Shown here piece after piece: positions 1-64,000 of a stretch of 64,000 nt of DNA (the first letter of the stretch is position 1; each line of letters starts with the position of its first letter). Position numbers and translations under genes: made by a program. The notes beneath the pieces were generated by a model. It saw only the letters and a list, made by a program, of their open reading frames with translations. It ran no database searches and was not told where the DNA came from. Source of the DNA: a virus; IMG/VR virus record IMGVR_UViG_3300025767_001290, positions 1 to 64,000 of that record; one strand, written 5' to 3'.

Positions 1-2
1 TT

Positions 3-422
3 GAAGATACAATTGATATTGCTGTATGCATTGACATGTCAGGTTCAATTGGAGAAGTGCAAGGCAAAGACTTCCTAGGCGAAGTCAAAGGCATCATGGA
101 AGAGTTTCCAGACTACAATATTAAAGTATGGTGCTTTGACACTAGAGTATACAACGAAGAAGACTTTGAAGCAAATGACGGTAAAGACTTGTTAGACTAT
201 GAACTAATGGGCGGCGGTGGCACTGACTTTATGGCTAACTGGACATACATGAAAGAACAGGAGTATGTTCCTAAGAAACTTATTATGTTTACAGATGGGT
301 ATGCTTGGGATAGTTGGGGCGATCCAGACTACTGTGATACAGTGTTTGTTATTCACTCAAACCGTGATAAGAATTTAGAAGGACCGTTTGGTACCTCAGT
401 ACATTACGATGCGGCTGCATGA
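3..422 (+). CDS. VWA-like metallopeptidase-type protein, C-terminal part (5' end outside window)
   Basis: The reading frame is open from the window edge, so the true start lies upstream. The visible 139 residues carry a MIDAS-type metal site: D-M-S-G-S (Asp at 33-35, Ser at 39-41 and 45-47), then a GGGGTDF stretch that supplies the MIDAS Thr, and a later FTDGY strand end. This resembles the C-terminal VWA-like half of the DUF2201/putative metallopeptidase family found in bacteria and T4-like phages. In that family the peptidase-like HExxH part is N-terminal, and it is not visible here. The stop overlaps the next start by 4 bp (ATGA), so the two are probably translationally coupled. The fold is fairly sure; the biochemical role in phages is not established. 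Confidence 0.75.
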   Translation, partial: EDTIDIAVCIDMSGSIGEVQGKDFLGEVKGIMEEFPDYNIKVWCFDTRVYNEEDFEANDGKDLLDYELMGGGGTDFMANWTYMKEQEYVPKKLIMFTDGYAWDSWGDPDYCDTVFVIHSNRDKNLEGPFGTSVHYDAAA

Positions 423-700
423 TAAAAAATAGAACCCCTAATCCATTAAATGTATTTGAAGTGAGGCAAGTCAAAGCAGCTCCGCCCCATTTCGAGTACG
501 TTAACTTACCTATGACATATAACTTAGAAGATAGTCTAGTCAAGTGGATTAAACAACATCTAAAAAATAGATTCTATACAGGCAAAAACGTAAGCCTAGA
601 CAGTGATAACAAACTAACACAAGTATTAACTGTTGGGTTTGAAGAGACTAAAGACATGAGTTATTTCATGTTAGCGTGTCCACATTTAAAGTACAAATAA
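419..700 (+). CDS. Small conserved phage protein, function unknown
   Basis: This 93-aa soluble protein starts inside the stop of the VWA-like gene (ATGA overlap). It has no membrane segment or recognisable catalytic motif. Residues 35-50 look helical (LEDSLVKWIKQHLKNR), and the C-terminus has a MSYFMLACPHLKY motif that I associate with a small protein of T4-like marine phages. The 3' end overlaps the putative late promoter at 696-703 for the next gene. I assign no function. Confidence 0.7.
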   Translation: MIKNRTPNPLNVFEVRQVKAAPPHFEYVNLPMTYNLEDSLVKWIKQHLKNRFYTGKNVSLDSDNKLTQVLTVGFEETKDMSYFMLACPHLKYK

Positions 701-703
701 ATA
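696..703 (+). promoter_or_regulatory. Putative T4-type late promoter (AATAAATA)
   Basis: An AATAAATA octamer fits the NATAAATA late-promoter consensus of T4-like phages. It sits 35 bp upstream of the ATG at 739, which has its own AAGGAG ribosome binding site at 726-731. It overlaps the last codon of the upstream gene. Confidence 0.55.
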
Positions 704-738
704 AAGTACGCATATATACTATAACAAGGAGAACATTT

Positions 739-981
739 ATGAGCGAAGATACAAACGTTGAAGCAGAAGTAACAGAGGCATCGGCGGCACCTAAAACTAG
801 TGAAGCACAAGGTCCTGATCTAACTGTACAAGACTTACAAGCACTAAAGAGCATTATTGATGTTGCAAGTCAACGTGGCGCTTTTAAGCCTAACGAGATG
901 ATGACGGTAGGACAAACTTACAGTAAACTAGAAACATTTTTAGCAGCCGTTGCACAACAGCAACCTGCACAAGGAGCATAA
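739..981 (+). CDS. Small acidic protein, function unknown
   Basis: The 80-aa product has an acidic, Ala/Glu/Thr-rich and probably disordered N-terminus (residues 1-30), then a predicted helical segment (LTVQDLQALKSIIDVASQRGAF) and an Ala/Gln-rich tail. An in-frame ATG exists at 676, but it lies inside the previous gene. The ATG at 739 is preferred because AAGGAG lies 7 bp upstream and a late-type promoter precedes it. The next gene starts just after the stop, so the two are probably co-transcribed. Small acidic proteins of this layout recur in T4-like marine phages; I cannot assign a role. Confidence 0.7.
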   Translation: MSEDTNVEAEVTEASAAPKTSEAQGPDLTVQDLQALKSIIDVASQRGAFKPNEMMTVGQTYSKLETFLAAVAQQQPAQGA

Positions 982-982
982 A

Positions 983-1618
983 ATGGCACTTAAACATGTA
1001 GGCCGTATGGCTAACAACAAGCGTAGAGTAATTGTTGCGTATAAAGTATTACCCGGTGATCCAGATCATTGTGTTGTAGTAACAACTGAAAATTTAGAAG
1101 CTGGCGATCACGACGCACTAATTAAGTTAGTCGAGTCAGCATCTGGTCAACAAGCAGACGACTTAGCAACTGTTATGATGCGTACACAACTATCAGACGG
1201 CAGCAACATGCTTGCACGTTTTCACACAACTGGTAAGATGGTTAAAGTTAAAACAGCAGATGTTGAGATGATTCCTAATCAGAATACTAGTATCAGGTTG
1301 AGTGAACTTAATGAAGCTATTGCAGCACAGCGTGGAGTAACAGTTAACGACTTGGCTATAACTGGTAGCGACGGCAAAACTATTCAACAAGCATCTACTA
1401 GCGAGCTAGCAATGACTGCTAGTGAAATGGCTGCGGCTGCTCCTAGTGTTGCACCTGTTGCAGACGATGGTGTGATCACTGACGAAGTACTTGCTAAGAA
1501 GTTTCGCAGTGATGCAGATCGTTTGAGCAAAGAGGCAGCAGAGTTACGCAGACAAGCTGAAGAATTAGTTCCTACTAAAAAGAAAGCAGCGCCTAAGAAG
1601 ACTGCTGCTAGTGCCTAA
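983..1618 (+). CDS. Conserved T4-like marine phage protein, function unknown
   Basis: This is a 211-aa protein. The start at 983 is chosen over the upstream 950 in-frame codon because an AAGGAG lies just before it and the product begins MALKHVGRM, the form I recognise from T4-like marine phages. Residues 1-105 look globular. Residues 150-175 are Ala-rich linker. Residues 178-200 form a charged probable coiled coil, and the last 15 residues are a Lys/Ala tail (KKKAAPKKTAAS) that could contact nucleic acid or a charged surface. No enzyme motif is visible. It overlaps the next gene by 8 bp. Confidence 0.75.
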   Translation: MALKHVGRMANNKRRVIVAYKVLPGDPDHCVVVTTENLEAGDHDALIKLVESASGQQADDLATVMMRTQLSDGSNMLARFHTTGKMVKVKTADVEMIPNQNTSIRLSELNEAIAAQRGVTVNDLAITGSDGKTIQQASTSELAMTASEMAAAAPSVAPVADDGVITDEVLAKKFRSDADRLSKEAAELRRQAEELVPTKKKAAPKKTAASA

Positions 1619-1928
1619 AAATAAACTACCACCCGAAGTAGTGTCGCAATGGCCGGAAATATTCAATGATATTGAAATAAAAGCAGTACCTATTGAATAT
1701 ATCCACAGTGTTCACGTCCACTTTCATGATGGCAAAATATGGCAGATTGATATCGACAAACAACAATCTTCTGATGAAAATGCAATTAATCAAATTGAAT
1801 CAAGTTTAGAAACTTTTTTAGAGCAATACGATAAAGAAATATCACATGTTGACTTTCGTTTAAATACATCTAAAGTAGTTGCAGATGTTAAGAAACGAAC
1901 CAAAAGTTTCATGAAGAAACGAAAATAG
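1611..1928 (+). CDS. Small conserved phage protein with basic tail, function unknown
   Basis: The product is 105 aa with a GTG start, overlapping the end of the previous gene by 8 bp, which suggests coupled translation. Residues 30-48 form a beta pattern around HVHFHDGKIWQIDI. The middle is acidic, and the C-terminus is strongly basic (VKKRTKSFMKKRK). This resembles a small protein that sits in the same order in marine T4-like phages. I see no catalytic signature. Confidence 0.7.
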   Translation: MPKNKLPPEVVSQWPEIFNDIEIKAVPIEYIHSVHVHFHDGKIWQIDIDKQQSSDENAINQIESSLETFLEQYDKEISHVDFRLNTSKVVADVKKRTKSFMKKRK

Positions 1929-1951
1929 ATCGATGTTTATCTTTAAAAATG

Positions 1952-1959
1952 TATAAATA
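1952..1959 (+). promoter_or_regulatory. T4-type late promoter (TATAAATA)
   Basis: This is an exact TATAAATA, the T4 late consensus, in a non-coding gap 29 bp upstream of the fibre-like gene start. The octamer's last seven bases and the following ten (1953-1969) match 17/17 with the sequence upstream of the fibre gene that starts at 39484 on the minus strand. Confidence 0.8.
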
Positions 1960-1988
1960 CTAATAATAGATATTCTAGGAGTATATAC

Positions 1989-3020
1989 ATGGCATTACGT
2001 CTAAGACGCGGCACAGATGCAGAGCGCTTGCTAATAACACCCGTAGAAGGTGAACTAATCTACACTACAGATACCAAACTGCTATACGCAGGTGACGGTA
2101 GTACTGCTGGCGGAACGTTAGTTACTGGTTCAGGTGGTGGTGGCTCCACAACATTAGATGCACTTACTGATACTGATTTAACAGGTGCATCAGACAATGA
2201 TGTATTGACATATAATAGTGGTACTAGCAAGTGGGAACCGACAGATACATTTAATGGCACTGTAGTTGGTACACTTAATGGAACTGTAACAGGTAATGTA
2301 GTCGGAACACTAGACGGTGAATTAACTGGTAGTGTATTCGGCGATGATTCAAATCTAATTGTTGACGGTATTGACGGAAGTATACGTACTGGTAATATTT
2401 CATCTCCTAGAGTAAGACTCGATAATGCAGATCAACCAGGTGACGGACTAAATGGTGGGATTGGTGAAGTTAATCTTGATATTGCTAGTAATGACAATCG
2501 AAGTCTTTTAAATCTTCGAAGAGTGTCAGAGACAGACCTAACAGGGGATATATCAGCTATTTACGGTACTGTTACGTTTGGAAGAGAAGATGTAAACGGA
2601 ACACTAACTACAAATATATTCTTTGGTAGAGAAAACGGAATGTATTTTGGTAATACACCTACTGGAGTTTTTAATGACGGATCGTATTTTATGGTCTGGA
2701 GAGATAACAAACTAGGGGTTGGTACTGCAACCCCTGCCGAAGCACTTGATGTAAATGGTAATGGTGTATTTACAGGAAACGTAGAAGCCGCATCATTTGT
2801 TGGTAGTGTGGCTACTGACGATTCGTCTATTATTATTAACGGAATAGACGGAAGTATTAATGCACAAAGTTTTGTACAATTTGGTAGTTTAACTACAGCA
2901 GAGCGAGATGCACTAACTGCTGCAAACGGAATGGTTATCTATAATACTACAAATAATAAATTTGAAGGTTATCAAAACGGTGGCTGGATTAATTTAGACG
3001 ACGGCTTAGCTGCTTCTTAA
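1989..3020 (+). CDS. Tail fibre-like virion protein with Mtd-type N-terminal motif
   Basis: The product is 343 aa. The N-terminus (residues 2-36) has an LRRGTDAER...EGELIYTTDTKLLYAGDG pattern. This recurs at the start of many phage fibre and tropism-determinant proteins (Mtd N-terminal type). A Gly/Ser linker follows near residues 48-54. Then come repeats of 'NGTVTG/NVVGTLDGELTGSVFGD' type, which occur twice around 'DDSxIIxxGIDGSI' segments and suggest a beta-helical or trimeric fibre. The C-terminus has a GMVIYNTTNNKFEGYQNGGW module common in fibre tips. An exact late promoter (1952-1959) and an AGGAG (1977-1981) lead it, and a terminator (3038-3066) closes it. It is isolated from the main tail operon by the biosynthetic block. 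The receptor-binding role is inferred. Confidence 0.8.
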   Translation: MALRLRRGTDAERLLITPVEGELIYTTDTKLLYAGDGSTAGGTLVTGSGGGGSTTLDALTDTDLTGASDNDVLTYNSGTSKWEPTDTFNGTVVGTLNGTVTGNVVGTLDGELTGSVFGDDSNLIVDGIDGSIRTGNISSPRVRLDNADQPGDGLNGGIGEVNLDIASNDNRSLLNLRRVSETDLTGDISAIYGTVTFGREDVNGTLTTNIFFGRENGMYFGNTPTGVFNDGSYFMVWRDNKLGVGTATPAEALDVNGNGVFTGNVEAASFVGSVATDDSSIIINGIDGSINAQSFVQFGSLTTAERDALTAANGMVIYNTTNNKFEGYQNGGWINLDDGLAAS

Positions 3021-3037
3021 TTCTTAAAATAAACAAA

Positions 3038-3066
3038 GCAGCATTGTATTCAATACTGCCTTTTTT
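3038..3066 (+). terminator. Rho-independent terminator after the fibre-like gene
   Basis: GCAGCATTG and CAATACTGC form a 9-bp stem with one mismatch around a TATT loop, followed by C and T6. It lies 17 bp after the stop of the fibre-like gene and before the biosynthetic block, so it would separate late fibre transcription from the block. Confidence 0.75.
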
Positions 3067-3093
3067 CTTGGCTAAATTACTTAAATATGTTAG

Positions 3094-3099
3094 TATAAT
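3094..3099 (+). promoter_or_regulatory. Possible sigma-70-type -10 element before the first biosynthetic gene
   Basis: A perfect TATAAT lies 20 bp before the ATG at 3120 and directly after the terminator. The best -35 match is TTGGCT at 3068-3073, but the 20-bp spacer is too long, so this is only a tentative promoter. An AGAGGA ribosome binding site follows. Confidence 0.35.
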
Positions 3100-3119
3100 A
3101 AACATAAGAGGATCCTGTT

Positions 3120-4037
3120 ATGAAACCTGAAGATAATACATTTCGTATACTATCAATTCAGACAACTTATAAATGTAATATGACCTGCGCTAATTGTTAC
3201 TTAGGTGACATGTTAAATAATCCAAACTATAAAGATGTACACATTGAAAGATTTGAAGATGCTATAAGTAGATTACCTAATAAAACAGAAATTAGATTCA
3301 TAGGTGCAGAACCAACTATGAATGATAATCTTTTTGATATGATAAGAATTGTTAAAAAATATAATCACCTTCCTTCTTTACTAACTAATGGTCTAAAACT
3401 TGCCCAAGAAGATTACGTTATTAATCTTAAAAAGTCAGGGCTAAACTTTTTAGGATTGAGTATGAACGGCGGGCTTGACGACGAAGTATATAAAAGATTT
3501 GATAATGGTAAATTTGCAACTGTAAAGAAAAGAGCATTAGAAAATTGTATAAAACATAAACTTGTGCCGCATATCAATATAATTGTTGATCCTACTAATA
3601 TACATATCCTAAAGCCGTTGTTATCTTATATCGAAGAATTATGTAAAAAGTATAATAGAAAATCAGGTATTAAATTTCCTATAGTAATACGAATTAAATC
3701 AGTAGGCAATATGGGAAATTATTTAGATACTTATACATACAATATAAACGAACTAATAGATATTGCAAAAGAAAACTTTGGAGAGTTTGTACCTAAATTT
3801 GAAGTAAACGGCTATAAAGAAACTAATACATGTGTATATCAGTTTGAATCTAAAGCAGGCACTATATACGGTAAGTGTACTGACTGGACTGTAGACGATG
3901 ATGGCTTGCCAGACAGAGGAAGTAAAAGAAGAGGCATACTTACCGAAGACTACGAAATCGAACCTTTCTTTGAATATTATGAAACAAAAGTAGACGGTCC
4001 TAGAAAGATTAAATTGGAGTTAATAAATGAAAAATAG
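3120..4037 (+). CDS. Radical SAM enzyme (rSAM 1)
   Basis: The 305-aa protein has the CxxxCxxC [4Fe-4S]/SAM-cleaving motif at Cys19, Cys23 and Cys26 in a TTYKCNMTCANC context. An F-I-G-A-E-P motif near residues 60-65 takes the place of the usual GGEP. A TIM-barrel-like pattern continues to about residue 220, and isolated Cys residues occur near the C-terminus. It therefore probably generates a 5'-deoxyadenosyl radical. The substrate is unknown. It is the first gene of the plus-strand block, has an AGAGGA ribosome binding site, and overlaps the following hydroxylase gene by 11 bp. Pairing with 2OG oxygenases suggests serial oxidative or radical tailoring; that is inference. Confidence 0.85.
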   Translation: MKPEDNTFRILSIQTTYKCNMTCANCYLGDMLNNPNYKDVHIERFEDAISRLPNKTEIRFIGAEPTMNDNLFDMIRIVKKYNHLPSLLTNGLKLAQEDYVINLKKSGLNFLGLSMNGGLDDEVYKRFDNGKFATVKKRALENCIKHKLVPHINIIVDPTNIHILKPLLSYIEELCKKYNRKSGIKFPIVIRIKSVGNMGNYLDTYTYNINELIDIAKENFGEFVPKFEVNGYKETNTCVYQFESKAGTIYGKCTDWTVDDDGLPDRGSKRRGILTEDYEIEPFFEYYETKVDGPRKIKLELINEK

Positions 4038-4620
4038 AAACGAATTACCAAACTTTTATAAAATGCCAAATATGAAAGTTGATACTGAAAAACTATTACA
4101 ATGCTTTAGAGATTTCGAACCTAGTAAAGATCAGCTTGTTAACAAATGTGGACCATATTTATTAAACGACGAATATGAACAAACATATGTTACATATACA
4201 AGTGACAAAGATGCTATGCTTAGAGACAAAGCAGATGAAAGAACTTATACTAATCTATATGAAAAGTATAAAGGCACGTATGTTGAAGAAGTGTTAGATA
4301 GTTTTAAATCTCCATATACACGAACAAGATTAGTTGTTCAAAAGCCAGGTGCTTATATTTTACCGCACATGGACTATGATACACGATTTAGTATTAGATT
4401 TTTTATTCCGCTTGTTGCTAACGAGTGGAGTTGGAATGCTATTCAGCGAAAAGGTCAAAAGTTGCCAGAATTTCAATACATGCCTGCAGACGGTTCGGTG
4501 TGGTTTGTAAACGTAGGACACAAACATACCGGATTTAATTTTGGTAGCACTGATGCAATAAAGTTAATAGTATCAATTAATGGACAAGAAGACTTGGATG
4601 TTTTGAATGATATCAATTGA
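4027..4620 (+). CDS. Aspartyl/asparaginyl beta-hydroxylase-like 2OG/Fe(II) oxygenase
   Basis: The 197-aa protein has a cupin-like core with the metal facial triad His114-x-Asp116 (HMDYD) followed by RFSIRFFIPL. The distal His is 165 or 167 (NVGHKHTGFNFG). The spacing and the RxxIPL strand match the Asp/Asn beta-hydroxylase (PF05118-like) family, which uses 2-oxoglutarate and O2 to hydroxylate side chains. It overlaps rSAM 1 upstream (11 bp) and the GNAT-like gene downstream (14 bp), so it is one transcription unit. The substrate could be a protein residue or a small molecule; the sequence does not say. Confidence 0.8.
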   Translation: MKNRNELPNFYKMPNMKVDTEKLLQCFRDFEPSKDQLVNKCGPYLLNDEYEQTYVTYTSDKDAMLRDKADERTYTNLYEKYKGTYVEEVLDSFKSPYTRTRLVVQKPGAYILPHMDYDTRFSIRFFIPLVANEWSWNAIQRKGQKLPEFQYMPADGSVWFVNVGHKHTGFNFGSTDAIKLIVSINGQEDLDVLNDIN

Positions 4621-5182
4621 AGATATACTCGATTCTAAAGAAGAACTTTTAAGATTAACTGAGCTTGCAAAGGAAGACTCGTTTTCTAACTTTAATAAAT
4701 TTGAAAAACGAATACCCGATTATTTAAATTATCATGTAGCAAAGTATAATGACGAAGTTATTGCAATGTCAGGCATGTTTAAAAGCAAGCAATGGGATCC
4801 GAAGTTTGTTAGAATAGCAGACCGTACTTACTACTTTAAAATAGCTAGAAGTGGTTCATTATCTTTTTTAAATGAAAATAAATTGAAGGCTACAGCTTCA
4901 ACATATTTCTTGCCATTACATGTGAAGATAGCAATTGAAAAAAACTTAATTCCGTTTTTTTCTATATCTGGTATTAAAAGAAGAGCTGCAATGGTTAAAG
5001 TAATCGAAAGATGGAACAATAATAGCGATAACGAAAATAAATTTATATTATTACCTGAAATGTATTATACATGTAATCACGATATTTCAGAAAATACAAA
5101 TGAAGCATGTTGGCAAAACATCGCAATGTTAGATATTAACGGTCACGAAGACTTTAACTTGCCAAGTAGATCTATAAATTAG
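4607..5182 (+). CDS. Unknown protein, possibly GNAT-like acyltransferase
   Basis: The 191-aa product overlaps the hydroxylase gene by 14 bp. Residues 43-75 (YHVAKYNDEVIAMSGMF...) resemble the central beta strands of GNAT N-acyltransferases, and residues 105-130 look like an acceptor-side helix plus strand. I cannot see a clean acetyl-CoA (Q/R-x-x-G-x-G/A) loop, so the assignment is weak. It lies between two 2OG oxygenase genes and is presumably part of the same pathway. Confidence 0.55.
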   Translation: MISIEDILDSKEELLRLTELAKEDSFSNFNKFEKRIPDYLNYHVAKYNDEVIAMSGMFKSKQWDPKFVRIADRTYYFKIARSGSLSFLNENKLKATASTYFLPLHVKIAIEKNLIPFFSISGIKRRAAMVKVIERWNNNSDNENKFILLPEMYYTCNHDISENTNEACWQNIAMLDINGHEDFNLPSRSIN

Positions 5183-5191
5183 GAAATTAAA

Positions 5192-6016
5192 TTGCTAGTT
5201 AAGAAAATCAAAAACAATTGGGTAAGTGAAATTCTAGATGTAGATTGTGCCAATCTTACTTCATCTGAAGAAAAACAAATATATGAAATATTTGCCAAAC
5301 AAAAAGTAGTTATTTTTAAAGATCAATCTTTAAATAATATGCAATTAAAAAAGTTTTGTAGTATTTTTGGTCAAGTTTGGGATAATTCAAAGGAAAAGTA
5401 CAGCGGTCTTCAACAAAGTGTAGTTAGCGGTCATGAAGACAACTTTGTTGAGACAGTAAGTGAAGACGGACTATTGAGCTCTGGATTAATACCGTGGCAT
5501 GTTGATCTTACACACTTTCCTTCGCAACTACTACCTAACAGAATCTTGTACGCAGTTGAGCTCGAAGGAGATACAGCTAGTACTCAATTTATTGACACAG
5601 TACAAGGTCTAAACTTAATCAACAGTTCAATAAAAGAATTTTTAAAATATGCTACAGCACTATGTAAAGCACCTTATAATACTCCTTGGGATTGTTATGT
5701 TAGAAGACCGGCAATACAATGGCATCCTATACATAATGATTACGGATTAGTAGCTGACGAGTTATTCACACAGTGGATAGAAGGACTCGAAAAAGATGTT
5801 GATTATAAACAATGGATTAAGAAAAATGTTATCAATAAAATGATAAGCAACGAAACAACATATGCACATAACTGGAATGTAGGTGATTTAGTTGTATATG
5901 ACAACTGGAGTACTATTCATACTCGAGATGCATTTACAGGTAAACGTAAACTAAAAAGAGTTACGTGGGATCAAAACTGGTTTAATGAAAGAATAACAAA
6001 TGACAATATTTCATAA
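5192..6016 (+). CDS. TauD/TfdA-type 2OG/Fe(II) dioxygenase
   Basis: The 274-aa protein matches the length and layout of TauD-family dioxygenases. The iron ligands are His103-x-Asp105 in PWHVDLTHFP, followed by NRILYAVELEGDTAST. The distal His243 lies in YDNWSTIHTRDAF, and a basic run follows for 2-oxoglutarate binding. The N-terminal IFKDQSLNNMQLKKFCSIFG segment is also typical. The start codon is TTG at 5192 behind AGGAAA. Family members hydroxylate taurine, 2,4-D, carnitine precursors or natural-product intermediates. Here the neighbours point to a biosynthetic role rather than sulfur scavenging. It overlaps the next gene by 17 bp. Confidence 0.88.
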   Translation: MLVKKIKNNWVSEILDVDCANLTSSEEKQIYEIFAKQKVVIFKDQSLNNMQLKKFCSIFGQVWDNSKEKYSGLQQSVVSGHEDNFVETVSEDGLLSSGLIPWHVDLTHFPSQLLPNRILYAVELEGDTASTQFIDTVQGLNLINSSIKEFLKYATALCKAPYNTPWDCYVRRPAIQWHPIHNDYGLVADELFTQWIEGLEKDVDYKQWIKKNVINKMISNETTYAHNWNVGDLVVYDNWSTIHTRDAFTGKRKLKRVTWDQNWFNERITNDNIS

Positions 6017-6617
6017 AGACATTGATATACAACACTATGACAATAGTGTTATTTTAAATCATCCGTATGTACAAGAGTTGTTAGCAAAAAAAGACTACGA
6101 ATTTGAATGGAATTTAAGACTGTTTGATTTAAAAAGTGTCCTTCCAGACTTTTATAATTGGTGTGAAGACTTTTTTAATAGTAGGATTACAGTTACACGT
6201 TTCTTTATCACATTGCCAAATTCTAATACAATAATACATGAGGATGCAGGCTATAATACTTGTTTAAATATTCCAGTTATAAATTGCAACAAATATGGTA
6301 AGAATGTTTGGTATGACATGAACCGCGGACTTAGATCAGACAACGAAGGCTGGATTCGTGATAGCGCAAGCGCACCTTATGCTGCTAATGACGGTGGCGC
6401 ATGGACATATCCGCATAATGCCGTTATTAAACCAATTTACGAGATGATCCTAGATAGACCAACATTATTTAATACTAGTATTCCGCATAATGTTGTAACA
6501 GAAGAATTTGAAAATAAAAACTATCCACGTGTAGTTCTAACAATAAGAACAAAAACTATGACTAGAAAGTCAGGCATAAGTTTTGATAACTTTTTAGAAA
6601 ACGAGTTACCTAAATGA
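6000..6617 (+). CDS. Divergent 2OG/Fe(II)-type oxygenase
   Basis: The 205-aa protein has His80-Glu-Asp82 in a TIIHEDAGYNTCLNIPV strand, a distal His163 (NTSIPHNVV), and Arg177 in a PRVVLTIR strand. This is the order HxD...H...R expected for a double-stranded beta-helix 2OG oxygenase. It is not close to TauD or the Asp/Asn-hydroxylase in the same block, and the family name is uncertain. It overlaps both neighbours: 17 bp upstream and an ATGA junction with the sulfotransferase. Confidence 0.65.
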   Translation: MTIFHKDIDIQHYDNSVILNHPYVQELLAKKDYEFEWNLRLFDLKSVLPDFYNWCEDFFNSRITVTRFFITLPNSNTIIHEDAGYNTCLNIPVINCNKYGKNVWYDMNRGLRSDNEGWIRDSASAPYAANDGGAWTYPHNAVIKPIYEMILDRPTLFNTSIPHNVVTEEFENKNYPRVVLTIRTKTMTRKSGISFDNFLENELPK

Positions 6618-7186
6618 TTTACACAAAAGATTTTGCATTTATACACGTACCAAAAACTTCTGGCATGAGTATTAAGAAAAGCATAGAATTAAATTGTGCA
6701 GACGCAAAATACATGCCGGAAGATACGTTTAGCAATGAAATAAACGGTGTTGACTGGCGTAAAGTTATGCACTATCCGTATATTTATTGGGAGCCATTAA
6801 TAGAAAACAAATGGGTGTTTTCTGTTGTTAGAAATCCGTTTGTTAGAGCTGTAAGTTTCTATGTATTTTTAAAGAACATGTATGCATTTAAAGATAAACT
6901 TACTAACTTAACTTTTGAAGAGCTATATTCTAAAAAGAATACATTTACTAGTATTACGCAAACACAGATCTTAACAGGTAATAACGGTATGGTTCCTAAT
7001 ATTTTTAAATACGAAGACGGGTATTCTAAATTAGAATACAAATTAGGATTTAAGATAAATCAAAAAGAGATGGTTAACTCTAACTATAATTATTTAGACT
7101 ATTATGACGAGAAAAGGGAAAAGTTAATCTTTCAAACTTTTGAAGAAGATTTTAAAAACTTTTCGTATAGTACCAATGTTATATAA
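6614..7186 (+). CDS. Sulfotransferase family protein
   Basis: The 190-aa protein has both PAPS-binding signatures. The 5'-phosphosulfate loop is at residues 8-20 (FIHVPKTSGMSIK). The 3'-phosphate motif is at residues 69-84 (FSVVRNPFVRAVSFYV), including Arg73 and Ser81. An IFKYED segment lies downstream. It resembles the sulfotransferase family 2 carbohydrate O-sulfotransferases but is short for that family, with no signal anchor, so it should be cytosolic and use host PAPS. The start overlaps the previous stop (ATGA). A sulfated sugar or peptide is the likely product. Confidence 0.85.
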   Translation: MIYTKDFAFIHVPKTSGMSIKKSIELNCADAKYMPEDTFSNEINGVDWRKVMHYPYIYWEPLIENKWVFSVVRNPFVRAVSFYVFLKNMYAFKDKLTNLTFEELYSKKNTFTSITQTQILTGNNGMVPNIFKYEDGYSKLEYKLGFKINQKEMVNSNYNYLDYYDEKREKLIFQTFEEDFKNFSYSTNVI

Positions 7187-7631
7187 TTATTGTTCACAAT
7201 TGCCTCGAATTCCAGATAATATTATTAATCTAACAGAAGATGAGATTAGAAAAATTCCTAATAAGTTTAACGGAATCAAGGCAACTAAGTATTCACTGCA
7301 CACTGCTACTCAAGAGCTTAATGACTTTTTAAAACCATACTTCGATAATAATGTAAATATTGCCTTTCAATTAATTACAGACGATTTACCCCTACACAAA
7401 GACTATGGTAGAACAAACTGTTATAATTATATTATTAAATCAGGAGGCGATGTTAGCACAATTTGGTATGACGACAATGCAGAAGAAATTGATAGAGTAA
7501 TTTTTCCTACATGTGTTTGGCATAATATTAACGTAACAAAGTTTCATAATGTTGTAGGAATCAATAGTACACGCATAGCAATTAGTGTTTGGACTAAAGA
7601 CGAAAATGCCATCGGTGATATTAAACTTTAA
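7176..7631 (+). CDS. Small divergent 2OG/Fe(II)-type oxygenase
   Basis: The product is 151 aa from the ATG at 7176. A longer in-frame version from TTG at 7140 would sit 47 bp inside the sulfotransferase gene and is less likely. The metal motif is His74-Lys-Asp76 (LPLHKDYGRTNCYNYII). A distal His (116 or 124; CVWHNINVTKFHNVV) and Arg133 in a TRIAISVW strand follow. It is small for the family and ends convergently, overlapping the minus-strand radical SAM gene by 11 bp. Confidence 0.6.
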   Translation: MLYNYCSQLPRIPDNIINLTEDEIRKIPNKFNGIKATKYSLHTATQELNDFLKPYFDNNVNIAFQLITDDLPLHKDYGRTNCYNYIIKSGGDVSTIWYDDNAEEIDRVIFPTCVWHNINVTKFHNVVGINSTRIAISVWTKDENAIGDIKL

Positions 7632-9216
7632 CTGTGCTACCGTAATTATTCATCATAGTCTCAAAATCCATGTCGATAAAATACTTGTCTATTGATACAT
7701 AACAATTATGTTTTTTACTGTACATACCCAGTATTTTTGTTTCTTTTATAAGGTCAGCTGTGAGCTTCATTTCTTTGTATATGTTTTCACAAACAGAATT
7801 ATTTAAAAGCGAAAAGTCTCCTTTTCCAGAACTTTTATTAAAAACTTGTGCTAAAGCAAAGCATGTTAATATATCTGCTAATTCTTGAGTTTTATTTCCT
7901 ATTACAATATTAGATTTGGACCAGCCGGGTTTGCCAGTTTGTATAGCGTTATCAACATCTGCTAAACTTTTAAAATCTTGATTATCTTCTTTAAGGAGTA
8001 CAAGGGAATCTACTTTTAATTCATAGACAGTTTGATATTCTTCTTTATACGCCGGACTATTTGGAATTAGTTCCCAAAAGAAGCATAGTATATTAGTTAT
8101 TCCGTTGTTCTTAAATTCATTTAGTTGATCTAACTGTTTTGAAATAGTTTGTCCAGGAAGTCCTACTATAATTTCAGCTATTAGACCAATATTGGGATTT
8201 TTTTCTTTAAAACTTTGTATTAAAGATTTATGATCTTTCCATGATACGTCAGGTCGACTAATATTGTCAAGCACATCTTCGTGAATATCTTGAAAAGAAA
8301 GTTTTACCTTTAGCACTTTAGTCTTTTTTCCTTTTATCATTATATCATAAATTTTGTAGACACGTTCTTTATTAAGTTTACTTAAATTTGTAACATAAAA
8401 AGTTCCGTTATCTACCGCATACTTTGTTATTTCTATATCTTCTTCGTACATACCCCAATTAGCATCTGTGGGCGATACAACAACACCAGGACAAGAAAAT
8501 AAAAAATCTAACTCTTCTTTCCAACTAGATTTTTTTCTTTTAACCTTGTTGTGTAGGCCACTAGACCAGTCACAAAAACTACAAGAATAAGGACATCCCC
8601 GAGCTCTCTCCCATCTGACCTCTAGAGAGATCTTATCATTTGTACTTTCTCTTATTTCTAATAAATGGTTTTTTAAAATATCCTTTTCACTTAAGAAACT
8701 ACTTTTAGTATTGTAATCACTATCAAAAAATACTCTGTGCTGATAAACTTTTTCTTTTGTTACAATATTAATGCCGTTTTCTATAGGTTTATTATCTAAT
8801 ATACTATCTAAAATTTTACAAAAAGCTTCTTCACCGTCGCCGTAAACTGCGTAGTCTATGTAGTTGTGAATTTCAAAATAGTCATTGTTAGACAATACAT
8901 TAACATCCGGGCCTCCTATTATTATTTTAATCAAAGGATTTATTTCTTTAACTTTTTTAGCAATTTGATAGGTAAAGTCGCTGTTCCAAACAAATACCGA
9001 CATACAGAGTATGTCAATCTCTTCTTCTATAATTTTATTAGCAATATAATCTACTGAACAATCTGGCTGCCAATGTTGAGGAGTCCATTGAATCCTATTA
9101 TGATTCGCATTATTTTTATACCTATAATAGGATTTAAGCATATAGTAATTTATATTAATACCAATAAAGTTTAGATATCTAGACATAAGGTACAGGTTAA
9201 CAAATTTTAGTTTCAT
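7621..9216 (-). CDS. B12-binding-domain-type radical SAM protein (rSAM 2)
   Basis: The 531-aa protein has an N-terminal Rossmann-like cobalamin-type domain (residues about 40-145), with IIIGGPDVN near 98-106 and YAVYGDGEEAF near 122-132. The radical SAM core has Cys208, Cys212 and Cys215 in RARGCPYSCSFCDW. The classical DxHxxG base-off cobalamin motif is not evident, so B12 may bind without a lower His ligand or may be lost. Family members do methylations, ring contractions and other radical chemistry. It is transcribed toward the sulfotransferase segment and lies downstream of the 9257-9880 oxygenase with a 40-bp gap. The ribosome binding site is weak. Confidence 0.85.
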   Translation of the reverse strand: MKLKFVNLYLMSRYLNFIGININYYMLKSYYRYKNNANHNRIQWTPQHWQPDCSVDYIANKIIEEEIDILCMSVFVWNSDFTYQIAKKVKEINPLIKIIIGGPDVNVLSNNDYFEIHNYIDYAVYGDGEEAFCKILDSILDNKPIENGINIVTKEKVYQHRVFFDSDYNTKSSFLSEKDILKNHLLEIRESTNDKISLEVRWERARGCPYSCSFCDWSSGLHNKVKRKKSSWKEELDFLFSCPGVVVSPTDANWGMYEEDIEITKYAVDNGTFYVTNLSKLNKERVYKIYDIMIKGKKTKVLKVKLSFQDIHEDVLDNISRPDVSWKDHKSLIQSFKEKNPNIGLIAEIIVGLPGQTISKQLDQLNEFKNNGITNILCFFWELIPNSPAYKEEYQTVYELKVDSLVLLKEDNQDFKSLADVDNAIQTGKPGWSKSNIVIGNKTQELADILTCFALAQVFNKSSGKGDFSLLNNSVCENIYKEMKLTADLIKETKILGMYSKKHNCYVSIDKYFIDMDFETMMNNYGSTVKV

Positions 9217-9256
9217 AATTTTTATATTCTTTTAATTTATAGCTAAAGTAGATATT

Positions 9257-9880
9257 TTAGCCGTGTAAAAACTTAAGAGTCTTGTCAACACTTTCTTTTG
9301 ACAAAATTACATTTGCAACAACAAAGTAGAATGGGTAGTCATTAGTATTAAACAATGTATGCATTTTTGCAGTATCAATAAAATACATAACTCCGTTTTT
9401 AAATTCCATCTTTTTATCTTCTAATAGAAAAAAGTTTTGATCGCTTTCGTAGTTTAATGGTAAAAATAATCTAAATGAATCTATATTAGAGTGCTTGTTG
9501 TCTCTGTGCGGAGGAAAGAACGCTCCTCGATTTAATCTAATAACATGTGTTCTGCCTAGGTGCGCTTCTAACGGATCTAACCATTGTTTAAAATATTCGT
9601 AGACTGGTGTTTTAATAGTAAAGTGTGTTTCGTTTAATACTATACCCGTTTCTTTATAGTATTCATACAAACTATCCAAGTCAGGCTTACCAGATAACCC
9701 GCCATCTAAACTTGTAATACTAAGGCCTTCTCTATTAATATTTTTTCTCGGATTGTACTGAACCCATGTAAAGTTATCTCTAACATCTTCGATTAAAGAG
9801 CCCACTTGGTTTTCTAAGCGTAATGGATAATAGTCACCAAATCTTGTTAACGTTGAATATAATGTAGAGTTATTATACAC
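9257..9880 (-). CDS. Asp/Asn-hydroxylase-like 2OG/Fe(II) oxygenase
   Basis: The 207-aa protein has the cupin-type motif His125-x-Asp127 (FPPHRDNKH), then SFRLFLPLN, an NGVMYFIDT strand and the distal His174 (KMHTLF). This is the same layout as the hydroxylase at 4027-4620 but with little sequence identity. The start is GTG at 9880 with AAGGAA about 6 bp upstream. It opens the short minus-strand unit that ends with the B12-type radical SAM gene and is divergent from the glycosyltransferase-like gene at 10042. Confidence 0.75.
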   Translation of the reverse strand: MYNNSTLYSTLTRFGDYYPLRLENQVGSLIEDVRDNFTWVQYNPRKNINREGLSITSLDGGLSGKPDLDSLYEYYKETGIVLNETHFTIKTPVYEYFKQWLDPLEAHLGRTHVIRLNRGAFFPPHRDNKHSNIDSFRLFLPLNYESDQNFFLLEDKKMEFKNGVMYFIDTAKMHTLFNTNDYPFYFVVANVILSKESVDKTLKFLHG

Positions 9881-9896
9881 TATGGTTCCTTTATAA

Positions 9897-9924
9897 TTGA
9901 CACTACTCTGTGCTGTGTTACAGT
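9897..9924 (+). promoter_or_regulatory. Possible sigma-70-type promoter in the divergent gap
   Basis: A perfect TTGACA (9897-9902) is followed after 16 bp by TACAGT (9919-9924), a 4/6 match to TATAAT. It would face the 10042 gene. The weak -10 keeps confidence low. The 161-bp gap between 9880 and 10042 otherwise holds two late-type octamers and a short leader reading frame. Confidence 0.3.
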
Positions 9925-9977
9925 TATTTAGTGTTAGATAACGTGCCTCAATATCAATCCGAAAGTAATAGATTATC

Positions 9978-9985
9978 TATAAATA
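9978..9985 (+). promoter_or_regulatory. T4-type late promoter (TATAAATA)
   Basis: An exact TATAAATA lies in the divergent intergenic region, 57 bp before the likely ATG at 10042. A transcript from it would begin near 9991 and carry a nine-codon leader ORF at 10005-10031. Confidence 0.65.
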
Positions 9986-10004
9986 TATTAAATTGGAAAG
10001 AATT

Positions 10005-10031
10005 ATGTATACAATAAGTAGTGGTTTATAA
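10005..10031 (+). other. Possible leader micro-ORF (8 codons plus stop)
   Basis: An ATG preceded by GGAAAG (9995-10000) opens a reading frame encoding MYTISSGL and ends 10 bp before the ATG of the downstream gene. The downstream ATG itself has no visible ribosome binding site, so reinitiation after this micro-ORF is a plausible way to translate it. Confidence 0.3.
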
Positions 10032-10034
10032 ATA
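10027..10034 (+). promoter_or_regulatory. Second TATAAATA octamer, very close to the start codon
   Basis: An exact late-promoter octamer ends 7 bp before the ATG at 10042. If active, it would start the mRNA at or next to the AUG, giving a leaderless transcript. A chance match in AT-rich DNA is possible. Confidence 0.35.
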
Positions 10035-10041
10035 TTACATA

Positions 10042-10911
10042 ATGATCAATATTGTAGTTACAAGCAAACCAGTAGACGGGTTATTATATTACAGCTATGA
10101 ACACTGTGATATGCTAAACAATGCTGGTTACCCTGCACAAGTTGTTATTATTTGTCACAGAAAATATAATCAGCGTGACTATGTAAATTCTATCACACGT
10201 AAATACATTCATTGTAATCGTGTTTGGTTTCCAGATACATATGTGCCGTCTGACGATGATGTTACACTTATTATGGGCAGAAGTATGATGACACTAAGCT
10301 GGCAAAGTTTTAATGATTATACCCTAGTGCAACAACTATCCTTACAGAGATTATTTAGCGGTAACGTTATAAGCGTATATTCAGAGAATCATGTTGAGGG
10401 ATATCCTAAAGCAGTTGACTTTTATAAACCAAAACAAATAGTAGACTTGTGTGACACTGACGTATACCCTAATGGTGTAGGCACACACTTTGAAAAGACT
10501 ATTAATTTTAGTATATACAAGCCTTACAAAGATAACATACAATTTAAGCATTTGTTTTTAGGTACTAACGACAAGTATTATGCAAGTGTTGAAAAAGTTA
10601 TTGATGATTATCCTGATCACGGGATCTTAACATATGACGAAAATTATATTAATATAAAGAATAACAATATATTCGTACCTGTAGAAAACTTAATGAGCAT
10701 GTTTGAAACATATGTATATACAAAAGAAACATTTGACCCTGCTCCTCGCATATTTCAAGAGTGCAAGTATTATGGCAAGGATGTAATTTATGAAAGGCGA
10801 GATCCAGGATTAGACGGCGGCACCATATATTGGCAACGAGATATTAAAGAACCTAATATACAGCCAATCGTAGATGCTATAAAATCATTAACCTATAAAT
10901 ATAATGAATAA
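10042..10911 (+). CDS. Probable GT-B-like glycosyltransferase
   Basis: The 289-aa product is counted from ATG 10042; an in-frame GTG at 10021 overlaps a promoter octamer. The N-terminus has a Rossmann-like strand (INIVVTSKP) and a DLLYY/YEHCDML-type loop. The C-terminal third has NIFVPVENLMSMFETYVYTKETFDPAPRIFQEC-type sequence, similar to the donor-binding half of GT-B enzymes, where an E near a P-R-I-x-x-E helix contacts the nucleotide sugar. The family cannot be named. No ribosome binding site is visible before ATG 10042. Confidence 0.55.
   Translation: MINIVVTSKPVDGLLYYSYEHCDMLNNAGYPAQVVIICHRKYNQRDYVNSITRKYIHCNRVWFPDTYVPSDDDVTLIMGRSMMTLSWQSFNDYTLVQQLSLQRLFSGNVISVYSENHVEGYPKAVDFYKPKQIVDLCDTDVYPNGVGTHFEKTINFSIYKPYKDNIQFKHLFLGTNDKYYASVEKVIDDYPDHGILTYDENYINIKNNNIFVPVENLMSMFETYVYTKETFDPAPRIFQECKYYGKDVIYERRDPGLDGGTIYWQRDIKEPNIQPIVDAIKSLTYKYNE
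10894..10901 (+). promoter_or_regulatory. TATAAATA octamer at the end of the GT-B-like gene
   Basis: An exact octamer lies 19 bp before the ATG at 10921, overlapping the last codons (YKYNE) of the upstream gene. AAGGACAG follows as a ribosome binding site. The position is right for a late promoter, but the overlap with coding sequence lowers confidence. Confidence 0.4.
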
Positions 10912-10920
10912 GGACAGATC

Positions 10921-11274
10921 ATGAAAATAAGAGCCAAATGTTTAGCGTTTGATAGCAAGGACAAAAAAGGTGCAGCCTACACATCAGACGGTTATATGTT
11001 GCCTTGTTGTTGGTTGGACGATCCGCCGGTGCATAGATACGTTATGGAATCAGGATTAAAAGATCCTAAACTAGCAGTAGAAAACAATATTAGTTTAGAA
11101 GAAATATTTGGATCAGATGCATGGGAAAACTTTTTCCAAAAATTAGTAAACGATCCAGATAATTGTTCTTACATGTGTAAAAAGAAATGTGGTATAGAGC
11201 TTACAGAACACGACACTGAGGTACGCAAAGCTGAAGAAAAATTAGAAGTAGTGAGGCAGGCCGGTGGAAAGTAG
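10921..11274 (+). CDS. Stand-alone SPASM-like cysteine-rich protein
   Basis: The 117-aa protein has Cys7, Cys29-Cys30 (DGYMLPCCW), Cys82, Cys86 and Cys90 (CSYMCKKKC). The xGxxxPCC plus C-x3-C-x3-C layout resembles the auxiliary [4Fe-4S]-binding SPASM/twitch extension of radical SAM enzymes, here without a radical SAM core. The next gene is a short radical SAM protein lacking such an extension and overlaps by 11 bp. The two probably act as one split enzyme. Confidence 0.65.
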   Translation: MKIRAKCLAFDSKDKKGAAYTSDGYMLPCCWLDDPPVHRYVMESGLKDPKLAVENNISLEEIFGSDAWENFFQKLVNDPDNCSYMCKKKCGIELTEHDTEVRKAEEKLEVVRQAGGK

Positions 11275-11995
11275 ACTTACTGATTTATATATTGAAAAAC
11301 AAAAGTATGTAAGGCCTAATATAGATGCATCACATAGATGTGTCTTTAGATGTCCTCAATGTATTAGACAAAAAGTCACAAGCCAAGAGCAAATTAAACG
11401 TTCGTTTGACCTACAAGAACACAACTTTAAAAAAATAATAGATTATTACGAATACGGCGTTACATTTTGTGGACAAATAAGTGATCCCATTTATCACCCC
11501 AAGTTTTTAAATTTGTTAAAAATGTGTGATGAACATAAAACAAAAGTTCGTATTGCAACAGTTGGCAGCGGCAAAAGTGATACCTGGTGGGATGAAGCAT
11601 ATAGTTATAACGTAGGAACAAGTGCTTGGTATTTCGGCGTTGATGGTATTGATAAAAAGAGTGAGTTATATCGTATTGGCTCAGACTTTGATGATGTATG
11701 GAAACGTATGAAACAAGGTAGAGATCTAGGACATGTAATTGTATGGCAGTATATCATATTTGGGTACAACGAACACGAAATTGATCGTGCAATTGAAATA
11801 GCTAAAGAAGAAAACTTCTCAATTGTATTCATTAATACAAATAGAGGGTTTAATCCAAACAGTCCTTTATTAAGAAATAATGTAGATTTTAAACTAACAA
11901 CACCTAACGAAGCATATAGAGAAGACCGTTTAAAGAAAGAATGGTGGGGCAATGCAACAGATATTTTCCAAAACTGGCGGAGAAATAATGTCTAG
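11264..11995 (+). CDS. Short radical SAM protein (rSAM 3), partner of the SPASM-like protein
   Basis: The 243-aa protein has Cys26, Cys30 and Cys33 (HRCVFRCPQC) as the SAM-cleaving cluster motif. The remainder is a partial TIM barrel that ends without a cysteine-rich C-terminal extension. The start is GTG at 11264 behind GAGGCAGG. It overlaps the preceding SPASM-like gene by 11 bp and is followed 12 bp later by a twitch-type radical SAM gene. The substrate is unknown. Confidence 0.8.
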   Translation: MESRLTDLYIEKQKYVRPNIDASHRCVFRCPQCIRQKVTSQEQIKRSFDLQEHNFKKIIDYYEYGVTFCGQISDPIYHPKFLNLLKMCDEHKTKVRIATVGSGKSDTWWDEAYSYNVGTSAWYFGVDGIDKKSELYRIGSDFDDVWKRMKQGRDLGHVIVWQYIIFGYNEHEIDRAIEIAKEENFSIVFINTNRGFNPNSPLLRNNVDFKLTTPNEAYREDRLKKEWWGNATDIFQNWRRNNV

Positions 11996-12007
11996 GACCG
12001 AGAATAA

Positions 12008-13246
12008 ATGAACCGTAAATCATTAGTAAATAAAATAAAAGACGACTCTATTTGGTTTTGTCCTAGACTGTTTGATCACATATATACTAATCCCGATGGC
12101 GATTATAAAGTATGCTGCATTGGCAACAGTACTAATCTTAATATAACAACAACTACACCTAAAGAATGGTTAAATTCTGACTTGTTAACTGCTGCAAGAA
12201 TTGAAATGCTAGACGAAACAGATGCTAGCACTCCTGTTTTAAACAGTCAATGCCGGCGTTGTATGGAACAAGAAGCAAATTACGGAGAATCTGACAGACA
12301 GCATCATAATATGAGATTGTTAGAAGCTGTTGACAATGACCAAGACTTTTCGTGTATAGATCAAGTACTTTCGTTTGATCCTACACAGGAATATACAATT
12401 ACAGAAAGATGCTTATTATTACAAGCAAGAGTGTTTGGAAATCAATGTAATCTTGATTGTTATATGTGTCAACCGGGTGCATCGTCTACTAGACAACTAA
12501 TGTTTAAAAAACTTGATAGTAGAAAGTATATAAAAACATTTGATATAGATTATCCTGATAATATAAAATCTTCTAAAAGCAGCGGCATAGATGAACTAGT
12601 TAAATTAGCACCTTATATACGCTGTTTTTTTCTACAAGGCGGCGAGCCGTTTGTAATGAAAAAACAGTTTGATTTTCTTGACAGGCTAATTGAAAGCGGC
12701 CACTCAAAAAATATTGTTCTTGAAATGAATAGTAATTTAACAGTACTAGGAACTACCAAGTATAATATTTTAGACTATGTTGATAAATTTAAACAATTAA
12801 ATATTAGTGCTTCACTTGACGGATTTGGAAAATATAATGATTATATTCGTCGAAGATCGGATTGGGATACTATTGTTAATAACCTAAACACTCTTAGAAG
12901 TTATAGAAATGTTAATATGGGTGTGTTTTCAACAGTGTCATTATTAAGTGTGTTAAGATATAACGAACTACAAGAATTTTGTGATAGAGAAAATTTAGAA
13001 TATTTCTGTTTTGTAGTTGACGATCCTGATGAGTTGCATGTTAAGCACTTACCTAAAAAACTTAAAAAGAAGTTACGCAAGAAGTATTGCGATCACCCAG
13101 TTATTGTTAACGCACTTGCAATGAAGGGCGTTAACAAATCGTTTATAGCAGCTATAAATTATATTAAACAATCAGATGAATATTATAAAACAGATATTTT
13201 TGAATTATATCCAGAACTAGAGAGTTATTACAATGCCAGCATATGA
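12008..13246 (+). CDS. Twitch-domain radical SAM protein (rSAM 4)
   Basis: The 412-aa protein has an unusual domain order. An N-terminal SPASM/twitch-like cysteine set comes first: Cys18, Cys36-Cys37 (YKVCCIG), Cys82 and Cys85. The radical SAM core follows with Cys147, Cys151 and Cys154 (CNLDCYMC), and GGEP at 211-214. The C-terminal tail has SDEYYKTDIFELYPELESYY. It is a clear paralogue of the 15210-16706 protein, sharing CNLDCYMC, GHSKxI, ASxDGxGK and DEYYK/DEFYK landmarks. It overlaps the DegT gene by 14 bp. Confidence 0.85.
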   Translation: MNRKSLVNKIKDDSIWFCPRLFDHIYTNPDGDYKVCCIGNSTNLNITTTTPKEWLNSDLLTAARIEMLDETDASTPVLNSQCRRCMEQEANYGESDRQHHNMRLLEAVDNDQDFSCIDQVLSFDPTQEYTITERCLLLQARVFGNQCNLDCYMCQPGASSTRQLMFKKLDSRKYIKTFDIDYPDNIKSSKSSGIDELVKLAPYIRCFFLQGGEPFVMKKQFDFLDRLIESGHSKNIVLEMNSNLTVLGTTKYNILDYVDKFKQLNISASLDGFGKYNDYIRRRSDWDTIVNNLNTLRSYRNVNMGVFSTVSLLSVLRYNELQEFCDRENLEYFCFVVDDPDELHVKHLPKKLKKKLRKKYCDHPVIVNALAMKGVNKSFIAAINYIKQSDEYYKTDIFELYPELESYYNASI

Positions 13247-14306
13247 TGGATGGGACCGTGAGTACCAAGAAAACAAACAAGACTACTTAGATGTATTTGA
13301 CCGTTTTATGAGTCAAATGAATTACGAAAATAATGAAGACTTTGAACGTAGCTTTGCTGAACGTGTAGGACGTAAACATTGTGTTAGTGTAGCAAGTGCC
13401 ACAGACGCACTACATTTTACATTATTAGCACACGGTATAGGTGCCGGCGACGAAGTATTAGTAACTGACTTTAGTTGGATTAGTAGTAGTGCATGTGCAA
13501 GTATGGTAGGTGCTACTCCTGTATTTTGTGATATTGATTTAGATTCATACCACATTAGCTTAGATAGCATCAAACGTATGTACAGTGATAAAGTTAAAGC
13601 AATTATATATCCGCACTTGTTTGGCAACATGACCGACACTACAGAAATACAACAGTTTTGCAAAGATAACGATATACTGTTTATTGAAGATGCTGCGCAA
13701 AGTTTGGGCAGTAGCTTGCACAATGTACATGCAGGCACTATTGGTGATTGCAGTGTATATAGTTTTAACAGCAACAAAGTCATCGCTGGCATTAACGGCG
13801 GGGGAGTTGTACTAACTGATAACGAAGACATTGCCAACCGTGTTAAGATGATTAGACGTCACGGTAAAGATAAAGACTTTAGTATGATGGGTTACAATAG
13901 CCGCATGTATGTTCTCAACGCAGAGATTATTAATCTACGCTTGCGACACGCAGACCGTAATCAAGAACGTAGACAGCAAATTGCACATGAATACAACACA
14001 GCATTTGCAGACTTACCTGTAGTAACACAAGGAATGTCTAATGGACTTAACCATAATTACCATAAGTATGTAGTACGATTTAAGGATAAAGACACTAGAA
14101 AACGTGTTAAGAACGCTTTAAATGCTAGTATACACTACGAAACTCCATTAAGTGCAAACAGTATGTATGACAGTGTTGACAGCAGGAGAGACGCTTGTAC
14201 AGCTTCTACAACAGCTTCTAGCACTGTTTTATCGTTACCTATACACGCATGGTTGACCGAAGATGAAATTAAAAATATTATAGAAATTGTACAACATAAA
14301 ATATAA
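13233..14306 (+). CDS. DegT/DnrJ/EryC1/StrS-type PLP aminotransferase
   Basis: The 357-aa protein shows sugar-aminotransferase landmarks: ATDAL near 56-60, IEDAAQSLG with Asp153 and Gln156 contacting PLP, and the Schiff-base Lys182 in FNSNKVIAGINGGG. The C-terminal half has the NYHKYVVRF segment of the family. It probably transfers an amino group to a nucleotide-linked keto-sugar, with glutamate or glutamine as donor. It sits between two twitch-type radical SAM genes and could supply an amino sugar to the glycosyltransferases at 20574-27571. Confidence 0.9.
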   Translation: MPAYDGWDREYQENKQDYLDVFDRFMSQMNYENNEDFERSFAERVGRKHCVSVASATDALHFTLLAHGIGAGDEVLVTDFSWISSSACASMVGATPVFCDIDLDSYHISLDSIKRMYSDKVKAIIYPHLFGNMTDTTEIQQFCKDNDILFIEDAAQSLGSSLHNVHAGTIGDCSVYSFNSNKVIAGINGGGVVLTDNEDIANRVKMIRRHGKDKDFSMMGYNSRMYVLNAEIINLRLRHADRNQERRQQIAHEYNTAFADLPVVTQGMSNGLNHNYHKYVVRFKDKDTRKRVKNALNASIHYETPLSANSMYDSVDSRRDACTASTTASSTVLSLPIHAWLTEDEIKNIIEIVQHKI

Positions 14307-14345
14307 AAACAATTTTTAATACCATAAACTCAATAAGCAAGGCTA

Positions 14346-14372
14346 TTGTTGATACAGTAGTATAAGTATAAT
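14346..14372 (+). promoter_or_regulatory. Weak sigma-70-like promoter
   Basis: TTGTTG (14346-14351), a 15-bp spacer and a perfect TATAAT (14367-14372) lie in the 88-bp gap before the PP-loop gene, followed by AGGAGA. The -10 is strong, but the spacing is short. Confidence 0.35.
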
Positions 14373-14394
14373 TAAACACTATTAGGAGAAAAAT

Positions 14395-15204
14395 ATGAAA
14401 TTAACTTACAGTGAGCAAACTATAGATTTTTTTAGTTTCGACTTACCAGAAACTATAGTAATTTCGCTATCTGGAGGAGCTGATTCAGCATCAGCTATGT
14501 ACCTTACAGCTAAACATTTTCCTGAAATAGAGATTGTTCCCTTTTGTTGTAGAGATATAAATGCTCCAAAAGATGCAGATGCAGCCGAGCTAATTGTTAA
14601 GTGGATAAAAACAGAATTTCCCAATAATAAAATTCGAGATCTAAAAACAGTTAACTTTGATGATAAAAGTGAATCAATAGTGTCTTGGGAAGAATGCGAT
14701 AAAGCCATAGCAAATCCTAGATTTAACTATAAAAATTTAAATAGAGTCCAAATGTCAAAAATAATACAAATAGACAGGATAGCAAGATCTGTAATGAAAG
14801 AAAATCCGGGTGCTATTAGACTAGACGGTATGACTCGAAATCCTCCAGAAGAAGAAATGTTAGAATTAGGATTTTGGGATAAAGCAGAAAGAAGAAGAGA
14901 TAAATCTGTTCCAAAAATACAAGAGCTTAGGACCGTAAAAACTAGCTGTGAAGCTGCTGGGGTTCCAATATTACCTGCAGGACATTCGGATTACTTGAAT
15001 AATATATATCAAGTATACATAAATGTAGATAAAAAATTTGTTGCAGGTGTATATCAAGAAAATAATTTAATGGAGTCGTTGTTTCCAATAACACGGTCAT
15101 GTGTTGGTACTGCTAGGGGAACAGATAATTTTACTAGGGATTGCCATCAATGCTTTTGGTGTCATGAAAGAAAATGGGCATTTAACTTAGAATGGAATGA
15201 TTAA
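14395..15204 (+). CDS. QueC-like PP-loop ATPase
   Basis: The 269-aa protein has an N-type PP-loop, SGGADS at residues 26-31. The C-terminal four-cysteine set is Cys236, Cys250, Cys253 and Cys256, followed by Arg259 and AF, which matches the zinc site of QueC (7-cyano-7-deazaguanine synthase). QueC converts carboxy-deazaguanine plus ammonia and ATP to preQ0. The middle of this protein differs from ordinary QueC, and no QueD, QueE or QueF is nearby. An adenylating ligase making an amide, nitrile or thio group on another carboxylate is as likely. A 5-bp gap leads into a twitch-type radical SAM gene. Confidence 0.75.
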   Translation: MKLTYSEQTIDFFSFDLPETIVISLSGGADSASAMYLTAKHFPEIEIVPFCCRDINAPKDADAAELIVKWIKTEFPNNKIRDLKTVNFDDKSESIVSWEECDKAIANPRFNYKNLNRVQMSKIIQIDRIARSVMKENPGAIRLDGMTRNPPEEEMLELGFWDKAERRRDKSVPKIQELRTVKTSCEAAGVPILPAGHSDYLNNIYQVYINVDKKFVAGVYQENNLMESLFPITRSCVGTARGTDNFTRDCHQCFWCHERKWAFNLEWND

Positions 15205-15209
15205 ATATT

Positions 15210-16706
15210 ATGAGTGATGATAAACAAACACCCAACTTACCTGAATATTTAACAAAAGGCGGTCCTGGAGATCGATCTGCACCGGGCTTTGTGAATACCG
15301 AAGCATGGTGGCAAAAGTTAGATGATGAAGGTAAAGAAGTTGCTGCAAAAGAAGGATCTATTGTTCAGCAGGCAAAAAACAAAGATATTTACTTTTGTAC
15401 TATTCCGTTTACACAGATATATTCAGAATTAGACGGCCAATATCAGGCATGTTGTTTTGGCGAACCGTCTGGCGTTAGCGTAGAAGAAGTTCCTTTAAAG
15501 GAATGGATGGAAAATAGTGACTATATGAACGACCTACGTAGAGAAATGACTACAGTAGGTTCTGATCTTAAGGCTGTAGACAAATGGTGTCAACGTTGCA
15601 GGGGCGACGAAGCACGATATGGTAGATCAAGAAGAACAAATTGTATGAAAATACATACTAATGATCCCAATTTTTGGAATAAAATTGAAAAACAAGCAAC
15701 AAAATTTAGAGATACAGGCGAATTTACTCTTAAAGGTGCAGGGCGCATATTTGAAGTTCAATTAAAAATATACGGCTCTGAATGTAATCTAGATTGCTAC
15801 ATGTGTCTGCATGATAATTCAACTACACGCATGCAAGTTGCAAAGAAAGGTGTATGGAATACTAAAGTATTTGGCGAACAGTCTCCAGAAAGAGATGCCC
15901 GTAACGCACAAGTAATGAAGGATAAAACTGAAGGAGTAACCGAGCAAATTGTTGCTATTGCACAATATATTAAAAGCATAAAAATTATCGGCGGCGAACC
16001 TTTAATTATGAAAAAACATTATGAAATGTTAGATAAACTGATCGAAACCGGGCATTCTAAACATATTAGAATCAAGTATCAGACTAATTTAACTAAAACT
16101 AAGGCAGGTAAGCATAATATATTTAATTATATTCCACACTTTGATCGTGTTACTGTAGTTGCTTCAGTTGATGGTATAGGTAAAACTATTGAATACATGA
16201 GAAGACGAACTGACTGGCAAGAAGTAGTTGATAATATTGATTTAGTTAAAAAGCATCCGAATGTAGTTGTAGACTTTAATGGTTTAGTATCATTTCTTAG
16301 TGTTATGAGATTTTATGAAATTATAGACTGGTGTAAGGAAAATCCTGTTATTAACCAATTAAACTGGGCGTTTGTTGAACATCCTAGACATTTACGTGCT
16401 AATAATTTGCCAGAAAAAATTAAACAAGCATTGATTCCTAAATACAAAGATTGGCCTGATATCATTGCAGCTTTAGAAATGCCAAATGACTCCGATGTAG
16501 ATATTCAAAATATTTTTGACTATTTGCTAAGGGCAGATGAATTTTATAAAGGCACTAAATGGGAAATGAATTTATTTGAGGTATTTCCAGAACTAGAAGA
16601 ATTTTATATAAAGAAAGAAATTACTTCTGAACAAGAAGAGTTGTTTAAATCATGGGATAAACAAGTAAAGAAACAAGAAGAAATAATAGATCAAAGTATA
16701 ATCTAG
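15210..16706 (+). CDS. Twitch-domain radical SAM protein (rSAM 5)
   Basis: The 498-aa protein has an N-terminal extension of about 55 residues. Twitch/SPASM-like cysteines follow (Cys63, Cys81-Cys82, Cys127, Cys130), then the radical SAM core (Cys192, Cys196, Cys199; CNLDCYMC) with GGEP at 261-264. It is a longer paralogue of the 12008-13246 protein, with the same C-terminal FPELEEFY ending plus a charged helical tail. It is five bp downstream of the QueC-like gene. The next gene has its own strong promoter. Confidence 0.85.
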   Translation: MSDDKQTPNLPEYLTKGGPGDRSAPGFVNTEAWWQKLDDEGKEVAAKEGSIVQQAKNKDIYFCTIPFTQIYSELDGQYQACCFGEPSGVSVEEVPLKEWMENSDYMNDLRREMTTVGSDLKAVDKWCQRCRGDEARYGRSRRTNCMKIHTNDPNFWNKIEKQATKFRDTGEFTLKGAGRIFEVQLKIYGSECNLDCYMCLHDNSTTRMQVAKKGVWNTKVFGEQSPERDARNAQVMKDKTEGVTEQIVAIAQYIKSIKIIGGEPLIMKKHYEMLDKLIETGHSKHIRIKYQTNLTKTKAGKHNIFNYIPHFDRVTVVASVDGIGKTIEYMRRRTDWQEVVDNIDLVKKHPNVVVDFNGLVSFLSVMRFYEIIDWCKENPVINQLNWAFVEHPRHLRANNLPEKIKQALIPKYKDWPDIIAALEMPNDSDVDIQNIFDYLLRADEFYKGTKWEMNLFEVFPELEEFYIKKEITSEQEELFKSWDKQVKKQEEIIDQSII

Positions 16707-16708
16707 TA

Positions 16709-16737
16709 TTGACAACTATATTAATTGGTAGTATAAT
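16709..16737 (+). promoter_or_regulatory. Perfect sigma-70-type promoter before the nitroreductase gene
   Basis: TTGACA (16709-16714), a 17-bp spacer and TATAAT (16732-16737) give a full consensus match. It fills the 37-bp gap between the stop at 16706 and the ATG at 16744. The TATAAT ends 6 bp before the ATG, so the mRNA would begin at or beside the start codon; there is no ribosome binding site. Confidence 0.8.
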
Positions 16738-16743
16738 ATTATT

Positions 16744-17457
16744 ATGAAAGATAAAATTAAAAATGCTATAGACAACTCTCAGCGAGCACAGCGTAATTAT
16801 GACCTAAGTTGTACAGTATCTAAAAGTGATTTAGAGACGTTAATTTATGTTGCAAAAAATTCTCCTTCAAAACAAAACGAAATACACTATAAGATAAAAG
16901 TGTATACTGATCAATCTGTCATTAGACAGATATACAACTGTACTAAATTATTTTCTCTTCCTAGTAGTAAACCGATAGCGGAAGTTAAAGATGGAAAAAT
17001 ATGGCAAGACGAAAATACGTCTGTTCATAACTCTCAAATATTAGCAAATGTATTATTTGTCTACGAGGACGACGAAGGACCTGCAAGGGGCGGATCACAT
17101 AAATTAGCACAACAGAACCCCGAAGAACAAATGTTAAATGCTTTTTATATAGAAAATAAAGCATATTCTGTAGGTGTATCAGTAGGCCAACTTATCTTAT
17201 CTGCTAATCTTTTAGGATATAAAACAGGAGTATGTTCTGCTTTTCATCAAGATAAAGTTGCAGAAATAATTAAAAGCGATAAAGTACCTAAATTGTTAGT
17301 TGGTATAGGATACGAAAATGTCGGAGTTAATAGGCGGTGGCACGCCGAAACATTAAATAAAGATGTTCTAGAAATAGCCCGTACCGGTGAGTTAGACGAA
17401 CCTTGGCAATTTCCTAGCTTTGAAAAACATACAAAGGTGACTATTAATGGCAATTAA
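16744..17457 (+). CDS. Nitroreductase-family flavoprotein
   Basis: The 237-aa protein has the FMN-binding opening NSQRAQRNYDLS (residues 11-22) and ...AKNSPSKQNE (38-47). The SVGVSVGQLILSANLLGYKTGVCSAF region follows at about 141-167, with a LLVGIGYENVGVNRR stretch. These match the nitroreductase fold, which reduces or oxidises substrates through FMN with NAD(P)H. No in-frame alternative start exists before the conserved opening, so the ATG next to the promoter must be used. It overlaps the next radical SAM gene by 11 bp. It could be an oxidoreductase step for the pathway or a flavin-based electron donor. Confidence 0.82.
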   Translation: MKDKIKNAIDNSQRAQRNYDLSCTVSKSDLETLIYVAKNSPSKQNEIHYKIKVYTDQSVIRQIYNCTKLFSLPSSKPIAEVKDGKIWQDENTSVHNSQILANVLFVYEDDEGPARGGSHKLAQQNPEEQMLNAFYIENKAYSVGVSVGQLILSANLLGYKTGVCSAFHQDKVAEIIKSDKVPKLLVGIGYENVGVNRRWHAETLNKDVLEIARTGELDEPWQFPSFEKHTKVTINGN

Positions 17458-18307
17458 AATGTTAGCAGATCTAAAAGGTTCAGAATACAGAACTGTAGAC
17501 TTTTACATGACCAAGAGTTGCAATAAAAGTTGTCACTACTGTACGGCGTGGACGCTAGAAATGCGCAATCTTGATGTTGATATGGATTTCGTAAGAACTA
17601 TCCTAGACGGTCTTTCTCCGTATAAGACACGCATTTGTTTACTAGGCGGTGAACCTGCTCTTATTAAAAATCTACGAGAAATTATTGCTGAAATTAAAAA
17701 GCATCCTAATCTTGTAATTCAAGTATTATCTAATTCACTAATACGTAAATTTTATCCAGAGGTATTAGAAGATCCAGAAATTATCTACATCGAACATTTA
17801 GTATTAGACTTTTATGAAGATCGAATTGAAAAACTAGGCAACTATGATTTCTTTGAACCTAATGATTTAAACAATTACAATTTGATTATTGAAACACCGG
17901 GTTACTTTAATTACAGAGACAAACACGATTTAGCATATTTAAAACATAAGAACACAGAGTTTAAGGAATACAATTCACGTTCGCCAAGCTTTTTTGAAGA
18001 TCATACACCTGTCCAAGCACCAGAAATGGATCGAAGAGTATGTGCTAAATTTCCGCTAGTACCTGTGTTCGACTTTGAAATACAAAAAATAAGACATTGT
18101 AGTCGTAAAGCAATTAATGGGTCAAGGCAATTTGACGTTACTAAAGAAAACATTGACAAGATGATGAATTATAAATTGTTCGAATATGAAAACTATTGCC
18201 GAAGTTGTTTAGATATCATTCCAAAGCGCCCTGCCGCACAACGTGAACGTATACTTGATATAATTAAGGATGATCAATTAAACAAAATATTCACGAGAAA
18301 CATATGA
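17447..18307 (+). CDS. Radical SAM enzyme (rSAM 6)
   Basis: The 286-aa protein has Cys25, Cys29 and Cys32 (KSCNKSCHYC) and GGEP at 67-70. A compact C-terminal cysteine set (RVCAKF, RHCSRK, NYCRSC) looks like a short SPASM/twitch extension able to hold an auxiliary cluster. It overlaps the nitroreductase upstream by 11 bp and the carbamoyltransferase start by 4 bp (ATGA), so it is tightly coupled to both. The substrate is unknown. Confidence 0.85.
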   Translation: MAIKMLADLKGSEYRTVDFYMTKSCNKSCHYCTAWTLEMRNLDVDMDFVRTILDGLSPYKTRICLLGGEPALIKNLREIIAEIKKHPNLVIQVLSNSLIRKFYPEVLEDPEIIYIEHLVLDFYEDRIEKLGNYDFFEPNDLNNYNLIIETPGYFNYRDKHDLAYLKHKNTEFKEYNSRSPSFFEDHTPVQAPEMDRRVCAKFPLVPVFDFEIQKIRHCSRKAINGSRQFDVTKENIDKMMNYKLFEYENYCRSCLDIIPKRPAAQRERILDIIKDDQLNKIFTRNI

Positions 18308-19782
18308 ATATTTTTTCTGTTGCAGTAAATATACACGATCATAATACATACAACGGCGAGCTTCATTACTTGGCCGAAAGATATACTCGTAAAAAGCACA
18401 ATCTTAATCCTACTAATCCGCACGATCCAGAACCTAGTCGTGAGTTTTTCCGTGAACACTTTTTACCTAATTATAATAAAGATCACATGTTTGCATTTAC
18501 ATGTTCAAATCTAGGTCAAGAATTTGTTCGTGATCTACTCGAAGATACATTACCTGATTTAAGTTTTTTAGATTTTAAGCCTACTAATTTATGGGACTAT
18601 TACAAGACTGATGACTATTACTACATTGATCATCATCAATCACATGCTGCTTATGCTTTTTTAAGCTCGGGATTTAAACAAAGCGATGTGTTAGCAATTG
18701 ACGGCAGAGGATGGCAATTTAACTGCATCTTTACAGACAAGGACGGAAATATAACCAACCTGTCTGATAAAGTATCAATCGGTGGGCTTTGGAATCGATT
18801 GTCACAAGACATTGGATTTAGTTATCTGGGTGCAGGCAAGACCATGGGCCTAGCAGGATTTGGTGAGTACGACAGCGAAATACACGATATGATCGATATG
18901 TATATGGCTGCTCCTAATCATAGATTACCAGACGGATCTTCTAAAATTTTAAAACGTGTTCCCAAAGAAAACGTTGCATTTACACTACAAATTTATACAG
19001 AAAACTTAATTAAAAAACATGTATATCCTCTTAAAAGTTGTAACAACTTGTGCCTAACAGGCGGAGTAGCATACAACGGATATGTAAATGAAGAATTTAC
19101 AAAACATTATACTAATGTGCATGTGCCGCCTGCTGTAGGCGATGAGGGACAATCTCTTGGCACTTATATGCATGCCGAGTATACCCAAAATAATAATATA
19201 CACATACCAAATGTATATGCAGGCAAAGAATACAACTACGTTGGTGATGAAAAAGTCAATATAACAGAAGTTGCTCAAGCTATTGCTGACGGTAAAATTG
19301 TTGGATGGTTCCAAGGCAAAAGCGAAAGCGGTAATAGAGCGTTAGGCAATCGTAGCATACTTGCTGATCCTCGTAATCCTAATATTAAAGATATCATTAA
19401 TAGTAAAATTAAACTGCGTGAAGACTTTAGACCATTTGCTCCTAGTGTACTTGTAGAACATTACAACGAATACTTTGACACTACTCAGCCTAGTCCGTAC
19501 ATGAGTCGTATTATGCCAGTCACGTCAGATGCTATTCCAGGAGTAACACACGTAGACGGCACAGCACGTATACAGACCGTACAGCGCGAGTTTAATCCTC
19601 GTTACTATGACTTAATAAATGTGTTCTATGCGCTTACAGGCGTTCCTATGCTGCTTAATACTAGCTTTAACTGTCAAGAGCCTATTGTAGAAACTCCTGA
19701 AGACGCTATTGCTACGTTTAATAAATGCGGATTAGACATACTAGTAATTGGCGATTACATTATAAGGAAAACAAATGATTAA
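18304..19782 (+). CDS. NodU/TobZ-family carbamoyltransferase
   Basis: The 492-aa protein has the N-terminal ASKHA-like domain with the HHxxHAA motif (His110, His111, His114) and AIDGRG near Asp133. Its C-terminal YrdC-like half includes ESGNRALGNRSILADPR (about 341-357) and the REDFRPFAPSV and FNCQEPIVETPEDAI landmarks. The family moves a carbamoyl group from carbamoyl phosphate to a hydroxyl of a sugar or antibiotic through carbamoyl-AMP. The usual G-P-R-A-L-G is G-N-R-A-L-G here. It lies between a radical SAM and a methyltransferase gene, overlapping both. A carbamoylated glycan or small molecule is the likely product. Confidence 0.9.
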   Translation: MNIFSVAVNIHDHNTYNGELHYLAERYTRKKHNLNPTNPHDPEPSREFFREHFLPNYNKDHMFAFTCSNLGQEFVRDLLEDTLPDLSFLDFKPTNLWDYYKTDDYYYIDHHQSHAAYAFLSSGFKQSDVLAIDGRGWQFNCIFTDKDGNITNLSDKVSIGGLWNRLSQDIGFSYLGAGKTMGLAGFGEYDSEIHDMIDMYMAAPNHRLPDGSSKILKRVPKENVAFTLQIYTENLIKKHVYPLKSCNNLCLTGGVAYNGYVNEEFTKHYTNVHVPPAVGDEGQSLGTYMHAEYTQNNNIHIPNVYAGKEYNYVGDEKVNITEVAQAIADGKIVGWFQGKSESGNRALGNRSILADPRNPNIKDIINSKIKLREDFRPFAPSVLVEHYNEYFDTTQPSPYMSRIMPVTSDAIPGVTHVDGTARIQTVQREFNPRYYDLINVFYALTGVPMLLNTSFNCQEPIVETPEDAIATFNKCGLDILVIGDYIIRKTND

Positions 19783-20587
19783 TAGAGAAAAGTTACAGTA
19801 CGTTAAAAATGTACTAAGTCTTACTAATAAAGATATAGATATTACCGAATTATATAATTTAGTAACTGCAATAAACAGAAATGACGAGTTGTACTTTCTA
19901 ACTACTATGTTTAAGTTATTGCAGCCTGAAACAGATGCATCTTTATTAAAAACTGTATTTGGATTAATTAAAGAAGATCCTAGTTTAGAGAAAACTTTAT
20001 TAGATTCATTTAGTCATAATCAAATTGCAGCAAAAACAGCACTGTTAAATGCTGTAGACGATTTAAAAATATTAGACAAAGATTCAACAGTTGTAATGTG
20101 GGCAGGATGGTACGGAAGTATATTGATACCTAAGCTAGCAAATAAAGTTAAAAAAATTGTTAACATTGATTTAGATAACCAAACTACAAAGGTATCAAAA
20201 AAATTATTTAATAATTACGAAAATGTAGATTATATTTGTGATGACATTTTTAAAACATATAGAGATGCATATTTAAATACAAATCTAATTATTAATACTA
20301 GCTGCGAACATATGCCGCCAATGAAAGATTGGAAATGGTTTGGGGCTGGAGCATTAAGTAATGATCAAGACACTAGCATATTTAGAACTCCTAAATTATC
20401 AGACAATTGTTACTTTGCATTCCAGTCGAATAATATGTTTGGCATAGAAGGGCATGTAAATTGTGTTAATAGTTTACAAGAGTTTAAAGACCAAATGCCC
20501 GAACGTGCAGAGATACTTTTTGAAGAGGAAGTAGAAGACACTCGCGGCACTAGGCATATGCTTGTTGGCAAATTTATGCCTCTTTAA
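19775..20587 (+). CDS. SAM-dependent methyltransferase-like protein
   Basis: The 270-aa protein has an all-helical N-terminal region (1-100), then a class I methyltransferase-type core. A WAGWYGS motif-I loop lies near 109-115, VNIDLDN (129-135) takes the place of the acidic ribose-binding position, and a LIINTSCEHMP strand (about 171-181) matches motif IV. The glycine loop is atypical, so methyl transfer is probable but not certain. It overlaps the carbamoyltransferase by 8 bp and ends convergently, overlapping the GT-A gene on the other strand by 14 bp. Confidence 0.65.
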   Translation: MINREKLQYVKNVLSLTNKDIDITELYNLVTAINRNDELYFLTTMFKLLQPETDASLLKTVFGLIKEDPSLEKTLLDSFSHNQIAAKTALLNAVDDLKILDKDSTVVMWAGWYGSILIPKLANKVKKIVNIDLDNQTTKVSKKLFNNYENVDYICDDIFKTYRDAYLNTNLIINTSCEHMPPMKDWKWFGAGALSNDQDTSIFRTPKLSDNCYFAFQSNNMFGIEGHVNCVNSLQEFKDQMPERAEILFEEEVEDTRGTRHMLVGKFMPL

Positions 20588-21242
20588 ATTGTTGTGCTAA
20601 CCAATCAAAATTATTTATAAGGCTAATATTGCTCCTATTAGAAATCCCAAACTCCCTGCCAGCATTAGCACCAGCAATAGCGAAATCACCATAGCGCCTC
20701 TCACCGCCTTTTGTACACCAAGTATTAAGTCTTTGTTCTGTTTCTTCATTGTTTTGTCTCGTAATTGTCCTACTGCTTAGTTTAGCACATTCTCTAAATG
20801 CACCTTTCCATGTTTCAAATGGACTTGTGTTAAATGCTGTAATATTTGCAACTTCATCTACAGCAATAAAATGTTCGCTTATGCTTGTAGTCATATCCGG
20901 TTTAGTTGTATCCATATCGACTGTCATCTGCCGAGGAAATAACTTTACTCCTCCGTAACCATATTCTAATCCATTAATAGGATTCTTTGCTCTCCATACA
21001 TGTACATGATCTAACTGGTGATTAGGAACAACATAATCAAAGTTAAAGTCGTCCATAATTATTGCATCAGCATCTACGATCCAAAACATCTTAGTAAAGC
21101 ATTTCTTTGCTGCTTTTATGTGTGCTTGATGTATTCCTTTAACTCCGTGTACACGTTTAGTCATAGAAAACCGTGCTTTGAGTGCAGCATAGTTAGCATC
21201 TGCACTAGGTTCCTGATAACTTATGAATACTATATCATACAT
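20574..21242 (-). CDS. GT-A glycosyltransferase (pair 1, short member)
   Basis: The 222-aa protein begins YDIVFISYQEPSADANYAAL and has a DAD metal-binding motif at 57-59 (WIVDADAI), followed by a NPINGLEYGYGGVKLFP acceptor-side segment. It is a paralogue of the 308-aa protein at 24356-25282, which shares RVHGVxG and the NGLxYGxGGxKxxP block. It probably transfers a sugar from a nucleotide donor using Mn/Mg. It is the last gene of the minus-strand block. Confidence 0.75.
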   Translation of the reverse strand: MYDIVFISYQEPSADANYAALKARFSMTKRVHGVKGIHQAHIKAAKKCFTKMFWIVDADAIIMDDFNFDYVVPNHQLDHVHVWRAKNPINGLEYGYGGVKLFPRQMTVDMDTTKPDMTTSISEHFIAVDEVANITAFNTSPFETWKGAFRECAKLSSRTITRQNNEETEQRLNTWCTKGGERRYGDFAIAGANAGREFGISNRSNISLINNFDWLAQQFKEA

Positions 21243-21248
21243 AGTTTA

Positions 21249-22487
21249 TTATAACACTTTTTTAGTTAATTGTCTAGTGTTTCCGTAATGGATTACTGTG
21301 CAATTTGGATTTACATATGAGCGCCAAGGGTCAACTACTATGCTACCGTTGGGAATATCGCAATACAATTTGTCTGCACTATCCTTGCCAGTGTACTTGT
21401 ATGTAGTACTTGCGCTGTGTGCTAGTAAAAATACACAAGTCTCTGTTGGATCATACTCGTCGCCTGTTAGTGGATCTACATACACAGGTTCAAAGCCTTG
21501 CTCTTCACAGTAATGACCAATTAGTAAACTGTAACTACCATCGCAATACTCTACGTTTGGCTTGTATGCTTTGCCATGAATAACAATCTGCATATTATGT
21601 TCGTTTGCATGTTGCACTAGTTCTAATGCAATGTTCTTTGCTTGTATTTCTCTGGCATTCATGATGCTGTCAAATAAATCGTATCCTAAGCCAAGTTCGT
21701 TTGCCATATAGCGTAGTGCAATGTTGTCACGTGGATGACACCCACCTCCATCACCCATGCCTGCTTTCATATACTGTGGACCCATAATACGCATCGTAGA
21801 CTTAGCTAGAGCGTCTGTAACAACGTCTACGTTAATGTTGCCCTGTTGCTGCGCTACATCCTGTATCATGTTTACAAGACCTATTTTAGCACTAATAAAC
21901 GTATTGTAGAATACTTTGATACACTCGCACTCGTCCCAAGTACCAATCTCATAGCGTGGATTATTTTCCATTATAGTTTTATAAAAGTCTACAAGTTGTT
22001 CTGCGTCGCCTGTTGCACTTCCATCTTCTGTGCCGATCATAACCATCTCTGGATTTACCATATCCCATGCTACACTGCCCATTGCAATTAAGTAAGGATT
22101 GTATACAAAGCGTGTGTTAGGAACAAGGTCAACAAACTGCTTGCGTGTTGTGCCGGGCAATACTGTACTAATAAGCACAAGCAATTGATCTTGTGTCATG
22201 TGCTTGTTTGCTTCTGCTAATACATCTTTTACAATATCGTAATTAAAGTCTTTTGGATTTAAATGTGCTGTTGGTGCTCTGCCATCGTAGTCTGGATCGT
22301 GTGGAGTAGGCACTGCAACAAATACAATGTCTCTGCCTTCTACTGCATCTTTAATTGTAGGCATGATTGTTACTTGGTGACTAGTACGCTTTGCAACATC
22401 ATAACATGTAACGTTGTGTCCTTTACTAGCAATTGCTTCTGCACATGGCATGCCTAGCTTGCCTGTACCTATAAATCCTATTTTCAT
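21249..22487 (-). CDS. UDP-sugar 6-dehydrogenase-type protein
   Basis: The 412-aa protein has the N-terminal NAD-binding GFIGTGKLGMP loop (residues 4-13) and VAVPTPHD at 57-64. A central helix (FYNTFISAKIGLVNMI, about 193-208) follows. The catalytic Cys250 lies in GMGDGGGCHPRDN. The C-terminal third is a second Rossmann-like domain. The family oxidises UDP-glucose, UDP-GlcNAc/ManNAc or GDP-mannose to uronic acids. The GGGCHPRD form leans toward the amino-sugar (ManNAc-type) branch, but I cannot fix the substrate. It overlaps the SGNH gene by 1 bp (TAATG). Confidence 0.88.
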   Translation of the reverse strand: MKIGFIGTGKLGMPCAEAIASKGHNVTCYDVAKRTSHQVTIMPTIKDAVEGRDIVFVAVPTPHDPDYDGRAPTAHLNPKDFNYDIVKDVLAEANKHMTQDQLLVLISTVLPGTTRKQFVDLVPNTRFVYNPYLIAMGSVAWDMVNPEMVMIGTEDGSATGDAEQLVDFYKTIMENNPRYEIGTWDECECIKVFYNTFISAKIGLVNMIQDVAQQQGNINVDVVTDALAKSTMRIMGPQYMKAGMGDGGGCHPRDNIALRYMANELGLGYDLFDSIMNAREIQAKNIALELVQHANEHNMQIVIHGKAYKPNVEYCDGSYSLLIGHYCEEQGFEPVYVDPLTGDEYDPTETCVFLLAHSASTTYKYTGKDSADKLYCDIPNGSIVVDPWRSYVNPNCTVIHYGNTRQLTKKVL

Positions 22488-23104
22488 TAGTTTCTTTCCA
22501 ATACAGTTAATATATAATCTGCATATGCTTGATGACTTTTAATCCCTGGATGCGAGCCATCTGCTGCGTGATCTGTTCTATAATCATTTATAGTGTTATC
22601 TAAAAATTCTACATTATTAGATTTAAAATTACTTGCAGTGTCGCCTGTATAATTAAAAGGTTTAGTATTAATTATTTGAGTAACGCATTGTGCAAGATAA
22701 TAATTTGTCCAAGATATAAATATTTTATTATTAAATTCTATTTCTTCGTTTGTACTAAATTGTTTATAAAAAATTTTAGATTTTTTATCTGGACACCAAG
22801 GTCCTATAATACTTGCAGTGTTATTATTTATAACACAACTTCTTTCAGCATGAGTCCAATTCAATAGTACAATATCACTGATTTCAAACTTAAATTTTTG
22901 TAATCTATAAACCATAGCTTTATTACTCGATCCAGGAACAGATAAATTTATATTTTCTCTATCTATTGCATTTGCTATTAGTGCAGGAAATGCTTGATGA
23001 CTTGCTGTTTTCCCAGGTTCATTGTTATTGCGTCCGATACAATCAGGTAATCCTTGTCCAAAAGGATACGAACATCCAAAAGTTATAAGTCTTTTTTTAA
23101 TCAT
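22487..23104 (-). CDS. SGNH/GDSL-type hydrolase
   Basis: The 205-aa protein has the nucleophile block I at residues 8-18 (TFGCSYPFGQG, Ser12) and a C-terminal D-x-x-H dyad, Asp182 and His185 (ADGSHPG). A central conserved-Asn type segment (IVLLNWTHAER) also fits. No signal peptide is visible, so it should act in the cytosol. Esterases or acyltransferases of this fold often acetylate or deacetylate sugars. It lies between the sugar dehydrogenase and the fucosyltransferase-like gene and overlaps both. Confidence 0.75.
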   Translation of the reverse strand: MIKKRLITFGCSYPFGQGLPDCIGRNNNEPGKTASHQAFPALIANAIDRENINLSVPGSSNKAMVYRLQKFKFEISDIVLLNWTHAERSCVINNNTASIIGPWCPDKKSKIFYKQFSTNEEIEFNNKIFISWTNYYLAQCVTQIINTKPFNYTGDTASNFKSNNVEFLDNTINDYRTDHAADGSHPGIKSHQAYADYILTVLERN

Positions 23105-24353
23105 GTAATAACTCTAGCAATTGGTGTTTAATTGAAAGATCATAAGTTTGACATCTATATTGTAAATGACATATATTATGTGTTAAAATTGGCAACATCT
23201 CAATGAGTATATTGTCTAATTCTTTAGAAGGTTTATTAAAAAAATCTTTAGCACTTTTAATACATGCGTACATTCTTTGTTCATTGTTAGTTATTGTGTC
23301 ATACGATTCGTCAATAAACTTATCAAAGGTAGCGTAACCTAAACTTTTTAAATTTTGCAATGCAAACGCTTCTCCTACAATAACAAATGGTTGCATAAAC
23401 ATTATAGGTTTAAAAATCTTTTCACTAAAAAAAGATCTGTCTATCGAGTAATCCTGATATGTTTCTGCTACTATGTGTAAATAGGAATTATAAAATTTAT
23501 CTACACGCTTGTCAATAACTGGATTTTCTGTTTCTGCATCTATTCCGTCTTTTATTACTAATGGTAACGACTTTTTTAAATTAATATTTTGGTATGTTTT
23601 GTATATTGTTGGTAATTGGGTTTTAAATATAGTTTCTTGATTTTCAAAATAATTATCACCCATTTGCCCATTTAGACCAAGGCTCATTAATCCTTGATGC
23701 CTTTTACTATATAGTAAGCTAACTGCTGCAATCCTAAAGTGATGAGGCCTGCGATTTAAATATAAAAATTTGTGTTCTCTTGAATCGCCTTCTAATATCT
23801 TATCAGTTCCTGCATATTGGAAACTATTTAAATCTTCGTACATAGTTTGACGTTCAAAAAAATTAAAATAAACTGATTTAATAGTAGTATTTTTTGATAA
23901 ATTTCCGTTTATAACAACAAAATCATCAGAAGATAATGATGAATACTTATCTATAATTGTATCTATTAGATCTTGCCAATAATGCCAGTTCCATCCTTCA
24001 TAAGGACACACAACAAGTATTTTACATTTTTTTTGTTGAATATCATTAAGAACAGATCCTGGGATTAAAATATGCTGGCCTATAACGCTACTAATACCGG
24101 ATATACTAACAATAATAGGAAAATAGTATTTTTCTTGGGTTATTCTATCTGTAAAAATTCTAAAAAAAGGTTTTCCGAACAGACCAAAATACCCTTCGTG
24201 ATCTTTCTGTGGGAAGAAAAATCTTTCTACATTGGTCCAGTCGTCGTATATGTTTGTATATTTATTTTGACCTTGGCCTGAAACAAATAAAGGAATTTTA
24301 TAATTAGTACTGCGTTTTAATAAACCAGATTTTCTTGCTGATTTTTTACTCAT
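23097..24353 (-). CDS. Fucosyltransferase-like glycosyltransferase
   Basis: The 418-aa protein has a lysine-rich N-terminus. A central EHKFLYLNRRPHHFRIAAVSLL segment (about 193-214) follows. The later FFSEKIFKPIMFMQPFVIVGE...LKSLGYATFDKF stretch (about 305-340) matches the donor-binding core of GT10-like fucosyltransferases (SEKIFxP...PFVIVGxxxxLxxLxxxGF.TF). The first half is not recognisable. It probably binds a nucleotide sugar such as GDP-fucose, but the exact donor is a guess. It overlaps the SGNH gene by 8 bp. Confidence 0.65.
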   Translation of the reverse strand: MSKKSARKSGLLKRSTNYKIPLFVSGQGQNKYTNIYDDWTNVERFFFPQKDHEGYFGLFGKPFFRIFTDRITQEKYYFPIIVSISGISSVIGQHILIPGSVLNDIQQKKCKILVVCPYEGWNWHYWQDLIDTIIDKYSSLSSDDFVVINGNLSKNTTIKSVYFNFFERQTMYEDLNSFQYAGTDKILEGDSREHKFLYLNRRPHHFRIAAVSLLYSKRHQGLMSLGLNGQMGDNYFENQETIFKTQLPTIYKTYQNINLKKSLPLVIKDGIDAETENPVIDKRVDKFYNSYLHIVAETYQDYSIDRSFFSEKIFKPIMFMQPFVIVGEAFALQNLKSLGYATFDKFIDESYDTITNNEQRMYACIKSAKDFFNKPSKELDNILIEMLPILTHNICHLQYRCQTYDLSIKHQLLELLHD

Positions 24354-24355
24354 GA

Positions 24356-25282
24356 TTATTCCTTATCAATAAATTTTAGATTGTTAGTCCTTGCCGGATG
24401 CTCATACACTGCTTTAAAGAACTTACTTTGTTGTGCATCTAATGGATTTACTGAAATAGGAATGTCTAACTCATCAATAAGGCTGTTACCTAGCCGTTGA
24501 ATTGATTCTAACAAGTTTCCATCATGTATGTGTACGCTAACTGTTTTATCCCAATACTCGTTTAAATATTTAAAGTCTCTTACTTGTACATAATCCCAGT
24601 CTGTACACATTGACATGTACAATCCTTCTCTAGCGCCATATATAGCCCATAGACCATTTTTAATATCTGCACCAATCATAGTCCAAATGTAAAGCCAATG
24701 TAAGCAGCGCCAGTGATTATTTTTAAGAGTGTCCGGAGTAAGACGCAAGCCTTGGTCAGTAGCAAGCTTTACTCCTTCTCTAAATCCCGCTCTCCATGCT
24801 TGTTGGGAGGTATGATTATTGTACACATCTGAGTAACAACTATTCATTTGAATATACTGCGCATCCCAGCAAAAATCTACTTGAGCATGCTTATTATTTG
24901 GATCAGCGTTTTCGTGTGTACGCATATTTAACACATACTTCTTAGGCCAACATTTAAGTCCACCGTTGCCGTACATTAATCCGTTTATTTCATTACGGCC
25001 CTTCCAACTAATCACGGTATTTTTTAAGTCGCCATGCTCGTTAAAATCTAGTGTTTGATTTAAAAAATCTTGTCTAACAATATTGTCGGCGTCTACTGTA
25101 ATAAATCTATCTGTTTCACTTAATTCTGCACAGGCTTTATGTGCTGCATCACTACCTTCTACTCCGTGTACACGCTTTGCCCAAGGTACTTTCTTACACA
25201 AATCTGCATAGTTTTGTTCTGCATTAGGTTCGTCGTACGACAGATATATAATATCATAGTCTGTAACTCTAAATTTATTCAT
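24356..25282 (-). CDS. GT-A glycosyltransferase (pair 1, long member)
   Basis: The 308-aa protein opens YDIIYLSYDEPNAEQNYADL, has DAD at 64-66 (ITVDADNIV), and a NGLMYGNGGLKCWP block. It is homologous to the 222-aa protein at 20574-21242 but carries an additional C-terminal region of about 90 residues (DWDYVQVRDFKYLNEYW...). Its stop is 2 bp before the start of the fucosyltransferase-like gene, and its start overlaps the end of the unknown 25275-25895 gene by 8 bp. Confidence 0.78.
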   Translation of the reverse strand: MNKFRVTDYDIIYLSYDEPNAEQNYADLCKKVPWAKRVHGVEGSDAAHKACAELSETDRFITVDADNIVRQDFLNQTLDFNEHGDLKNTVISWKGRNEINGLMYGNGGLKCWPKKYVLNMRTHENADPNNKHAQVDFCWDAQYIQMNSCYSDVYNNHTSQQAWRAGFREGVKLATDQGLRLTPDTLKNNHWRCLHWLYIWTMIGADIKNGLWAIYGAREGLYMSMCTDWDYVQVRDFKYLNEYWDKTVSVHIHDGNLLESIQRLGNSLIDELDIPISVNPLDAQQSKFFKAVYEHPARTNNLKFIDKE

Positions 25283-25895
25283 TTATAATCTCATAGCTGT
25301 AAGTATCAAAATATTTAAAAGTGTATATACTAACATTGTCCATATTTTTAGGAATATTAATCTGTTCACTAATGTCAACTTCTGGGTTAGATAATAAATC
25401 GTATAATTCAATTTTGAACATATCAATTAATATATTAGGATCATTCTTTTTAGTAATACTAAAACTAAATCGTATATTATCAACCACTGACTTCATTGAT
25501 CTAAAATAATCTTGATGCCGAGGAGAAAGGCAAACTGTCCAATTCTTAGTGCCGCATTTGATTATTAAATCAGCGTCACGTGAATACTTAGGCACATTAT
25601 GTAATTTATCAGTAATATTTACTATCTTATGAGGAGAATTTTCTTGGAGTTCTAATTCTCGTGTTTTAATATTAAACATTATTCTATAGCTAGATAAATC
25701 TTTTTTTCCTAATAAAATATCAGTTACTTTATCCGACGAGACTTCTAAACACTCATAACCTTCTTCAAGAAAGCTAATGTTAGAAATTCTCTGAATCTCT
25801 CCAGTTGCTTTGTGATAATATACAAACTTAGTATCGTTACTAGCTGAATCTATTGATAAAGTTTTAAAAAATGCTGGCAAAGTATCAGTTGTCAT
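25275..25895 (-). CDS. Unknown protein in the glycosyltransferase block
   Basis: I do not recognise this 206-aa protein. Residues 20-95 look beta-rich, with short charged turns (FVYYHKATGEIQRI, YRIMFNIKTRELELQ). Residues 103-150 contain DADLIIKCGTKNWTVCLSPRHQDY. There is no signal peptide, membrane span or catalytic motif. It overlaps the GT-A genes on both sides (11 bp upstream, 8 bp downstream), so it is translated with them and may be an accessory or scaffold protein. The similar 'Kxxxxxxx'-rich composition is shared with its neighbours. Confidence 0.65.
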   Translation of the reverse strand: MTTDTLPAFFKTLSIDSASNDTKFVYYHKATGEIQRISNISFLEEGYECLEVSSDKVTDILLGKKDLSSYRIMFNIKTRELELQENSPHKIVNITDKLHNVPKYSRDADLIIKCGTKNWTVCLSPRHQDYFRSMKSVVDNIRFSFSITKKNDPNILIDMFKIELYDLLSNPEVDISEQINIPKNMDNVSIYTFKYFDTYSYEIINE

Positions 25896-26739
25896 TATAT
25901 AATTCCTTATAATAAGAAAATAACATGTGTGGCTTTACAAAATCGTTTTCTGTATAATGCAATATTCCTGTTTGTTGGTAATTGCCTATTTTAAGTCCAG
26001 CATTATTATTAAAATATGTACCTACACAATCTTGCCATTTATCTTTGTTAGAATACCAATTTTGTATGTTAGGTTTCATATGAGTAAAGGATGGAAATTT
26101 TACAATCTTGTTTGAAATTTTATCTTCACAATTTAAAATAAGTGTAACAATTGCAGCACATACATCAATACTACACTGCGTAGGTTTATCATGTTTAATA
26201 AAAATTTCATAAAACTTTTGCCAGTTTTGTACTACTAATTCTAACCATGTATAAAATTCTAATGCAAAGTCTGATTTTTCAAAATAATGAAAGCCACTAT
26301 ATAAATTTGGCAAATTGTTATTTACAAAGGCTTTCCTATAATAATCTCCAGTAACTTCGTCGCCGCGATAAGTATGTACCTTGGTAGTAAAAAATACTTC
26401 GTAGTTAGATAAAAAAGTCCACCAGGTTGATATATCTTGGAGCACCAACATATCTGTGTCCATTACTATAGTCTGATCATACGGAGAACAGTGATAAAGT
26501 TTCCATCTATTTTCAATTTTCCATTCAGTGTCTATTGCTGAGTCGTCCCACGGAATACTGATAATCTCATCAAATAGATTTTTATAAATTGCAGAAATGT
26601 TATCATTAGTTACAATACTAATTTTACAATTAGTATTAGTAAATTTTAAACTTAATGCTAAAAGACAAGCCTGTTGAACATAGTCAGTAGTCTCGTTGTT
26701 TTGTGCAAGTACTACTATTCCCTTAGTTTTGTTCATCAT
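25885..26739 (-). CDS. GT-A glycosyltransferase (pair 2, member A)
   Basis: The 284-aa protein opens KGIVVLAQNNETTDYVQQA, and has DTD at 94-96 (QTIVMDTDML) as the metal/nucleotide-sugar motif. An LPNLYSGFHYF acceptor-side segment follows. It is a clear paralogue of the next gene upstream (26723-27571): both open KGxxxxAxNNxxxDYxxQA, share a YDxTxxxDTDxxxxxD core, and are nearly equal in length. The overlap between them is 17 bp. It is GT8-like in outline, but the family is not certain. Confidence 0.72.
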   Translation of the reverse strand: MMNKTKGIVVLAQNNETTDYVQQACLLALSLKFTNTNCKISIVTNDNISAIYKNLFDEIISIPWDDSAIDTEWKIENRWKLYHCSPYDQTIVMDTDMLVLQDISTWWTFLSNYEVFFTTKVHTYRGDEVTGDYYRKAFVNNNLPNLYSGFHYFEKSDFALEFYTWLELVVQNWQKFYEIFIKHDKPTQCSIDVCAAIVTLILNCEDKISNKIVKFPSFTHMKPNIQNWYSNKDKWQDCVGTYFNNNAGLKIGNYQQTGILHYTENDFVKPHMLFSYYKELYNDN

Positions 26740-27571
26740 TAATTATCCGTTCTAAACTAAACTTATTCATTACGTGTATACTCTGTCCTTGTGTTTTTAC
26801 AGCAGTATATTCTCCCACATAATCCTTTTTTTCGACTAAAAATATAAAGTTATCGTCTGCTAATTTCCACAATATATCTTTGTCTGTTGTATACATGTGC
26901 TTTCCTGGTAAAGGCGATACGTAGTCGCCTGTCATAAATCCATTTAATATATGAATTGCAATACTAAATGCAAAGTCATTCCTAAACAAGCTTGAAGATA
27001 ATTGATATACAGATACATAATGACTCCAATTATCTTGTATATGTTTTACTAAATTAAAAAATAATTCATTGTTAGATGTTTTTCTAAAAAATACAACAGT
27101 TGCCCAGTAGAAGTCAACACTATACTCACTTATGTGTGTAAACTCTCTACTATCTCGTATATTTGCAACATCTTGCGATTTTGAAAACATTTGTAAATCG
27201 CTTGCACTTTCAAAACATGACTTAAATAAGTCATTAGAAATAATGTAGTCAGTATCTAATAATAATGTTTCATCATATGGACTAAGATCGTATGCATTTA
27301 TTCTATAATTATTTTTAAAATTAAGTGTTTTAGATGCAAGAGTGCCGTCGTAATATTTTCTAGTATTGTTATCGTCTGTATTATAATCAATAGCTATAAT
27401 TTCATCAAACACTGTGTGCTCTAATGAGCCGTTTATATAGTCAACACTATCAGTAATAACACTTGTAGGTATATTAAGATGTTGTTTAATTCGTTTAGCT
27501 AAGAAAACTGCTTGCTTGGCATAATCAAGTTCGCCGTTGTTTCTTGCAATAAGCAATGCGCCTTTAGTCAA
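26723..27571 (-). CDS. GT-A glycosyltransferase (pair 2, member B)
   Basis: The 282-aa protein opens KGALLIARNNGELDYAKQA and has DTD at 106-108 (TLLLDTDYI), plus a VDFYWATVVFFRKT segment in the position of the acceptor loop. It is the tandem paralogue of the 25885-26739 protein; the two probably arose by duplication and then diverged in the acceptor half. It overlaps the 27564-27923 gene by 8 bp. Confidence 0.72.
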   Translation of the reverse strand: MTKGALLIARNNGELDYAKQAVFLAKRIKQHLNIPTSVITDSVDYINGSLEHTVFDEIIAIDYNTDDNNTRKYYDGTLASKTLNFKNNYRINAYDLSPYDETLLLDTDYIISNDLFKSCFESASDLQMFSKSQDVANIRDSREFTHISEYSVDFYWATVVFFRKTSNNELFFNLVKHIQDNWSHYVSVYQLSSSLFRNDFAFSIAIHILNGFMTGDYVSPLPGKHMYTTDKDILWKLADDNFIFLVEKKDYVGEYTAVKTQGQSIHVMNKFSLERIINDEQN

Positions 27572-27923
27572 TGTCTATTCCTACTAACGCTTCAACTGAA
27601 CGTTGTTTTTTTAAAATGTTATATTTTGTATGATACCTATTAGATGCAGAAAAATAACAATCCATCACATCTTCATAGAATTTAGCAAGGTCTTCAATTT
27701 TAATCGGAATGTTGTTATCGTCTGTTAGAACTACATCTTCAGTATTTTCAGCATTTACTAGTAAGCCAACAAATGTAATTAACTCTTTAGTAATAGTAAA
27801 TTGGCCACCGTCGAAGTAGTGTAATAAATTTTCTTCATATTCTTCGTTTAACAGACGTTTTTGATTGTTGAGGGTAACTATGTAATTTGAAAAATCAATT
27901 GCTTTTTCTAGACGTTCGTCCAT
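27564..27923 (-). CDS. Conserved T4-like phage protein, function unknown
   Basis: The 119-aa protein begins MDERLEKAIDFSNYIVTLNNQKRLL and contains a DGGQFTITKELITFV segment that I recognise from small conserved proteins of T4-like marine phages. It is likely mostly helical. It is the first gene of the minus-strand biosynthetic block, read from the sigma-70-type promoter at 27949-27977 and an AAGGAG ribosome binding site. A conserved phage gene at the head of the glycosyltransferase operon suggests the block was inserted behind it. Confidence 0.75.
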   Translation of the reverse strand: MDERLEKAIDFSNYIVTLNNQKRLLNEEYEENLLHYFDGGQFTITKELITFVGLLVNAENTEDVVLTDDNNIPIKIEDLAKFYEDVMDCYFSASNRYHTKYNILKKQRSVEALVGIDID

Positions 27924-27948
27924 AGAGGATCTCCTTGTATTATATAAT

Positions 27949-27977
27949 AGTATATAACACTTTTAGAGATTTGTCAA
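27949..27977 (-). promoter_or_regulatory. Strong sigma-70-type promoter for the minus-strand biosynthetic block
   Basis: Read on the minus strand, TTGACA (27977-27972), a 17-bp spacer and TATACT (27954-27949) match host sigma-70 consensus 11/12. The downstream AAGGAG and ATG at 27923 leave a normal leader of about 20 nt. It sits between the end of the 2015-aa virion gene and the block, and no terminator separates them. Confidence 0.8.
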
Positions 27978-27996
27978 ATTATATCTGGCTTACTTT

Positions 27997-30900
27997 TTAA
28001 TCAGCGATGCCACCTACAGTCCAGCTTGTTGAATCAGACTGTCCACCGCTGTAGATTGCGCCGAAATAAGTGCCTGCGGGCAATGCTGCACTAATTGAGT
28101 CAGAACCGGAAGAATTGAAAGTGCCGCCACCGCTGCCGCCGCCGCCCAGGGCCCATCCATAAGAAGCACCCGGAGTTCCAGTAAAATAAGCTGTACATAA
28201 TGATGTTGACCCGTTATACGGTCCTACAAATACACTTATTGTTACAGGGTAGCTTAGTGGTGGAGTATATCCGCATGTTGGGCTGTTTGCTGTAGTACGT
28301 GTAGTTGATCCGCCGCTTCCGTCGGCTATTTGCTCAACTAATGTAGTTCCACTACAGTTAGAACTAAGCACTGTTCCAGCTGCTGGCGGTGGGGGTGTGT
28401 ATCCACAAGATATACTATTTGTTTGAATAATTGCGTATGTGTCTGGACCGTAGCCGCCGGAGTAAATGCCCCATTGTGTTGTACCAACACAATATGTACT
28501 TAATAGTGTGCCAACAGCCGGTGGTACCTCAGGAGCATTATTAACTGTGACTGATGCAGAAGCTGTGCCGCCAGCAGTTGTTATAGTAGCTGACCATATA
28601 CCTACGACTCCTAATGTGCTTGTATAACTACCAGTAAGATCACTGAATGTAGTAGTTCCACCATCGGCAGCTGTAACAACTATACTTGCAGGGCTTACTC
28701 CGTTTGCAGTCCACGTCAGTGTATACTGGGTAACATTAATAATTCCAACTTGAGGACCAAAACTAATACTCGGTGCTAGCGGAGCTGGTGCTGTTACTGT
28801 AATCGGAGCAGTATCAGTAACAGTGCCACCTGCATTAGAAGCTGTTAATGTTGTATTAAAGTTTCCGGCGCTAAGATACGGTCCATTTGCCCGTGTGCCT
28901 GATGGTCCTAAACTGTAGGTTCCAGTATCACCAGTTACTACTATTGATGTTGCGCCTGTAACATCCCAATACAGTGTATTAGAATCACCTACTTCTATCG
29001 ACGACGGGCTCCAATAAAAAGAATTAATTACTGGCGGCGGTGTCGGCGCTACGTATCCGCATGTTGGGCTGTTTGGTGTTTCGACTCTATTCGATCCACC
29101 GCTGCCGTCAGCTATTTGCTGAACTAATGTAGTTCCACTACAGTTAGAAGTAAGCACTGTTCCAGCTGCTGGCGCTGCTGATACCGATGTCAAGTCAGGC
29201 GTGGCTGCTACTGACAGTTGTTCATTGGAATTTCCTCTATACAATACTAGCATACCTGCTGTATGTGTTCCAGTAGTAGTAGCAGTTGCACTAAGTGTGT
29301 GAGGACTTATTGATTGGGAAGATGCTATAAAAGTATTGCTAGGGTCTCGTATATAACTAACACTACTATATGTTCCGCCGGCACTATCCGGATTAACTGC
29401 TGCCTGAATAGTTTCACCAACTGTGTATGTAGCCGACAGGAACTGTATTATTGGATCAGGTGTTGGGGCTTGAGGGCTTACATTGATCGCTGCTTCAGCA
29501 TACCCTTGTCCTGCTGAATTAATCGCTGTTATATCAGCTGACCATTGGCCCACGACTCCTAGTGGAGCAGTTTCACTTCCAGTTAGCCCCGTTAGAGTAG
29601 CAATCTCGCCGAGGGGATTTACTACTACAATCGATGCACTAGTAGCACCAGCGCCTGCATTCCAACTCAAAGTAACACTAGTAGTGTTAAGAATTGCCGA
29701 ACTAGGGCTCCAAATAATCGTCGGTACTGGCACTTCAACCGGCGCAGCTATTCCTGCTAGTGTATAATTAAGAGAGTTATACCCTGCGGCATAAGACGCT
29801 ATATTGCCCAACGAAACAGAAGCATACGTAGACAAAGTATTGTCACTCCGTGTATAACTAAATGTTCCATTGCCGGCACCGTCTAACGTGCCGCTAGATG
29901 CGGCGCCGCCAGCTGCATTGTTTGTTGAAGCCCAGGCGTAAGAACTGTTTGGTAACGCTCCAGTGATTAACCCGCTGACTGGTTCATATGTATTTGGTTG
30001 AATTAAGGTAAGATTAGGCGTTAGTAGCGGCGGTGGCTCATTTTGAACTACTACTGAAAACGCACCGTTAGTGTCCGGAGAAGGAACAGCTATAACATAG
30101 TTAAAAGTGCCAGCTGTAGAATAAGCACTTGATACAGTATATCTTCCTTCGCTATTAAAACTAACACCAGATACAGGATGAGGTCCTGTAATATTAAAGC
30201 TGCCGCCCGGGCGGCCTCCCGAGACAGTTAACGTAGTAAGTTCATTTATGTAAGGACTTGGTGGAGATACTGATGCAGTCGGAGTATATACTTGTTGCAC
30301 AGTTATTGAAGCTGAAGCTGTTCCGCTACAGAAGTTTTCTGTAGCTGTGTATGTATAAGTTGCTGGAGAACCTGCAGTAAAGTTAAATGATGCAACTCCG
30401 CTGCCGTTAAAGCTTAATGCTGGAAAAGGACCCATTGCACCATTTTGTCCCCAGGAGAACGTGCCTCCAGGATAGCCACCACTGATTGTTACTGCTACAC
30501 TATCTCCTGGTAGCGCTGAGCTAGCCATTGATATTGATAATACTGGACATATTTTTACGGTTGCTGTAGCAGTACTCGGCGATCCAACGGGGAACGTGCC
30601 AACATATGTAAAATCACCTGGTAATGTGTGCAGTGAGCTTCGAGTATATGAGCCGCTGCTATTTAATGTATAAGTGCTGCCAACTTGATTATAATTAGGT
30701 ACTGATGCTGCGGTATATGTTACTGTTGTGTTTGGTGTGCCTGTGGAATTAAAGGTAAACAGAGAACCAACTGGAACTGAGCTTGGCGTAATTACAAAAG
30801 TGTTAGCTATTGGTTGATCTGTAAGTGTCCATGTTGCATAAGAAGGAACACCAGTTTCATCCGATAATTTAAAACTTTCAGTTCCTTCAATATTGCTATC

Positions 30901-33900
30901 AACTACTGATGTAATAGTTGCTGTAGCAGTACGGAATACATTATCCTGTGCTGTACTTAATCCACTAAATGTAATTCCGTTGCCACCAGTGGAATATTCA
31001 GACCCAACTGGATCACCTATACTTGGATTTCTATAGAATCTCAAAGATTGTGTACTAGCAGTAGCATTCTTATATCTTAAGGAGAATGTAATAGTATCAC
31101 CTTCAGTATACGAAGTTCCGTTAGGAAGGCTTACACTAAAAACAGGTTCAATAAGTGTTGTTGTAAGTTGCCCGCTTGCTATAGCAGTTTGCCCGTCTGG
31201 TGTGCTTGCAATAACTTGCCAATTCGCAGTGCCTTCATCTGTAAATGTAACATAGTCAGTATTTGCATTGACATAAAGAGCATCTGGTGTTAATCCGTTA
31301 TCATAAGTTACTGCAAGGCCATCGGGCAAAGCATTACCTGTGATAAGATAATCTACCTGTGTGGCATTTGAAGATTGGTAATATAATGTTGCAGGAGTTC
31401 CGACTACTGGACTTGGAGGACTAAATCCTGCACTTGTAATAACTGGCGCAGCCCAAGCTGTTGTTGTTCCTGTAAAATAATGTCTATCAAGTATAGGGGA
31501 TCCGCTTGTGCCAGATCCCTGGTACAAGTAAAGCTGTCCAAACACATCTGCAGCAGGTGTGTTTGGACCATTTGTAGCAGTTACAGATATTGTTATTGTT
31601 TCAGATTGGCTAGGTGTTATACTAAACGTATGCCTTGCTCCGCCGCCGGCAACAGCAACGGCACTTCCGTTTATAGTAACGTTCCATGTATTATACCAGC
31701 TTGCTATTAAGACAGTAAGCTCAACTGCTGTATTATCCGGCGCACTAGTTAACGACACGCTTGTAGTCCAAGTTGTAGTTTCTGTTGGGGCTATACTAAA
31801 TGTATGAGCATTGCCAAATCTCCCGCTGGAAAATTGCGCTTCAACTGGAGGGTTTGGACTTGTATCATCAACACTAACTATTCTAGTTTGAGACTGAGTA
31901 GTTGGACTGCTTGCCAAATATGTCCTAGTTCCAAATTGTTCCGTACCCTCTGTTGTTGAGTCAGCTCTTATAGATCGTGTAAATGAGTATGTGCCATCAC
32001 CTGTGTTAGGACTGTTAGTGATAGTAACCGGTGCTGTGCCGGTTGTACCGTTGATGAAATCATTGGCATTCATCTCATCGCCAACTTGTTGCCAAGATAC
32101 TGAGCCAGTGGTTGACTCCCAACCTGTTACTGTTCCGCTAAATGTAAATGTATTAGAAGTAGTTTCGTTGCCTATTACCTTATCAACATTAAGCGTAGTG
32201 TTGATATTTGGCGTTAGTGGCACAGGTACACCTGCACCTGTCCAATATACTTTATAAGATGGGCCGGCTCCAGTAGCTTCAAGGATTGTGAAATGAAATT
32301 GTCTATTTACAGAAGCAAAGTCTAAGATTGAGGTCGGTGTAACACTAATCGGAACAGTAATCGATTGTCCTGCTGCAAGATTATAATTTTTAGTAGCAGT
32401 TGTAGCACTTGATACATCGTCAACAGACACTTCCCATGCCGATGGCCTAGCGGTTTCTTGAACTGTTACTACTCCCGATCGAACACCAGATGGTGCTGTA
32501 ATTGTAATATTAGTAGTTGCTGTTGTGTTAATTACAACATCGCCAATGTCCCATGCAGTGTTTTGTATAGAATAAGATGATGGAGATATAGTAAATGTAA
32601 ACGGTGGAACCCAACCACACGTTGCACTATTTGCTTCAATTAGTTGATTATAAGTTCCGCCTGATCCATTTGCATAAGTCCCGTATAAATCATCGCCACT
32701 ACAATATTGATTTAATAATGTGCCAGCAGCAGGCGGCGTTAACGAAGTATCGTTAATATTTACACTAATAGTAGATGCTCCATTATTTAATGCTAGTGTA
32801 AGAGTCTCAGTTCCTTCAGTTAATAGATCATTAGCAAAAGTAATAGTTACTGTATTATTAGTTCCTACTACAAAAGATCCTTGCAGCGGAACATTTATGT
32901 CACTTGTAGTTACTCCAGTAATTGTATACGGTATAGTCGTTCCATTAGAAACATTTGTAGTTACTAATGTTATTGTTGCCGAACTTCCTTCACTTGCTAA
33001 TGTTGCCGACCTTGATAGACTATATGACGGAACTGGAGGTGTATTTGCACTTAGATTAACAATATTACTACCCGAAGGCAACTGTTCAGCTTCTATTACT
33101 ACAGTGTTATGTGATAATCCGTTAATAGTAACAGTGCCGTCTGGAACTAATAACGAAGCACTACTAGTCCAATCTCCATATAGCGGCTCATCTATAGAGT
33201 AGCCTCCTGGGTTTGGATCTGTAAATAATACTTTAAACTGGATTGTACGTGTACCGGTTTGTAATGCATATAATTCATATGCACTTTGTGAATATGTTGT
33301 GCCGGCATCTTTTCTATAACATAATTGATATGTACTCGTTAGGGAGTTATTACCAATGTTACTTGCAGATCCTACACTAGAATTACTGTAAGTATCATCT
33401 GCTGTGAAACTAACAACTCCCATAGCAGCCATAGAAGATTGCCAATCAGCTGTCTTTTGTTGAGCTCCTGTATATGCTACTTGAGCATTAAATCGTATTT
33501 CGCCGCCTGCGTTAAAGAAATGCCTGCGATCTTCTACAGTAGGGAATGTTACAGTAAATATTTGATTAAGAAAGCTAGTCCATGATCCGCTTACATTAGT
33601 ATAATATGTACTTGATATCGGAGTGTTAGCTGATGTTGTTAGAGTCGTTGTTGATGCTTGCGTTGTAATATCAATATCAAAGCGATCTAATTCTATAGTA
33701 GTCATTAATGACTCAAGAGCACTAATGTATGCTTCTTCTACTTTATCAGTGTTAGCTGCATTAGTTTCAAAATCACCAATTACAAAATCATCTATAGTAA
33801 CTGCTGCGGCACCAACTTGATGTGCTCTACATCGAACAATATCAATATACAAGTCTTCGTATTGTTGCGCTGAAATCTTATCCGAGTTTGGGATTGTGTT

Positions 33901-34044
33901 TGACCGTGTTCCAGCAACATCTAATGCTGCGTTAAGTGTTTGCCCGTATCCAAATGTCGGAGCTGCAGAACCTGACGTGCCTAGTACAGCTTCAAGTCTG
34001 TCTTGCAGATTATTAAATCGGGTAGCTAAAATAGTAGTGGGCAT
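27997..34044 (-). CDS. 2015-aa virion protein with Ig/Calx-beta modules and Cys-loop repeats
   Basis: The protein has an N-terminal domain (about 1-240) shared in outline with the next virion protein upstream: NNLQDRL...GYGQTL, EDLYIDIVRCRAHQVG, DRRHFFNAGGEIRF. It is followed by Calx-beta-like and Ig-like beta modules (for example SEGSSATITLVTTNV...EGTETLTL near 350-425). Four roughly 42-residue repeats with Cys-x(~26-30)-Cys lie near 437-480, 1625-1666, 1840-1885 and 1887-1928. The last 60 residues are Gly/Ser-rich. There is no signal peptide. Such N-terminal domains attach to T4-like virions; the repeats look like a long adhesive fibre. A late-type promoter and an unusual inverted repeat surround its start codon. 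Confidence 0.85.
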   Translation of the reverse strand: MPTTILATRFNNLQDRLEAVLGTSGSAAPTFGYGQTLNAALDVAGTRSNTIPNSDKISAQQYEDLYIDIVRCRAHQVGAAAVTIDDFVIGDFETNAANTDKVEEAYISALESLMTTIELDRFDIDITTQASTTTLTTSANTPISSTYYTNVSGSWTSFLNQIFTVTFPTVEDRRHFFNAGGEIRFNAQVAYTGAQQKTADWQSSMAAMGVVSFTADDTYSNSSVGSASNIGNNSLTSTYQLCYRKDAGTTYSQSAYELYALQTGTRTIQFKVLFTDPNPGGYSIDEPLYGDWTSSASLLVPDGTVTINGLSHNTVVIEAEQLPSGSNIVNLSANTPPVPSYSLSRSATLASEGSSATITLVTTNVSNGTTIPYTITGVTTSDINVPLQGSFVVGTNNTVTITFANDLLTEGTETLTLALNNGASTISVNINDTSLTPPAAGTLLNQYCSGDDLYGTYANGSGGTYNQLIEANSATCGWVPPFTFTISPSSYSIQNTAWDIGDVVINTTATTNITITAPSGVRSGVVTVQETARPSAWEVSVDDVSSATTATKNYNLAAGQSITVPISVTPTSILDFASVNRQFHFTILEATGAGPSYKVYWTGAGVPVPLTPNINTTLNVDKVIGNETTSNTFTFSGTVTGWESTTGSVSWQQVGDEMNANDFINGTTGTAPVTITNSPNTGDGTYSFTRSIRADSTTEGTEQFGTRTYLASSPTTQSQTRIVSVDDTSPNPPVEAQFSSGRFGNAHTFSIAPTETTTWTTSVSLTSAPDNTAVELTVLIASWYNTWNVTINGSAVAVAGGGARHTFSITPSQSETITISVTATNGPNTPAADVFGQLYLYQGSGTSGSPILDRHYFTGTTTAWAAPVITSAGFSPPSPVVGTPATLYYQSSNATQVDYLITGNALPDGLAVTYDNGLTPDALYVNANTDYVTFTDEGTANWQVIASTPDGQTAIASGQLTTTLIEPVFSVSLPNGTSYTEGDTITFSLRYKNATASTQSLRFYRNPSIGDPVGSEYSTGGNGITFSGLSTAQDNVFRTATATITSVVDSNIEGTESFKLSDETGVPSYATWTLTDQPIANTFVITPSSVPVGSLFTFNSTGTPNTTVTYTAASVPNYNQVGSTYTLNSSGSYTRSSLHTLPGDFTYVGTFPVGSPSTATATVKICPVLSISMASSALPGDSVAVTISGGYPGGTFSWGQNGAMGPFPALSFNGSGVASFNFTAGSPATYTYTATENFCSGTASASITVQQVYTPTASVSPPSPYINELTTLTVSGGRPGGSFNITGPHPVSGVSFNSEGRYTVSSAYSTAGTFNYVIAVPSPDTNGAFSVVVQNEPPPLLTPNLTLIQPNTYEPVSGLITGALPNSSYAWASTNNAAGGAASSGTLDGAGNGTFSYTRSDNTLSTYASVSLGNIASYAAGYNSLNYTLAGIAAPVEVPVPTIIWSPSSAILNTTSVTLSWNAGAGATSASIVVVNPLGEIATLTGLTGSETAPLGVVGQWSADITAINSAGQGYAEAAINVSPQAPTPDPIIQFLSATYTVGETIQAAVNPDSAGGTYSSVSYIRDPSNTFIASSQSISPHTLSATATTTGTHTAGMLVLYRGNSNEQLSVAATPDLTSVSAAPAAGTVLTSNCSGTTLVQQIADGSGGSNRVETPNSPTCGYVAPTPPPVINSFYWSPSSIEVGDSNTLYWDVTGATSIVVTGDTGTYSLGPSGTRANGPYLSAGNFNTTLTASNAGGTVTDTAPITVTAPAPLAPSISFGPQVGIINVTQYTLTWTANGVSPASIVVTAADGGTTTFSDLTGSYTSTLGVVGIWSATITTAGGTASASVTVNNAPEVPPAVGTLLSTYCVGTTQWGIYSGGYGPDTYAIIQTNSISCGYTPPPPAAGTVLSSNCSGTTLVEQIADGSGGSTTRTTANSPTCGYTPPLSYPVTISVFVGPYNGSTSLCTAYFTGTPGASYGWALGGGGSGGGTFNSSGSDSISAALPAGTYFGAIYSGGQSDSTSWTVGGIAD
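28268..28388 (-). repeat. Direct repeat copy A (Cys-loop module)
   Basis: This 121-bp copy pairs with 29054-29174 at an offset of 786 bp. The segment 28324-28388 differs from its partner at only three positions, which indicates a recent duplication or gene conversion of the Cys-loop module. Confidence 0.85.
29054..29174 (-). repeat. Direct repeat copy B (Cys-loop module)
   Basis: This is the partner of 28268-28388. The first 22 bp and the last 65 bp are nearly identical, with most changes in between, so the module has a variable centre and conserved edges. Confidence 0.85.
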
Positions 34045-34103
34045 GCAATCTCTCTAATTTAAATATACTGTGTATTTATTAAAAAAATACCCACTACTAT
34101 TTT
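34028..34103 (-). repeat. 14-bp perfect inverted repeat enclosing the start codon and late promoter of the 2015-aa gene
   Basis: The arms are 34028-34041 and 34090-34103, perfect over 14 bp with a 48-bp loop. The loop contains the ATG (34044-34042), the AGAGAG ribosome binding site and the AATAAATA octamer (34073-34080). The downstream arm begins right after the ATG; the upstream arm lies just past the stop of the 1280-aa gene. In read-through RNA the start region would lie in a hairpin loop/stem; RNA from the late promoter would lack one arm. Confidence 0.75.
34073..34080 (-). promoter_or_regulatory. T4-type late promoter (AATAAATA)
   Basis: On the minus strand this octamer lies 29 bp upstream of the ATG of the 2015-aa virion gene, in a 64-bp non-coding gap, with an AGAGAG ribosome binding site between. 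Confidence 0.7.
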
Positions 34104-34108
34104 TTATA

Positions 34109-37100
34109 TTATTGTCTGTATAGTACTAGAGAAAATGTAGGATATGTTCCTGGGTAACCCGCTGCAAGAATACCAAAATTAAATGTATATGTGTTTGCAT
34201 TTAAATTACTAGTATTGCCGGCTACTCCTACACGCCTAGTTGCACCCGGAGCAAGTACAAAGCTTGGAGCTGAAATACCTGTATTTGTTCCTGTTAGTCT
34301 ACTAATCTCTTGTACACTTATATTAAGGGTCTCATCAGTTGGATTAGTAACTACAAAACTAGCTGCTGCAATTTGTGTGCCTGGATTAATTTCAATTGAT
34401 TTACTTGTAGGGCTAACTGTTACAGGAGTATCTTGTGATACTGGTTCTGGATCAACTACTGTAATATTAAACGTGTCTGTAGTCGATGTAGGATCGGAAT
34501 AGGTTACAACATAAGTGTAAGATCCTGCGCTATTAATTACAGTAGTTCCTGAAAAATCACCGCTGTTGTCAAAAGTTCCTGTAGCTTCTGATATTCCGTT
34601 ATTAGCTGTCCATGTTGTTCCTGGTGCTCCACCGTTAATAGCATAAGCAAACGTTTCGCCTCTTGTTACTGATGTAGGTAGACTTATTGATGGATTATAT
34701 GTCGGTACTGGTGCTGCTGGGGTTAAAGATGTGTCTTGTATAGCAGCATAAATTGCCGTTCGGACTACTGGGCCTGCGACACTTCCAGTTCTTAATTCTG
34801 TTCCAAAAAATTCTGTACCTGATTCAGTTGTAGCGTCGGCTACTGCTGTCCTAGTAAATGATCCTGAATTATTACTAATTGTAACTGTTCCAGTGAGTCC
34901 GTTAACATCATTTGCAGAAATAGGTGCGGGTGAAAATGTTTGTTTATTAACCCAGTATAGTACTGTTCCGTTTGGAACATTAGTAGTTGTTACTGTGTAT
35001 ACAAATGCCGAATATGTTGTTTCATTACCTACTGTTGGATATCCAGCTCGACCGCTATCTACAGTCATGCTGTATGTCGGAGTTTGAACTACTTCTGCTG
35101 TCCAATTAAGTTGTACAACTTTTGTGCCTGCGGTTGTACTTATTGTTAGTGTTGATGTTCCTGAACTTCCAAATCTATAAAATGTAACGTCTATATATTT
35201 ACTCGAGCTCGGAGTAACTGAGAAGTTAGCAACACCGCTTGGTACCCCTAAGGCTCCTGTATAATCAATACTTGTAGCAGATGCACTACTTTGACTAACT
35301 GATATACCTGTTACTGTTACTGCTGCGTTTGATGTAAATGTAATACGCTGCGGGCTTGGTCTTACTCCAGAAGGTGATGTAAATTGTAGGTTGCTAGAAG
35401 AAGTAGATATTGCAGGAACTATTGTAGGTGTCGGTGCAGGTACTGCATCCCATGTTAACTTAATTGCGCCGCTAGCACCTGGTGCTGCTCCGCCTGCGCT
35501 GCCTCCCGATGCTCCGCCTCCGCCTCCGTAGTTGCCGCCTGTGCCGCCTGTGGTGGTACCAGTGGCTCCATTAGCTCCTAACGATCCGCCTGCGCCGCCT
35601 GTGCCATAAGCACCATTAGCTGTTCCAAAAGTTCCGCTTCCGCTATTAATTCCGCCTGCACCTACGCCGCCGCCACCGCCTGCGCCGTAACTAGGACTAA
35701 CGCTGCCGCCTCCGCCGCCGCCGCCGCCTGCACCGCCTGTGCCTGCTGTTCCGTTAGTTGCTGCTATTCCAGATATTGATCGACCGCCTGTGCCGCCTGT
35801 GCCGCCATTGCCTGCATAACCGCCGGCACCTCCGCCACCACCGCCGCCATAGGTCCAATAGCCTGCTCCGCCAGCTCCGCCATTGCCGCCATTTGTTCCA
35901 ACAAAGCCGCCACCTGATGCACCTGGTGATAGTTGAGTATTATTAGAGACATACGAGCCTTGACTGCCGCCTCTGCCTGACACAGTGTTTAATGTTTTAA
36001 AATATGTATTTCCGCCTGCTGAATTACCTGCGCCTACTCCAACTGCTACATCATATGTTTGTCCAGGAATTACTGAGATCGTACTAGATCCGTAGCCGCC
36101 GCCTCCGCCGCCGCCTCCGCCATTAGTATAACCTGCGCCACCTCCGCCGACTGAATATACAGTTACACTATCAATGTGAGACGGAGCAGTCCATTTGTAT
36201 ATCCCTGCTTGAGTAGCAGTTACTGACGTGCCGCTGTTGGATAAGAAAGTTGCTGATGGCGGTGTTAGTGAAGTATCTGATATATACGTTGCTGCACCAT
36301 TGCCTGCTGTTAGTACAACTGTACCGTTAGTTGAGCCTGTTCTTAGTTGTATGTCAAATACTTCTGAACCTTCAGTTGTTACATCTGCTCTAGTAGTACG
36401 AGTAAATGTACCAGAACCGCTAGTCATAGTAACTGTCCCGCTGAGCGTACCATCAGTAAAATCTCCAGCAGTTATGCCAGAGCCCGTAGTTGTCCAATAT
36501 AATGTACCATTAGGTACATTAGTAGTAGATACAGTATATGTCGAAGAGCTTCCTTCAGATATTGTAGACGTTGACGATGTTATTGAATATGTAGGCGTAG
36601 GCGCAGGTGTAACACCTACAGAATTATCTACTATTGTAACAACTCCGGTCGAGTCAACAAAACTTGACAGTGACGCATCTGTGTATAACCTTAATCTAAA
36701 ACTTTCAGTACCTTCAGTAAAGTTATCAGCTAAAAGTGTTCTATTAATAGTTCGTTCAGCTTGTGTATATGCTGCGGTAATTGTAATACTTCCTGATAGT
36801 GTGTTATCATCAAAATCAGCCGCTGTTACATTGCCGCTAACAGTTTCGGTATCCCAATACAATGTAATCGGATACGGTACGTTTACTGCATTTACAACAT
36901 AATCTACACTTGCATATTGCTGTCCGTTTAGGTTTTCAATTTCGTATTGATTCCTTGCTAAGTCAACTCCAATAGAATATTCTGGGCTCTTATTAATCTC
37001 TGCAGGAGAGTCAAATCCTGATACTGATGTTGTGATGGAAAATGTAGGATCTTCAACAGATACATAGTTTCCTTTAGCAATGTATAACTGCACATTACTT

Positions 37101-37951
37101 TCAAGTCTTCCATCTACATTGTTGTCAACTACATTGTCGAAAACAGTATCATTAAATTCAATTTTAAATTCAATTTTACTGTCTGATACTTCTCTAGCGT
37201 TAATTTTAAAAGTATTATTTTCGTATATAGGACTTGTATACCCAGTACCTGCTTTGTAATAAATTTGCTGGTACGATGTTGTAAGATCATAGTTACCTAC
37301 AGTAGATACTTGAGTGGCGTTTGCTGTAGTATTGCTGTAACTAAATGAAACTGTTCCAACTTGTCCAAGTAATTGCGCCCAGTCAAGTCCCTTTTGTGTT
37401 CTTGCAGCAGAATTAGATGCTGCTATTCTTATTTGGCCACCACTGTTAAAAAAGTGACGTCTGTGATCTGCATCATTAAATGTTACAGTAAATAATTGAT
37501 AAATTAATCCGTTCCATGTTGCTGATCTTATATCAGTTAATTTAAGTGATTGCTCTGATTGCAACGGAGATAATACAAATTTTTGTTCTTCAATTAGAGT
37601 CATTAAAGCTTCGTAATCCGCAATACCTTTTTTAAACCCGTCTGGATCATCTGTAAGTAGTCCATTGTCACTTAAAAATGCACTTGTATCTTGAGCTACT
37701 GTATTCGATCCACTTACTACTTTATCAATTGAGTTAACTCCAAGGCCGCCGACTCCAACTTGGTGTACTCTAGCATTTAAAATATCTACATATATATTGT
37801 TAAGATCGTCAGCTTTAACTTCACTTTCAACTGAACTAACTTGGCTGCTTGCAAGAGTTTGCCCATATCCATTTTGCCCAGCGCCTTGACCATGAATTAA
37901 TGAAATTCTATTTTGTAGGTTGTTAATTCGTGCTGCTGTAATATTTGCCAT
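34109..37951 (-). CDS. 1280-aa virion protein with glycine-rich and Calx-beta domains
   Basis: The N-terminus (about 1-290) has the same architecture as the 2015-aa protein: NNLQNRIS...GYGQTL, NNIYVDILNARVHQVG, and a later RRHFFNSGGQIRI. Calx-beta-like modules (EGSSSTYTVSTTNVPNGTLYW...EGSEVFDIQL) follow. A glycine-rich domain lies near 600-834, opening with WTAPSHIDSVTVYSVGGGG, which is the fold seen in glycine-rich fibre-tip proteins. Two more beta modules and a C-terminal Ig-like region complete it. The glycine-rich block is unusually GC-rich for this genome. It is a candidate adhesin. AAGGAA precedes the ATG; the gap to the upstream fibre gene is 9 bp. Confidence 0.85.
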   Translation of the reverse strand: MANITAARINNLQNRISLIHGQGAGQNGYGQTLASSQVSSVESEVKADDLNNIYVDILNARVHQVGVGGLGVNSIDKVVSGSNTVAQDTSAFLSDNGLLTDDPDGFKKGIADYEALMTLIEEQKFVLSPLQSEQSLKLTDIRSATWNGLIYQLFTVTFNDADHRRHFFNSGGQIRIAASNSAARTQKGLDWAQLLGQVGTVSFSYSNTTANATQVSTVGNYDLTTSYQQIYYKAGTGYTSPIYENNTFKINAREVSDSKIEFKIEFNDTVFDNVVDNNVDGRLESNVQLYIAKGNYVSVEDPTFSITTSVSGFDSPAEINKSPEYSIGVDLARNQYEIENLNGQQYASVDYVVNAVNVPYPITLYWDTETVSGNVTAADFDDNTLSGSITITAAYTQAERTINRTLLADNFTEGTESFRLRLYTDASLSSFVDSTGVVTIVDNSVGVTPAPTPTYSITSSTSTISEGSSSTYTVSTTNVPNGTLYWTTTGSGITAGDFTDGTLSGTVTMTSGSGTFTRTTRADVTTEGSEVFDIQLRTGSTNGTVVLTAGNGAATYISDTSLTPPSATFLSNSGTSVTATQAGIYKWTAPSHIDSVTVYSVGGGGAGYTNGGGGGGGGGYGSSTISVIPGQTYDVAVGVGAGNSAGGNTYFKTLNTVSGRGGSQGSYVSNNTQLSPGASGGGFVGTNGGNGGAGGAGYWTYGGGGGGGAGGYAGNGGTGGTGGRSISGIAATNGTAGTGGAGGGGGGGGSVSPSYGAGGGGGVGAGGINSGSGTFGTANGAYGTGGAGGSLGANGATGTTTGGTGGNYGGGGGASGGSAGGAAPGASGAIKLTWDAVPAPTPTIVPAISTSSSNLQFTSPSGVRPSPQRITFTSNAAVTVTGISVSQSSASATSIDYTGALGVPSGVANFSVTPSSSKYIDVTFYRFGSSGTSTLTISTTAGTKVVQLNWTAEVVQTPTYSMTVDSGRAGYPTVGNETTYSAFVYTVTTTNVPNGTVLYWVNKQTFSPAPISANDVNGLTGTVTISNNSGSFTRTAVADATTESGTEFFGTELRTGSVAGPVVRTAIYAAIQDTSLTPAAPVPTYNPSISLPTSVTRGETFAYAINGGAPGTTWTANNGISEATGTFDNSGDFSGTTVINSAGSYTYVVTYSDPTSTTDTFNITVVDPEPVSQDTPVTVSPTSKSIEINPGTQIAAASFVVTNPTDETLNISVQEISRLTGTNTGISAPSFVLAPGATRRVGVAGNTSNLNANTYTFNFGILAAGYPGTYPTFSLVLYRQ

Positions 37952-37960
37952 TTGGGTTCC

Positions 37961-39484
37961 TTATACCTTAAGTACACATTCTACTAGCTTTTCGCCCTCA
38001 TTGCTATTACTTTCAAGTGCAATACCTACTAATGCTGATGTTGCAAGTGTTGTACTTACTCCATCTGCTATTGCGTAAACTGCATCGCCTTTTCTAACTG
38101 CGCCCTTTACTCTTACAGGTAAACGTCCTTTAAGTCCAATGTATTGTCCTTCTGCTTCACTGTTCATCATATATGCTGGATCAGTTGAAACAACACCAAT
38201 GCAGTGATTACTTGCACTTGCTGGTTCTACTTCATGATCTTCATGTGTGCATACTGCTACTGCTGTACCTGCTGGCAATTCTGTTTCTGTTGTGTATTTT
38301 TCTGCTAAGTCAGCATATCTTGCACTTGTTGCTGTACCAACAAATAAGTTAGCAACTATGTTGCCATCAGCATTTCTAACAGCAACAGTATTATTTGATA
38401 ATAAATCGCTTCCTACTGCATATTTGTCTGTTCCGTACTTTAATTGATCAGCTTTATCAGCAACACCTTTAAATTTTTGAGCATATATGTCTTTCCAAAG
38501 TAGAGTAGATGACCCAATATCATATGTCTCAGTGATACCAGGCATAATACCAAGTATATTAACGTCAGCTATTGTAGTTACTGCACCTAATGAATTAGTT
38601 GTTTGGAGTAATATTTTACTGCTTGCGCCATTAGAATTTTTTATTACTGCTGAATTTGTAACAGGATCAAAACTTATAGATATTTGATCAGTGGCTCCTA
38701 TTTTTATACCTGTATTACTTTTAAATTTAGTTTCTTCATTAAATACGCTTGCTGTACCTGAAGTTGTTGTGACTACTTCTGATGCATCTATAACTTTAGT
38801 AATAGCGCCATTCACATCATAAACAACAATTTTTTCTGCTGCTGTTGCAGTTCCGTGTAATCTATGTTCACTTGTTGTAATGCCAAGATTTGCTCCAGTA
38901 CTTGGAGTATTAACTAGATTTAACCCTTTATTAATTTTAGTAAATCCAGTAACAGTATTACTAGCATCAATATCAAATGCAGTACTGTTACTTGCAATAG
39001 CTATAATTACATCATTAAGGGTTGTAGTAATAACACTGTTAGTACTGCCATCTTGCCCTAGTATATCTACACTTTGCATTTGTGTTAGGCCTTCACCTGA
39101 GTTTTGCGGGCCTATAAGATCAAAAGTACTTCCGTTATACACATATAATTGGTTGTTTGCACTGTCCCACCAAAAATCTCCATTTGACGATCCTGTTGGC
39201 TGTGTACTAGTTGCTGTTGCTCCGCCTGATGCTTTCCATGTATTGCCGTCATAAAATTTTAATTTGGCGCTGGTTGTGTCATACCAAAGTTGACCGGTTA
39301 GCGCCCGAGGTGGCGCAACAGTACCGGAGAAGTTCTCAAGTAAAAATAACATATTTTCATTTTGAATTTCTCCATATCCTGCATAGTTTTTACCTATAAA
39401 TTTAAGGTCAGTTGTTTGATCAACTGTACCGTCTTCCACTGTTGTTAACAGTGTGTTGTTATATCTGTCTATTTGATAAGCCAT
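37961..39484 (-). CDS. Tail fibre protein, tandem paralogue 1
   Basis: The 507-aa protein shares about 110 N-terminal residues with the next two fibre genes: GKNYAGYGEIQNENMLFLLENFSGTVAPPRALTGQLWYD, YDGNTWKASGG and DFWWDSANNQLYVYNG. The middle is beta-rich. The C-terminus (about 370-507) reads ATSARYADLAEKYTTE...GVVSTDPAYMMNSE...GLKGRLPVRVKGAVRKGDAV, an intramolecular-chaperone or cap-like domain that I know in other phage fibres but cannot name. A late promoter (39514-39521) precedes it. Confidence 0.82.
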   Translation of the reverse strand: MAYQIDRYNNTLLTTVEDGTVDQTTDLKFIGKNYAGYGEIQNENMLFLLENFSGTVAPPRALTGQLWYDTTSAKLKFYDGNTWKASGGATATSTQPTGSSNGDFWWDSANNQLYVYNGSTFDLIGPQNSGEGLTQMQSVDILGQDGSTNSVITTTLNDVIIAIASNSTAFDIDASNTVTGFTKINKGLNLVNTPSTGANLGITTSEHRLHGTATAAEKIVVYDVNGAITKVIDASEVVTTTSGTASVFNEETKFKSNTGIKIGATDQISISFDPVTNSAVIKNSNGASSKILLQTTNSLGAVTTIADVNILGIMPGITETYDIGSSTLLWKDIYAQKFKGVADKADQLKYGTDKYAVGSDLLSNNTVAVRNADGNIVANLFVGTATSARYADLAEKYTTETELPAGTAVAVCTHEDHEVEPASASNHCIGVVSTDPAYMMNSEAEGQYIGLKGRLPVRVKGAVRKGDAVYAIADGVSTTLATSALVGIALESNSNEGEKLVECVLKV

Positions 39485-39513
39485 TGCTTGTAAACCCCTA
39501 GTGCTATTATTAG

Positions 39514-39521
39514 TATTTATT
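39514..39521 (-). promoter_or_regulatory. T4-type late promoter (AATAAATA)
   Basis: The octamer lies 29 bp upstream of the ATG at 39484 on the minus strand. The 17 bases 39520-39504 match 1953-1969 upstream of the other fibre-like gene exactly. Confidence 0.75.
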
Positions 39522-39524
39522 CAA

Positions 39525-41495
39525 TTAAAATGAATACGGTTCAGTTGTGCTTATGTGCGTCCAAGCTGTGCCGTTTGATGTATAAGTCATTAATTTCCTT
39601 GTCGGAGTAAGAACAACGCTACCGCTTGCTGTGTTTGAAGCATCAAGATCTTGTATTGCTTGGCCGGCGTTTGACACACCGCCTTGATCAACTACAACAG
39701 TATTTTTAGTTAGTACACCGGTGTTATCAGGACTTTCTGACACAGTAATGTTAATGCCGGTTACTGTTGCTCCTGCATATGATGTTGTATGTATTTTTGC
39801 AATCTTACCTGTATTAAGCGTAGCTGCTGGATACATTGAATTTATAACTGTTGCAACATTTGCTTCTAATGTCGAATCCGCGCCCATACCAGTAACGTCT
39901 AATGAAAATACTACAGGTCCAGTTGCTAATTCTTCATCTACGTATTCTTTAGTAGCAACAGTACTGCCAATTGATTCAGTAACTGCAAGCTCAACTGCTT
40001 TTCTTGCACTAACTGCTTTTGCAACACCTGTAATTTTTTGACTATCAGTAACATTAATATCGCCTGCGGCTGTTATGTTAATTCCACGATTAGATACGAT
40101 TGCAAATACTGCCGGACTTGCCGGTGCTGCTGTAATTGTATGACCGTTAATATTAATATTATCAACATCTAAATTGATTAGCGTTCCAATTTCATCTAAT
40201 TGCGGAGCTTTTTGGATATTAACTAAACTTGTGTTTGTTAATTTGTTTTCGCCTCCAATCTTTAGTGCTTTAGTGTTGTCACTTAAATCTAAGTTAACAT
40301 TAGTAGTCCATGCATCTTGTGCTTGTTTCCAAGTCCATAATTTTTGGCCAACATCTGATGTATCTAATATAAAACCTGCGTTGTCAGCATTAATTCCAGT
40401 AAGTGTTACGCCTGCTGCGGTCTTAGCAATTTCAATATTTTTATCTTCAATTCGCAGTGTAGCAACATCAATACTAGTCGTAGTGCCTTCAATTAAAAGA
40501 TTACCAGTTACTCGTAAATCTCCGTCTACATCCAATGTGTAGTCAGGTAGTCTAAAGTCGCCTGCATCAGTTCTATTAAAAATTCCAACTCTTGCAGTAC
40601 TTGCATCTACGTAAATTGCATCTACTGTAATTGATCCAAACGAACTTGACTTAACACGCATACTCATATCTTCGTCAGTGATTTGGTTTTCTAAATAATA
40701 TCTAGGACCTACAATTTTTTGTACATGATTCTGTGAAACACCAACTGTTAAACCACCCGAGTTTGATATTGTTAAAGTGCCCGTTGTTAACCCATTAGCA
40801 GTTGATGGAAGAAAACTGTCAGCAGTTCTAACTATGCCGCCTGCTGTAACAAGTGCGTTTGCACTGGATGCAATACCTCTAAATTTAAAATTAGCAGTAT
40901 CAATAATGTTAAATCCTTGATATATTATACCATTAGGATTTGCTGCGGTAACTAGTCCATCTATTTGTTGACTGTACACTGGTGTAAATTCCAGTGCGCT
41001 GACAACTGCTGTTAGTGTTCCGCCTACATATAGATTTGCAACTGTTCTAGAACGACTCTGTGCATCAAGAATACTTTCTACTCTATATCCAGTTTCGCCT
41101 TGTGTTAGTGTATATGAAGGACCCATTAAAATAAGATCAGAGCCGTCGTATGCATATACTTGATTATTTAGACTGTCAATCCATAAATCGCCTGCAACCA
41201 TTTGCGGTTGTGTAGTTTGCACAAATGGGCCTCCACTTGCTTTCCATTGTGTTCCGTCATAGACTTTTAGTCGCTTATCACTGTTGTCCCACCATGTTTG
41301 ACCAGTTAATGGATTACTCGGAGATGCTGTATTGGAGAAATTTTCTAATAATTTAATAAAGTTTTCATTAAAGTATTCACCGTACCCTGTATAGTTTCTA
41401 CCAACAAGCACCAGGTTAGTACTAGTAGTATCTATTTGGCCATCAATTAAGTCTGTTAATATTGTGCCGTCTGTCTTGTTTAGTTGATAACTCAT
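39525..41495 (-). CDS. Tail fibre protein, tandem paralogue 2
   Basis: The 656-aa protein opens with the shared attachment domain (GRNYTGYGEYFNENFIKLLENFSNTASPSNPLTGQTWWD, then YDGTQWKASGG). The shaft is beta-rich, with LDVDGDLRVTGNLLIEGTTTSIDVATLRIEDKNIEI near 325-365, a segment typical of T4-like fibre shafts. The end (KLMTYTSNGTAWTHISTTEPYSF) is distinct from both neighbours. GGAAAA precedes the ATG; the spacing to the next gene is 1 bp, so it is cotranscribed. Confidence 0.82.
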   Translation of the reverse strand: MSYQLNKTDGTILTDLIDGQIDTTSTNLVLVGRNYTGYGEYFNENFIKLLENFSNTASPSNPLTGQTWWDNSDKRLKVYDGTQWKASGGPFVQTTQPQMVAGDLWIDSLNNQVYAYDGSDLILMGPSYTLTQGETGYRVESILDAQSRSRTVANLYVGGTLTAVVSALEFTPVYSQQIDGLVTAANPNGIIYQGFNIIDTANFKFRGIASSANALVTAGGIVRTADSFLPSTANGLTTGTLTISNSGGLTVGVSQNHVQKIVGPRYYLENQITDEDMSMRVKSSSFGSITVDAIYVDASTARVGIFNRTDAGDFRLPDYTLDVDGDLRVTGNLLIEGTTTSIDVATLRIEDKNIEIAKTAAGVTLTGINADNAGFILDTSDVGQKLWTWKQAQDAWTTNVNLDLSDNTKALKIGGENKLTNTSLVNIQKAPQLDEIGTLINLDVDNININGHTITAAPASPAVFAIVSNRGINITAAGDINVTDSQKITGVAKAVSARKAVELAVTESIGSTVATKEYVDEELATGPVVFSLDVTGMGADSTLEANVATVINSMYPAATLNTGKIAKIHTTSYAGATVTGINITVSESPDNTGVLTKNTVVVDQGGVSNAGQAIQDLDASNTASGSVVLTPTRKLMTYTSNGTAWTHISTTEPYSF

Positions 41496-41496
41496 T

Positions 41497-43644
41497 TTAT
41501 TTTCCAGTATAGATTATATAATTAACAGCTAAGTATGGATTCATAGTGTCTAATGGCGCACCTACAAATTCTGGCGATGCTGCTGTGCCAATATTTGTAA
41601 AATCGCCGGTGCCTGTTACTCCGCCGCCTGCAACGCCGCCACTTGATGCCAGTCCCTGGGTGCCGCCTAAACCAGGTTCAACTGTTAAGGTAATTGCGTT
41701 ATTGTCAGCAGGTTCACCTGCTGCTTCTCGTATTGCATAATATTGATTTCCACTAGCGCCTTCTAAATTATGATCATGTTGTGGTAAGTTAATATCTCTA
41801 ACACGAGTTGCTTCTTGGCCAGCATTCCCGCCTATAACATCTGCTGCGGCATTTACAACTCTGTTTGCACTCGAACCGTTCATATTATCAAGACCTAACG
41901 CAAATCTACCTCTAAAGTCTGGTAATCCAAATGTTGTTGCACCGTTTTGTAATAACAAGGATCGATCTTTAAATGAATATGCAATAGCTGCAAATAATAC
42001 AGTATAATCAGAAATATTAACAATAGATCCATCACAAAATAGCCAGCCTGTTGGTAAAACGCTTCCTGCAAACGGCATAAGTGCTCCTGCTGGAACTAAA
42101 GGAATTGTACTTAAAAAAGTACTTTTCTTTACTTTATAAACACCCGAGTCAAATCCGCCCGATGAACTAAATTTGTTAAGCAATATTTCATCTTCGTTAT
42201 CTGAAAAGGGCAAAGTTGTCTTGTTTGATATAAAACTATTAGCAATACGTACATTAAATGTTTTTGTAGTGCCGCCAACTTGGCCGTCATATTCAAAACT
42301 GTTGTCAGCTACATCACCAGTTATTCCAAACGTAGTAGCACTTGCAATTCTATCTGCAGATCCTGCTCTGCCGCTGACTGTTCCGCTTACATTACCTTGT
42401 AGATTACCAAAATACGTATTAGCATAAACATTATCATATTTTAATGCAGTTGATCCAATATCCCATCTACCTGTAGTTGTAGGTGATATATTACCACTAG
42501 ATATATATCCAGCAGTTGCTTCATTATTATCATCATTGCCGCCTAAAATTATGTTTCCGCCGGCTTGTATATCTTTCGCTACTGCAATTCCGCCTTTGGT
42601 TATAAATGTTCCCGAAAGAAGATCGGTACTATTATAAGTAGTATCGATTTCTATTTTTCCTGATGTCGGATCACCTAATGCTTGATTTACTTTAATACTT
42701 CCTTTAATATCTAATGCCGACTCAGGTGCTGTATTATTAACGCCAACAAATCCTCTAGCATCTAGTCTTAATACGGTATTATAAGATGTACTATTAAGCA
42801 TTCTAAAATCTATTATAGATGTATCGCTATTTTGTCGAAATACTGTACTTTGATTTTCTAGTTGTATTCCTAGTTGGCCACTAGTACCTACAACAATGCC
42901 TTGATCGTTTTTAATATTAAGTTGGAAGTTAGAACTCGATTCTGCATCGCTTCTTAAAAAATTTGCAGCAGGAACAACAGTATTATTAACTACAAGATTT
43001 TCAGCTTTTTCTGAAACTCCGTAGTATTTTAACGCGGCGGTGCCTACTAGTGCAGTTGCACTAAGATTCATGCCTGCGTTAATTCCGCCTGTAAATCCTG
43101 TAATAGTAGTCTTTGGAGTAAATGCCTGCGAACTAATTATTATGCCAGTTTGATTTTTAATTTTTATAGACAATACACTGTACGTTACATCATCAGAACC
43201 AACAATTGATTCAGACTGTGCTCCAGTAAGTAGTCCGTCACTAAAGTCTGGACCAACTAATATCCATGCTGCTCCAGTAAATAAATAAAGTTGTTGGGTT
43301 TCAGTATTAACCCACAAGTCTCCTGAACTAGAATTTGCAACTGCTGGTTGATTAGTTGCTTTTTTAACTCCACTAGCTGCAATCCAAGTAGTGCCGTCGT
43401 ATATTTTAAGTTGATCAACTCCAGCCGACGTATCATACCATAACTGTCCTTCAACTGGACTGGTAGGCGATGTGCTGTTTGCAAAATTTTCTAATAAATG
43501 TAAAAAGTTTTCATTTACTGCGGTCCCGTAGCCAGTATAATTTTTACCCGGATATGATAGCGAAGTTTCTTGATTTAACGTGTTGTCTTCTACTACAATA
43601 GTTCCTTTGTTAACGGAATCAGTGTACAATATTGTATATGCCAT
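41497..43644 (-). CDS. Tail fibre protein, tandem paralogue 3, with tail-collar domain
   Basis: The 715-aa protein shares the N-terminal attachment domain (GKNYTGYGTAVNENFLHLLENFANSTSPTSPVEGQLWYD, then YDGTTWIAASG). It ends with a phage tail collar domain near 515-575 (AGALMPFAGSVLPTGWLFCDGS...LPDFRGRFALGLDNM) and a DINLPQHDHNLEGASGNQYY distal region with a His-rich loop. This matches the C-terminal fold of T4 gp12-type short fibres, where the region binds a metal in the trimer. AAGGAA precedes the ATG. It is therefore the best candidate for a receptor-binding short fibre. Confidence 0.88.
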   Translation of the reverse strand: MAYTILYTDSVNKGTIVVEDNTLNQETSLSYPGKNYTGYGTAVNENFLHLLENFANSTSPTSPVEGQLWYDTSAGVDQLKIYDGTTWIAASGVKKATNQPAVANSSSGDLWVNTETQQLYLFTGAAWILVGPDFSDGLLTGAQSESIVGSDDVTYSVLSIKIKNQTGIIISSQAFTPKTTITGFTGGINAGMNLSATALVGTAALKYYGVSEKAENLVVNNTVVPAANFLRSDAESSSNFQLNIKNDQGIVVGTSGQLGIQLENQSTVFRQNSDTSIIDFRMLNSTSYNTVLRLDARGFVGVNNTAPESALDIKGSIKVNQALGDPTSGKIEIDTTYNSTDLLSGTFITKGGIAVAKDIQAGGNIILGGNDDNNEATAGYISSGNISPTTTGRWDIGSTALKYDNVYANTYFGNLQGNVSGTVSGRAGSADRIASATTFGITGDVADNSFEYDGQVGGTTKTFNVRIANSFISNKTTLPFSDNEDEILLNKFSSSGGFDSGVYKVKKSTFLSTIPLVPAGALMPFAGSVLPTGWLFCDGSIVNISDYTVLFAAIAYSFKDRSLLLQNGATTFGLPDFRGRFALGLDNMNGSSANRVVNAAADVIGGNAGQEATRVRDINLPQHDHNLEGASGNQYYAIREAAGEPADNNAITLTVEPGLGGTQGLASSGGVAGGGVTGTGDFTNIGTAASPEFVGAPLDTMNPYLAVNYIIYTGK

Positions 43645-43654
43645 TATCTATTCC

Positions 43655-44257
43655 TTATCCTGCTAAACTTTGGACTCTAACAGTATAATCAATTTGGATT
43701 AAACGATTGAGTGATTTTTGTACTGGGTGAAAAATTACATGAGTAATTAGTCTTCCTGTGCCAGTTGAGCTATAACTACGCAGGCCAAGTTCATCAAATA
43801 CATAGTTATTTGTTTGCGACGAAGCCGTATCAAATGCATCTTGTCCATTTGGTTCACCGTAATCAAGTAGACAACTTACTACAATATCAGTGTAATTAGT
43901 TCCGCTTAAATGACGGATTTCAGTTTTATTTCTAACTGGGTCTGTATTGTTAACACTTCTATCGTCTACAACCTTTGTATATGTTTGATTGTATAGTGTT
44001 GCATTAGTGCCCGTGCTATTAGGCGTTAGATACGTGATAATACCAGTTGGATCGACGCTTGTGCCACCGTTACCAAAGCTCATATCGTATATAAATCCTT
44101 GTCCGGCATTAGACAAACTTTCAGCAAGTGCAATACTCATATTTTCATAGTGAATTGCATTGCGCTTGTCAATGTATACCTTTTGTGATTCAGGGTCGAA
44201 TATCTTAATATGTCCCTGAACTAATACTCCGTTTGTGTCTTGCATGTTATCGCTCAT
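43655..44257 (-). CDS. 200-aa virion structural protein, gp8-region
   Basis: The 200-aa protein is beta-rich (GVLVQGHIKIFDPESQKVYIDKRNAIHYENMSIALAESL, then YDMSFGNGGTSVDP...). It has no catalytic motif. Its place between the giant virion gene and the fibres, and its recurrence in T4-like marine phages, mark it as a structural protein. It is much shorter than T4 gp8, so I do not equate the two. AGGAAA precedes the ATG, and an AATAAATA octamer lies at 44276-44283. Confidence 0.7.
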   Translation of the reverse strand: MSDNMQDTNGVLVQGHIKIFDPESQKVYIDKRNAIHYENMSIALAESLSNAGQGFIYDMSFGNGGTSVDPTGIITYLTPNSTGTNATLYNQTYTKVVDDRSVNNTDPVRNKTEIRHLSGTNYTDIVVSCLLDYGEPNGQDAFDTASSQTNNYVFDELGLRSYSSTGTGRLITHVIFHPVQKSLNRLIQIDYTVRVQSLAG

Positions 44258-44275
44258 TTAATTTTTCCTATACTG

Positions 44276-44283
44276 TATTTATT
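44276..44283 (-). promoter_or_regulatory. T4-type late promoter (AATAAATA)
   Basis: On the minus strand the octamer lies 18 bp upstream of the ATG at 44257 and overlaps the stop region of the giant virion gene. Confidence 0.65.
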
Positions 44284-47200
44284 CAGGTAGCTCAGATGTT
44301 CCAGCACGTAAGAATCTTGCAATACTATTTTCTGATTCTCCTAAAGAATTAGTGCCTTCATTCCAGATTTTGCCTTGTTTCTTAATAATAGTAACTCGTG
44401 TCCCTTCGACTGGTACTTGTTTTAAATCTATTTGTTGTGTTTGTACATTAAATATTACGTCTGCTGGATTTTCATAATCACCTGCTGGACTATCTTGTTC
44501 AAATACTGGCAAAAATGAATTAATACTGTTCTTACGCATGCGGACACCGCCAACAAACACTTCTAATTCATTTATAGAACCAGTTGCAGAGCTTACATCA
44601 AATAATGACGTAGTACCATCTGCTGTAATATCTTGAATAATGTTATTATCAATGTACGGAATAGTTTTACCTATATTCTGATCAAACACTTTTGACTCAG
44701 CAGCATGTACTTCCTTAACGCCTGTTCCTAATGTTCCTCTACGAAGTTGACGCAATAAATTACCTTCCTTAACAAAATACTCAATACGTTCGCCATTTAT
44801 AAAAATTATACCAGGTAAATTTTGTCCTTTATTTGGTTCACTTAATAAATTACTATCCTTTACTGTAATCCTTAAATCGTAGTAATTTAGTGGTTCTTCT
44901 AATGTTGTTACTGATGCATCAAGCCTCTTATAATGAGTTCTATTTAATATATCTTTAAATTGCCTATATGCAAACTTTGAAGTACTTACTTCGGCAGTAA
45001 AATGAATTACATCAATTAGATCAAGTTGTTCCGGCACAGTTGCTAACTGGACTGTAGTATTATTATTTGTTAATACATAGTCAGTATCAGGAGTTAACAA
45101 TTCTCCGTTTTTAACAACCCAAGCATATTTTGCATCAATTGCAGGCTTTCTCAATCTAATTTCACCTACTGATAATCTGTTGTATGTAGTGTAATCTGCA
45201 TTTTCTAACTGTAATGTTACTCTTGATACAACATCGTAATTAATACGCTCTATACCCAGTAAATCATGATTACTAAATTGGAATATCTCAACTGGTGTAA
45301 ATCCACTCGGTGCTGTATTTAATGTTACAGTATTTTCGCTTGACAATGTATACTGTCCGTCGGTGATTGCATATATTTCAACAATATCGCCTGCTTTGCC
45401 CACATCATCAGTTAGGACAACACTACTATTTGCAATATCAAATCTCCAACTAATCGGAGTAAGTAGTTCTTCTCCATTTAAAAATACTTTTATGTCTTCA
45501 GTAAGTAGAGATCCTTGTGGTTGTTGAAATGTTTCTAATGCAAATTCACGCTGACCAGACGGTGGGATTGTGTATTGTATATTATAACCTGGACTTAGAA
45601 TAGTGTTTCCTACTTTTACAATTAAATTGTGCTGTGTAGGTTTATTATAGAACGGTGCTGACGGTAATACAAAATTAACAGCAGTACCGTTGCCAATAAA
45701 TCTATCCTTTTTCATTTGACTGTAATTTACTTGTATATTACTATCAAATAATGAATAATAAACTAAGTTGCCTTCTTCTGGAGCAGTACTAAACGTAAAC
45801 ACAACATTACCAGTTATCTCTGATTTATTAAATGTTACAGTTTGTTTTACACCGTTGACGCTAACAAAAATATCTAAGTCAGTTTGAAATCTTACTCTAG
45901 TTTCAAACGAAGTAGTTGAGCCATCTGCGTTGTATTCTCCGTAATCTAAAATATTTTGTCCAGCTTGTGACACTGTTACAATACTAAGAATTTTACCTGT
46001 ATCAAAACTGTTAATAGTACTATCAATAGTTACTGTGCCGTTTTCCCAATCAATAGTATAATTGCCAGACTCTCTTGAAAGTACAGTATTGTTAATTTTA
46101 ACAATAACAGAATCTATGTTGCTAGGAGTAATACCTAAGTCATATGTTGTAACAGATGTATCTATATGATAACTTTGGCTATTTATTTTTCCTTGACCGT
46201 CCGAGTCTCTAGTGTACACTTTAATATCTAATGTATCAAATATTTGTCCTGGTACAAGTTCTTCAGGACCTGCCATTGCTGCTTCTGATATAAATCCATC
46301 GCCGTCGGTAATTATATCTTCTGCGGCTGTGCCTGATGCAGTAGTGTATAGAAGATCGCCGCCGGAAAGTGCAGTATCATAACCTGTTGGATCTGGTATC
46401 ACACTTCCGTCACTTGTTGATTTTCTTACAACAAATATGTCACCGTCGACTATGCTTATTCCTAAATCTTGCACATAAATTATGTCAGTTGTTCCGTCGC
46501 CTGTGATACTGTTTGTAATAGCATTTACATTAGTTGCAGTTCCTAAACTAAAGTTAGGATCATCAATTCGTACATTGTTCTTATAAAGGTTATAAACAAC
46601 ACCGTTCTCTAATGGAGTAGTTAATTGTACTGCAATAGTAGAACCATCTGCTGTAAATACTTGGTCTTCGTATGTGTTGTCAAATTGATCCCATTGATCA
46701 ACAAACCAACCTTTTGAATCCCATCCTGTTACTCCTTGAAAGTCAAAACTACGTACTTCGACACCTCCGTAGTCAATGCCTGTCATTAGTTGAGTTAGGT
46801 CTTTGCTGTACATAGTTGAGTTAGGGTTATAAGAATGTAAAATTCTATCTTCAGCACTTAGCATACTCAGCGGTAATTGATATTTAATTTCGATTACAGC
46901 ATTTAACTTAGGCGGTTTTGCAAATATAATTCTTCCTTTTTCTCTTGTGTATGTTGATGTATTATCTTCAACATTGGCATACGTATACTTACTACGCAAC
47001 TGTTCAACGTTATCAACTAGTACTTGTATAGTAGAATTATTAAGATCCATTGGATAAGGAAGATTAAAAGTTGTACTATCACCTGTTCCGGTATGCACTG
47101 TTTGTTTTGCGATATTTTCGTAAACATATTGGCCGCTTAATCTGTCAAATTTAACTCTTATGTGTGGGTTGCGTACAAGTCCGTTGCCAAGTATTGCAGT

Positions 47201-50200
47201 GGCTTTGGCTGTAGTAAATATTTCATTTTGAGGTCCTTCAATTATTACTGTAGGAGCACTAACATATCCAGTTCCCGAATTAGTAACAATAATTTTTGTT
47301 ACTTTACCATATGCAAGTACAGCCGTAGCAGTTGCACCGGTGCCGCCGCCGCCTTCAAATCTTACAGTTGGAACAAATGTGTAACCGCTTCCTAAGTCGC
47401 TCATTTTAATCCCAGTAATTTTATAACCTAAATTATCTAACCAGTGTTTTCTAGGATACGCTGTAGTATTATCATCTGCGCCAACAACACGATTGCTATC
47501 AACAGTAGCAACACTTGGTGTTATTGTTCCTGTTACATTATTGTAATAAGGCGCAAGATCAAAGTCAGCAACACTACTAGATGTGTTCTCTAAACTTTGG
47601 TAACTATCAATAAACTCTCTTATATTAGTACTGTAAGGTTTTACTTCATTAACATAACTTTCAAAATCTGCTAAGTTACTATATTTAAATGTAGTGTCTT
47701 GTGAGAGATTGCCTAGTTTATGTGTTGCAGATATAAAGCTTGTTTTAAACATCCAGTCAACGCTAGGCTGCTCTGAAAGAATGTATCGTAGTGCAGCAAA
47801 AAATAGTTGATTATATTCTAATTCCAAAGCGCCAATAAATATATCATCTCTTAATGCTTTTAAAATTATTCTTAATTCTTTTACAGGATTATTATCATAA
47901 AATGCACTATCAAAACTGTTGTTATCGTAACCTGTTGTGTTTTTAGCATAATCATATAAACTGTCATTAAACTGAATAGTACCGTTTTGTCTACCAACAG
48001 TTTTATAATTTATTGTATAATCTTCTGTGTTTTGACTAGATTCTTTTTCTAATAGTAGCCAGCCGCCTGCGCCAACATTATTAATTTTAACTGTGTTGCC
48101 GATTATATCGTCTATTGTACTAAGTTCATAAGAATTATTAACAGTATAATTAACTTCAGTAAACTGATTGTACCCGATATCATACCAGTCAACATAGTTC
48201 CAATAATTTGATACATTATAATTCTGTACAGCCGCTCTAAACCAAGAAGTAGATGTTGTATTCCATTCATATAATGCCCACTTGTTAAATGAAGCACTGT
48301 CTGATTCTACTAGTACTGTAAATTTTCTAACATTTAATATTGTTGTTTCAGTGTAATCATTTCCTTGTGCCAATACTTCTACATTATTAACTTGCCCAAG
48401 ATTATTTATAGTGATATCTAAGACTGCGCCACTGCCTGTGCTTTCAAATTGATACGAAGGAGCAACTTTATATCCTCTTCCTGGATTAGTTATTGTAACA
48501 CGGACAACTCTACCATTAACTACTACTGGTGTTAATACCGCAGGTGTTAGTTTGTTTGTACTAATAAATTCAAGTTCTTCATAAGTATTAATTTTTAGAT
48601 CATACTTATTGCTTATAACAGTAGGCATTTCGTCTTTTAGTGAAAGAGAATTAATATTATATTCGTCAACAATTAATGTGTTTAATAATACAGAGTTTAC
48701 TCGTTCAATAGTTTGTTTTAATGCTTCTACTCTGTTAACAAACATTCCCTGTCTTGGGCGATTTTGAATTCCTTGGCGTTTTGCAACAGGAATTTTAGGA
48801 TCCGGTACAATTCGATTATTACTATCAAACCCAATTAAACTGTCAAACCATTTACGTTCAATATCGTAATTAGGTTTGCTTGTAGCTAAGTTATCCGACA
48901 TTAACTGATATTGGGCATGCTCATTTTGAGAATTATTTGGACCAGTTGAATACCTAATATTTAAAACTAAATCATCTGATGTAATTAAATTATTAAAATT
49001 GTTTAATACGAGTTTATCTTTACTAATAAAGCTAATATATCTATATCCATTTTCTCTCGGCGATTGAATTAGATTGCGAATATTAATACAATTAATTGTT
49101 CTATTTTTATCTGTAGGAATGGTAAGTTTATTTTCAACCCAGAAATAATATTTTGTATTAAAGGTTTGACTTATATCATCGTAAGATAATTTAGCACTAT
49201 ATTTTGTATCGCCATATAATGACGTGCCACTTATGCCTAAAGGAACACCATTATCAGTGTCAGCTAGTTGATTCCATTGACTTGGTAAGTAATCACTTTC
49301 TACCCATTCGTATATATCAATTGATGCTCCTGGTAATAGTGAATTCCAGCTGTTACTTTGGAATGTTGTAGATCCTTGATACACATTGCTAAATCTAGCA
49401 TTATTAATATTCCACCATACTTGACCAACATGCGCCTCTCCCCAATGCATTGCCGGAGAAACTGTTATATCATCTAGCGGTCCTACATTGTATGATGCAG
49501 GATCTTGAGGTGTTTTAAATGTAATTTCTTTGTCTGCTACTCCTGCAATTTTTCCTTGCACAGGGTCAATATAATCTATGTACGAAACTATTTGGTTAGT
49601 GCGTTTGTTGTATAAGAACACTCCGCCAATCTTAGATATATCAACAGGTGTTACACTAGATCTTAATGAATTCCATGATTTTTTATTTTTTATTTTACGG
49701 TAATCTAAAACTATGCCTCTATAATTACCGCTAACAAAATTTGGAATTCCTGTATAGATATGATTATCATTAATTAATAAGTTTTTTCCAAAATTAATTT
49801 GTGCATCTTTAAATAGTAATTGTTCTGAATAGATTAGTGTGTCTTGTATATCTTCATATACATATATTGTGCCTTTGTCAACTTTAATATTTTTAAACGA
49901 AGTAAACTTATTGTCAAATGTAGTTTCAGTTCTTTCAGTTGATGAAGTATCTAAAACATATTTTGAATAAACTGGAATTGGATTACCGTCAACATCAAGT
50001 TTAATATCTCCGAGAGAGACACCATCAATTAATTCAACATTAACTCCGTAAACCTCTACACCAGTTTGTGGCTGTACTTCTAATAGTTTAGTGTACGTAT
50101 CAAACCTTGTTGGTATACGCTGGTCACCGTTTTGACTTGATATTACCAAACCGTCTTTACCAAATGCAACAGAATATCCAAATTTTTCAACCTGTTCGTT

Positions 50201-53200
50201 GTTTGGAGAATTAATTACAGTATTTGGTACAGTTATTATAATATTATTATCGTCAACTCCGTTAACTGTTCCAAATTTTTCTGTCGTTGAGTTATAATTA
50301 TAAACCCATACTGCGCCTTGATCTACACTAGTTGTATCGTCTAACGGAACACTTACTGCTATCTTGTTTCCTTCTGGATTTAATACAACTGTATCTGCCC
50401 AGCGGTTCTTGTCTATCCAAACATCCGGTGTAGCATTAGGATTTAATGTTCTTGTTCCGGTAAATGCAGTAGCAATATTTCCGGCTCCGTCTCTATATAC
50501 AATATTTCCATCGTTGTCTTTTTCAAATTTATCATTATCGTGATCTTGTAATTCAAAACTTGACTCGGGAGCATCAATTACTTGACTTAATACATACTTT
50601 TTGTCACTAAGTCTATAAATTGCTAATTGCTTTTGATAAGAACTATCTGATAATTCTAATTTAGTTGTTACTACTAATACTTGCGCATCATCACTTAAAT
50701 CAAAATTTTCAGCAAACTGTGATATATTTGTTGCAGGATCATATGATAGTTCATTATAATATGTATCTAGTGTTAGATTTGGTAACAATCCTAAATAATC
50801 AATTTTACCATCAACTAATTCCCAAGATGTATTTAAACTAGACGGAACTGCTGCACCTTTTGGTACATTAGTAGTTGCTGCATACAGTATACTACTATAA
50901 TCTACAATATCACCTAATCTGTAGCTAATAGTGTTATCAAATGTTCCTCTAAAGTTTTCGTCTTTGGCTCTTTTCCAACTAATATTAGTCCAATATATAG
51001 TATCACTAATATTGTTTTGCGTAGCCGAAGTTACCTTACGTGCAATGTAATACTCGTCTTTCCATATTACAACATCGCCAATATCGTAAATCGTGTTAAG
51101 TTTATGCAAACCTTTAAAGGCACTGTTAGCAGGAGCGCCATGCTTGTATATTTCAATAGCGCCTGGATTTTGTCTCCATTCTAAATCTTCATCTCTTGCA
51201 GCACCTGTTGGTTTATTAGATATCATTAAAGTATAATCGTTGCCAGTTTGAGTTATTTTAACTTTTGAACCAAACTTTTTATCTTGTGCTGCATATTCTG
51301 AAACTAATGTTGATTGATATTGGTAAACTCCGTTAAAGTCTTTTCTATAAATTGATACTGCGCCTTGATTTAACGAGCCAGCAATGCCAGTTTTATCTGC
51401 TAGAATATTATAAACTTGACTATAATCTTTGTTTGTGGTATACGGCGGATTAGCAGCTCTAGATATACCAGTAATAATGTCTTCATTAAAGAAATAATAT
51501 TCTTGATCAGTAACTGGGATAACGTTGTCCCAGGTTAATGAGTCTGAGAACGTAGTTCCAGTATCTACAACAATTAATTTTCCAATTAAATTTGTTCCTA
51601 GAACAATATCATTATTAACGTCTAAAATTGTACCAATGTCTTGATCAGGATCTGTACTAGATCGTGACAATCTTCTAATTTCAAATTTACCAATATTAGT
51701 TAATTGTTCAAAAGTTCCGCCCACTGTTATATCTAATCTATCAGTTGGTTCTTTTTCTTCAAATTGTGCTTGTGTTAGTACATTAACATACACTCGAACT
51801 TTATTAAAGTTTCTTTGATAAAACATTACTTCAGCAGCACTTGTAATTGTACTAGTTCTAGCAAGTCCCCCTTGTCCATCTCTAGGAATCTGTACATCAA
51901 CTAAAATATCACCAACTTCTGGTTCAAATACATTACCTTCAAAGTCAAACTCAGTAAAATCAAAGTCAATATATCCATCCCACATGTCTTGTATAACAAC
52001 ATCATTACCTGTGATGAGACTAGCAGTAAATCCTGATGGAGATATATCAAACTCTTCATTATCAAAATATTTAATATTAATTTTTGTTGGTGTATCAGAA
52101 CTAGGACCATTTGCTAAGAATCTAGGATGTATTACATCTGAATATTCTTTTGCTGTACGAATTACATATTTACTACTTGGTATAGCAAGTTCAGTTCCGC
52201 CATTGTCGCCTGTATAAGATAAATGGTTTATAAAACTTGCTTGATTTTTCTTAGTAACGTAATTACCAATACTACTAATCGTATCTTGAATGTTACTATA
52301 AGCATTTATCAATTCCTGCTGGACAATATCTGCTCTTTTACGAATATCAGAGTACACTAATCCTCTACCAACATCATAATATTTGCTGTTGTTAGAATAA
52401 GTAAATGTACTGCCCGAAGTAACTTCAGTAGCCTGTGGTTCTGGGTCTTGGCCAATTTGGTACGTTTTAAACAACCAATACCCTGACACAGTTTCGCTAG
52501 TATTATAAGTATCTGCTTCTGAATAAAATCCTACAAAGTCATCTCTATCGTTAAATAGCTTGCCTAATATACTAAAAACACCATTAGTGTTTATTAAATA
52601 AACAACTGCACTATCTCTAAATGTAGATACATAATAAACTTCTGCAGAACCTGTATCAGTTTGTACAATTTCACCCTTAACAGGCAACGTTACATAAGTT
52701 TCAATAAAGAAAATATGATCTATTTTTTGTTGTATAGTATGTTCTGTTGATAAAAATGTACTAGATATTTTCGGTATAAGGTTGTCAAACGGAAGATATG
52801 TATCTAGCGTTGGATATGCAAAGCTACGCTTATTCCAATATAAACTTACAGCGTCTCCAGATATTTCGCCTACATTACCCAAAGTTCCATTATACATATC
52901 TTTAGGAGCTCTTACTAAAAAGTGATCTACAACATTATTAGGTAATCCAGGATCACCTGCAACTAATAATGTTAAGGACGTTGAGTCAGAATCTAATTGC
53001 TCGGATATATTAATATAAGAATCAAAACTTGTAAACGTTTCTGCTGCAATAGCAGGAAGAATTTCTCTATTTGTTTTCCATAAGCTTTCTTTATATTTTA
53101 CAATTTCGCTTTTTGTATATGTTGTTGTAGTATCAAAGTTGCCTTTAAATTTAGTTTTTACATTACTTGCTCCAGGAATGCCTATTACTAAATATTCACC

Positions 53201-56200
53201 GTCTGGCGAAATATCAATACTTTTGCCAAAGTCGCTGTCAGCAGGATCATAAAGCGTAATCGGAGAGTCAATAGCTGTCCAATATGTCGAAACTTCAATA
53301 TCATCAAATTCAGCAGCACTAGTATGTGTAATAGAAGTAGTATAATAAGTTCTAGAACTATCAAGATCATATACTACCTTATCTCCTTTATAGAATATAG
53401 TATTTGGTTTCCAGGAAAATACATTATCCGGCGGAACTATTTCTTGATCAATTGCTAGTTCTGATGATTCATTAGTTCTTCTATAATAGTTAACTTTGCC
53501 GTTAATATTATTAGCCGAAGATACAAAGAAGTTTCTATTGTCACTAGTAACTGCCATGCTCTCTGAAAACTCTTGTAGTTCTCCTGTGAATATATCGTTG
53601 TTAACTATAGTTTGATTTCTGCTGTAGGCAGTTTTATTTTCTAAAACTGTCCAATCGTTGTTATAGTTTTCAACCCAAAATCTTTGTCCTGGATATAATT
53701 TATTTTGTGCTAAGGTATTTGCTTCTTCAAGTGTTGCTACACGCACCGAGCGCAATTTAGTTAATAAAAAGTCTTTTCCTATAAACGAATTAGGAGTTGT
53801 GTCTGTAGATAGTCTAATGGTAATTTTATTAAGAGTAACACTTTCAACAACATATAGTCCTTCTAGATTAAACTCTTCAGCAGCACGTATACCAATAATA
53901 TCAAGTGGCTTTACTAAGCCTCCTGCCCAACGATTTACTGTCAACTCTACCAAAGGATCTCCTGTAATATCAGATCTTTGATTTTTATTTTCTAATACAG
54001 TTACAGATGTTTCGAGACTAATGTGTTGGTACACATTCCATGGGGTTTCACCTAGCTCTGTTACCCAAATATAATCACCAAGGCCTAGTAAATTAACATT
54101 ACCCAATGGTAACTCGTTACTAGAACTAGCTACAAATGAGACATCTTCTTCTCTTACAAATCCGCCAGTCTTAATTACTTCATTTTTAACTTCTTTAGTT
54201 GGGAACGGTGCATGGTTGTAGTCTAAAGGCTTGTCATATACTTCGTGTTCTAAAATTCTATAATGTTTGTCAAAATTACTTAATGGTAAACTAGTAACTA
54301 ATTCAATTGCTTGTGGCGATTCTTGAACTTTATCTTGTTTAAGATTTAATTCAATTTGTTGAATGTCATTAGTTGCTCCAAAGCGGCCAACTTGTAATGC
54401 CCATTCTTCGTAAAACTCCAATGTGTCTTTTCCGACACTTCCTAATGCACTAAACATTTTTGATAATGCATTTTTTGTGCCTTTATCTTGTATAAATCCT
54501 TGGTAAAACTTATACTGACTTACATCATCTGGAATAATATTAGCAAGATACTGGCGTTTTTGAAAGCCTGTAAAATGTTTTGCCATTTTTTGTAACTCAG
54601 TATCAAACCCCTGAGTGTCTAAACTATAAAAATCAGTAAATTGATTTGTTCTATAATCAAAATTTGTAATTAATTCTGGTTCTGGCTTTTCATTAAGTTT
54701 AAACCATTTAGCAGTCTCAAAATTTGTTGTGCCTGGAATATTTTCAGTTGCAACATAATAAAATTGTTTATATTTAACAAGACTGCCAATTCCAAAATCT
54801 TTCCATTTGGCCCAATCTACAACTTTAGCATCGTCATATACAAACCCCGGGATATTTAGGCCGCCGCTCCAATTTGCTGCACGGTAGCCGCTGACTTTTA
54901 TGCGTTCTTGTCTGTATCCAGAGCTAGGTTCAAATACAATGTCATTAAACACAGTCTTGTTATCAATTAATACTACATGCTCTCTTTGTACTAATGGCAA
55001 TGCAGCACTGTATAATCCTTCTTCAGTGTTTACAGTTTCTATACCAAAACTATTTTTATCTCTCAATAAACTATTAAATTCGCTGGTTAACGGTTCTCCG
55101 TTTGCTTGTAATATACTATAAGTGTAAAACGGATCGTTAATATCATCTACAACAAAATATTCTTTACTAAAATTAAATTTATTAGCAGCTGGAGATATTG
55201 TTATAACAGTACCTGTAGCCCAACCTTGCGTTGTCCAGAATAAAAACTCTCGGGCACTTTGATCCCAATTATTAACTGTTCCGTCTAATTCAACAAAGTT
55301 AAAATCAAAACCTAAGTCATTTAATTGCTGTCCGTATCCTAACAAAAAGTCAACCATATCTTGTGATGTTTTAAGAGTCGATCCGTAAGGTAATAATTTA
55401 ATTGTTGTTTTGTCAAAGTTACGTTTAAACAATGCAGTTTTTCCGCCAACGATTGGCAATTCAGGAAGCTTTGCAAGATTGTCTGTGCTAAATGTATTAG
55501 CAGACGTAAATGTTTTTGTAACTCTATAATATGTGTTATTATTTTCTATAATAACATCTTTATAATATATAGTCGACGGCTTCCATTCTGAAGTTGTTTC
55601 GCTTATTCCTCCAACAGTTACAGGAACTGTTTTCGAAGAAGTAATTGGTGAGTAATATTCAAAGAACGGATTTTGATTGTTGTAGCCTCTTACAACAAAT
55701 CCACCAGCTGTTTTTTCAATAATTATGCCACTGTACACTGCTACTGATTGCGGTGAACTTTTGTTAAGAAATACTTGATAGTTTTCTTGTGGGATATAAA
55801 TCCCACCATCGGATAGCAATTGTTGTGGGCTGCGGCTGTCAAGAATTAAGTTTATTTTTTGTTTATCACTAAATCCGCCTAGTTTAAATCCTAACTGGTT
55901 ATTAATTGCCTTTAATTCGTTTTGGTAATCTTGATAAATTGTTAACACATCACTAGCAACTAGATTATAAATGTAATTTACAAACCCTGAGGTATTTACT
56001 CTAGCAGTATCTGTAACCGTGTTAGGGAATACTATATTGTCAAGTGTTAGAAATTTGCTAGTTGTAGAATACACTTGCTGTCCAGCTAAGTTAGTTGTTA
56101 TCCGAGATACATCAAATGCTTCTCCAATTGTGCTAGACGGCTTGTTAAGCATTAAACTCTTAATAATTGCAAAAGGATAATTAGAACTTCGGCGCCACGC

Positions 56201-59200
56201 AGTTTCAACCGGAGCTTCGTCGCCAAAGCTAAAGTTACCTGTACTTTGGCGTAAAATAAACTGTTTTACATATCCGCTTGTTTGAGGATGTTTTAATTTG
56301 CCTGTGGAATCAACTGGGATAAATCCCAGTAGTCCCGGCCTTGCATAATCTAAGGTATATCTAATATTATTAGGTTCTGCTATTTTGCCTTCTTGAATGT
56401 CTGTCCAGAGGATTAAATTATCTCTAGTATACGGTGCAGGACCATACACTGTGTTCCACCATGATGGTTTAATTTTAAATCCTTGCATTTCCCAAGGGTG
56501 GCTATGTGGTCTATCAGTGTCAAAGGCACGTTTATATACACCTCTCCAAAAACCAGGAAGAGGTGTACCTGAAGTATTTACTGACGAAGAGTAGTTAAAC
56601 GTAAACGGATTTAATCTATCATAAAAATAATTATCAGTATAATCATTGTCTACATACGATAACCACTGTGTAAAGTTAGATAGTAAACTACGGTCAACTT
56701 CTGTTTTCGTAAACTCATTTGTTCTAAAGTCTCCTCCAACAAATTTATCAATATTAATAGTATTATTGTCATAATTTACTTTTATATTATTAAAGATTCG
56801 TTTTTCAAGATCTAATAATAGTTCATCTCTAAAATCTAAATATGCTCTAATATAACTTCCATCGTGTCCTTTAATAAAAGGAATACCTGTAGGATATGCA
56901 TCATATTCTACATTATCAACAGTTCCAACTGAGGTGCCTGTTGTCGGCATATAAAGTACAACGTTTAGACCTTTAAACAAATATGTATTTGATGTTCCAG
57001 TACCTCCATTAGCAATATCAGCTGCGTTAGCTGTTTCAAGAGTTGTATAAACTGGATAGAACCAACCTCTGGTGCCAGCTTTGGTAAATCCAGTTTCAAC
57101 TTCTCCGTATACTTTATAAGGACCGGTAGTAGATGGTTGATCTGTTTGATAGGTGTCGTCAATTGTTAATTCTGGAGCAAACTTTGGATATATTCCTAAT
57201 TTAGTAGGAGTTGGCGCAATAAAAGTGCCATCTGTACTTGTATATTCGTAAATATCAATTATGTCGTTTACTTTTTGGTCTGTGTCAATAACTACGTAGC
57301 CATCTGCATCAAAAGTATAATCTAAATTATACGATAATTGGCTAGAATTTAAATACACGCTAACAGCATTAGACGATAACTTAGTTAAATTAAACGGTGT
57401 AGTTAGTGCATAAGTTTTAATTCTAGAATCTAAAACAGTGTATGTTATTTTGTTAGAAGGACCGTGTGCTACCATGTCAGAGAAGTAAAACGGCTGTGTT
57501 TTAATTTTATCTTTATTAATTGTTTTTAGAATAAGGTCAACATGTTGCTTAGTTTCGCCGTCAAACCCTAAAGATTCGGCAGTTTCTAAAAACACTCTTT
57601 TAAATTTAGAATATTCAGTGTTTGCATAATCAAGAGCTTTTGTTAAATTATATTTTGTGTTTAACAAATGATACAGTGAAAGATTTAAAGGACTTTTGTG
57701 CTTAACAAATCGTTTGCCAAATTTGTCTAGGTCGCCTAAGTCACGTAAATTGCCTGGGCCCGGAAATACTCCATTAAAATTTGGTATTTCTCCAACCATG
57801 CTATCAACATGGTCAATAACTTCGCCTAAAGTAAATTCAGCTATGTCTTGGTTTAATGGATTTCTTTCTAAGTTAATAGGAAGTTCATAATATCCGTTGT
57901 TATTTTTACTAGACTTGCTATATGCCTTAATAGTAACTACATCATCAATATTAATGTCATTATAAAATCTAACTAATGCAGTTTCATTTATTTTATCAAT
58001 TTCATAATCAGTTAATCGAAACTGCAAGTTATTATTAACAAGCACAATAACTTGCAGGTCGGTTAAATTACCTGCTTTATCAAAAACGTCGATTTCAAAA
58101 TTATTAGTTACATTGTCAGTTGCAGTGTATTGTTTAACTACATATTGTTTGCTTGCTACCGGAGTACTAGACCATCCATTAACATATATAAACGAAGTTT
58201 TATTTTTATATTTTCTTAAATTTGCAGTATCTGTAGTAATGTTAACAACTACGTCATTATCTTGTATACTAAATGTGTCACTTAGTAAATTAAATTCAAA
58301 AACAATATCTCCACTGTTTTCTATTTTCTTGTAAGATAAAGGAAATCCTAATTCAATATCATTAGTACCATCACCTTCCTTGTAAGAAAATATCTTTGTT
58401 CCTTTAAACGTACTAGAATTAAATACATCTAAATCTCCGTATGCATTGCCTTGTGGACAACATAGGTCAAACAACGGAGGTTGATTAACTTTTGTTTTTT
58501 CTTGAGAAAGTGTCCATTTGTTGTAATGGTAATGTAACGTCTTTCCGCCGTATTTGTTACCCTGTTTAACAAAAATAGTTTCTAAATCTACAGGATCAGT
58601 ATCTACTGTTTCTATTAAACTAATTTGTCTAACGTTGTTTATTGTACTAAATTTTACTTCGTAGATTTTTCCGTTAACTCTAACATCAGTATCTGCTGCA
58701 AATAGTATTCTCATACCGCTTGCTAAATTAATACCATCTACATTATATCCTAGTTCGCCTTCAATTGTAGAAAACGCATCTGCTGTAAAGAAATCAATTA
58801 GGTCAATGTCAGCTTTGGCTTCAACCCCAAAATTAAATAATTTTAGGCCTGCTTCAAATTCAATAATAGGACGCTTTGCTCTACCTGTTTCGTCAATATT
58901 AACATCTAAGTTATTGTATTCATAACTTTTAACTAATACATCTTTGTGGTGCCATCTGTTGTATCGACTCCATGCATTTCTATCTGGAGTTGCTCGATTA
59001 ATAACAATATAGTCTTTTTCTGCTGCATAAGCACTTGCATTAGCAAACGGTAAACTATCAAATTGGTCAGCATCAAACGGAACTAATACGTTTTCACTAT
59101 ATGTCGCAGGAATAATTAAATCTTTTTCGTTTATTAAAACAATTTTGTCGCCAACACCTTCAACATACCACTGATCTTGTGCGTACTTTATAGGTGAAAC

Positions 59201-60328
59201 ATCACCTTGGAATTTTAGTTTCATTCCATTTGACAATACTACTCCGTTTGCACTAGTATAATGTTTTTTACCTAAAATATCAGCACCGATGTCAAGTATA
59301 GTATTTTCTTCAATATCATATAATTTTATAAGACCGCTAGTGTCGACTGAATTTTTACTAATATAATAAAGATTATTAGGAGCATTTATAGGGATAGTAA
59401 ACTCAATAACACCCTTTTCGATATATGCAACTGCTACACTCTCACCAGCTTCGCCAAGTTTAACAATACCATCCGGGTATAATGTTGAAACATTATTGTC
59501 TGCGTCAAATGATACACTTCCGCTATCTGGTAATACTATAAATTCTCCTACATCATACGACGAGTTATTACTGTCATACAAAGTGGCGTCAAATAGTCCA
59601 TTATCTCTTAATCCAGCTGAACCGGCAGTTATAATAGACGATCCAGGAGTAAATGTTCTACTAATAGAAATTGCCATTGGATGACCAGGCGTATCAATTT
59701 CAAAACGATACGTTTGTCCGCGATATAATTTTAATGATGGATTTCTAGTAAGTCCATCATTAAACACATATGCCATGTTATCACCCTGATCTTCGAGTGT
59801 TACTGTATATGTACTAGTTACCGATTTACTTTGTCCTCGGACATTAACACTTAGTGGCCCGGTTGGTGCCCAATAATATTCACGAAAGTTTGTAAATTTA
59901 TCCCAATCAATATTTGGGTTCCACGGGTAATAGTCGCTGCTGTTAAGTCTGCTTTCGTTAGCTGTATTAGCTCCAAGAAATCCTAACATACCAATATAGT
60001 CATTGTAGTCTTTATAAAAGGTTACATTATCTAAGTTATCTTTAATAACAGCAGCTGGTTCTAATTGGTAATTTTCTCGGTTTGCAGAAACATCACTTAT
60101 ATAGTTGTCTCCAGTTTTATAAGCCTTTGCTGTTTTACGACCAACATATCCGTTAATTTTTTCAGCTTCGCCGGGCTGTATTAATTGATCTATAGTTCCT
60201 TGTAAAAACTTTTTATTTGCTTCAGTGCGAAAGAATTTTGGAATTAAATCACTTGCAGATCTACTACTATTATTGTTGTTACCAGCACTTGGTAATGACT
60301 TATCATTTTGATTATTATTAGTTGCCAT
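44279..60328 (-). CDS. 5349-aa giant virion protein in the gp7 position
   Basis: This 16-kb gene is the largest in the window. It starts at the gp6 stop (TAATG overlap) and takes the place of gene 7. The N-terminus is low-complexity Asn/Ser (1-27), followed by a conserved WDKFTNFREYYWAPTGP region and a cupredoxin-like strand pair near 199-225. Carbohydrate-binding-type (CBM5/12-like) repeats lie near 1580, 1834, 2300, 2394, 3070 and 3122. FG-GAP-like repeats lie near 2365, 3308, 3382 and 3510. GxGYxxxP repeats lie near 3930 and 4307. The C-terminus (about 5160-5260) has an FINGERIEYF module. It is not coiled-coil, so it is not a tape measure; a decorated baseplate scaffold or arm is likely. 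Confidence 0.85.
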   Translation of the reverse strand: MATNNNQNDKSLPSAGNNNNSSRSASDLIPKFFRTEANKKFLQGTIDQLIQPGEAEKINGYVGRKTAKAYKTGDNYISDVSANRENYQLEPAAVIKDNLDNVTFYKDYNDYIGMLGFLGANTANESRLNSSDYYPWNPNIDWDKFTNFREYYWAPTGPLSVNVRGQSKSVTSTYTVTLEDQGDNMAYVFNDGLTRNPSLKLYRGQTYRFEIDTPGHPMAISISRTFTPGSSIITAGSAGLRDNGLFDATLYDSNNSSYDVGEFIVLPDSGSVSFDADNNVSTLYPDGIVKLGEAGESVAVAYIEKGVIEFTIPINAPNNLYYISKNSVDTSGLIKLYDIEENTILDIGADILGKKHYTSANGVVLSNGMKLKFQGDVSPIKYAQDQWYVEGVGDKIVLINEKDLIIPATYSENVLVPFDADQFDSLPFANASAYAAEKDYIVINRATPDRNAWSRYNRWHHKDVLVKSYEYNNLDVNIDETGRAKRPIIEFEAGLKLFNFGVEAKADIDLIDFFTADAFSTIEGELGYNVDGINLASGMRILFAADTDVRVNGKIYEVKFSTINNVRQISLIETVDTDPVDLETIFVKQGNKYGGKTLHYHYNKWTLSQEKTKVNQPPLFDLCCPQGNAYGDLDVFNSSTFKGTKIFSYKEGDGTNDIELGFPLSYKKIENSGDIVFEFNLLSDTFSIQDNDVVVNITTDTANLRKYKNKTSFIYVNGWSSTPVASKQYVVKQYTATDNVTNNFEIDVFDKAGNLTDLQVIVLVNNNLQFRLTDYEIDKINETALVRFYNDINIDDVVTIKAYSKSSKNNNGYYELPINLERNPLNQDIAEFTLGEVIDHVDSMVGEIPNFNGVFPGPGNLRDLGDLDKFGKRFVKHKSPLNLSLYHLLNTKYNLTKALDYANTEYSKFKRVFLETAESLGFDGETKQHVDLILKTINKDKIKTQPFYFSDMVAHGPSNKITYTVLDSRIKTYALTTPFNLTKLSSNAVSVYLNSSQLSYNLDYTFDADGYVVIDTDQKVNDIIDIYEYTSTDGTFIAPTPTKLGIYPKFAPELTIDDTYQTDQPSTTGPYKVYGEVETGFTKAGTRGWFYPVYTTLETANAADIANGGTGTSNTYLFKGLNVVLYMPTTGTSVGTVDNVEYDAYPTGIPFIKGHDGSYIRAYLDFRDELLLDLEKRIFNNIKVNYDNNTINIDKFVGGDFRTNEFTKTEVDRSLLSNFTQWLSYVDNDYTDNYFYDRLNPFTFNYSSSVNTSGTPLPGFWRGVYKRAFDTDRPHSHPWEMQGFKIKPSWWNTVYGPAPYTRDNLILWTDIQEGKIAEPNNIRYTLDYARPGLLGFIPVDSTGKLKHPQTSGYVKQFILRQSTGNFSFGDEAPVETAWRRSSNYPFAIIKSLMLNKPSSTIGEAFDVSRITTNLAGQQVYSTTSKFLTLDNIVFPNTVTDTARVNTSGFVNYIYNLVASDVLTIYQDYQNELKAINNQLGFKLGGFSDKQKINLILDSRSPQQLLSDGGIYIPQENYQVFLNKSSPQSVAVYSGIIIEKTAGGFVVRGYNNQNPFFEYYSPITSSKTVPVTVGGISETTSEWKPSTIYYKDVIIENNNTYYRVTKTFTSANTFSTDNLAKLPELPIVGGKTALFKRNFDKTTIKLLPYGSTLKTSQDMVDFLLGYGQQLNDLGFDFNFVELDGTVNNWDQSAREFLFWTTQGWATGTVITISPAANKFNFSKEYFVVDDINDPFYTYSILQANGEPLTSEFNSLLRDKNSFGIETVNTEEGLYSAALPLVQREHVVLIDNKTVFNDIVFEPSSGYRQERIKVSGYRAANWSGGLNIPGFVYDDAKVVDWAKWKDFGIGSLVKYKQFYYVATENIPGTTNFETAKWFKLNEKPEPELITNFDYRTNQFTDFYSLDTQGFDTELQKMAKHFTGFQKRQYLANIIPDDVSQYKFYQGFIQDKGTKNALSKMFSALGSVGKDTLEFYEEWALQVGRFGATNDIQQIELNLKQDKVQESPQAIELVTSLPLSNFDKHYRILEHEVYDKPLDYNHAPFPTKEVKNEVIKTGGFVREEDVSFVASSSNELPLGNVNLLGLGDYIWVTELGETPWNVYQHISLETSVTVLENKNQRSDITGDPLVELTVNRWAGGLVKPLDIIGIRAAEEFNLEGLYVVESVTLNKITIRLSTDTTPNSFIGKDFLLTKLRSVRVATLEEANTLAQNKLYPGQRFWVENYNNDWTVLENKTAYSRNQTIVNNDIFTGELQEFSESMAVTSDNRNFFVSSANNINGKVNYYRRTNESSELAIDQEIVPPDNVFSWKPNTIFYKGDKVVYDLDSSRTYYTTSITHTSAAEFDDIEVSTYWTAIDSPITLYDPADSDFGKSIDISPDGEYLVIGIPGASNVKTKFKGNFDTTTTYTKSEIVKYKESLWKTNREILPAIAAETFTSFDSYINISEQLDSDSTSLTLLVAGDPGLPNNVVDHFLVRAPKDMYNGTLGNVGEISGDAVSLYWNKRSFAYPTLDTYLPFDNLIPKISSTFLSTEHTIQQKIDHIFFIETYVTLPVKGEIVQTDTGSAEVYYVSTFRDSAVVYLINTNGVFSILGKLFNDRDDFVGFYSEADTYNTSETVSGYWLFKTYQIGQDPEPQATEVTSGSTFTYSNNSKYYDVGRGLVYSDIRKRADIVQQELINAYSNIQDTISSIGNYVTKKNQASFINHLSYTGDNGGTELAIPSSKYVIRTAKEYSDVIHPRFLANGPSSDTPTKINIKYFDNEEFDISPSGFTASLITGNDVVIQDMWDGYIDFDFTEFDFEGNVFEPEVGDILVDVQIPRDGQGGLARTSTITSAAEVMFYQRNFNKVRVYVNVLTQAQFEEKEPTDRLDITVGGTFEQLTNIGKFEIRRLSRSSTDPDQDIGTILDVNNDIVLGTNLIGKLIVVDTGTTFSDSLTWDNVIPVTDQEYYFFNEDIITGISRAANPPYTTNKDYSQVYNILADKTGIAGSLNQGAVSIYRKDFNGVYQYQSTLVSEYAAQDKKFGSKVKITQTGNDYTLMISNKPTGAARDEDLEWRQNPGAIEIYKHGAPANSAFKGLHKLNTIYDIGDVVIWKDEYYIARKVTSATQNNISDTIYWTNISWKRAKDENFRGTFDNTISYRLGDIVDYSSILYAATTNVPKGAAVPSSLNTSWELVDGKIDYLGLLPNLTLDTYYNELSYDPATNISQFAENFDLSDDAQVLVVTTKLELSDSSYQKQLAIYRLSDKKYVLSQVIDAPESSFELQDHDNDKFEKDNDGNIVYRDGAGNIATAFTGTRTLNPNATPDVWIDKNRWADTVVLNPEGNKIAVSVPLDDTTSVDQGAVWVYNYNSTTEKFGTVNGVDDNNIIITVPNTVINSPNNEQVEKFGYSVAFGKDGLVISSQNGDQRIPTRFDTYTKLLEVQPQTGVEVYGVNVELIDGVSLGDIKLDVDGNPIPVYSKYVLDTSSTERTETTFDNKFTSFKNIKVDKGTIYVYEDIQDTLIYSEQLLFKDAQINFGKNLLINDNHIYTGIPNFVSGNYRGIVLDYRKIKNKKSWNSLRSSVTPVDISKIGGVFLYNKRTNQIVSYIDYIDPVQGKIAGVADKEITFKTPQDPASYNVGPLDDITVSPAMHWGEAHVGQVWWNINNARFSNVYQGSTTFQSNSWNSLLPGASIDIYEWVESDYLPSQWNQLADTDNGVPLGISGTSLYGDTKYSAKLSYDDISQTFNTKYYFWVENKLTIPTDKNRTINCINIRNLIQSPRENGYRYISFISKDKLVLNNFNNLITSDDLVLNIRYSTGPNNSQNEHAQYQLMSDNLATSKPNYDIERKWFDSLIGFDSNNRIVPDPKIPVAKRQGIQNRPRQGMFVNRVEALKQTIERVNSVLLNTLIVDEYNINSLSLKDEMPTVISNKYDLKINTYEELEFISTNKLTPAVLTPVVVNGRVVRVTITNPGRGYKVAPSYQFESTGSGAVLDITINNLGQVNNVEVLAQGNDYTETTILNVRKFTVLVESDSASFNKWALYEWNTTSTSWFRAAVQNYNVSNYWNYVDWYDIGYNQFTEVNYTVNNSYELSTIDDIIGNTVKINNVGAGGWLLLEKESSQNTEDYTINYKTVGRQNGTIQFNDSLYDYAKNTTGYDNNSFDSAFYDNNPVKELRIILKALRDDIFIGALELEYNQLFFAALRYILSEQPSVDWMFKTSFISATHKLGNLSQDTTFKYSNLADFESYVNEVKPYSTNIREFIDSYQSLENTSSSVADFDLAPYYNNVTGTITPSVATVDSNRVVGADDNTTAYPRKHWLDNLGYKITGIKMSDLGSGYTFVPTVRFEGGGGTGATATAVLAYGKVTKIIVTNSGTGYVSAPTVIIEGPQNEIFTTAKATAILGNGLVRNPHIRVKFDRLSGQYVYENIAKQTVHTGTGDSTTFNLPYPMDLNNSTIQVLVDNVEQLRSKYTYANVEDNTSTYTREKGRIIFAKPPKLNAVIEIKYQLPLSMLSAEDRILHSYNPNSTMYSKDLTQLMTGIDYGGVEVRSFDFQGVTGWDSKGWFVDQWDQFDNTYEDQVFTADGSTIAVQLTTPLENGVVYNLYKNNVRIDDPNFSLGTATNVNAITNSITGDGTTDIIYVQDLGISIVDGDIFVVRKSTSDGSVIPDPTGYDTALSGGDLLYTTASGTAAEDIITDGDGFISEAAMAGPEELVPGQIFDTLDIKVYTRDSDGQGKINSQSYHIDTSVTTYDLGITPSNIDSVIVKINNTVLSRESGNYTIDWENGTVTIDSTINSFDTGKILSIVTVSQAGQNILDYGEYNADGSTTSFETRVRFQTDLDIFVSVNGVKQTVTFNKSEITGNVVFTFSTAPEEGNLVYYSLFDSNIQVNYSQMKKDRFIGNGTAVNFVLPSAPFYNKPTQHNLIVKVGNTILSPGYNIQYTIPPSGQREFALETFQQPQGSLLTEDIKVFLNGEELLTPISWRFDIANSSVVLTDDVGKAGDIVEIYAITDGQYTLSSENTVTLNTAPSGFTPVEIFQFSNHDLLGIERINYDVVSRVTLQLENADYTTYNRLSVGEIRLRKPAIDAKYAWVVKNGELLTPDTDYVLTNNNTTVQLATVPEQLDLIDVIHFTAEVSTSKFAYRQFKDILNRTHYKRLDASVTTLEEPLNYYDLRITVKDSNLLSEPNKGQNLPGIIFINGERIEYFVKEGNLLRQLRRGTLGTGVKEVHAAESKVFDQNIGKTIPYIDNNIIQDITADGTTSLFDVSSATGSINELEVFVGGVRMRKNSINSFLPVFEQDSPAGDYENPADVIFNVQTQQIDLKQVPVEGTRVTIIKKQGKIWNEGTNSLGESENSIARFLRAGTSELPE

Positions 60329-63300
60329 TAGTAACTATAGCCTCCGCCTGATGAATTTGTCGTTGTTGTTGCACTTGTTATTCCTGTTGTTACAGAACTT
60401 ACGCTAGTAATAACATCGCCTGAGGCTTGTAATTCAGTAGCTGTAATTTCATCTATAATTTCAATATCAGTGACTTGAGCAGCACTTATAAAAATTTCGT
60501 CTAATTCAGATTTTATTTCAAATAAACTTCCAAAAGATTGTGAACCTTGTCGAGGAACAATGATCATACTAACTAGCTTAGGAGTTAGCGCATTCATTAT
60601 AAACGCACTTAGTTCTTGGAAGTAGAAAGTTTCACCAAAGTCCCAGTTATCGATTGCAAAAAATCTGTTAATTGCGTTAATTATATCAGCTTTTAATTCA
60701 TTTTCATTAACTACTAGATCTTTATTTCTTACAATTTTAAATTTTACTTGCAGATCTGATCGAGCTTTACTTCCAAATAGTATCTTATACTTAACTGGAT
60801 GATAAATTATTTCATCACTAATTGACTTAACTGCGTTGATGTCTGCACTATAGGCTCTAAATAGTTGATCGTTACTAGCCGGTAGCGGCTTGATTGACGT
60901 TGCGTTAGCTACATACTTACGCATATCGATATCATAATTTTTAGTTAACAAATACGTATCTATAATATTACTAGCACTTGGATCAATTCTATAATTTGAA
61001 TCTGCTACATGCACATAATGAAATTTTAAGTTAGCTCTACCAGTATACGCTTTATAATTAGAATTTAAAGTTGTATTTCCTAGTGCCTTGTTGAGTGTTT
61101 TAAATACCTGTTCTTCTAAAAGATAAAACACATCACCTTCAGTATGTAAACTATAAGCGCCTATTGCAGATTCATTTTGTCTAATTTTAATTTCGTTATC
61201 AGTATTTGCAAAGTATTTAAAATCTTGTACGCCATCTGATGTAGTATATCGCTTTTGAAATACTATCTTATCAGAATATTCAACGTTAGAGTTATTAGGG
61301 TCAACTAATACATCAAATAAATCTAAATCGTCTACTACGCCGTCGTCGTCTAGATCAAAAAATTGTACTTGTAGTTTTCTCGTATCTACATATCCTTCGC
61401 CGTCTCTATATGCATCACTAATGCTCCATGTAAAGTCTTTAGAATACGATATTGTATCTGCAGGAATAGTATTAATGCTTAATACGTCAATTTTATCACG
61501 TACTATTTTTCCAATTGAAGGGTCGTAAATTTTGTTAGCACTATCAAAGAAAAATCTAATTTCATCTTCGCTTTCAAAAATATAGCGTTGATTCCTGTTT
61601 GTTATTGTATATTTTTCGCCGTTTGTTTTAAACCATAATAACCAGCTTGCATCTAAATTTTCGCCGGTTGTGTCGCCGGTTTTTCCTAAAGAAAACTTGT
61701 TTACTGTATTAATATTTTCAGCAAGAATTAATTTCCACTCGCGGCTTTCAGTATCATATTGTAATGCAAAATCTTTATACGCAAACGATTGGTCAATGAT
61801 TTGTATTTTTAGATCATCTGATAGTGTGTTTGATATCTTAGGTTTAACTTCTACTAATAAGCTTCCTTCATTTATTACATCAGTTAATATAACATCACCA
61901 ATATTAGTAGGTCCAACAGTATCACCTTCGTTTGTAGTACTTACTACACTAGTCCACCTATATATTGAGGCGCCTTTTTTATTAGCATTAGTAGTAACAG
62001 TACCGTCTGGCAAATAGTACTGTTGCACTTGTAGTGAATTTTTAGGAGCAGTAAATTTAAGCATTGTTCCAGCTTCTACAAATCTTAAATTATTTGACGT
62101 AAACGGTCCAACCTTAGACGTATCTGTTGTATCAGCTTGTGCAGTAAACACTCCTGAATTTTTGTTTGTTTCTTGATAATAATTTTTCCATACTAAGCTC
62201 AAGTCACTTGTTAATATTTTTGGAAATTCACTGAAGTAAAAATTTCTAAGAGAAGTAGAAGATATAATACCGTTTATTATATTGTAAATAACTCCTTCGA
62301 TGTCGCTTTGTGTTGCAAATTTAAAGTCAGTTTTTGTCTCAAATGTTTCTTTATAAATTACACCATCATTAGCAAAAAGACTAGTATTTGAATACTTTCC
62401 ACTAGCATCTTTTAGGTCAAAATATCTACTGATACCACTTGAAATCCTGTTTGTACTTTTTGTTTTAATAATATCTTGGCTAATTGCTAATGGTCCAATA
62501 TTATAATCTTCACCTGTAATTAATCTGTTTTGTGTATAATATGTTGTTGGGGCATTTTGCTTGATGCTTGCATTTGACTCTGTCGGGGCGCCGTTTGAAA
62601 CTGTGTAGTTTAATCTTAATCCCAACGTTAATTTTTCTATTGTTCCGGTTCTACCTTGGTAAGGTATCTCAATATTAACGTTGCCTATTGAATTAGGAGA
62701 AACGACCATACTACTATTAGCACTAGTTCTATAATATACCTTAAAGTTTCCAGCAGGTAAATTACCAAATACGCCGTCACTAAACACTAAGTTTATTCTA
62801 TCTCCAATTCGAGTAACAACAGAAAATATATTTCGTATGCCTTCAAATAAACTATTATAGATTATATTATTGCCCTCAACAGTTGCAATTTTAGTCCACT
62901 GTGTTGTTTCAAACCCATTAGTATCAACATTATAAAGCCATACATCGTCATTGTTAATATTTTCAGAATCTACTGCAATTATTTGATTAGGTATAGGATT
63001 TGAAACACTAAACGGTCCTGACTCTAGCTTCCCTTGGCGGAAGTGCATAAAGAATCCTGTGTTATTACTGCCGGCGCCTTGTCCGTCATCTCTAAACAAA
63101 AATGCAGGACTTGTTCCAGGAAGGGGAGCTTCTTCTACAATTTTAGTACCTTGGATATCTGTGCTTACTACTTCAAATCGTGTACTAACTCCTTCGATAT
63201 TCTTTGAAAAAGGAAAAACTGCACTTCCGGTGTTAGTAGCGTTAAGTCTATATTTTTGTGTTTGTACGCCGTCAATATCTTGACTCTTTAAAGGATTACC

Positions 63301-63810
63301 TATCGAATTTTGTACAGGAAGTGCAGCATTAAGAACTTTAATAAATTGTTCAAAGTAGTTTGTATTAGTTTGGTCATTCCACTTAATAACTCTACCGGCA
63401 AGTTTTGCATTAGTACTATCTGTAATATTTTCAGTTGTTTTAACTGTTATAAGTTTTAGTAATCCGTTTGTTGCTTGATTACGTTTTGGGTTGTACGAAA
63501 GCATACGTGCTAGACGTAATACACTTTCTCTGCGCTCTGCTGTTTCAAGGAAGTTTTCACGAGCGTTTAGATCAATACGGAATGATAAGTTTTGCCCAAG
63601 GAAAGCAATCATATCAATCAGCGCAAGGTATTCACTTGATTCAATGTAATCGTTAAAATCTTCTGGATAGTTTTGACGCAAATAGTTAATCATTGTGCGT
63701 CTTAGATTATCAAAATCGTAGCTTTGGAAATCTGCGTTTCTAAAGCTTTGGTAAATTCTTTTCCAGTCTTCAGTTACTAATAACCTTGACTGCCTGTCAG
63801 ATGTAGACAT
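60328..63810 (-). CDS. gp6: Baseplate wedge protein gp6
   Basis: The 1160-aa protein begins with a conserved stretch that includes TEDWKRIYQSFRNADFQSYDFDNLRRTM and SSEYLALIDMIAFLGQNLSFRIDLNARENFLETAERRESVLRLARMLSYNP. This is the opening of marine T4-like gp6. The C-terminus (about 1040-1120: YKILFGSKARSDLQVKFKIVRN, GETFYFQELSAFIMNALTP, VPRQGSQSFGSLFEIKS) carries the wedge-to-wedge baseplate J-like domain. It is longer than T4 gp6 (660 aa). It forms the baseplate ring with neighbouring wedge proteins. A GATAAATA late promoter and AAGGAA precede it. Confidence 0.88.
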   Translation of the reverse strand: MSTSDRQSRLLVTEDWKRIYQSFRNADFQSYDFDNLRRTMINYLRQNYPEDFNDYIESSEYLALIDMIAFLGQNLSFRIDLNARENFLETAERRESVLRLARMLSYNPKRNQATNGLLKLITVKTTENITDSTNAKLAGRVIKWNDQTNTNYFEQFIKVLNAALPVQNSIGNPLKSQDIDGVQTQKYRLNATNTGSAVFPFSKNIEGVSTRFEVVSTDIQGTKIVEEAPLPGTSPAFLFRDDGQGAGSNNTGFFMHFRQGKLESGPFSVSNPIPNQIIAVDSENINNDDVWLYNVDTNGFETTQWTKIATVEGNNIIYNSLFEGIRNIFSVVTRIGDRINLVFSDGVFGNLPAGNFKVYYRTSANSSMVVSPNSIGNVNIEIPYQGRTGTIEKLTLGLRLNYTVSNGAPTESNASIKQNAPTTYYTQNRLITGEDYNIGPLAISQDIIKTKSTNRISSGISRYFDLKDASGKYSNTSLFANDGVIYKETFETKTDFKFATQSDIEGVIYNIINGIISSTSLRNFYFSEFPKILTSDLSLVWKNYYQETNKNSGVFTAQADTTDTSKVGPFTSNNLRFVEAGTMLKFTAPKNSLQVQQYYLPDGTVTTNANKKGASIYRWTSVVSTTNEGDTVGPTNIGDVILTDVINEGSLLVEVKPKISNTLSDDLKIQIIDQSFAYKDFALQYDTESREWKLILAENINTVNKFSLGKTGDTTGENLDASWLLWFKTNGEKYTITNRNQRYIFESEDEIRFFFDSANKIYDPSIGKIVRDKIDVLSINTIPADTISYSKDFTWSISDAYRDGEGYVDTRKLQVQFFDLDDDGVVDDLDLFDVLVDPNNSNVEYSDKIVFQKRYTTSDGVQDFKYFANTDNEIKIRQNESAIGAYSLHTEGDVFYLLEEQVFKTLNKALGNTTLNSNYKAYTGRANLKFHYVHVADSNYRIDPSASNIIDTYLLTKNYDIDMRKYVANATSIKPLPASNDQLFRAYSADINAVKSISDEIIYHPVKYKILFGSKARSDLQVKFKIVRNKDLVVNENELKADIINAINRFFAIDNWDFGETFYFQELSAFIMNALTPKLVSMIIVPRQGSQSFGSLFEIKSELDEIFISAAQVTDIEIIDEITATELQASGDVITSVSSVTTGITSATTTTNSSGGGYSY

Positions 63811-63836
63811 ATTTGCATTCCTTGTTTACTTAAATG

Positions 63837-63844
63837 TATTTATC
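63837..63844 (-). promoter_or_regulatory. T4-type late promoter (GATAAATA)
   Basis: On the minus strand a GATAAATA octamer lies 26 bp before the gp6 ATG at 63810, with AAGGAA between. It fits the NATAAATA consensus. The 58-bp gap to the next upstream stop holds nothing else that I can see. Confidence 0.7.
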
Positions 63845-63868
63845 TGATTTAAAAAAGTGCGTATTTAA

Positions 63869-64000
63869 TTATAGTAGGCCATTTTTTTGATCAAATGTAA
63901 ATTTAATTTGCTCAGAAATATTATAACGAATGTAAGAAACTGTGCAATCAATACTTATTCCTTGTTCATAAGTATCAACAACTATACTATCTGCTTGGAT
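63869..64000 (-). CDS. C-terminal 43 residues of a gp25-like baseplate protein (5' end outside window)
   Basis: The frame is open to the window edge and ends with TAA at 63871-63869. The visible residues are two beta strands: QADSIVVDTY, then GISIDCTVSYIRYNISEQIKFTF. The D...GISIDCTVSYIRYN pattern matches the end of the gpW/gp25 family, whose members are often next to gp6/baseplate-J genes. The stretch is short, so the identification depends mainly on position. Confidence 0.45.
   Translation of the reverse strand: MQADSIVVDTYEQGISIDCTVSYIRYNISEQIKFTFDQKNGLL

Follow-up and report, generated by a model that had tools for sequence, protein, structure and literature searches.

A conserved host-type promoter ahead of a glycosyltransferase operon in a putative T4-type jumbo myovirus

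Known transcription programmes and the layout of the window

In T4 and the marine cyanomyoviruses early genes are read from sigma70 promoters and late genes from gp55-dependent TATAAATA promoters, and descriptions of marine T4-like phages include NATAAATA as a late motif and sigma70 motifs as early ones (PMC2984593). In the jumbo phage CBB, ATAAATA late motifs were predicted ahead of structural genes, and the presumed early region was predicted to hold RpoD-like promoters; ATAAATA late motifs have been described for GAP32 as well as for CBB (PMC5259590). Large cyanophages such as P-SSM2 and S-SSM7 carry lipopolysaccharide (LPS) gene clusters of unknown function (PMC3037559), and a search of the literature on the timing of cyanophage LPS genes and on phage virion glycosylation found nothing direct.

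The window analysed here is a stretch of 64 kb out of a 73,284-base IMG/VR fragment. The gene at 60328-63810 encodes a baseplate wedge protein like those of CBB/GAP32/RaK2-like phages and of Agrobacterium and Salicola jumbo myoviruses, with 36% identity to its homologue in the CBB/GAP32-type phages. On balance the window appears to be part of a T4-type jumbo myovirus in which gene expression would be timed as in T4. The likeness to the T4-type programme lies in host-type promoters on non-virion genes, in NATAAATA motifs before virion genes and in a gp55-family sigma factor encoded by relatives.

On the minus strand the virion genes run from 63810 to 27997 and are followed by a biosynthetic block (27923-20574), which a plus-strand biosynthetic array meets at 20587 (Table 1). 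Between the wedge and fibre genes lies a gene for a 5,349-aa protein (44279-60328), and a relative of 357,559 bases (the 357-kb relative) encodes a 5,131-aa protein in the same place. The region 3120-19782 combines in a single phage array many radical-SAM/SPASM proteins, a DegT aminotransferase, oxygenases of TauD-family and Asp-hydroxylase-like type, a sulfotransferase, a carbamoyltransferase and a nitroreductase. In a second large relative, of 261,806 bases (the 262-kb relative), the counterpart of the plus-strand biosynthetic array (10021-20587) is found at 224426-234697, directly after w1 and in the same direction, and part of the biosynthetic module appears inverted in the window by comparison.

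Table 1. Genes and candidate promoter elements in the 64-kb window
Feature	Position	Strand	Remarks
w10, fibre-like gene	27997..34044	-	ends 19 nt ahead of the -35 box of the block, with no terminator-like structure between
ATAAATA	34073..34079	-	before w10; kept in 22/29 relatives
ATAAATA	39514..39520	-	before w12 (37961-39484, fibre family); kept in 26/29 relatives
ATAAATA	44276..44282	-	before w15 (43655-44257); kept in 11/14 relatives
ATAAATA	63837..63843	-	before 60328-63810 (baseplate wedge); kept in the 357-kb and 262-kb relatives
ATAAATA	1953..1959	+	before 1989-3020 (Mtd_N-domain, virion-like)
Candidate sigma70-type promoter of the block	27949..27977	-	TTGACA-N17-TATACT, 11/12; sequence match and conservation in relatives
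Second candidate sigma70-type promoter	21248..21276	-	TAGACA-17-TATAAT, 11/12, TG before the -10 box; before w1; at least 11/12 in 4/5 relatives
Candidate sigma70-type promoter	16709..16737	+	12/12; before the biosynthetic gene 16744 (nitroreductase family)
w9	27564..27923	-	119 aa; first gene of the operon; no assigned function
w8	26723..27571	-	282 aa; predicted GT-A/GT8-type glycosyltransferase; overlaps w9; DxD D106/D108 invariant
w7	25885..26739	-	284 aa; GT8-like glycosyltransferase; DxD D94/D96 invariant
w6	25275..25895	-	206 aa; core-operon protein; no assigned function; size differs among relatives
w5	24356..25282	-	308 aa; probable glycosyltransferase; DxD D64/D66 invariant; conserved core ends here
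w4	23097..24353	-	418 aa; in the variable section of the module
w3	22487..23104	-	205 aa; in the variable section of the module
w2	21249..22487	-	UDP-glucose/GDP-mannose dehydrogenase (Pfam PF03721, PF00984)
w1	20574..21242	-	222 aa; last gene of the block; N-terminus resembles w5 in style

Two promoter classes in the lineage

The initial annotation had placed late-type motifs before the virion genes that start at 34044, 39484, 44257 and 63810. All four sites exist and are conserved in relatives, where for w12, w10 and w15 about one or fewer would be expected by chance. The ATAAATA heptamer is depleted across the window (19 occurrences against 47 expected). Seven of the 19 fall in the 15-45 nt ahead of a gene start, where 0.40 would be expected, a number reached in none of 20,000 placements. 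TATAAATA-like motifs thus occupy the place of T4-type late promoters, 15-45 nt ahead of virion genes, at a frequency above chance, and are read here as putative late promoters. A late motif is also kept at gene G1_201, which resembles the 1989-3020 product at its N-terminus, and at the orthologue of G1_201. On the plus strand the heptamer is found in addition ahead of the biosynthetic genes 10021 and 10921. The second of these sites is probably a chance occurrence; it lies inside coding sequence and is not conserved, being kept in near-identical relatives and in one 74% relative and lost in all others.

The distinction extends to whole genomes. In the 357-kb relative ATAAATA precedes 42 genes and a strong sigma70 site 51, and no gene carries both motifs in either this or the 262-kb relative. 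Among 157 reciprocal-best orthologue pairs between these two genomes, the late motif was present in both members of 18 (3.9 expected) and the sigma70 site in both members of 12 (2.1 expected), with no switches from one to the other (5.8 expected). The predicted promoters fall into two conserved classes that hardly overlap. Wherever a gene with a conserved late motif can be named, it belongs to the head, tail or baseplate, and PHROGs names in the late class cover sheath, tubes, fibres, wedge, hub, connector and head proteins; the exceptions, found in the 357-kb relative only, are two metabolic genes, for the large subunit of RNR and a 2OG oxygenase. Names in the sigma70 class include helicase, primase, clamp loader, exonuclease, dNMP kinase, QueE, GTP cyclohydrolase, rIIA and gp55. 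A gp55-family sigma gene is present in 8/10 related records, the window itself being from a 73-kb fragment. In the four records (of six) with a placeable ATG the gp55 promoter is a 12/12 match with a 17-nt spacer at -50 to -54.

In four relatives the fibre gene is itself preceded by a host-type promoter, and in three of them (L009, L072 and L076) the sigma70 -10 box upstream of the w10-like gene overlaps ATAAATA (e.g. TATAATAAATA). Such composite sites would permit one site to be used both early and late. Unlike at this neighbouring fibre gene, the TATAAT/ATAAATA composite was never seen before w9 in the relatives.

The candidate promoter of the biosynthetic block

An 11/12 sigma70 match had been proposed at the start of the block, and it is present there, with TTGACA at 27977-27972 and TATACT at 27954-27949, some 25-26 nt ahead of the ATG of w9. 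Eight sites in the window match at 11/12 or better, of which three stand 5-90 nt ahead of a gene start in the same orientation (27923, 21242 and 16744) against 0.35 under A/T-matched random placement (P = 0.004). Chance matching in A/T-rich DNA has nevertheless to be considered. Weaker promoter-like matches in 20001-40000 show no excess over shuffled sequence (77 versus 74.8), and a 12/12 site at 23515-23487 was rejected as a promoter, lying inside w4. A single match on its own therefore carries little weight and conservation was tested. At least 11/12 was found upstream of w9 in 23 of 37 non-redundant IMG/VR relatives (0.10 expected) and at least 10/12 in 29 (1.75 expected), the 37 loci coming from a simple identity and k-mer redundancy filter and not being fully independent. 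This recurrence at one place refutes chance, which we regard as having next to no probability. ATAAATA was found upstream of w9 in 0/37 of the same loci. By our own rule a match of at least 9/12 is missing at 3/37 loci, and the two large relatives have a weak match of 8/12 before their own w9. Upstream of w8-w5 neither motif occurs above chance.

The site before w9 thus has TTGACA and a TATAAT-like box at 17 +/- 1 nt, conserved before orthologues, and would act as a sigma70 promoter given the sigma specificity assumed for the host polymerase. For the plus-strand candidate before 16744, the 262-kb relative has a 12/12 site ahead of the 17447 orthologue. In five relatives (L008, L016, L018, L049 and L063) a -10-like or sigma70 site is found at about -100 upstream of w9, with a second TATATAAT-like box near -30 that has no -35 box; the leader is thus longer.

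The sub-type of this promoter bears on its timing. In the 357-kb relative, short genes are densely packed at 11.7-23.7 kb; their promoters have the consensus GG-TTGACA-N16-TATAMT with a aagaacatagggca-like sequence in common downstream, and we infer that this array is immediate-early-like. At the block the spacer is 17 nt in 29/34 loci and 16 nt in 3/34, and GG precedes the -35 box in 4/34, so that an immediate-early-like sub-type was rejected. With its 17-nt spacer and its place at about -52, the block promoter resembles that of gp55 and not the 16-nt array promoters. In this the lineage differs from the T4-type programme, since it seems to have two sigma70 sub-types, the 16-nt array and the 17-nt class.

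A conserved host-type promoter, of a class shared with gp55 and replication genes, makes expression before the late genes likely, and the block very probably belongs to a pre-late promoter class. The earlier proposal of early expression can be kept to this extent, but the block promoter falls outside the immediate-early-like type. TTGACA/TATAAT promoters would be the first to be read, by host RNA polymerase carrying the housekeeping sigma, after which a gp55-type phage sigma would read the ATAAATA promoters of the virion genes, and the block, starting from a promoter of the gp55/replication-gene class, would be transcribed ahead of them. A terminator-like structure occurs in the 200 nt before w9 at 1/37 loci and at none of the other 36, so late transcripts could run on from the fibre gene into the block, and such read-through probably prolongs its expression.

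It may be asked whether the promoter serves mainly w9, as a separate early factor, while the genes behind it are passengers or owe most of their translation to late read-through. In most loci the promoter does go with w9, which is strongly conserved (34 invariant positions), and w1 has a host-type promoter of its own. Against this, w9, w8, w7, w6 and w5 overlap in the window and keep their order in nearly all complete loci, as expected for a translationally coupled operon, and a separate role for w9 seems to us unlikely.

The operon and its probable acceptor

The block (20574-27923) forms one overlapping operon that encodes the 119-aa w9 protein, three predicted GT-A-type glycosyltransferases, accessory proteins and a UDP-sugar dehydrogenase. 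There are 573 relatives of w9 among IMG/VR contigs and no homologue in 50,697 cultured-phage records. Its structure model is confident but matches no similar fold in the PDB, and the protein has no family match. The model of w8 (pLDDT 90) has a GT-A fold whose nearest structures are glycogenin, LARGE1 and LgtC (best Foldseek match glycogenin, E=1.2e-7), while its sequence matches no curated family in Pfam, PHROGs or the PDB. With this fold and its DxD motif, both shared with GT8 enzymes such as glycogenin, LgtC and LARGE1, w8 is predicted to be a GT8-type glycosyltransferase. It differs from these in an identity of 13-16% and a TM-score of about 0.45. The w7 profile matches glycogenin (E=2.6e-5). 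For w5, which has no family match and no meaningful PDB match, the evidence is the invariant DxD only.

The order fibre genes, w9, w8, w7, w6, w5 is kept almost throughout the 80 retained loci, the core lies directly behind fibre genes in all loci examined, and downstream of it the relatives carry a variable tail with radical-SAM and other genes. The window differs from CBB/GAP32-type jumbo phages in that its glycosyltransferase operon core has no match in the 50,697 cultured-phage records; no cultured relative of the core with known timing was found. Cassettes of the Kyanoviridae (Synechococcus phage Bellamy, Pelagibacter phage HTVC008M) likewise combine a UDP-glucose dehydrogenase, a NolO-like carbamoyltransferase and glycosyltransferases in one array, but homologues of w9, w8, w7 and w5 are absent from them, as from the LPS clusters of P-SSM2 and S-SSM7.

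From the timing of the block the initial annotation had preferred a role in superinfection exclusion or host remodelling to decoration of the fibres. This preference is not supported. The promoter is like those of gp55 and the replication genes, no terminator separates the block from the fibre genes in nearly all loci, and timing of this kind does not favour host remodelling because enzymes that make a virion glycan are also needed before assembly. That early expression alters the host surface, by superinfection exclusion or receptor masking, is rather doubtful in our reading. A pre-late host-type promoter would suit it, glycosyltransferases with a UDP-glucose dehydrogenase are typical of surface-polysaccharide synthesis, LgtC, which w8 also resembles in fold, is a lipopolysaccharide galactosyltransferase, and comparable sugar cassettes exist in cultured marine T4-like phages. 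The promoter is however not immediate-early-like and the block is always behind fibre genes. Transmembrane-like segments are seen in one borderline protein of the block (w4), and in the same module of the relatives in 0/27 proteins (357-kb) and 1/21 (262-kb), against 51/440 genome-wide. The block has no recognisable flippase, polymerase or lipid-carrier transferase and in this respect does not resemble an O-antigen-type surface-polysaccharide cluster. The near absence of membrane proteins from the operon would, if anything, point to an acceptor in the cytoplasm, for instance a virion protein, and such an acceptor is no less likely than one on the host surface.

The glycosyltransferases, as soluble enzymes, might also act on phage DNA or some small molecule ahead of replication or in its course, like the glucosyltransferases of T4, and in the 357-kb relative the promoter class is common to replication genes and to the deazaguanine-pathway enzymes QueE and GTP cyclohydrolase. 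We think this improbable, more so than a separate role for w9, given the likeness of w8 and w7 to GT8 enzymes that act on proteins or lipids and a synteny that is with fibres, not replication genes. Most likely the enzymes would assemble a sugar on an acceptor in the cytoplasm, in time for the building of virions, the fibres encoded next door being the most plausible target; that the acceptor is a virion protein is a serious candidate reading, at slightly less than an even chance. More tentatively, the uncultured jumbo-phage lineage may possess an undescribed pre-late glycosylation operon behind its fibre genes that puts a phage-specific, cassette-variable sugar on the fibres, with w9 as a dedicated glycosyltransferase partner.

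Promoter class by itself cannot tell host remodelling from virion decoration. The regulatory logic was already known, and what is new is the operon family and its promoter class. A large, unnamed family of glycosyltransferase operons can probably be placed in the pre-late class, and for uncultured jumbo phages of the T4 type conservation may indicate when genes are expressed.
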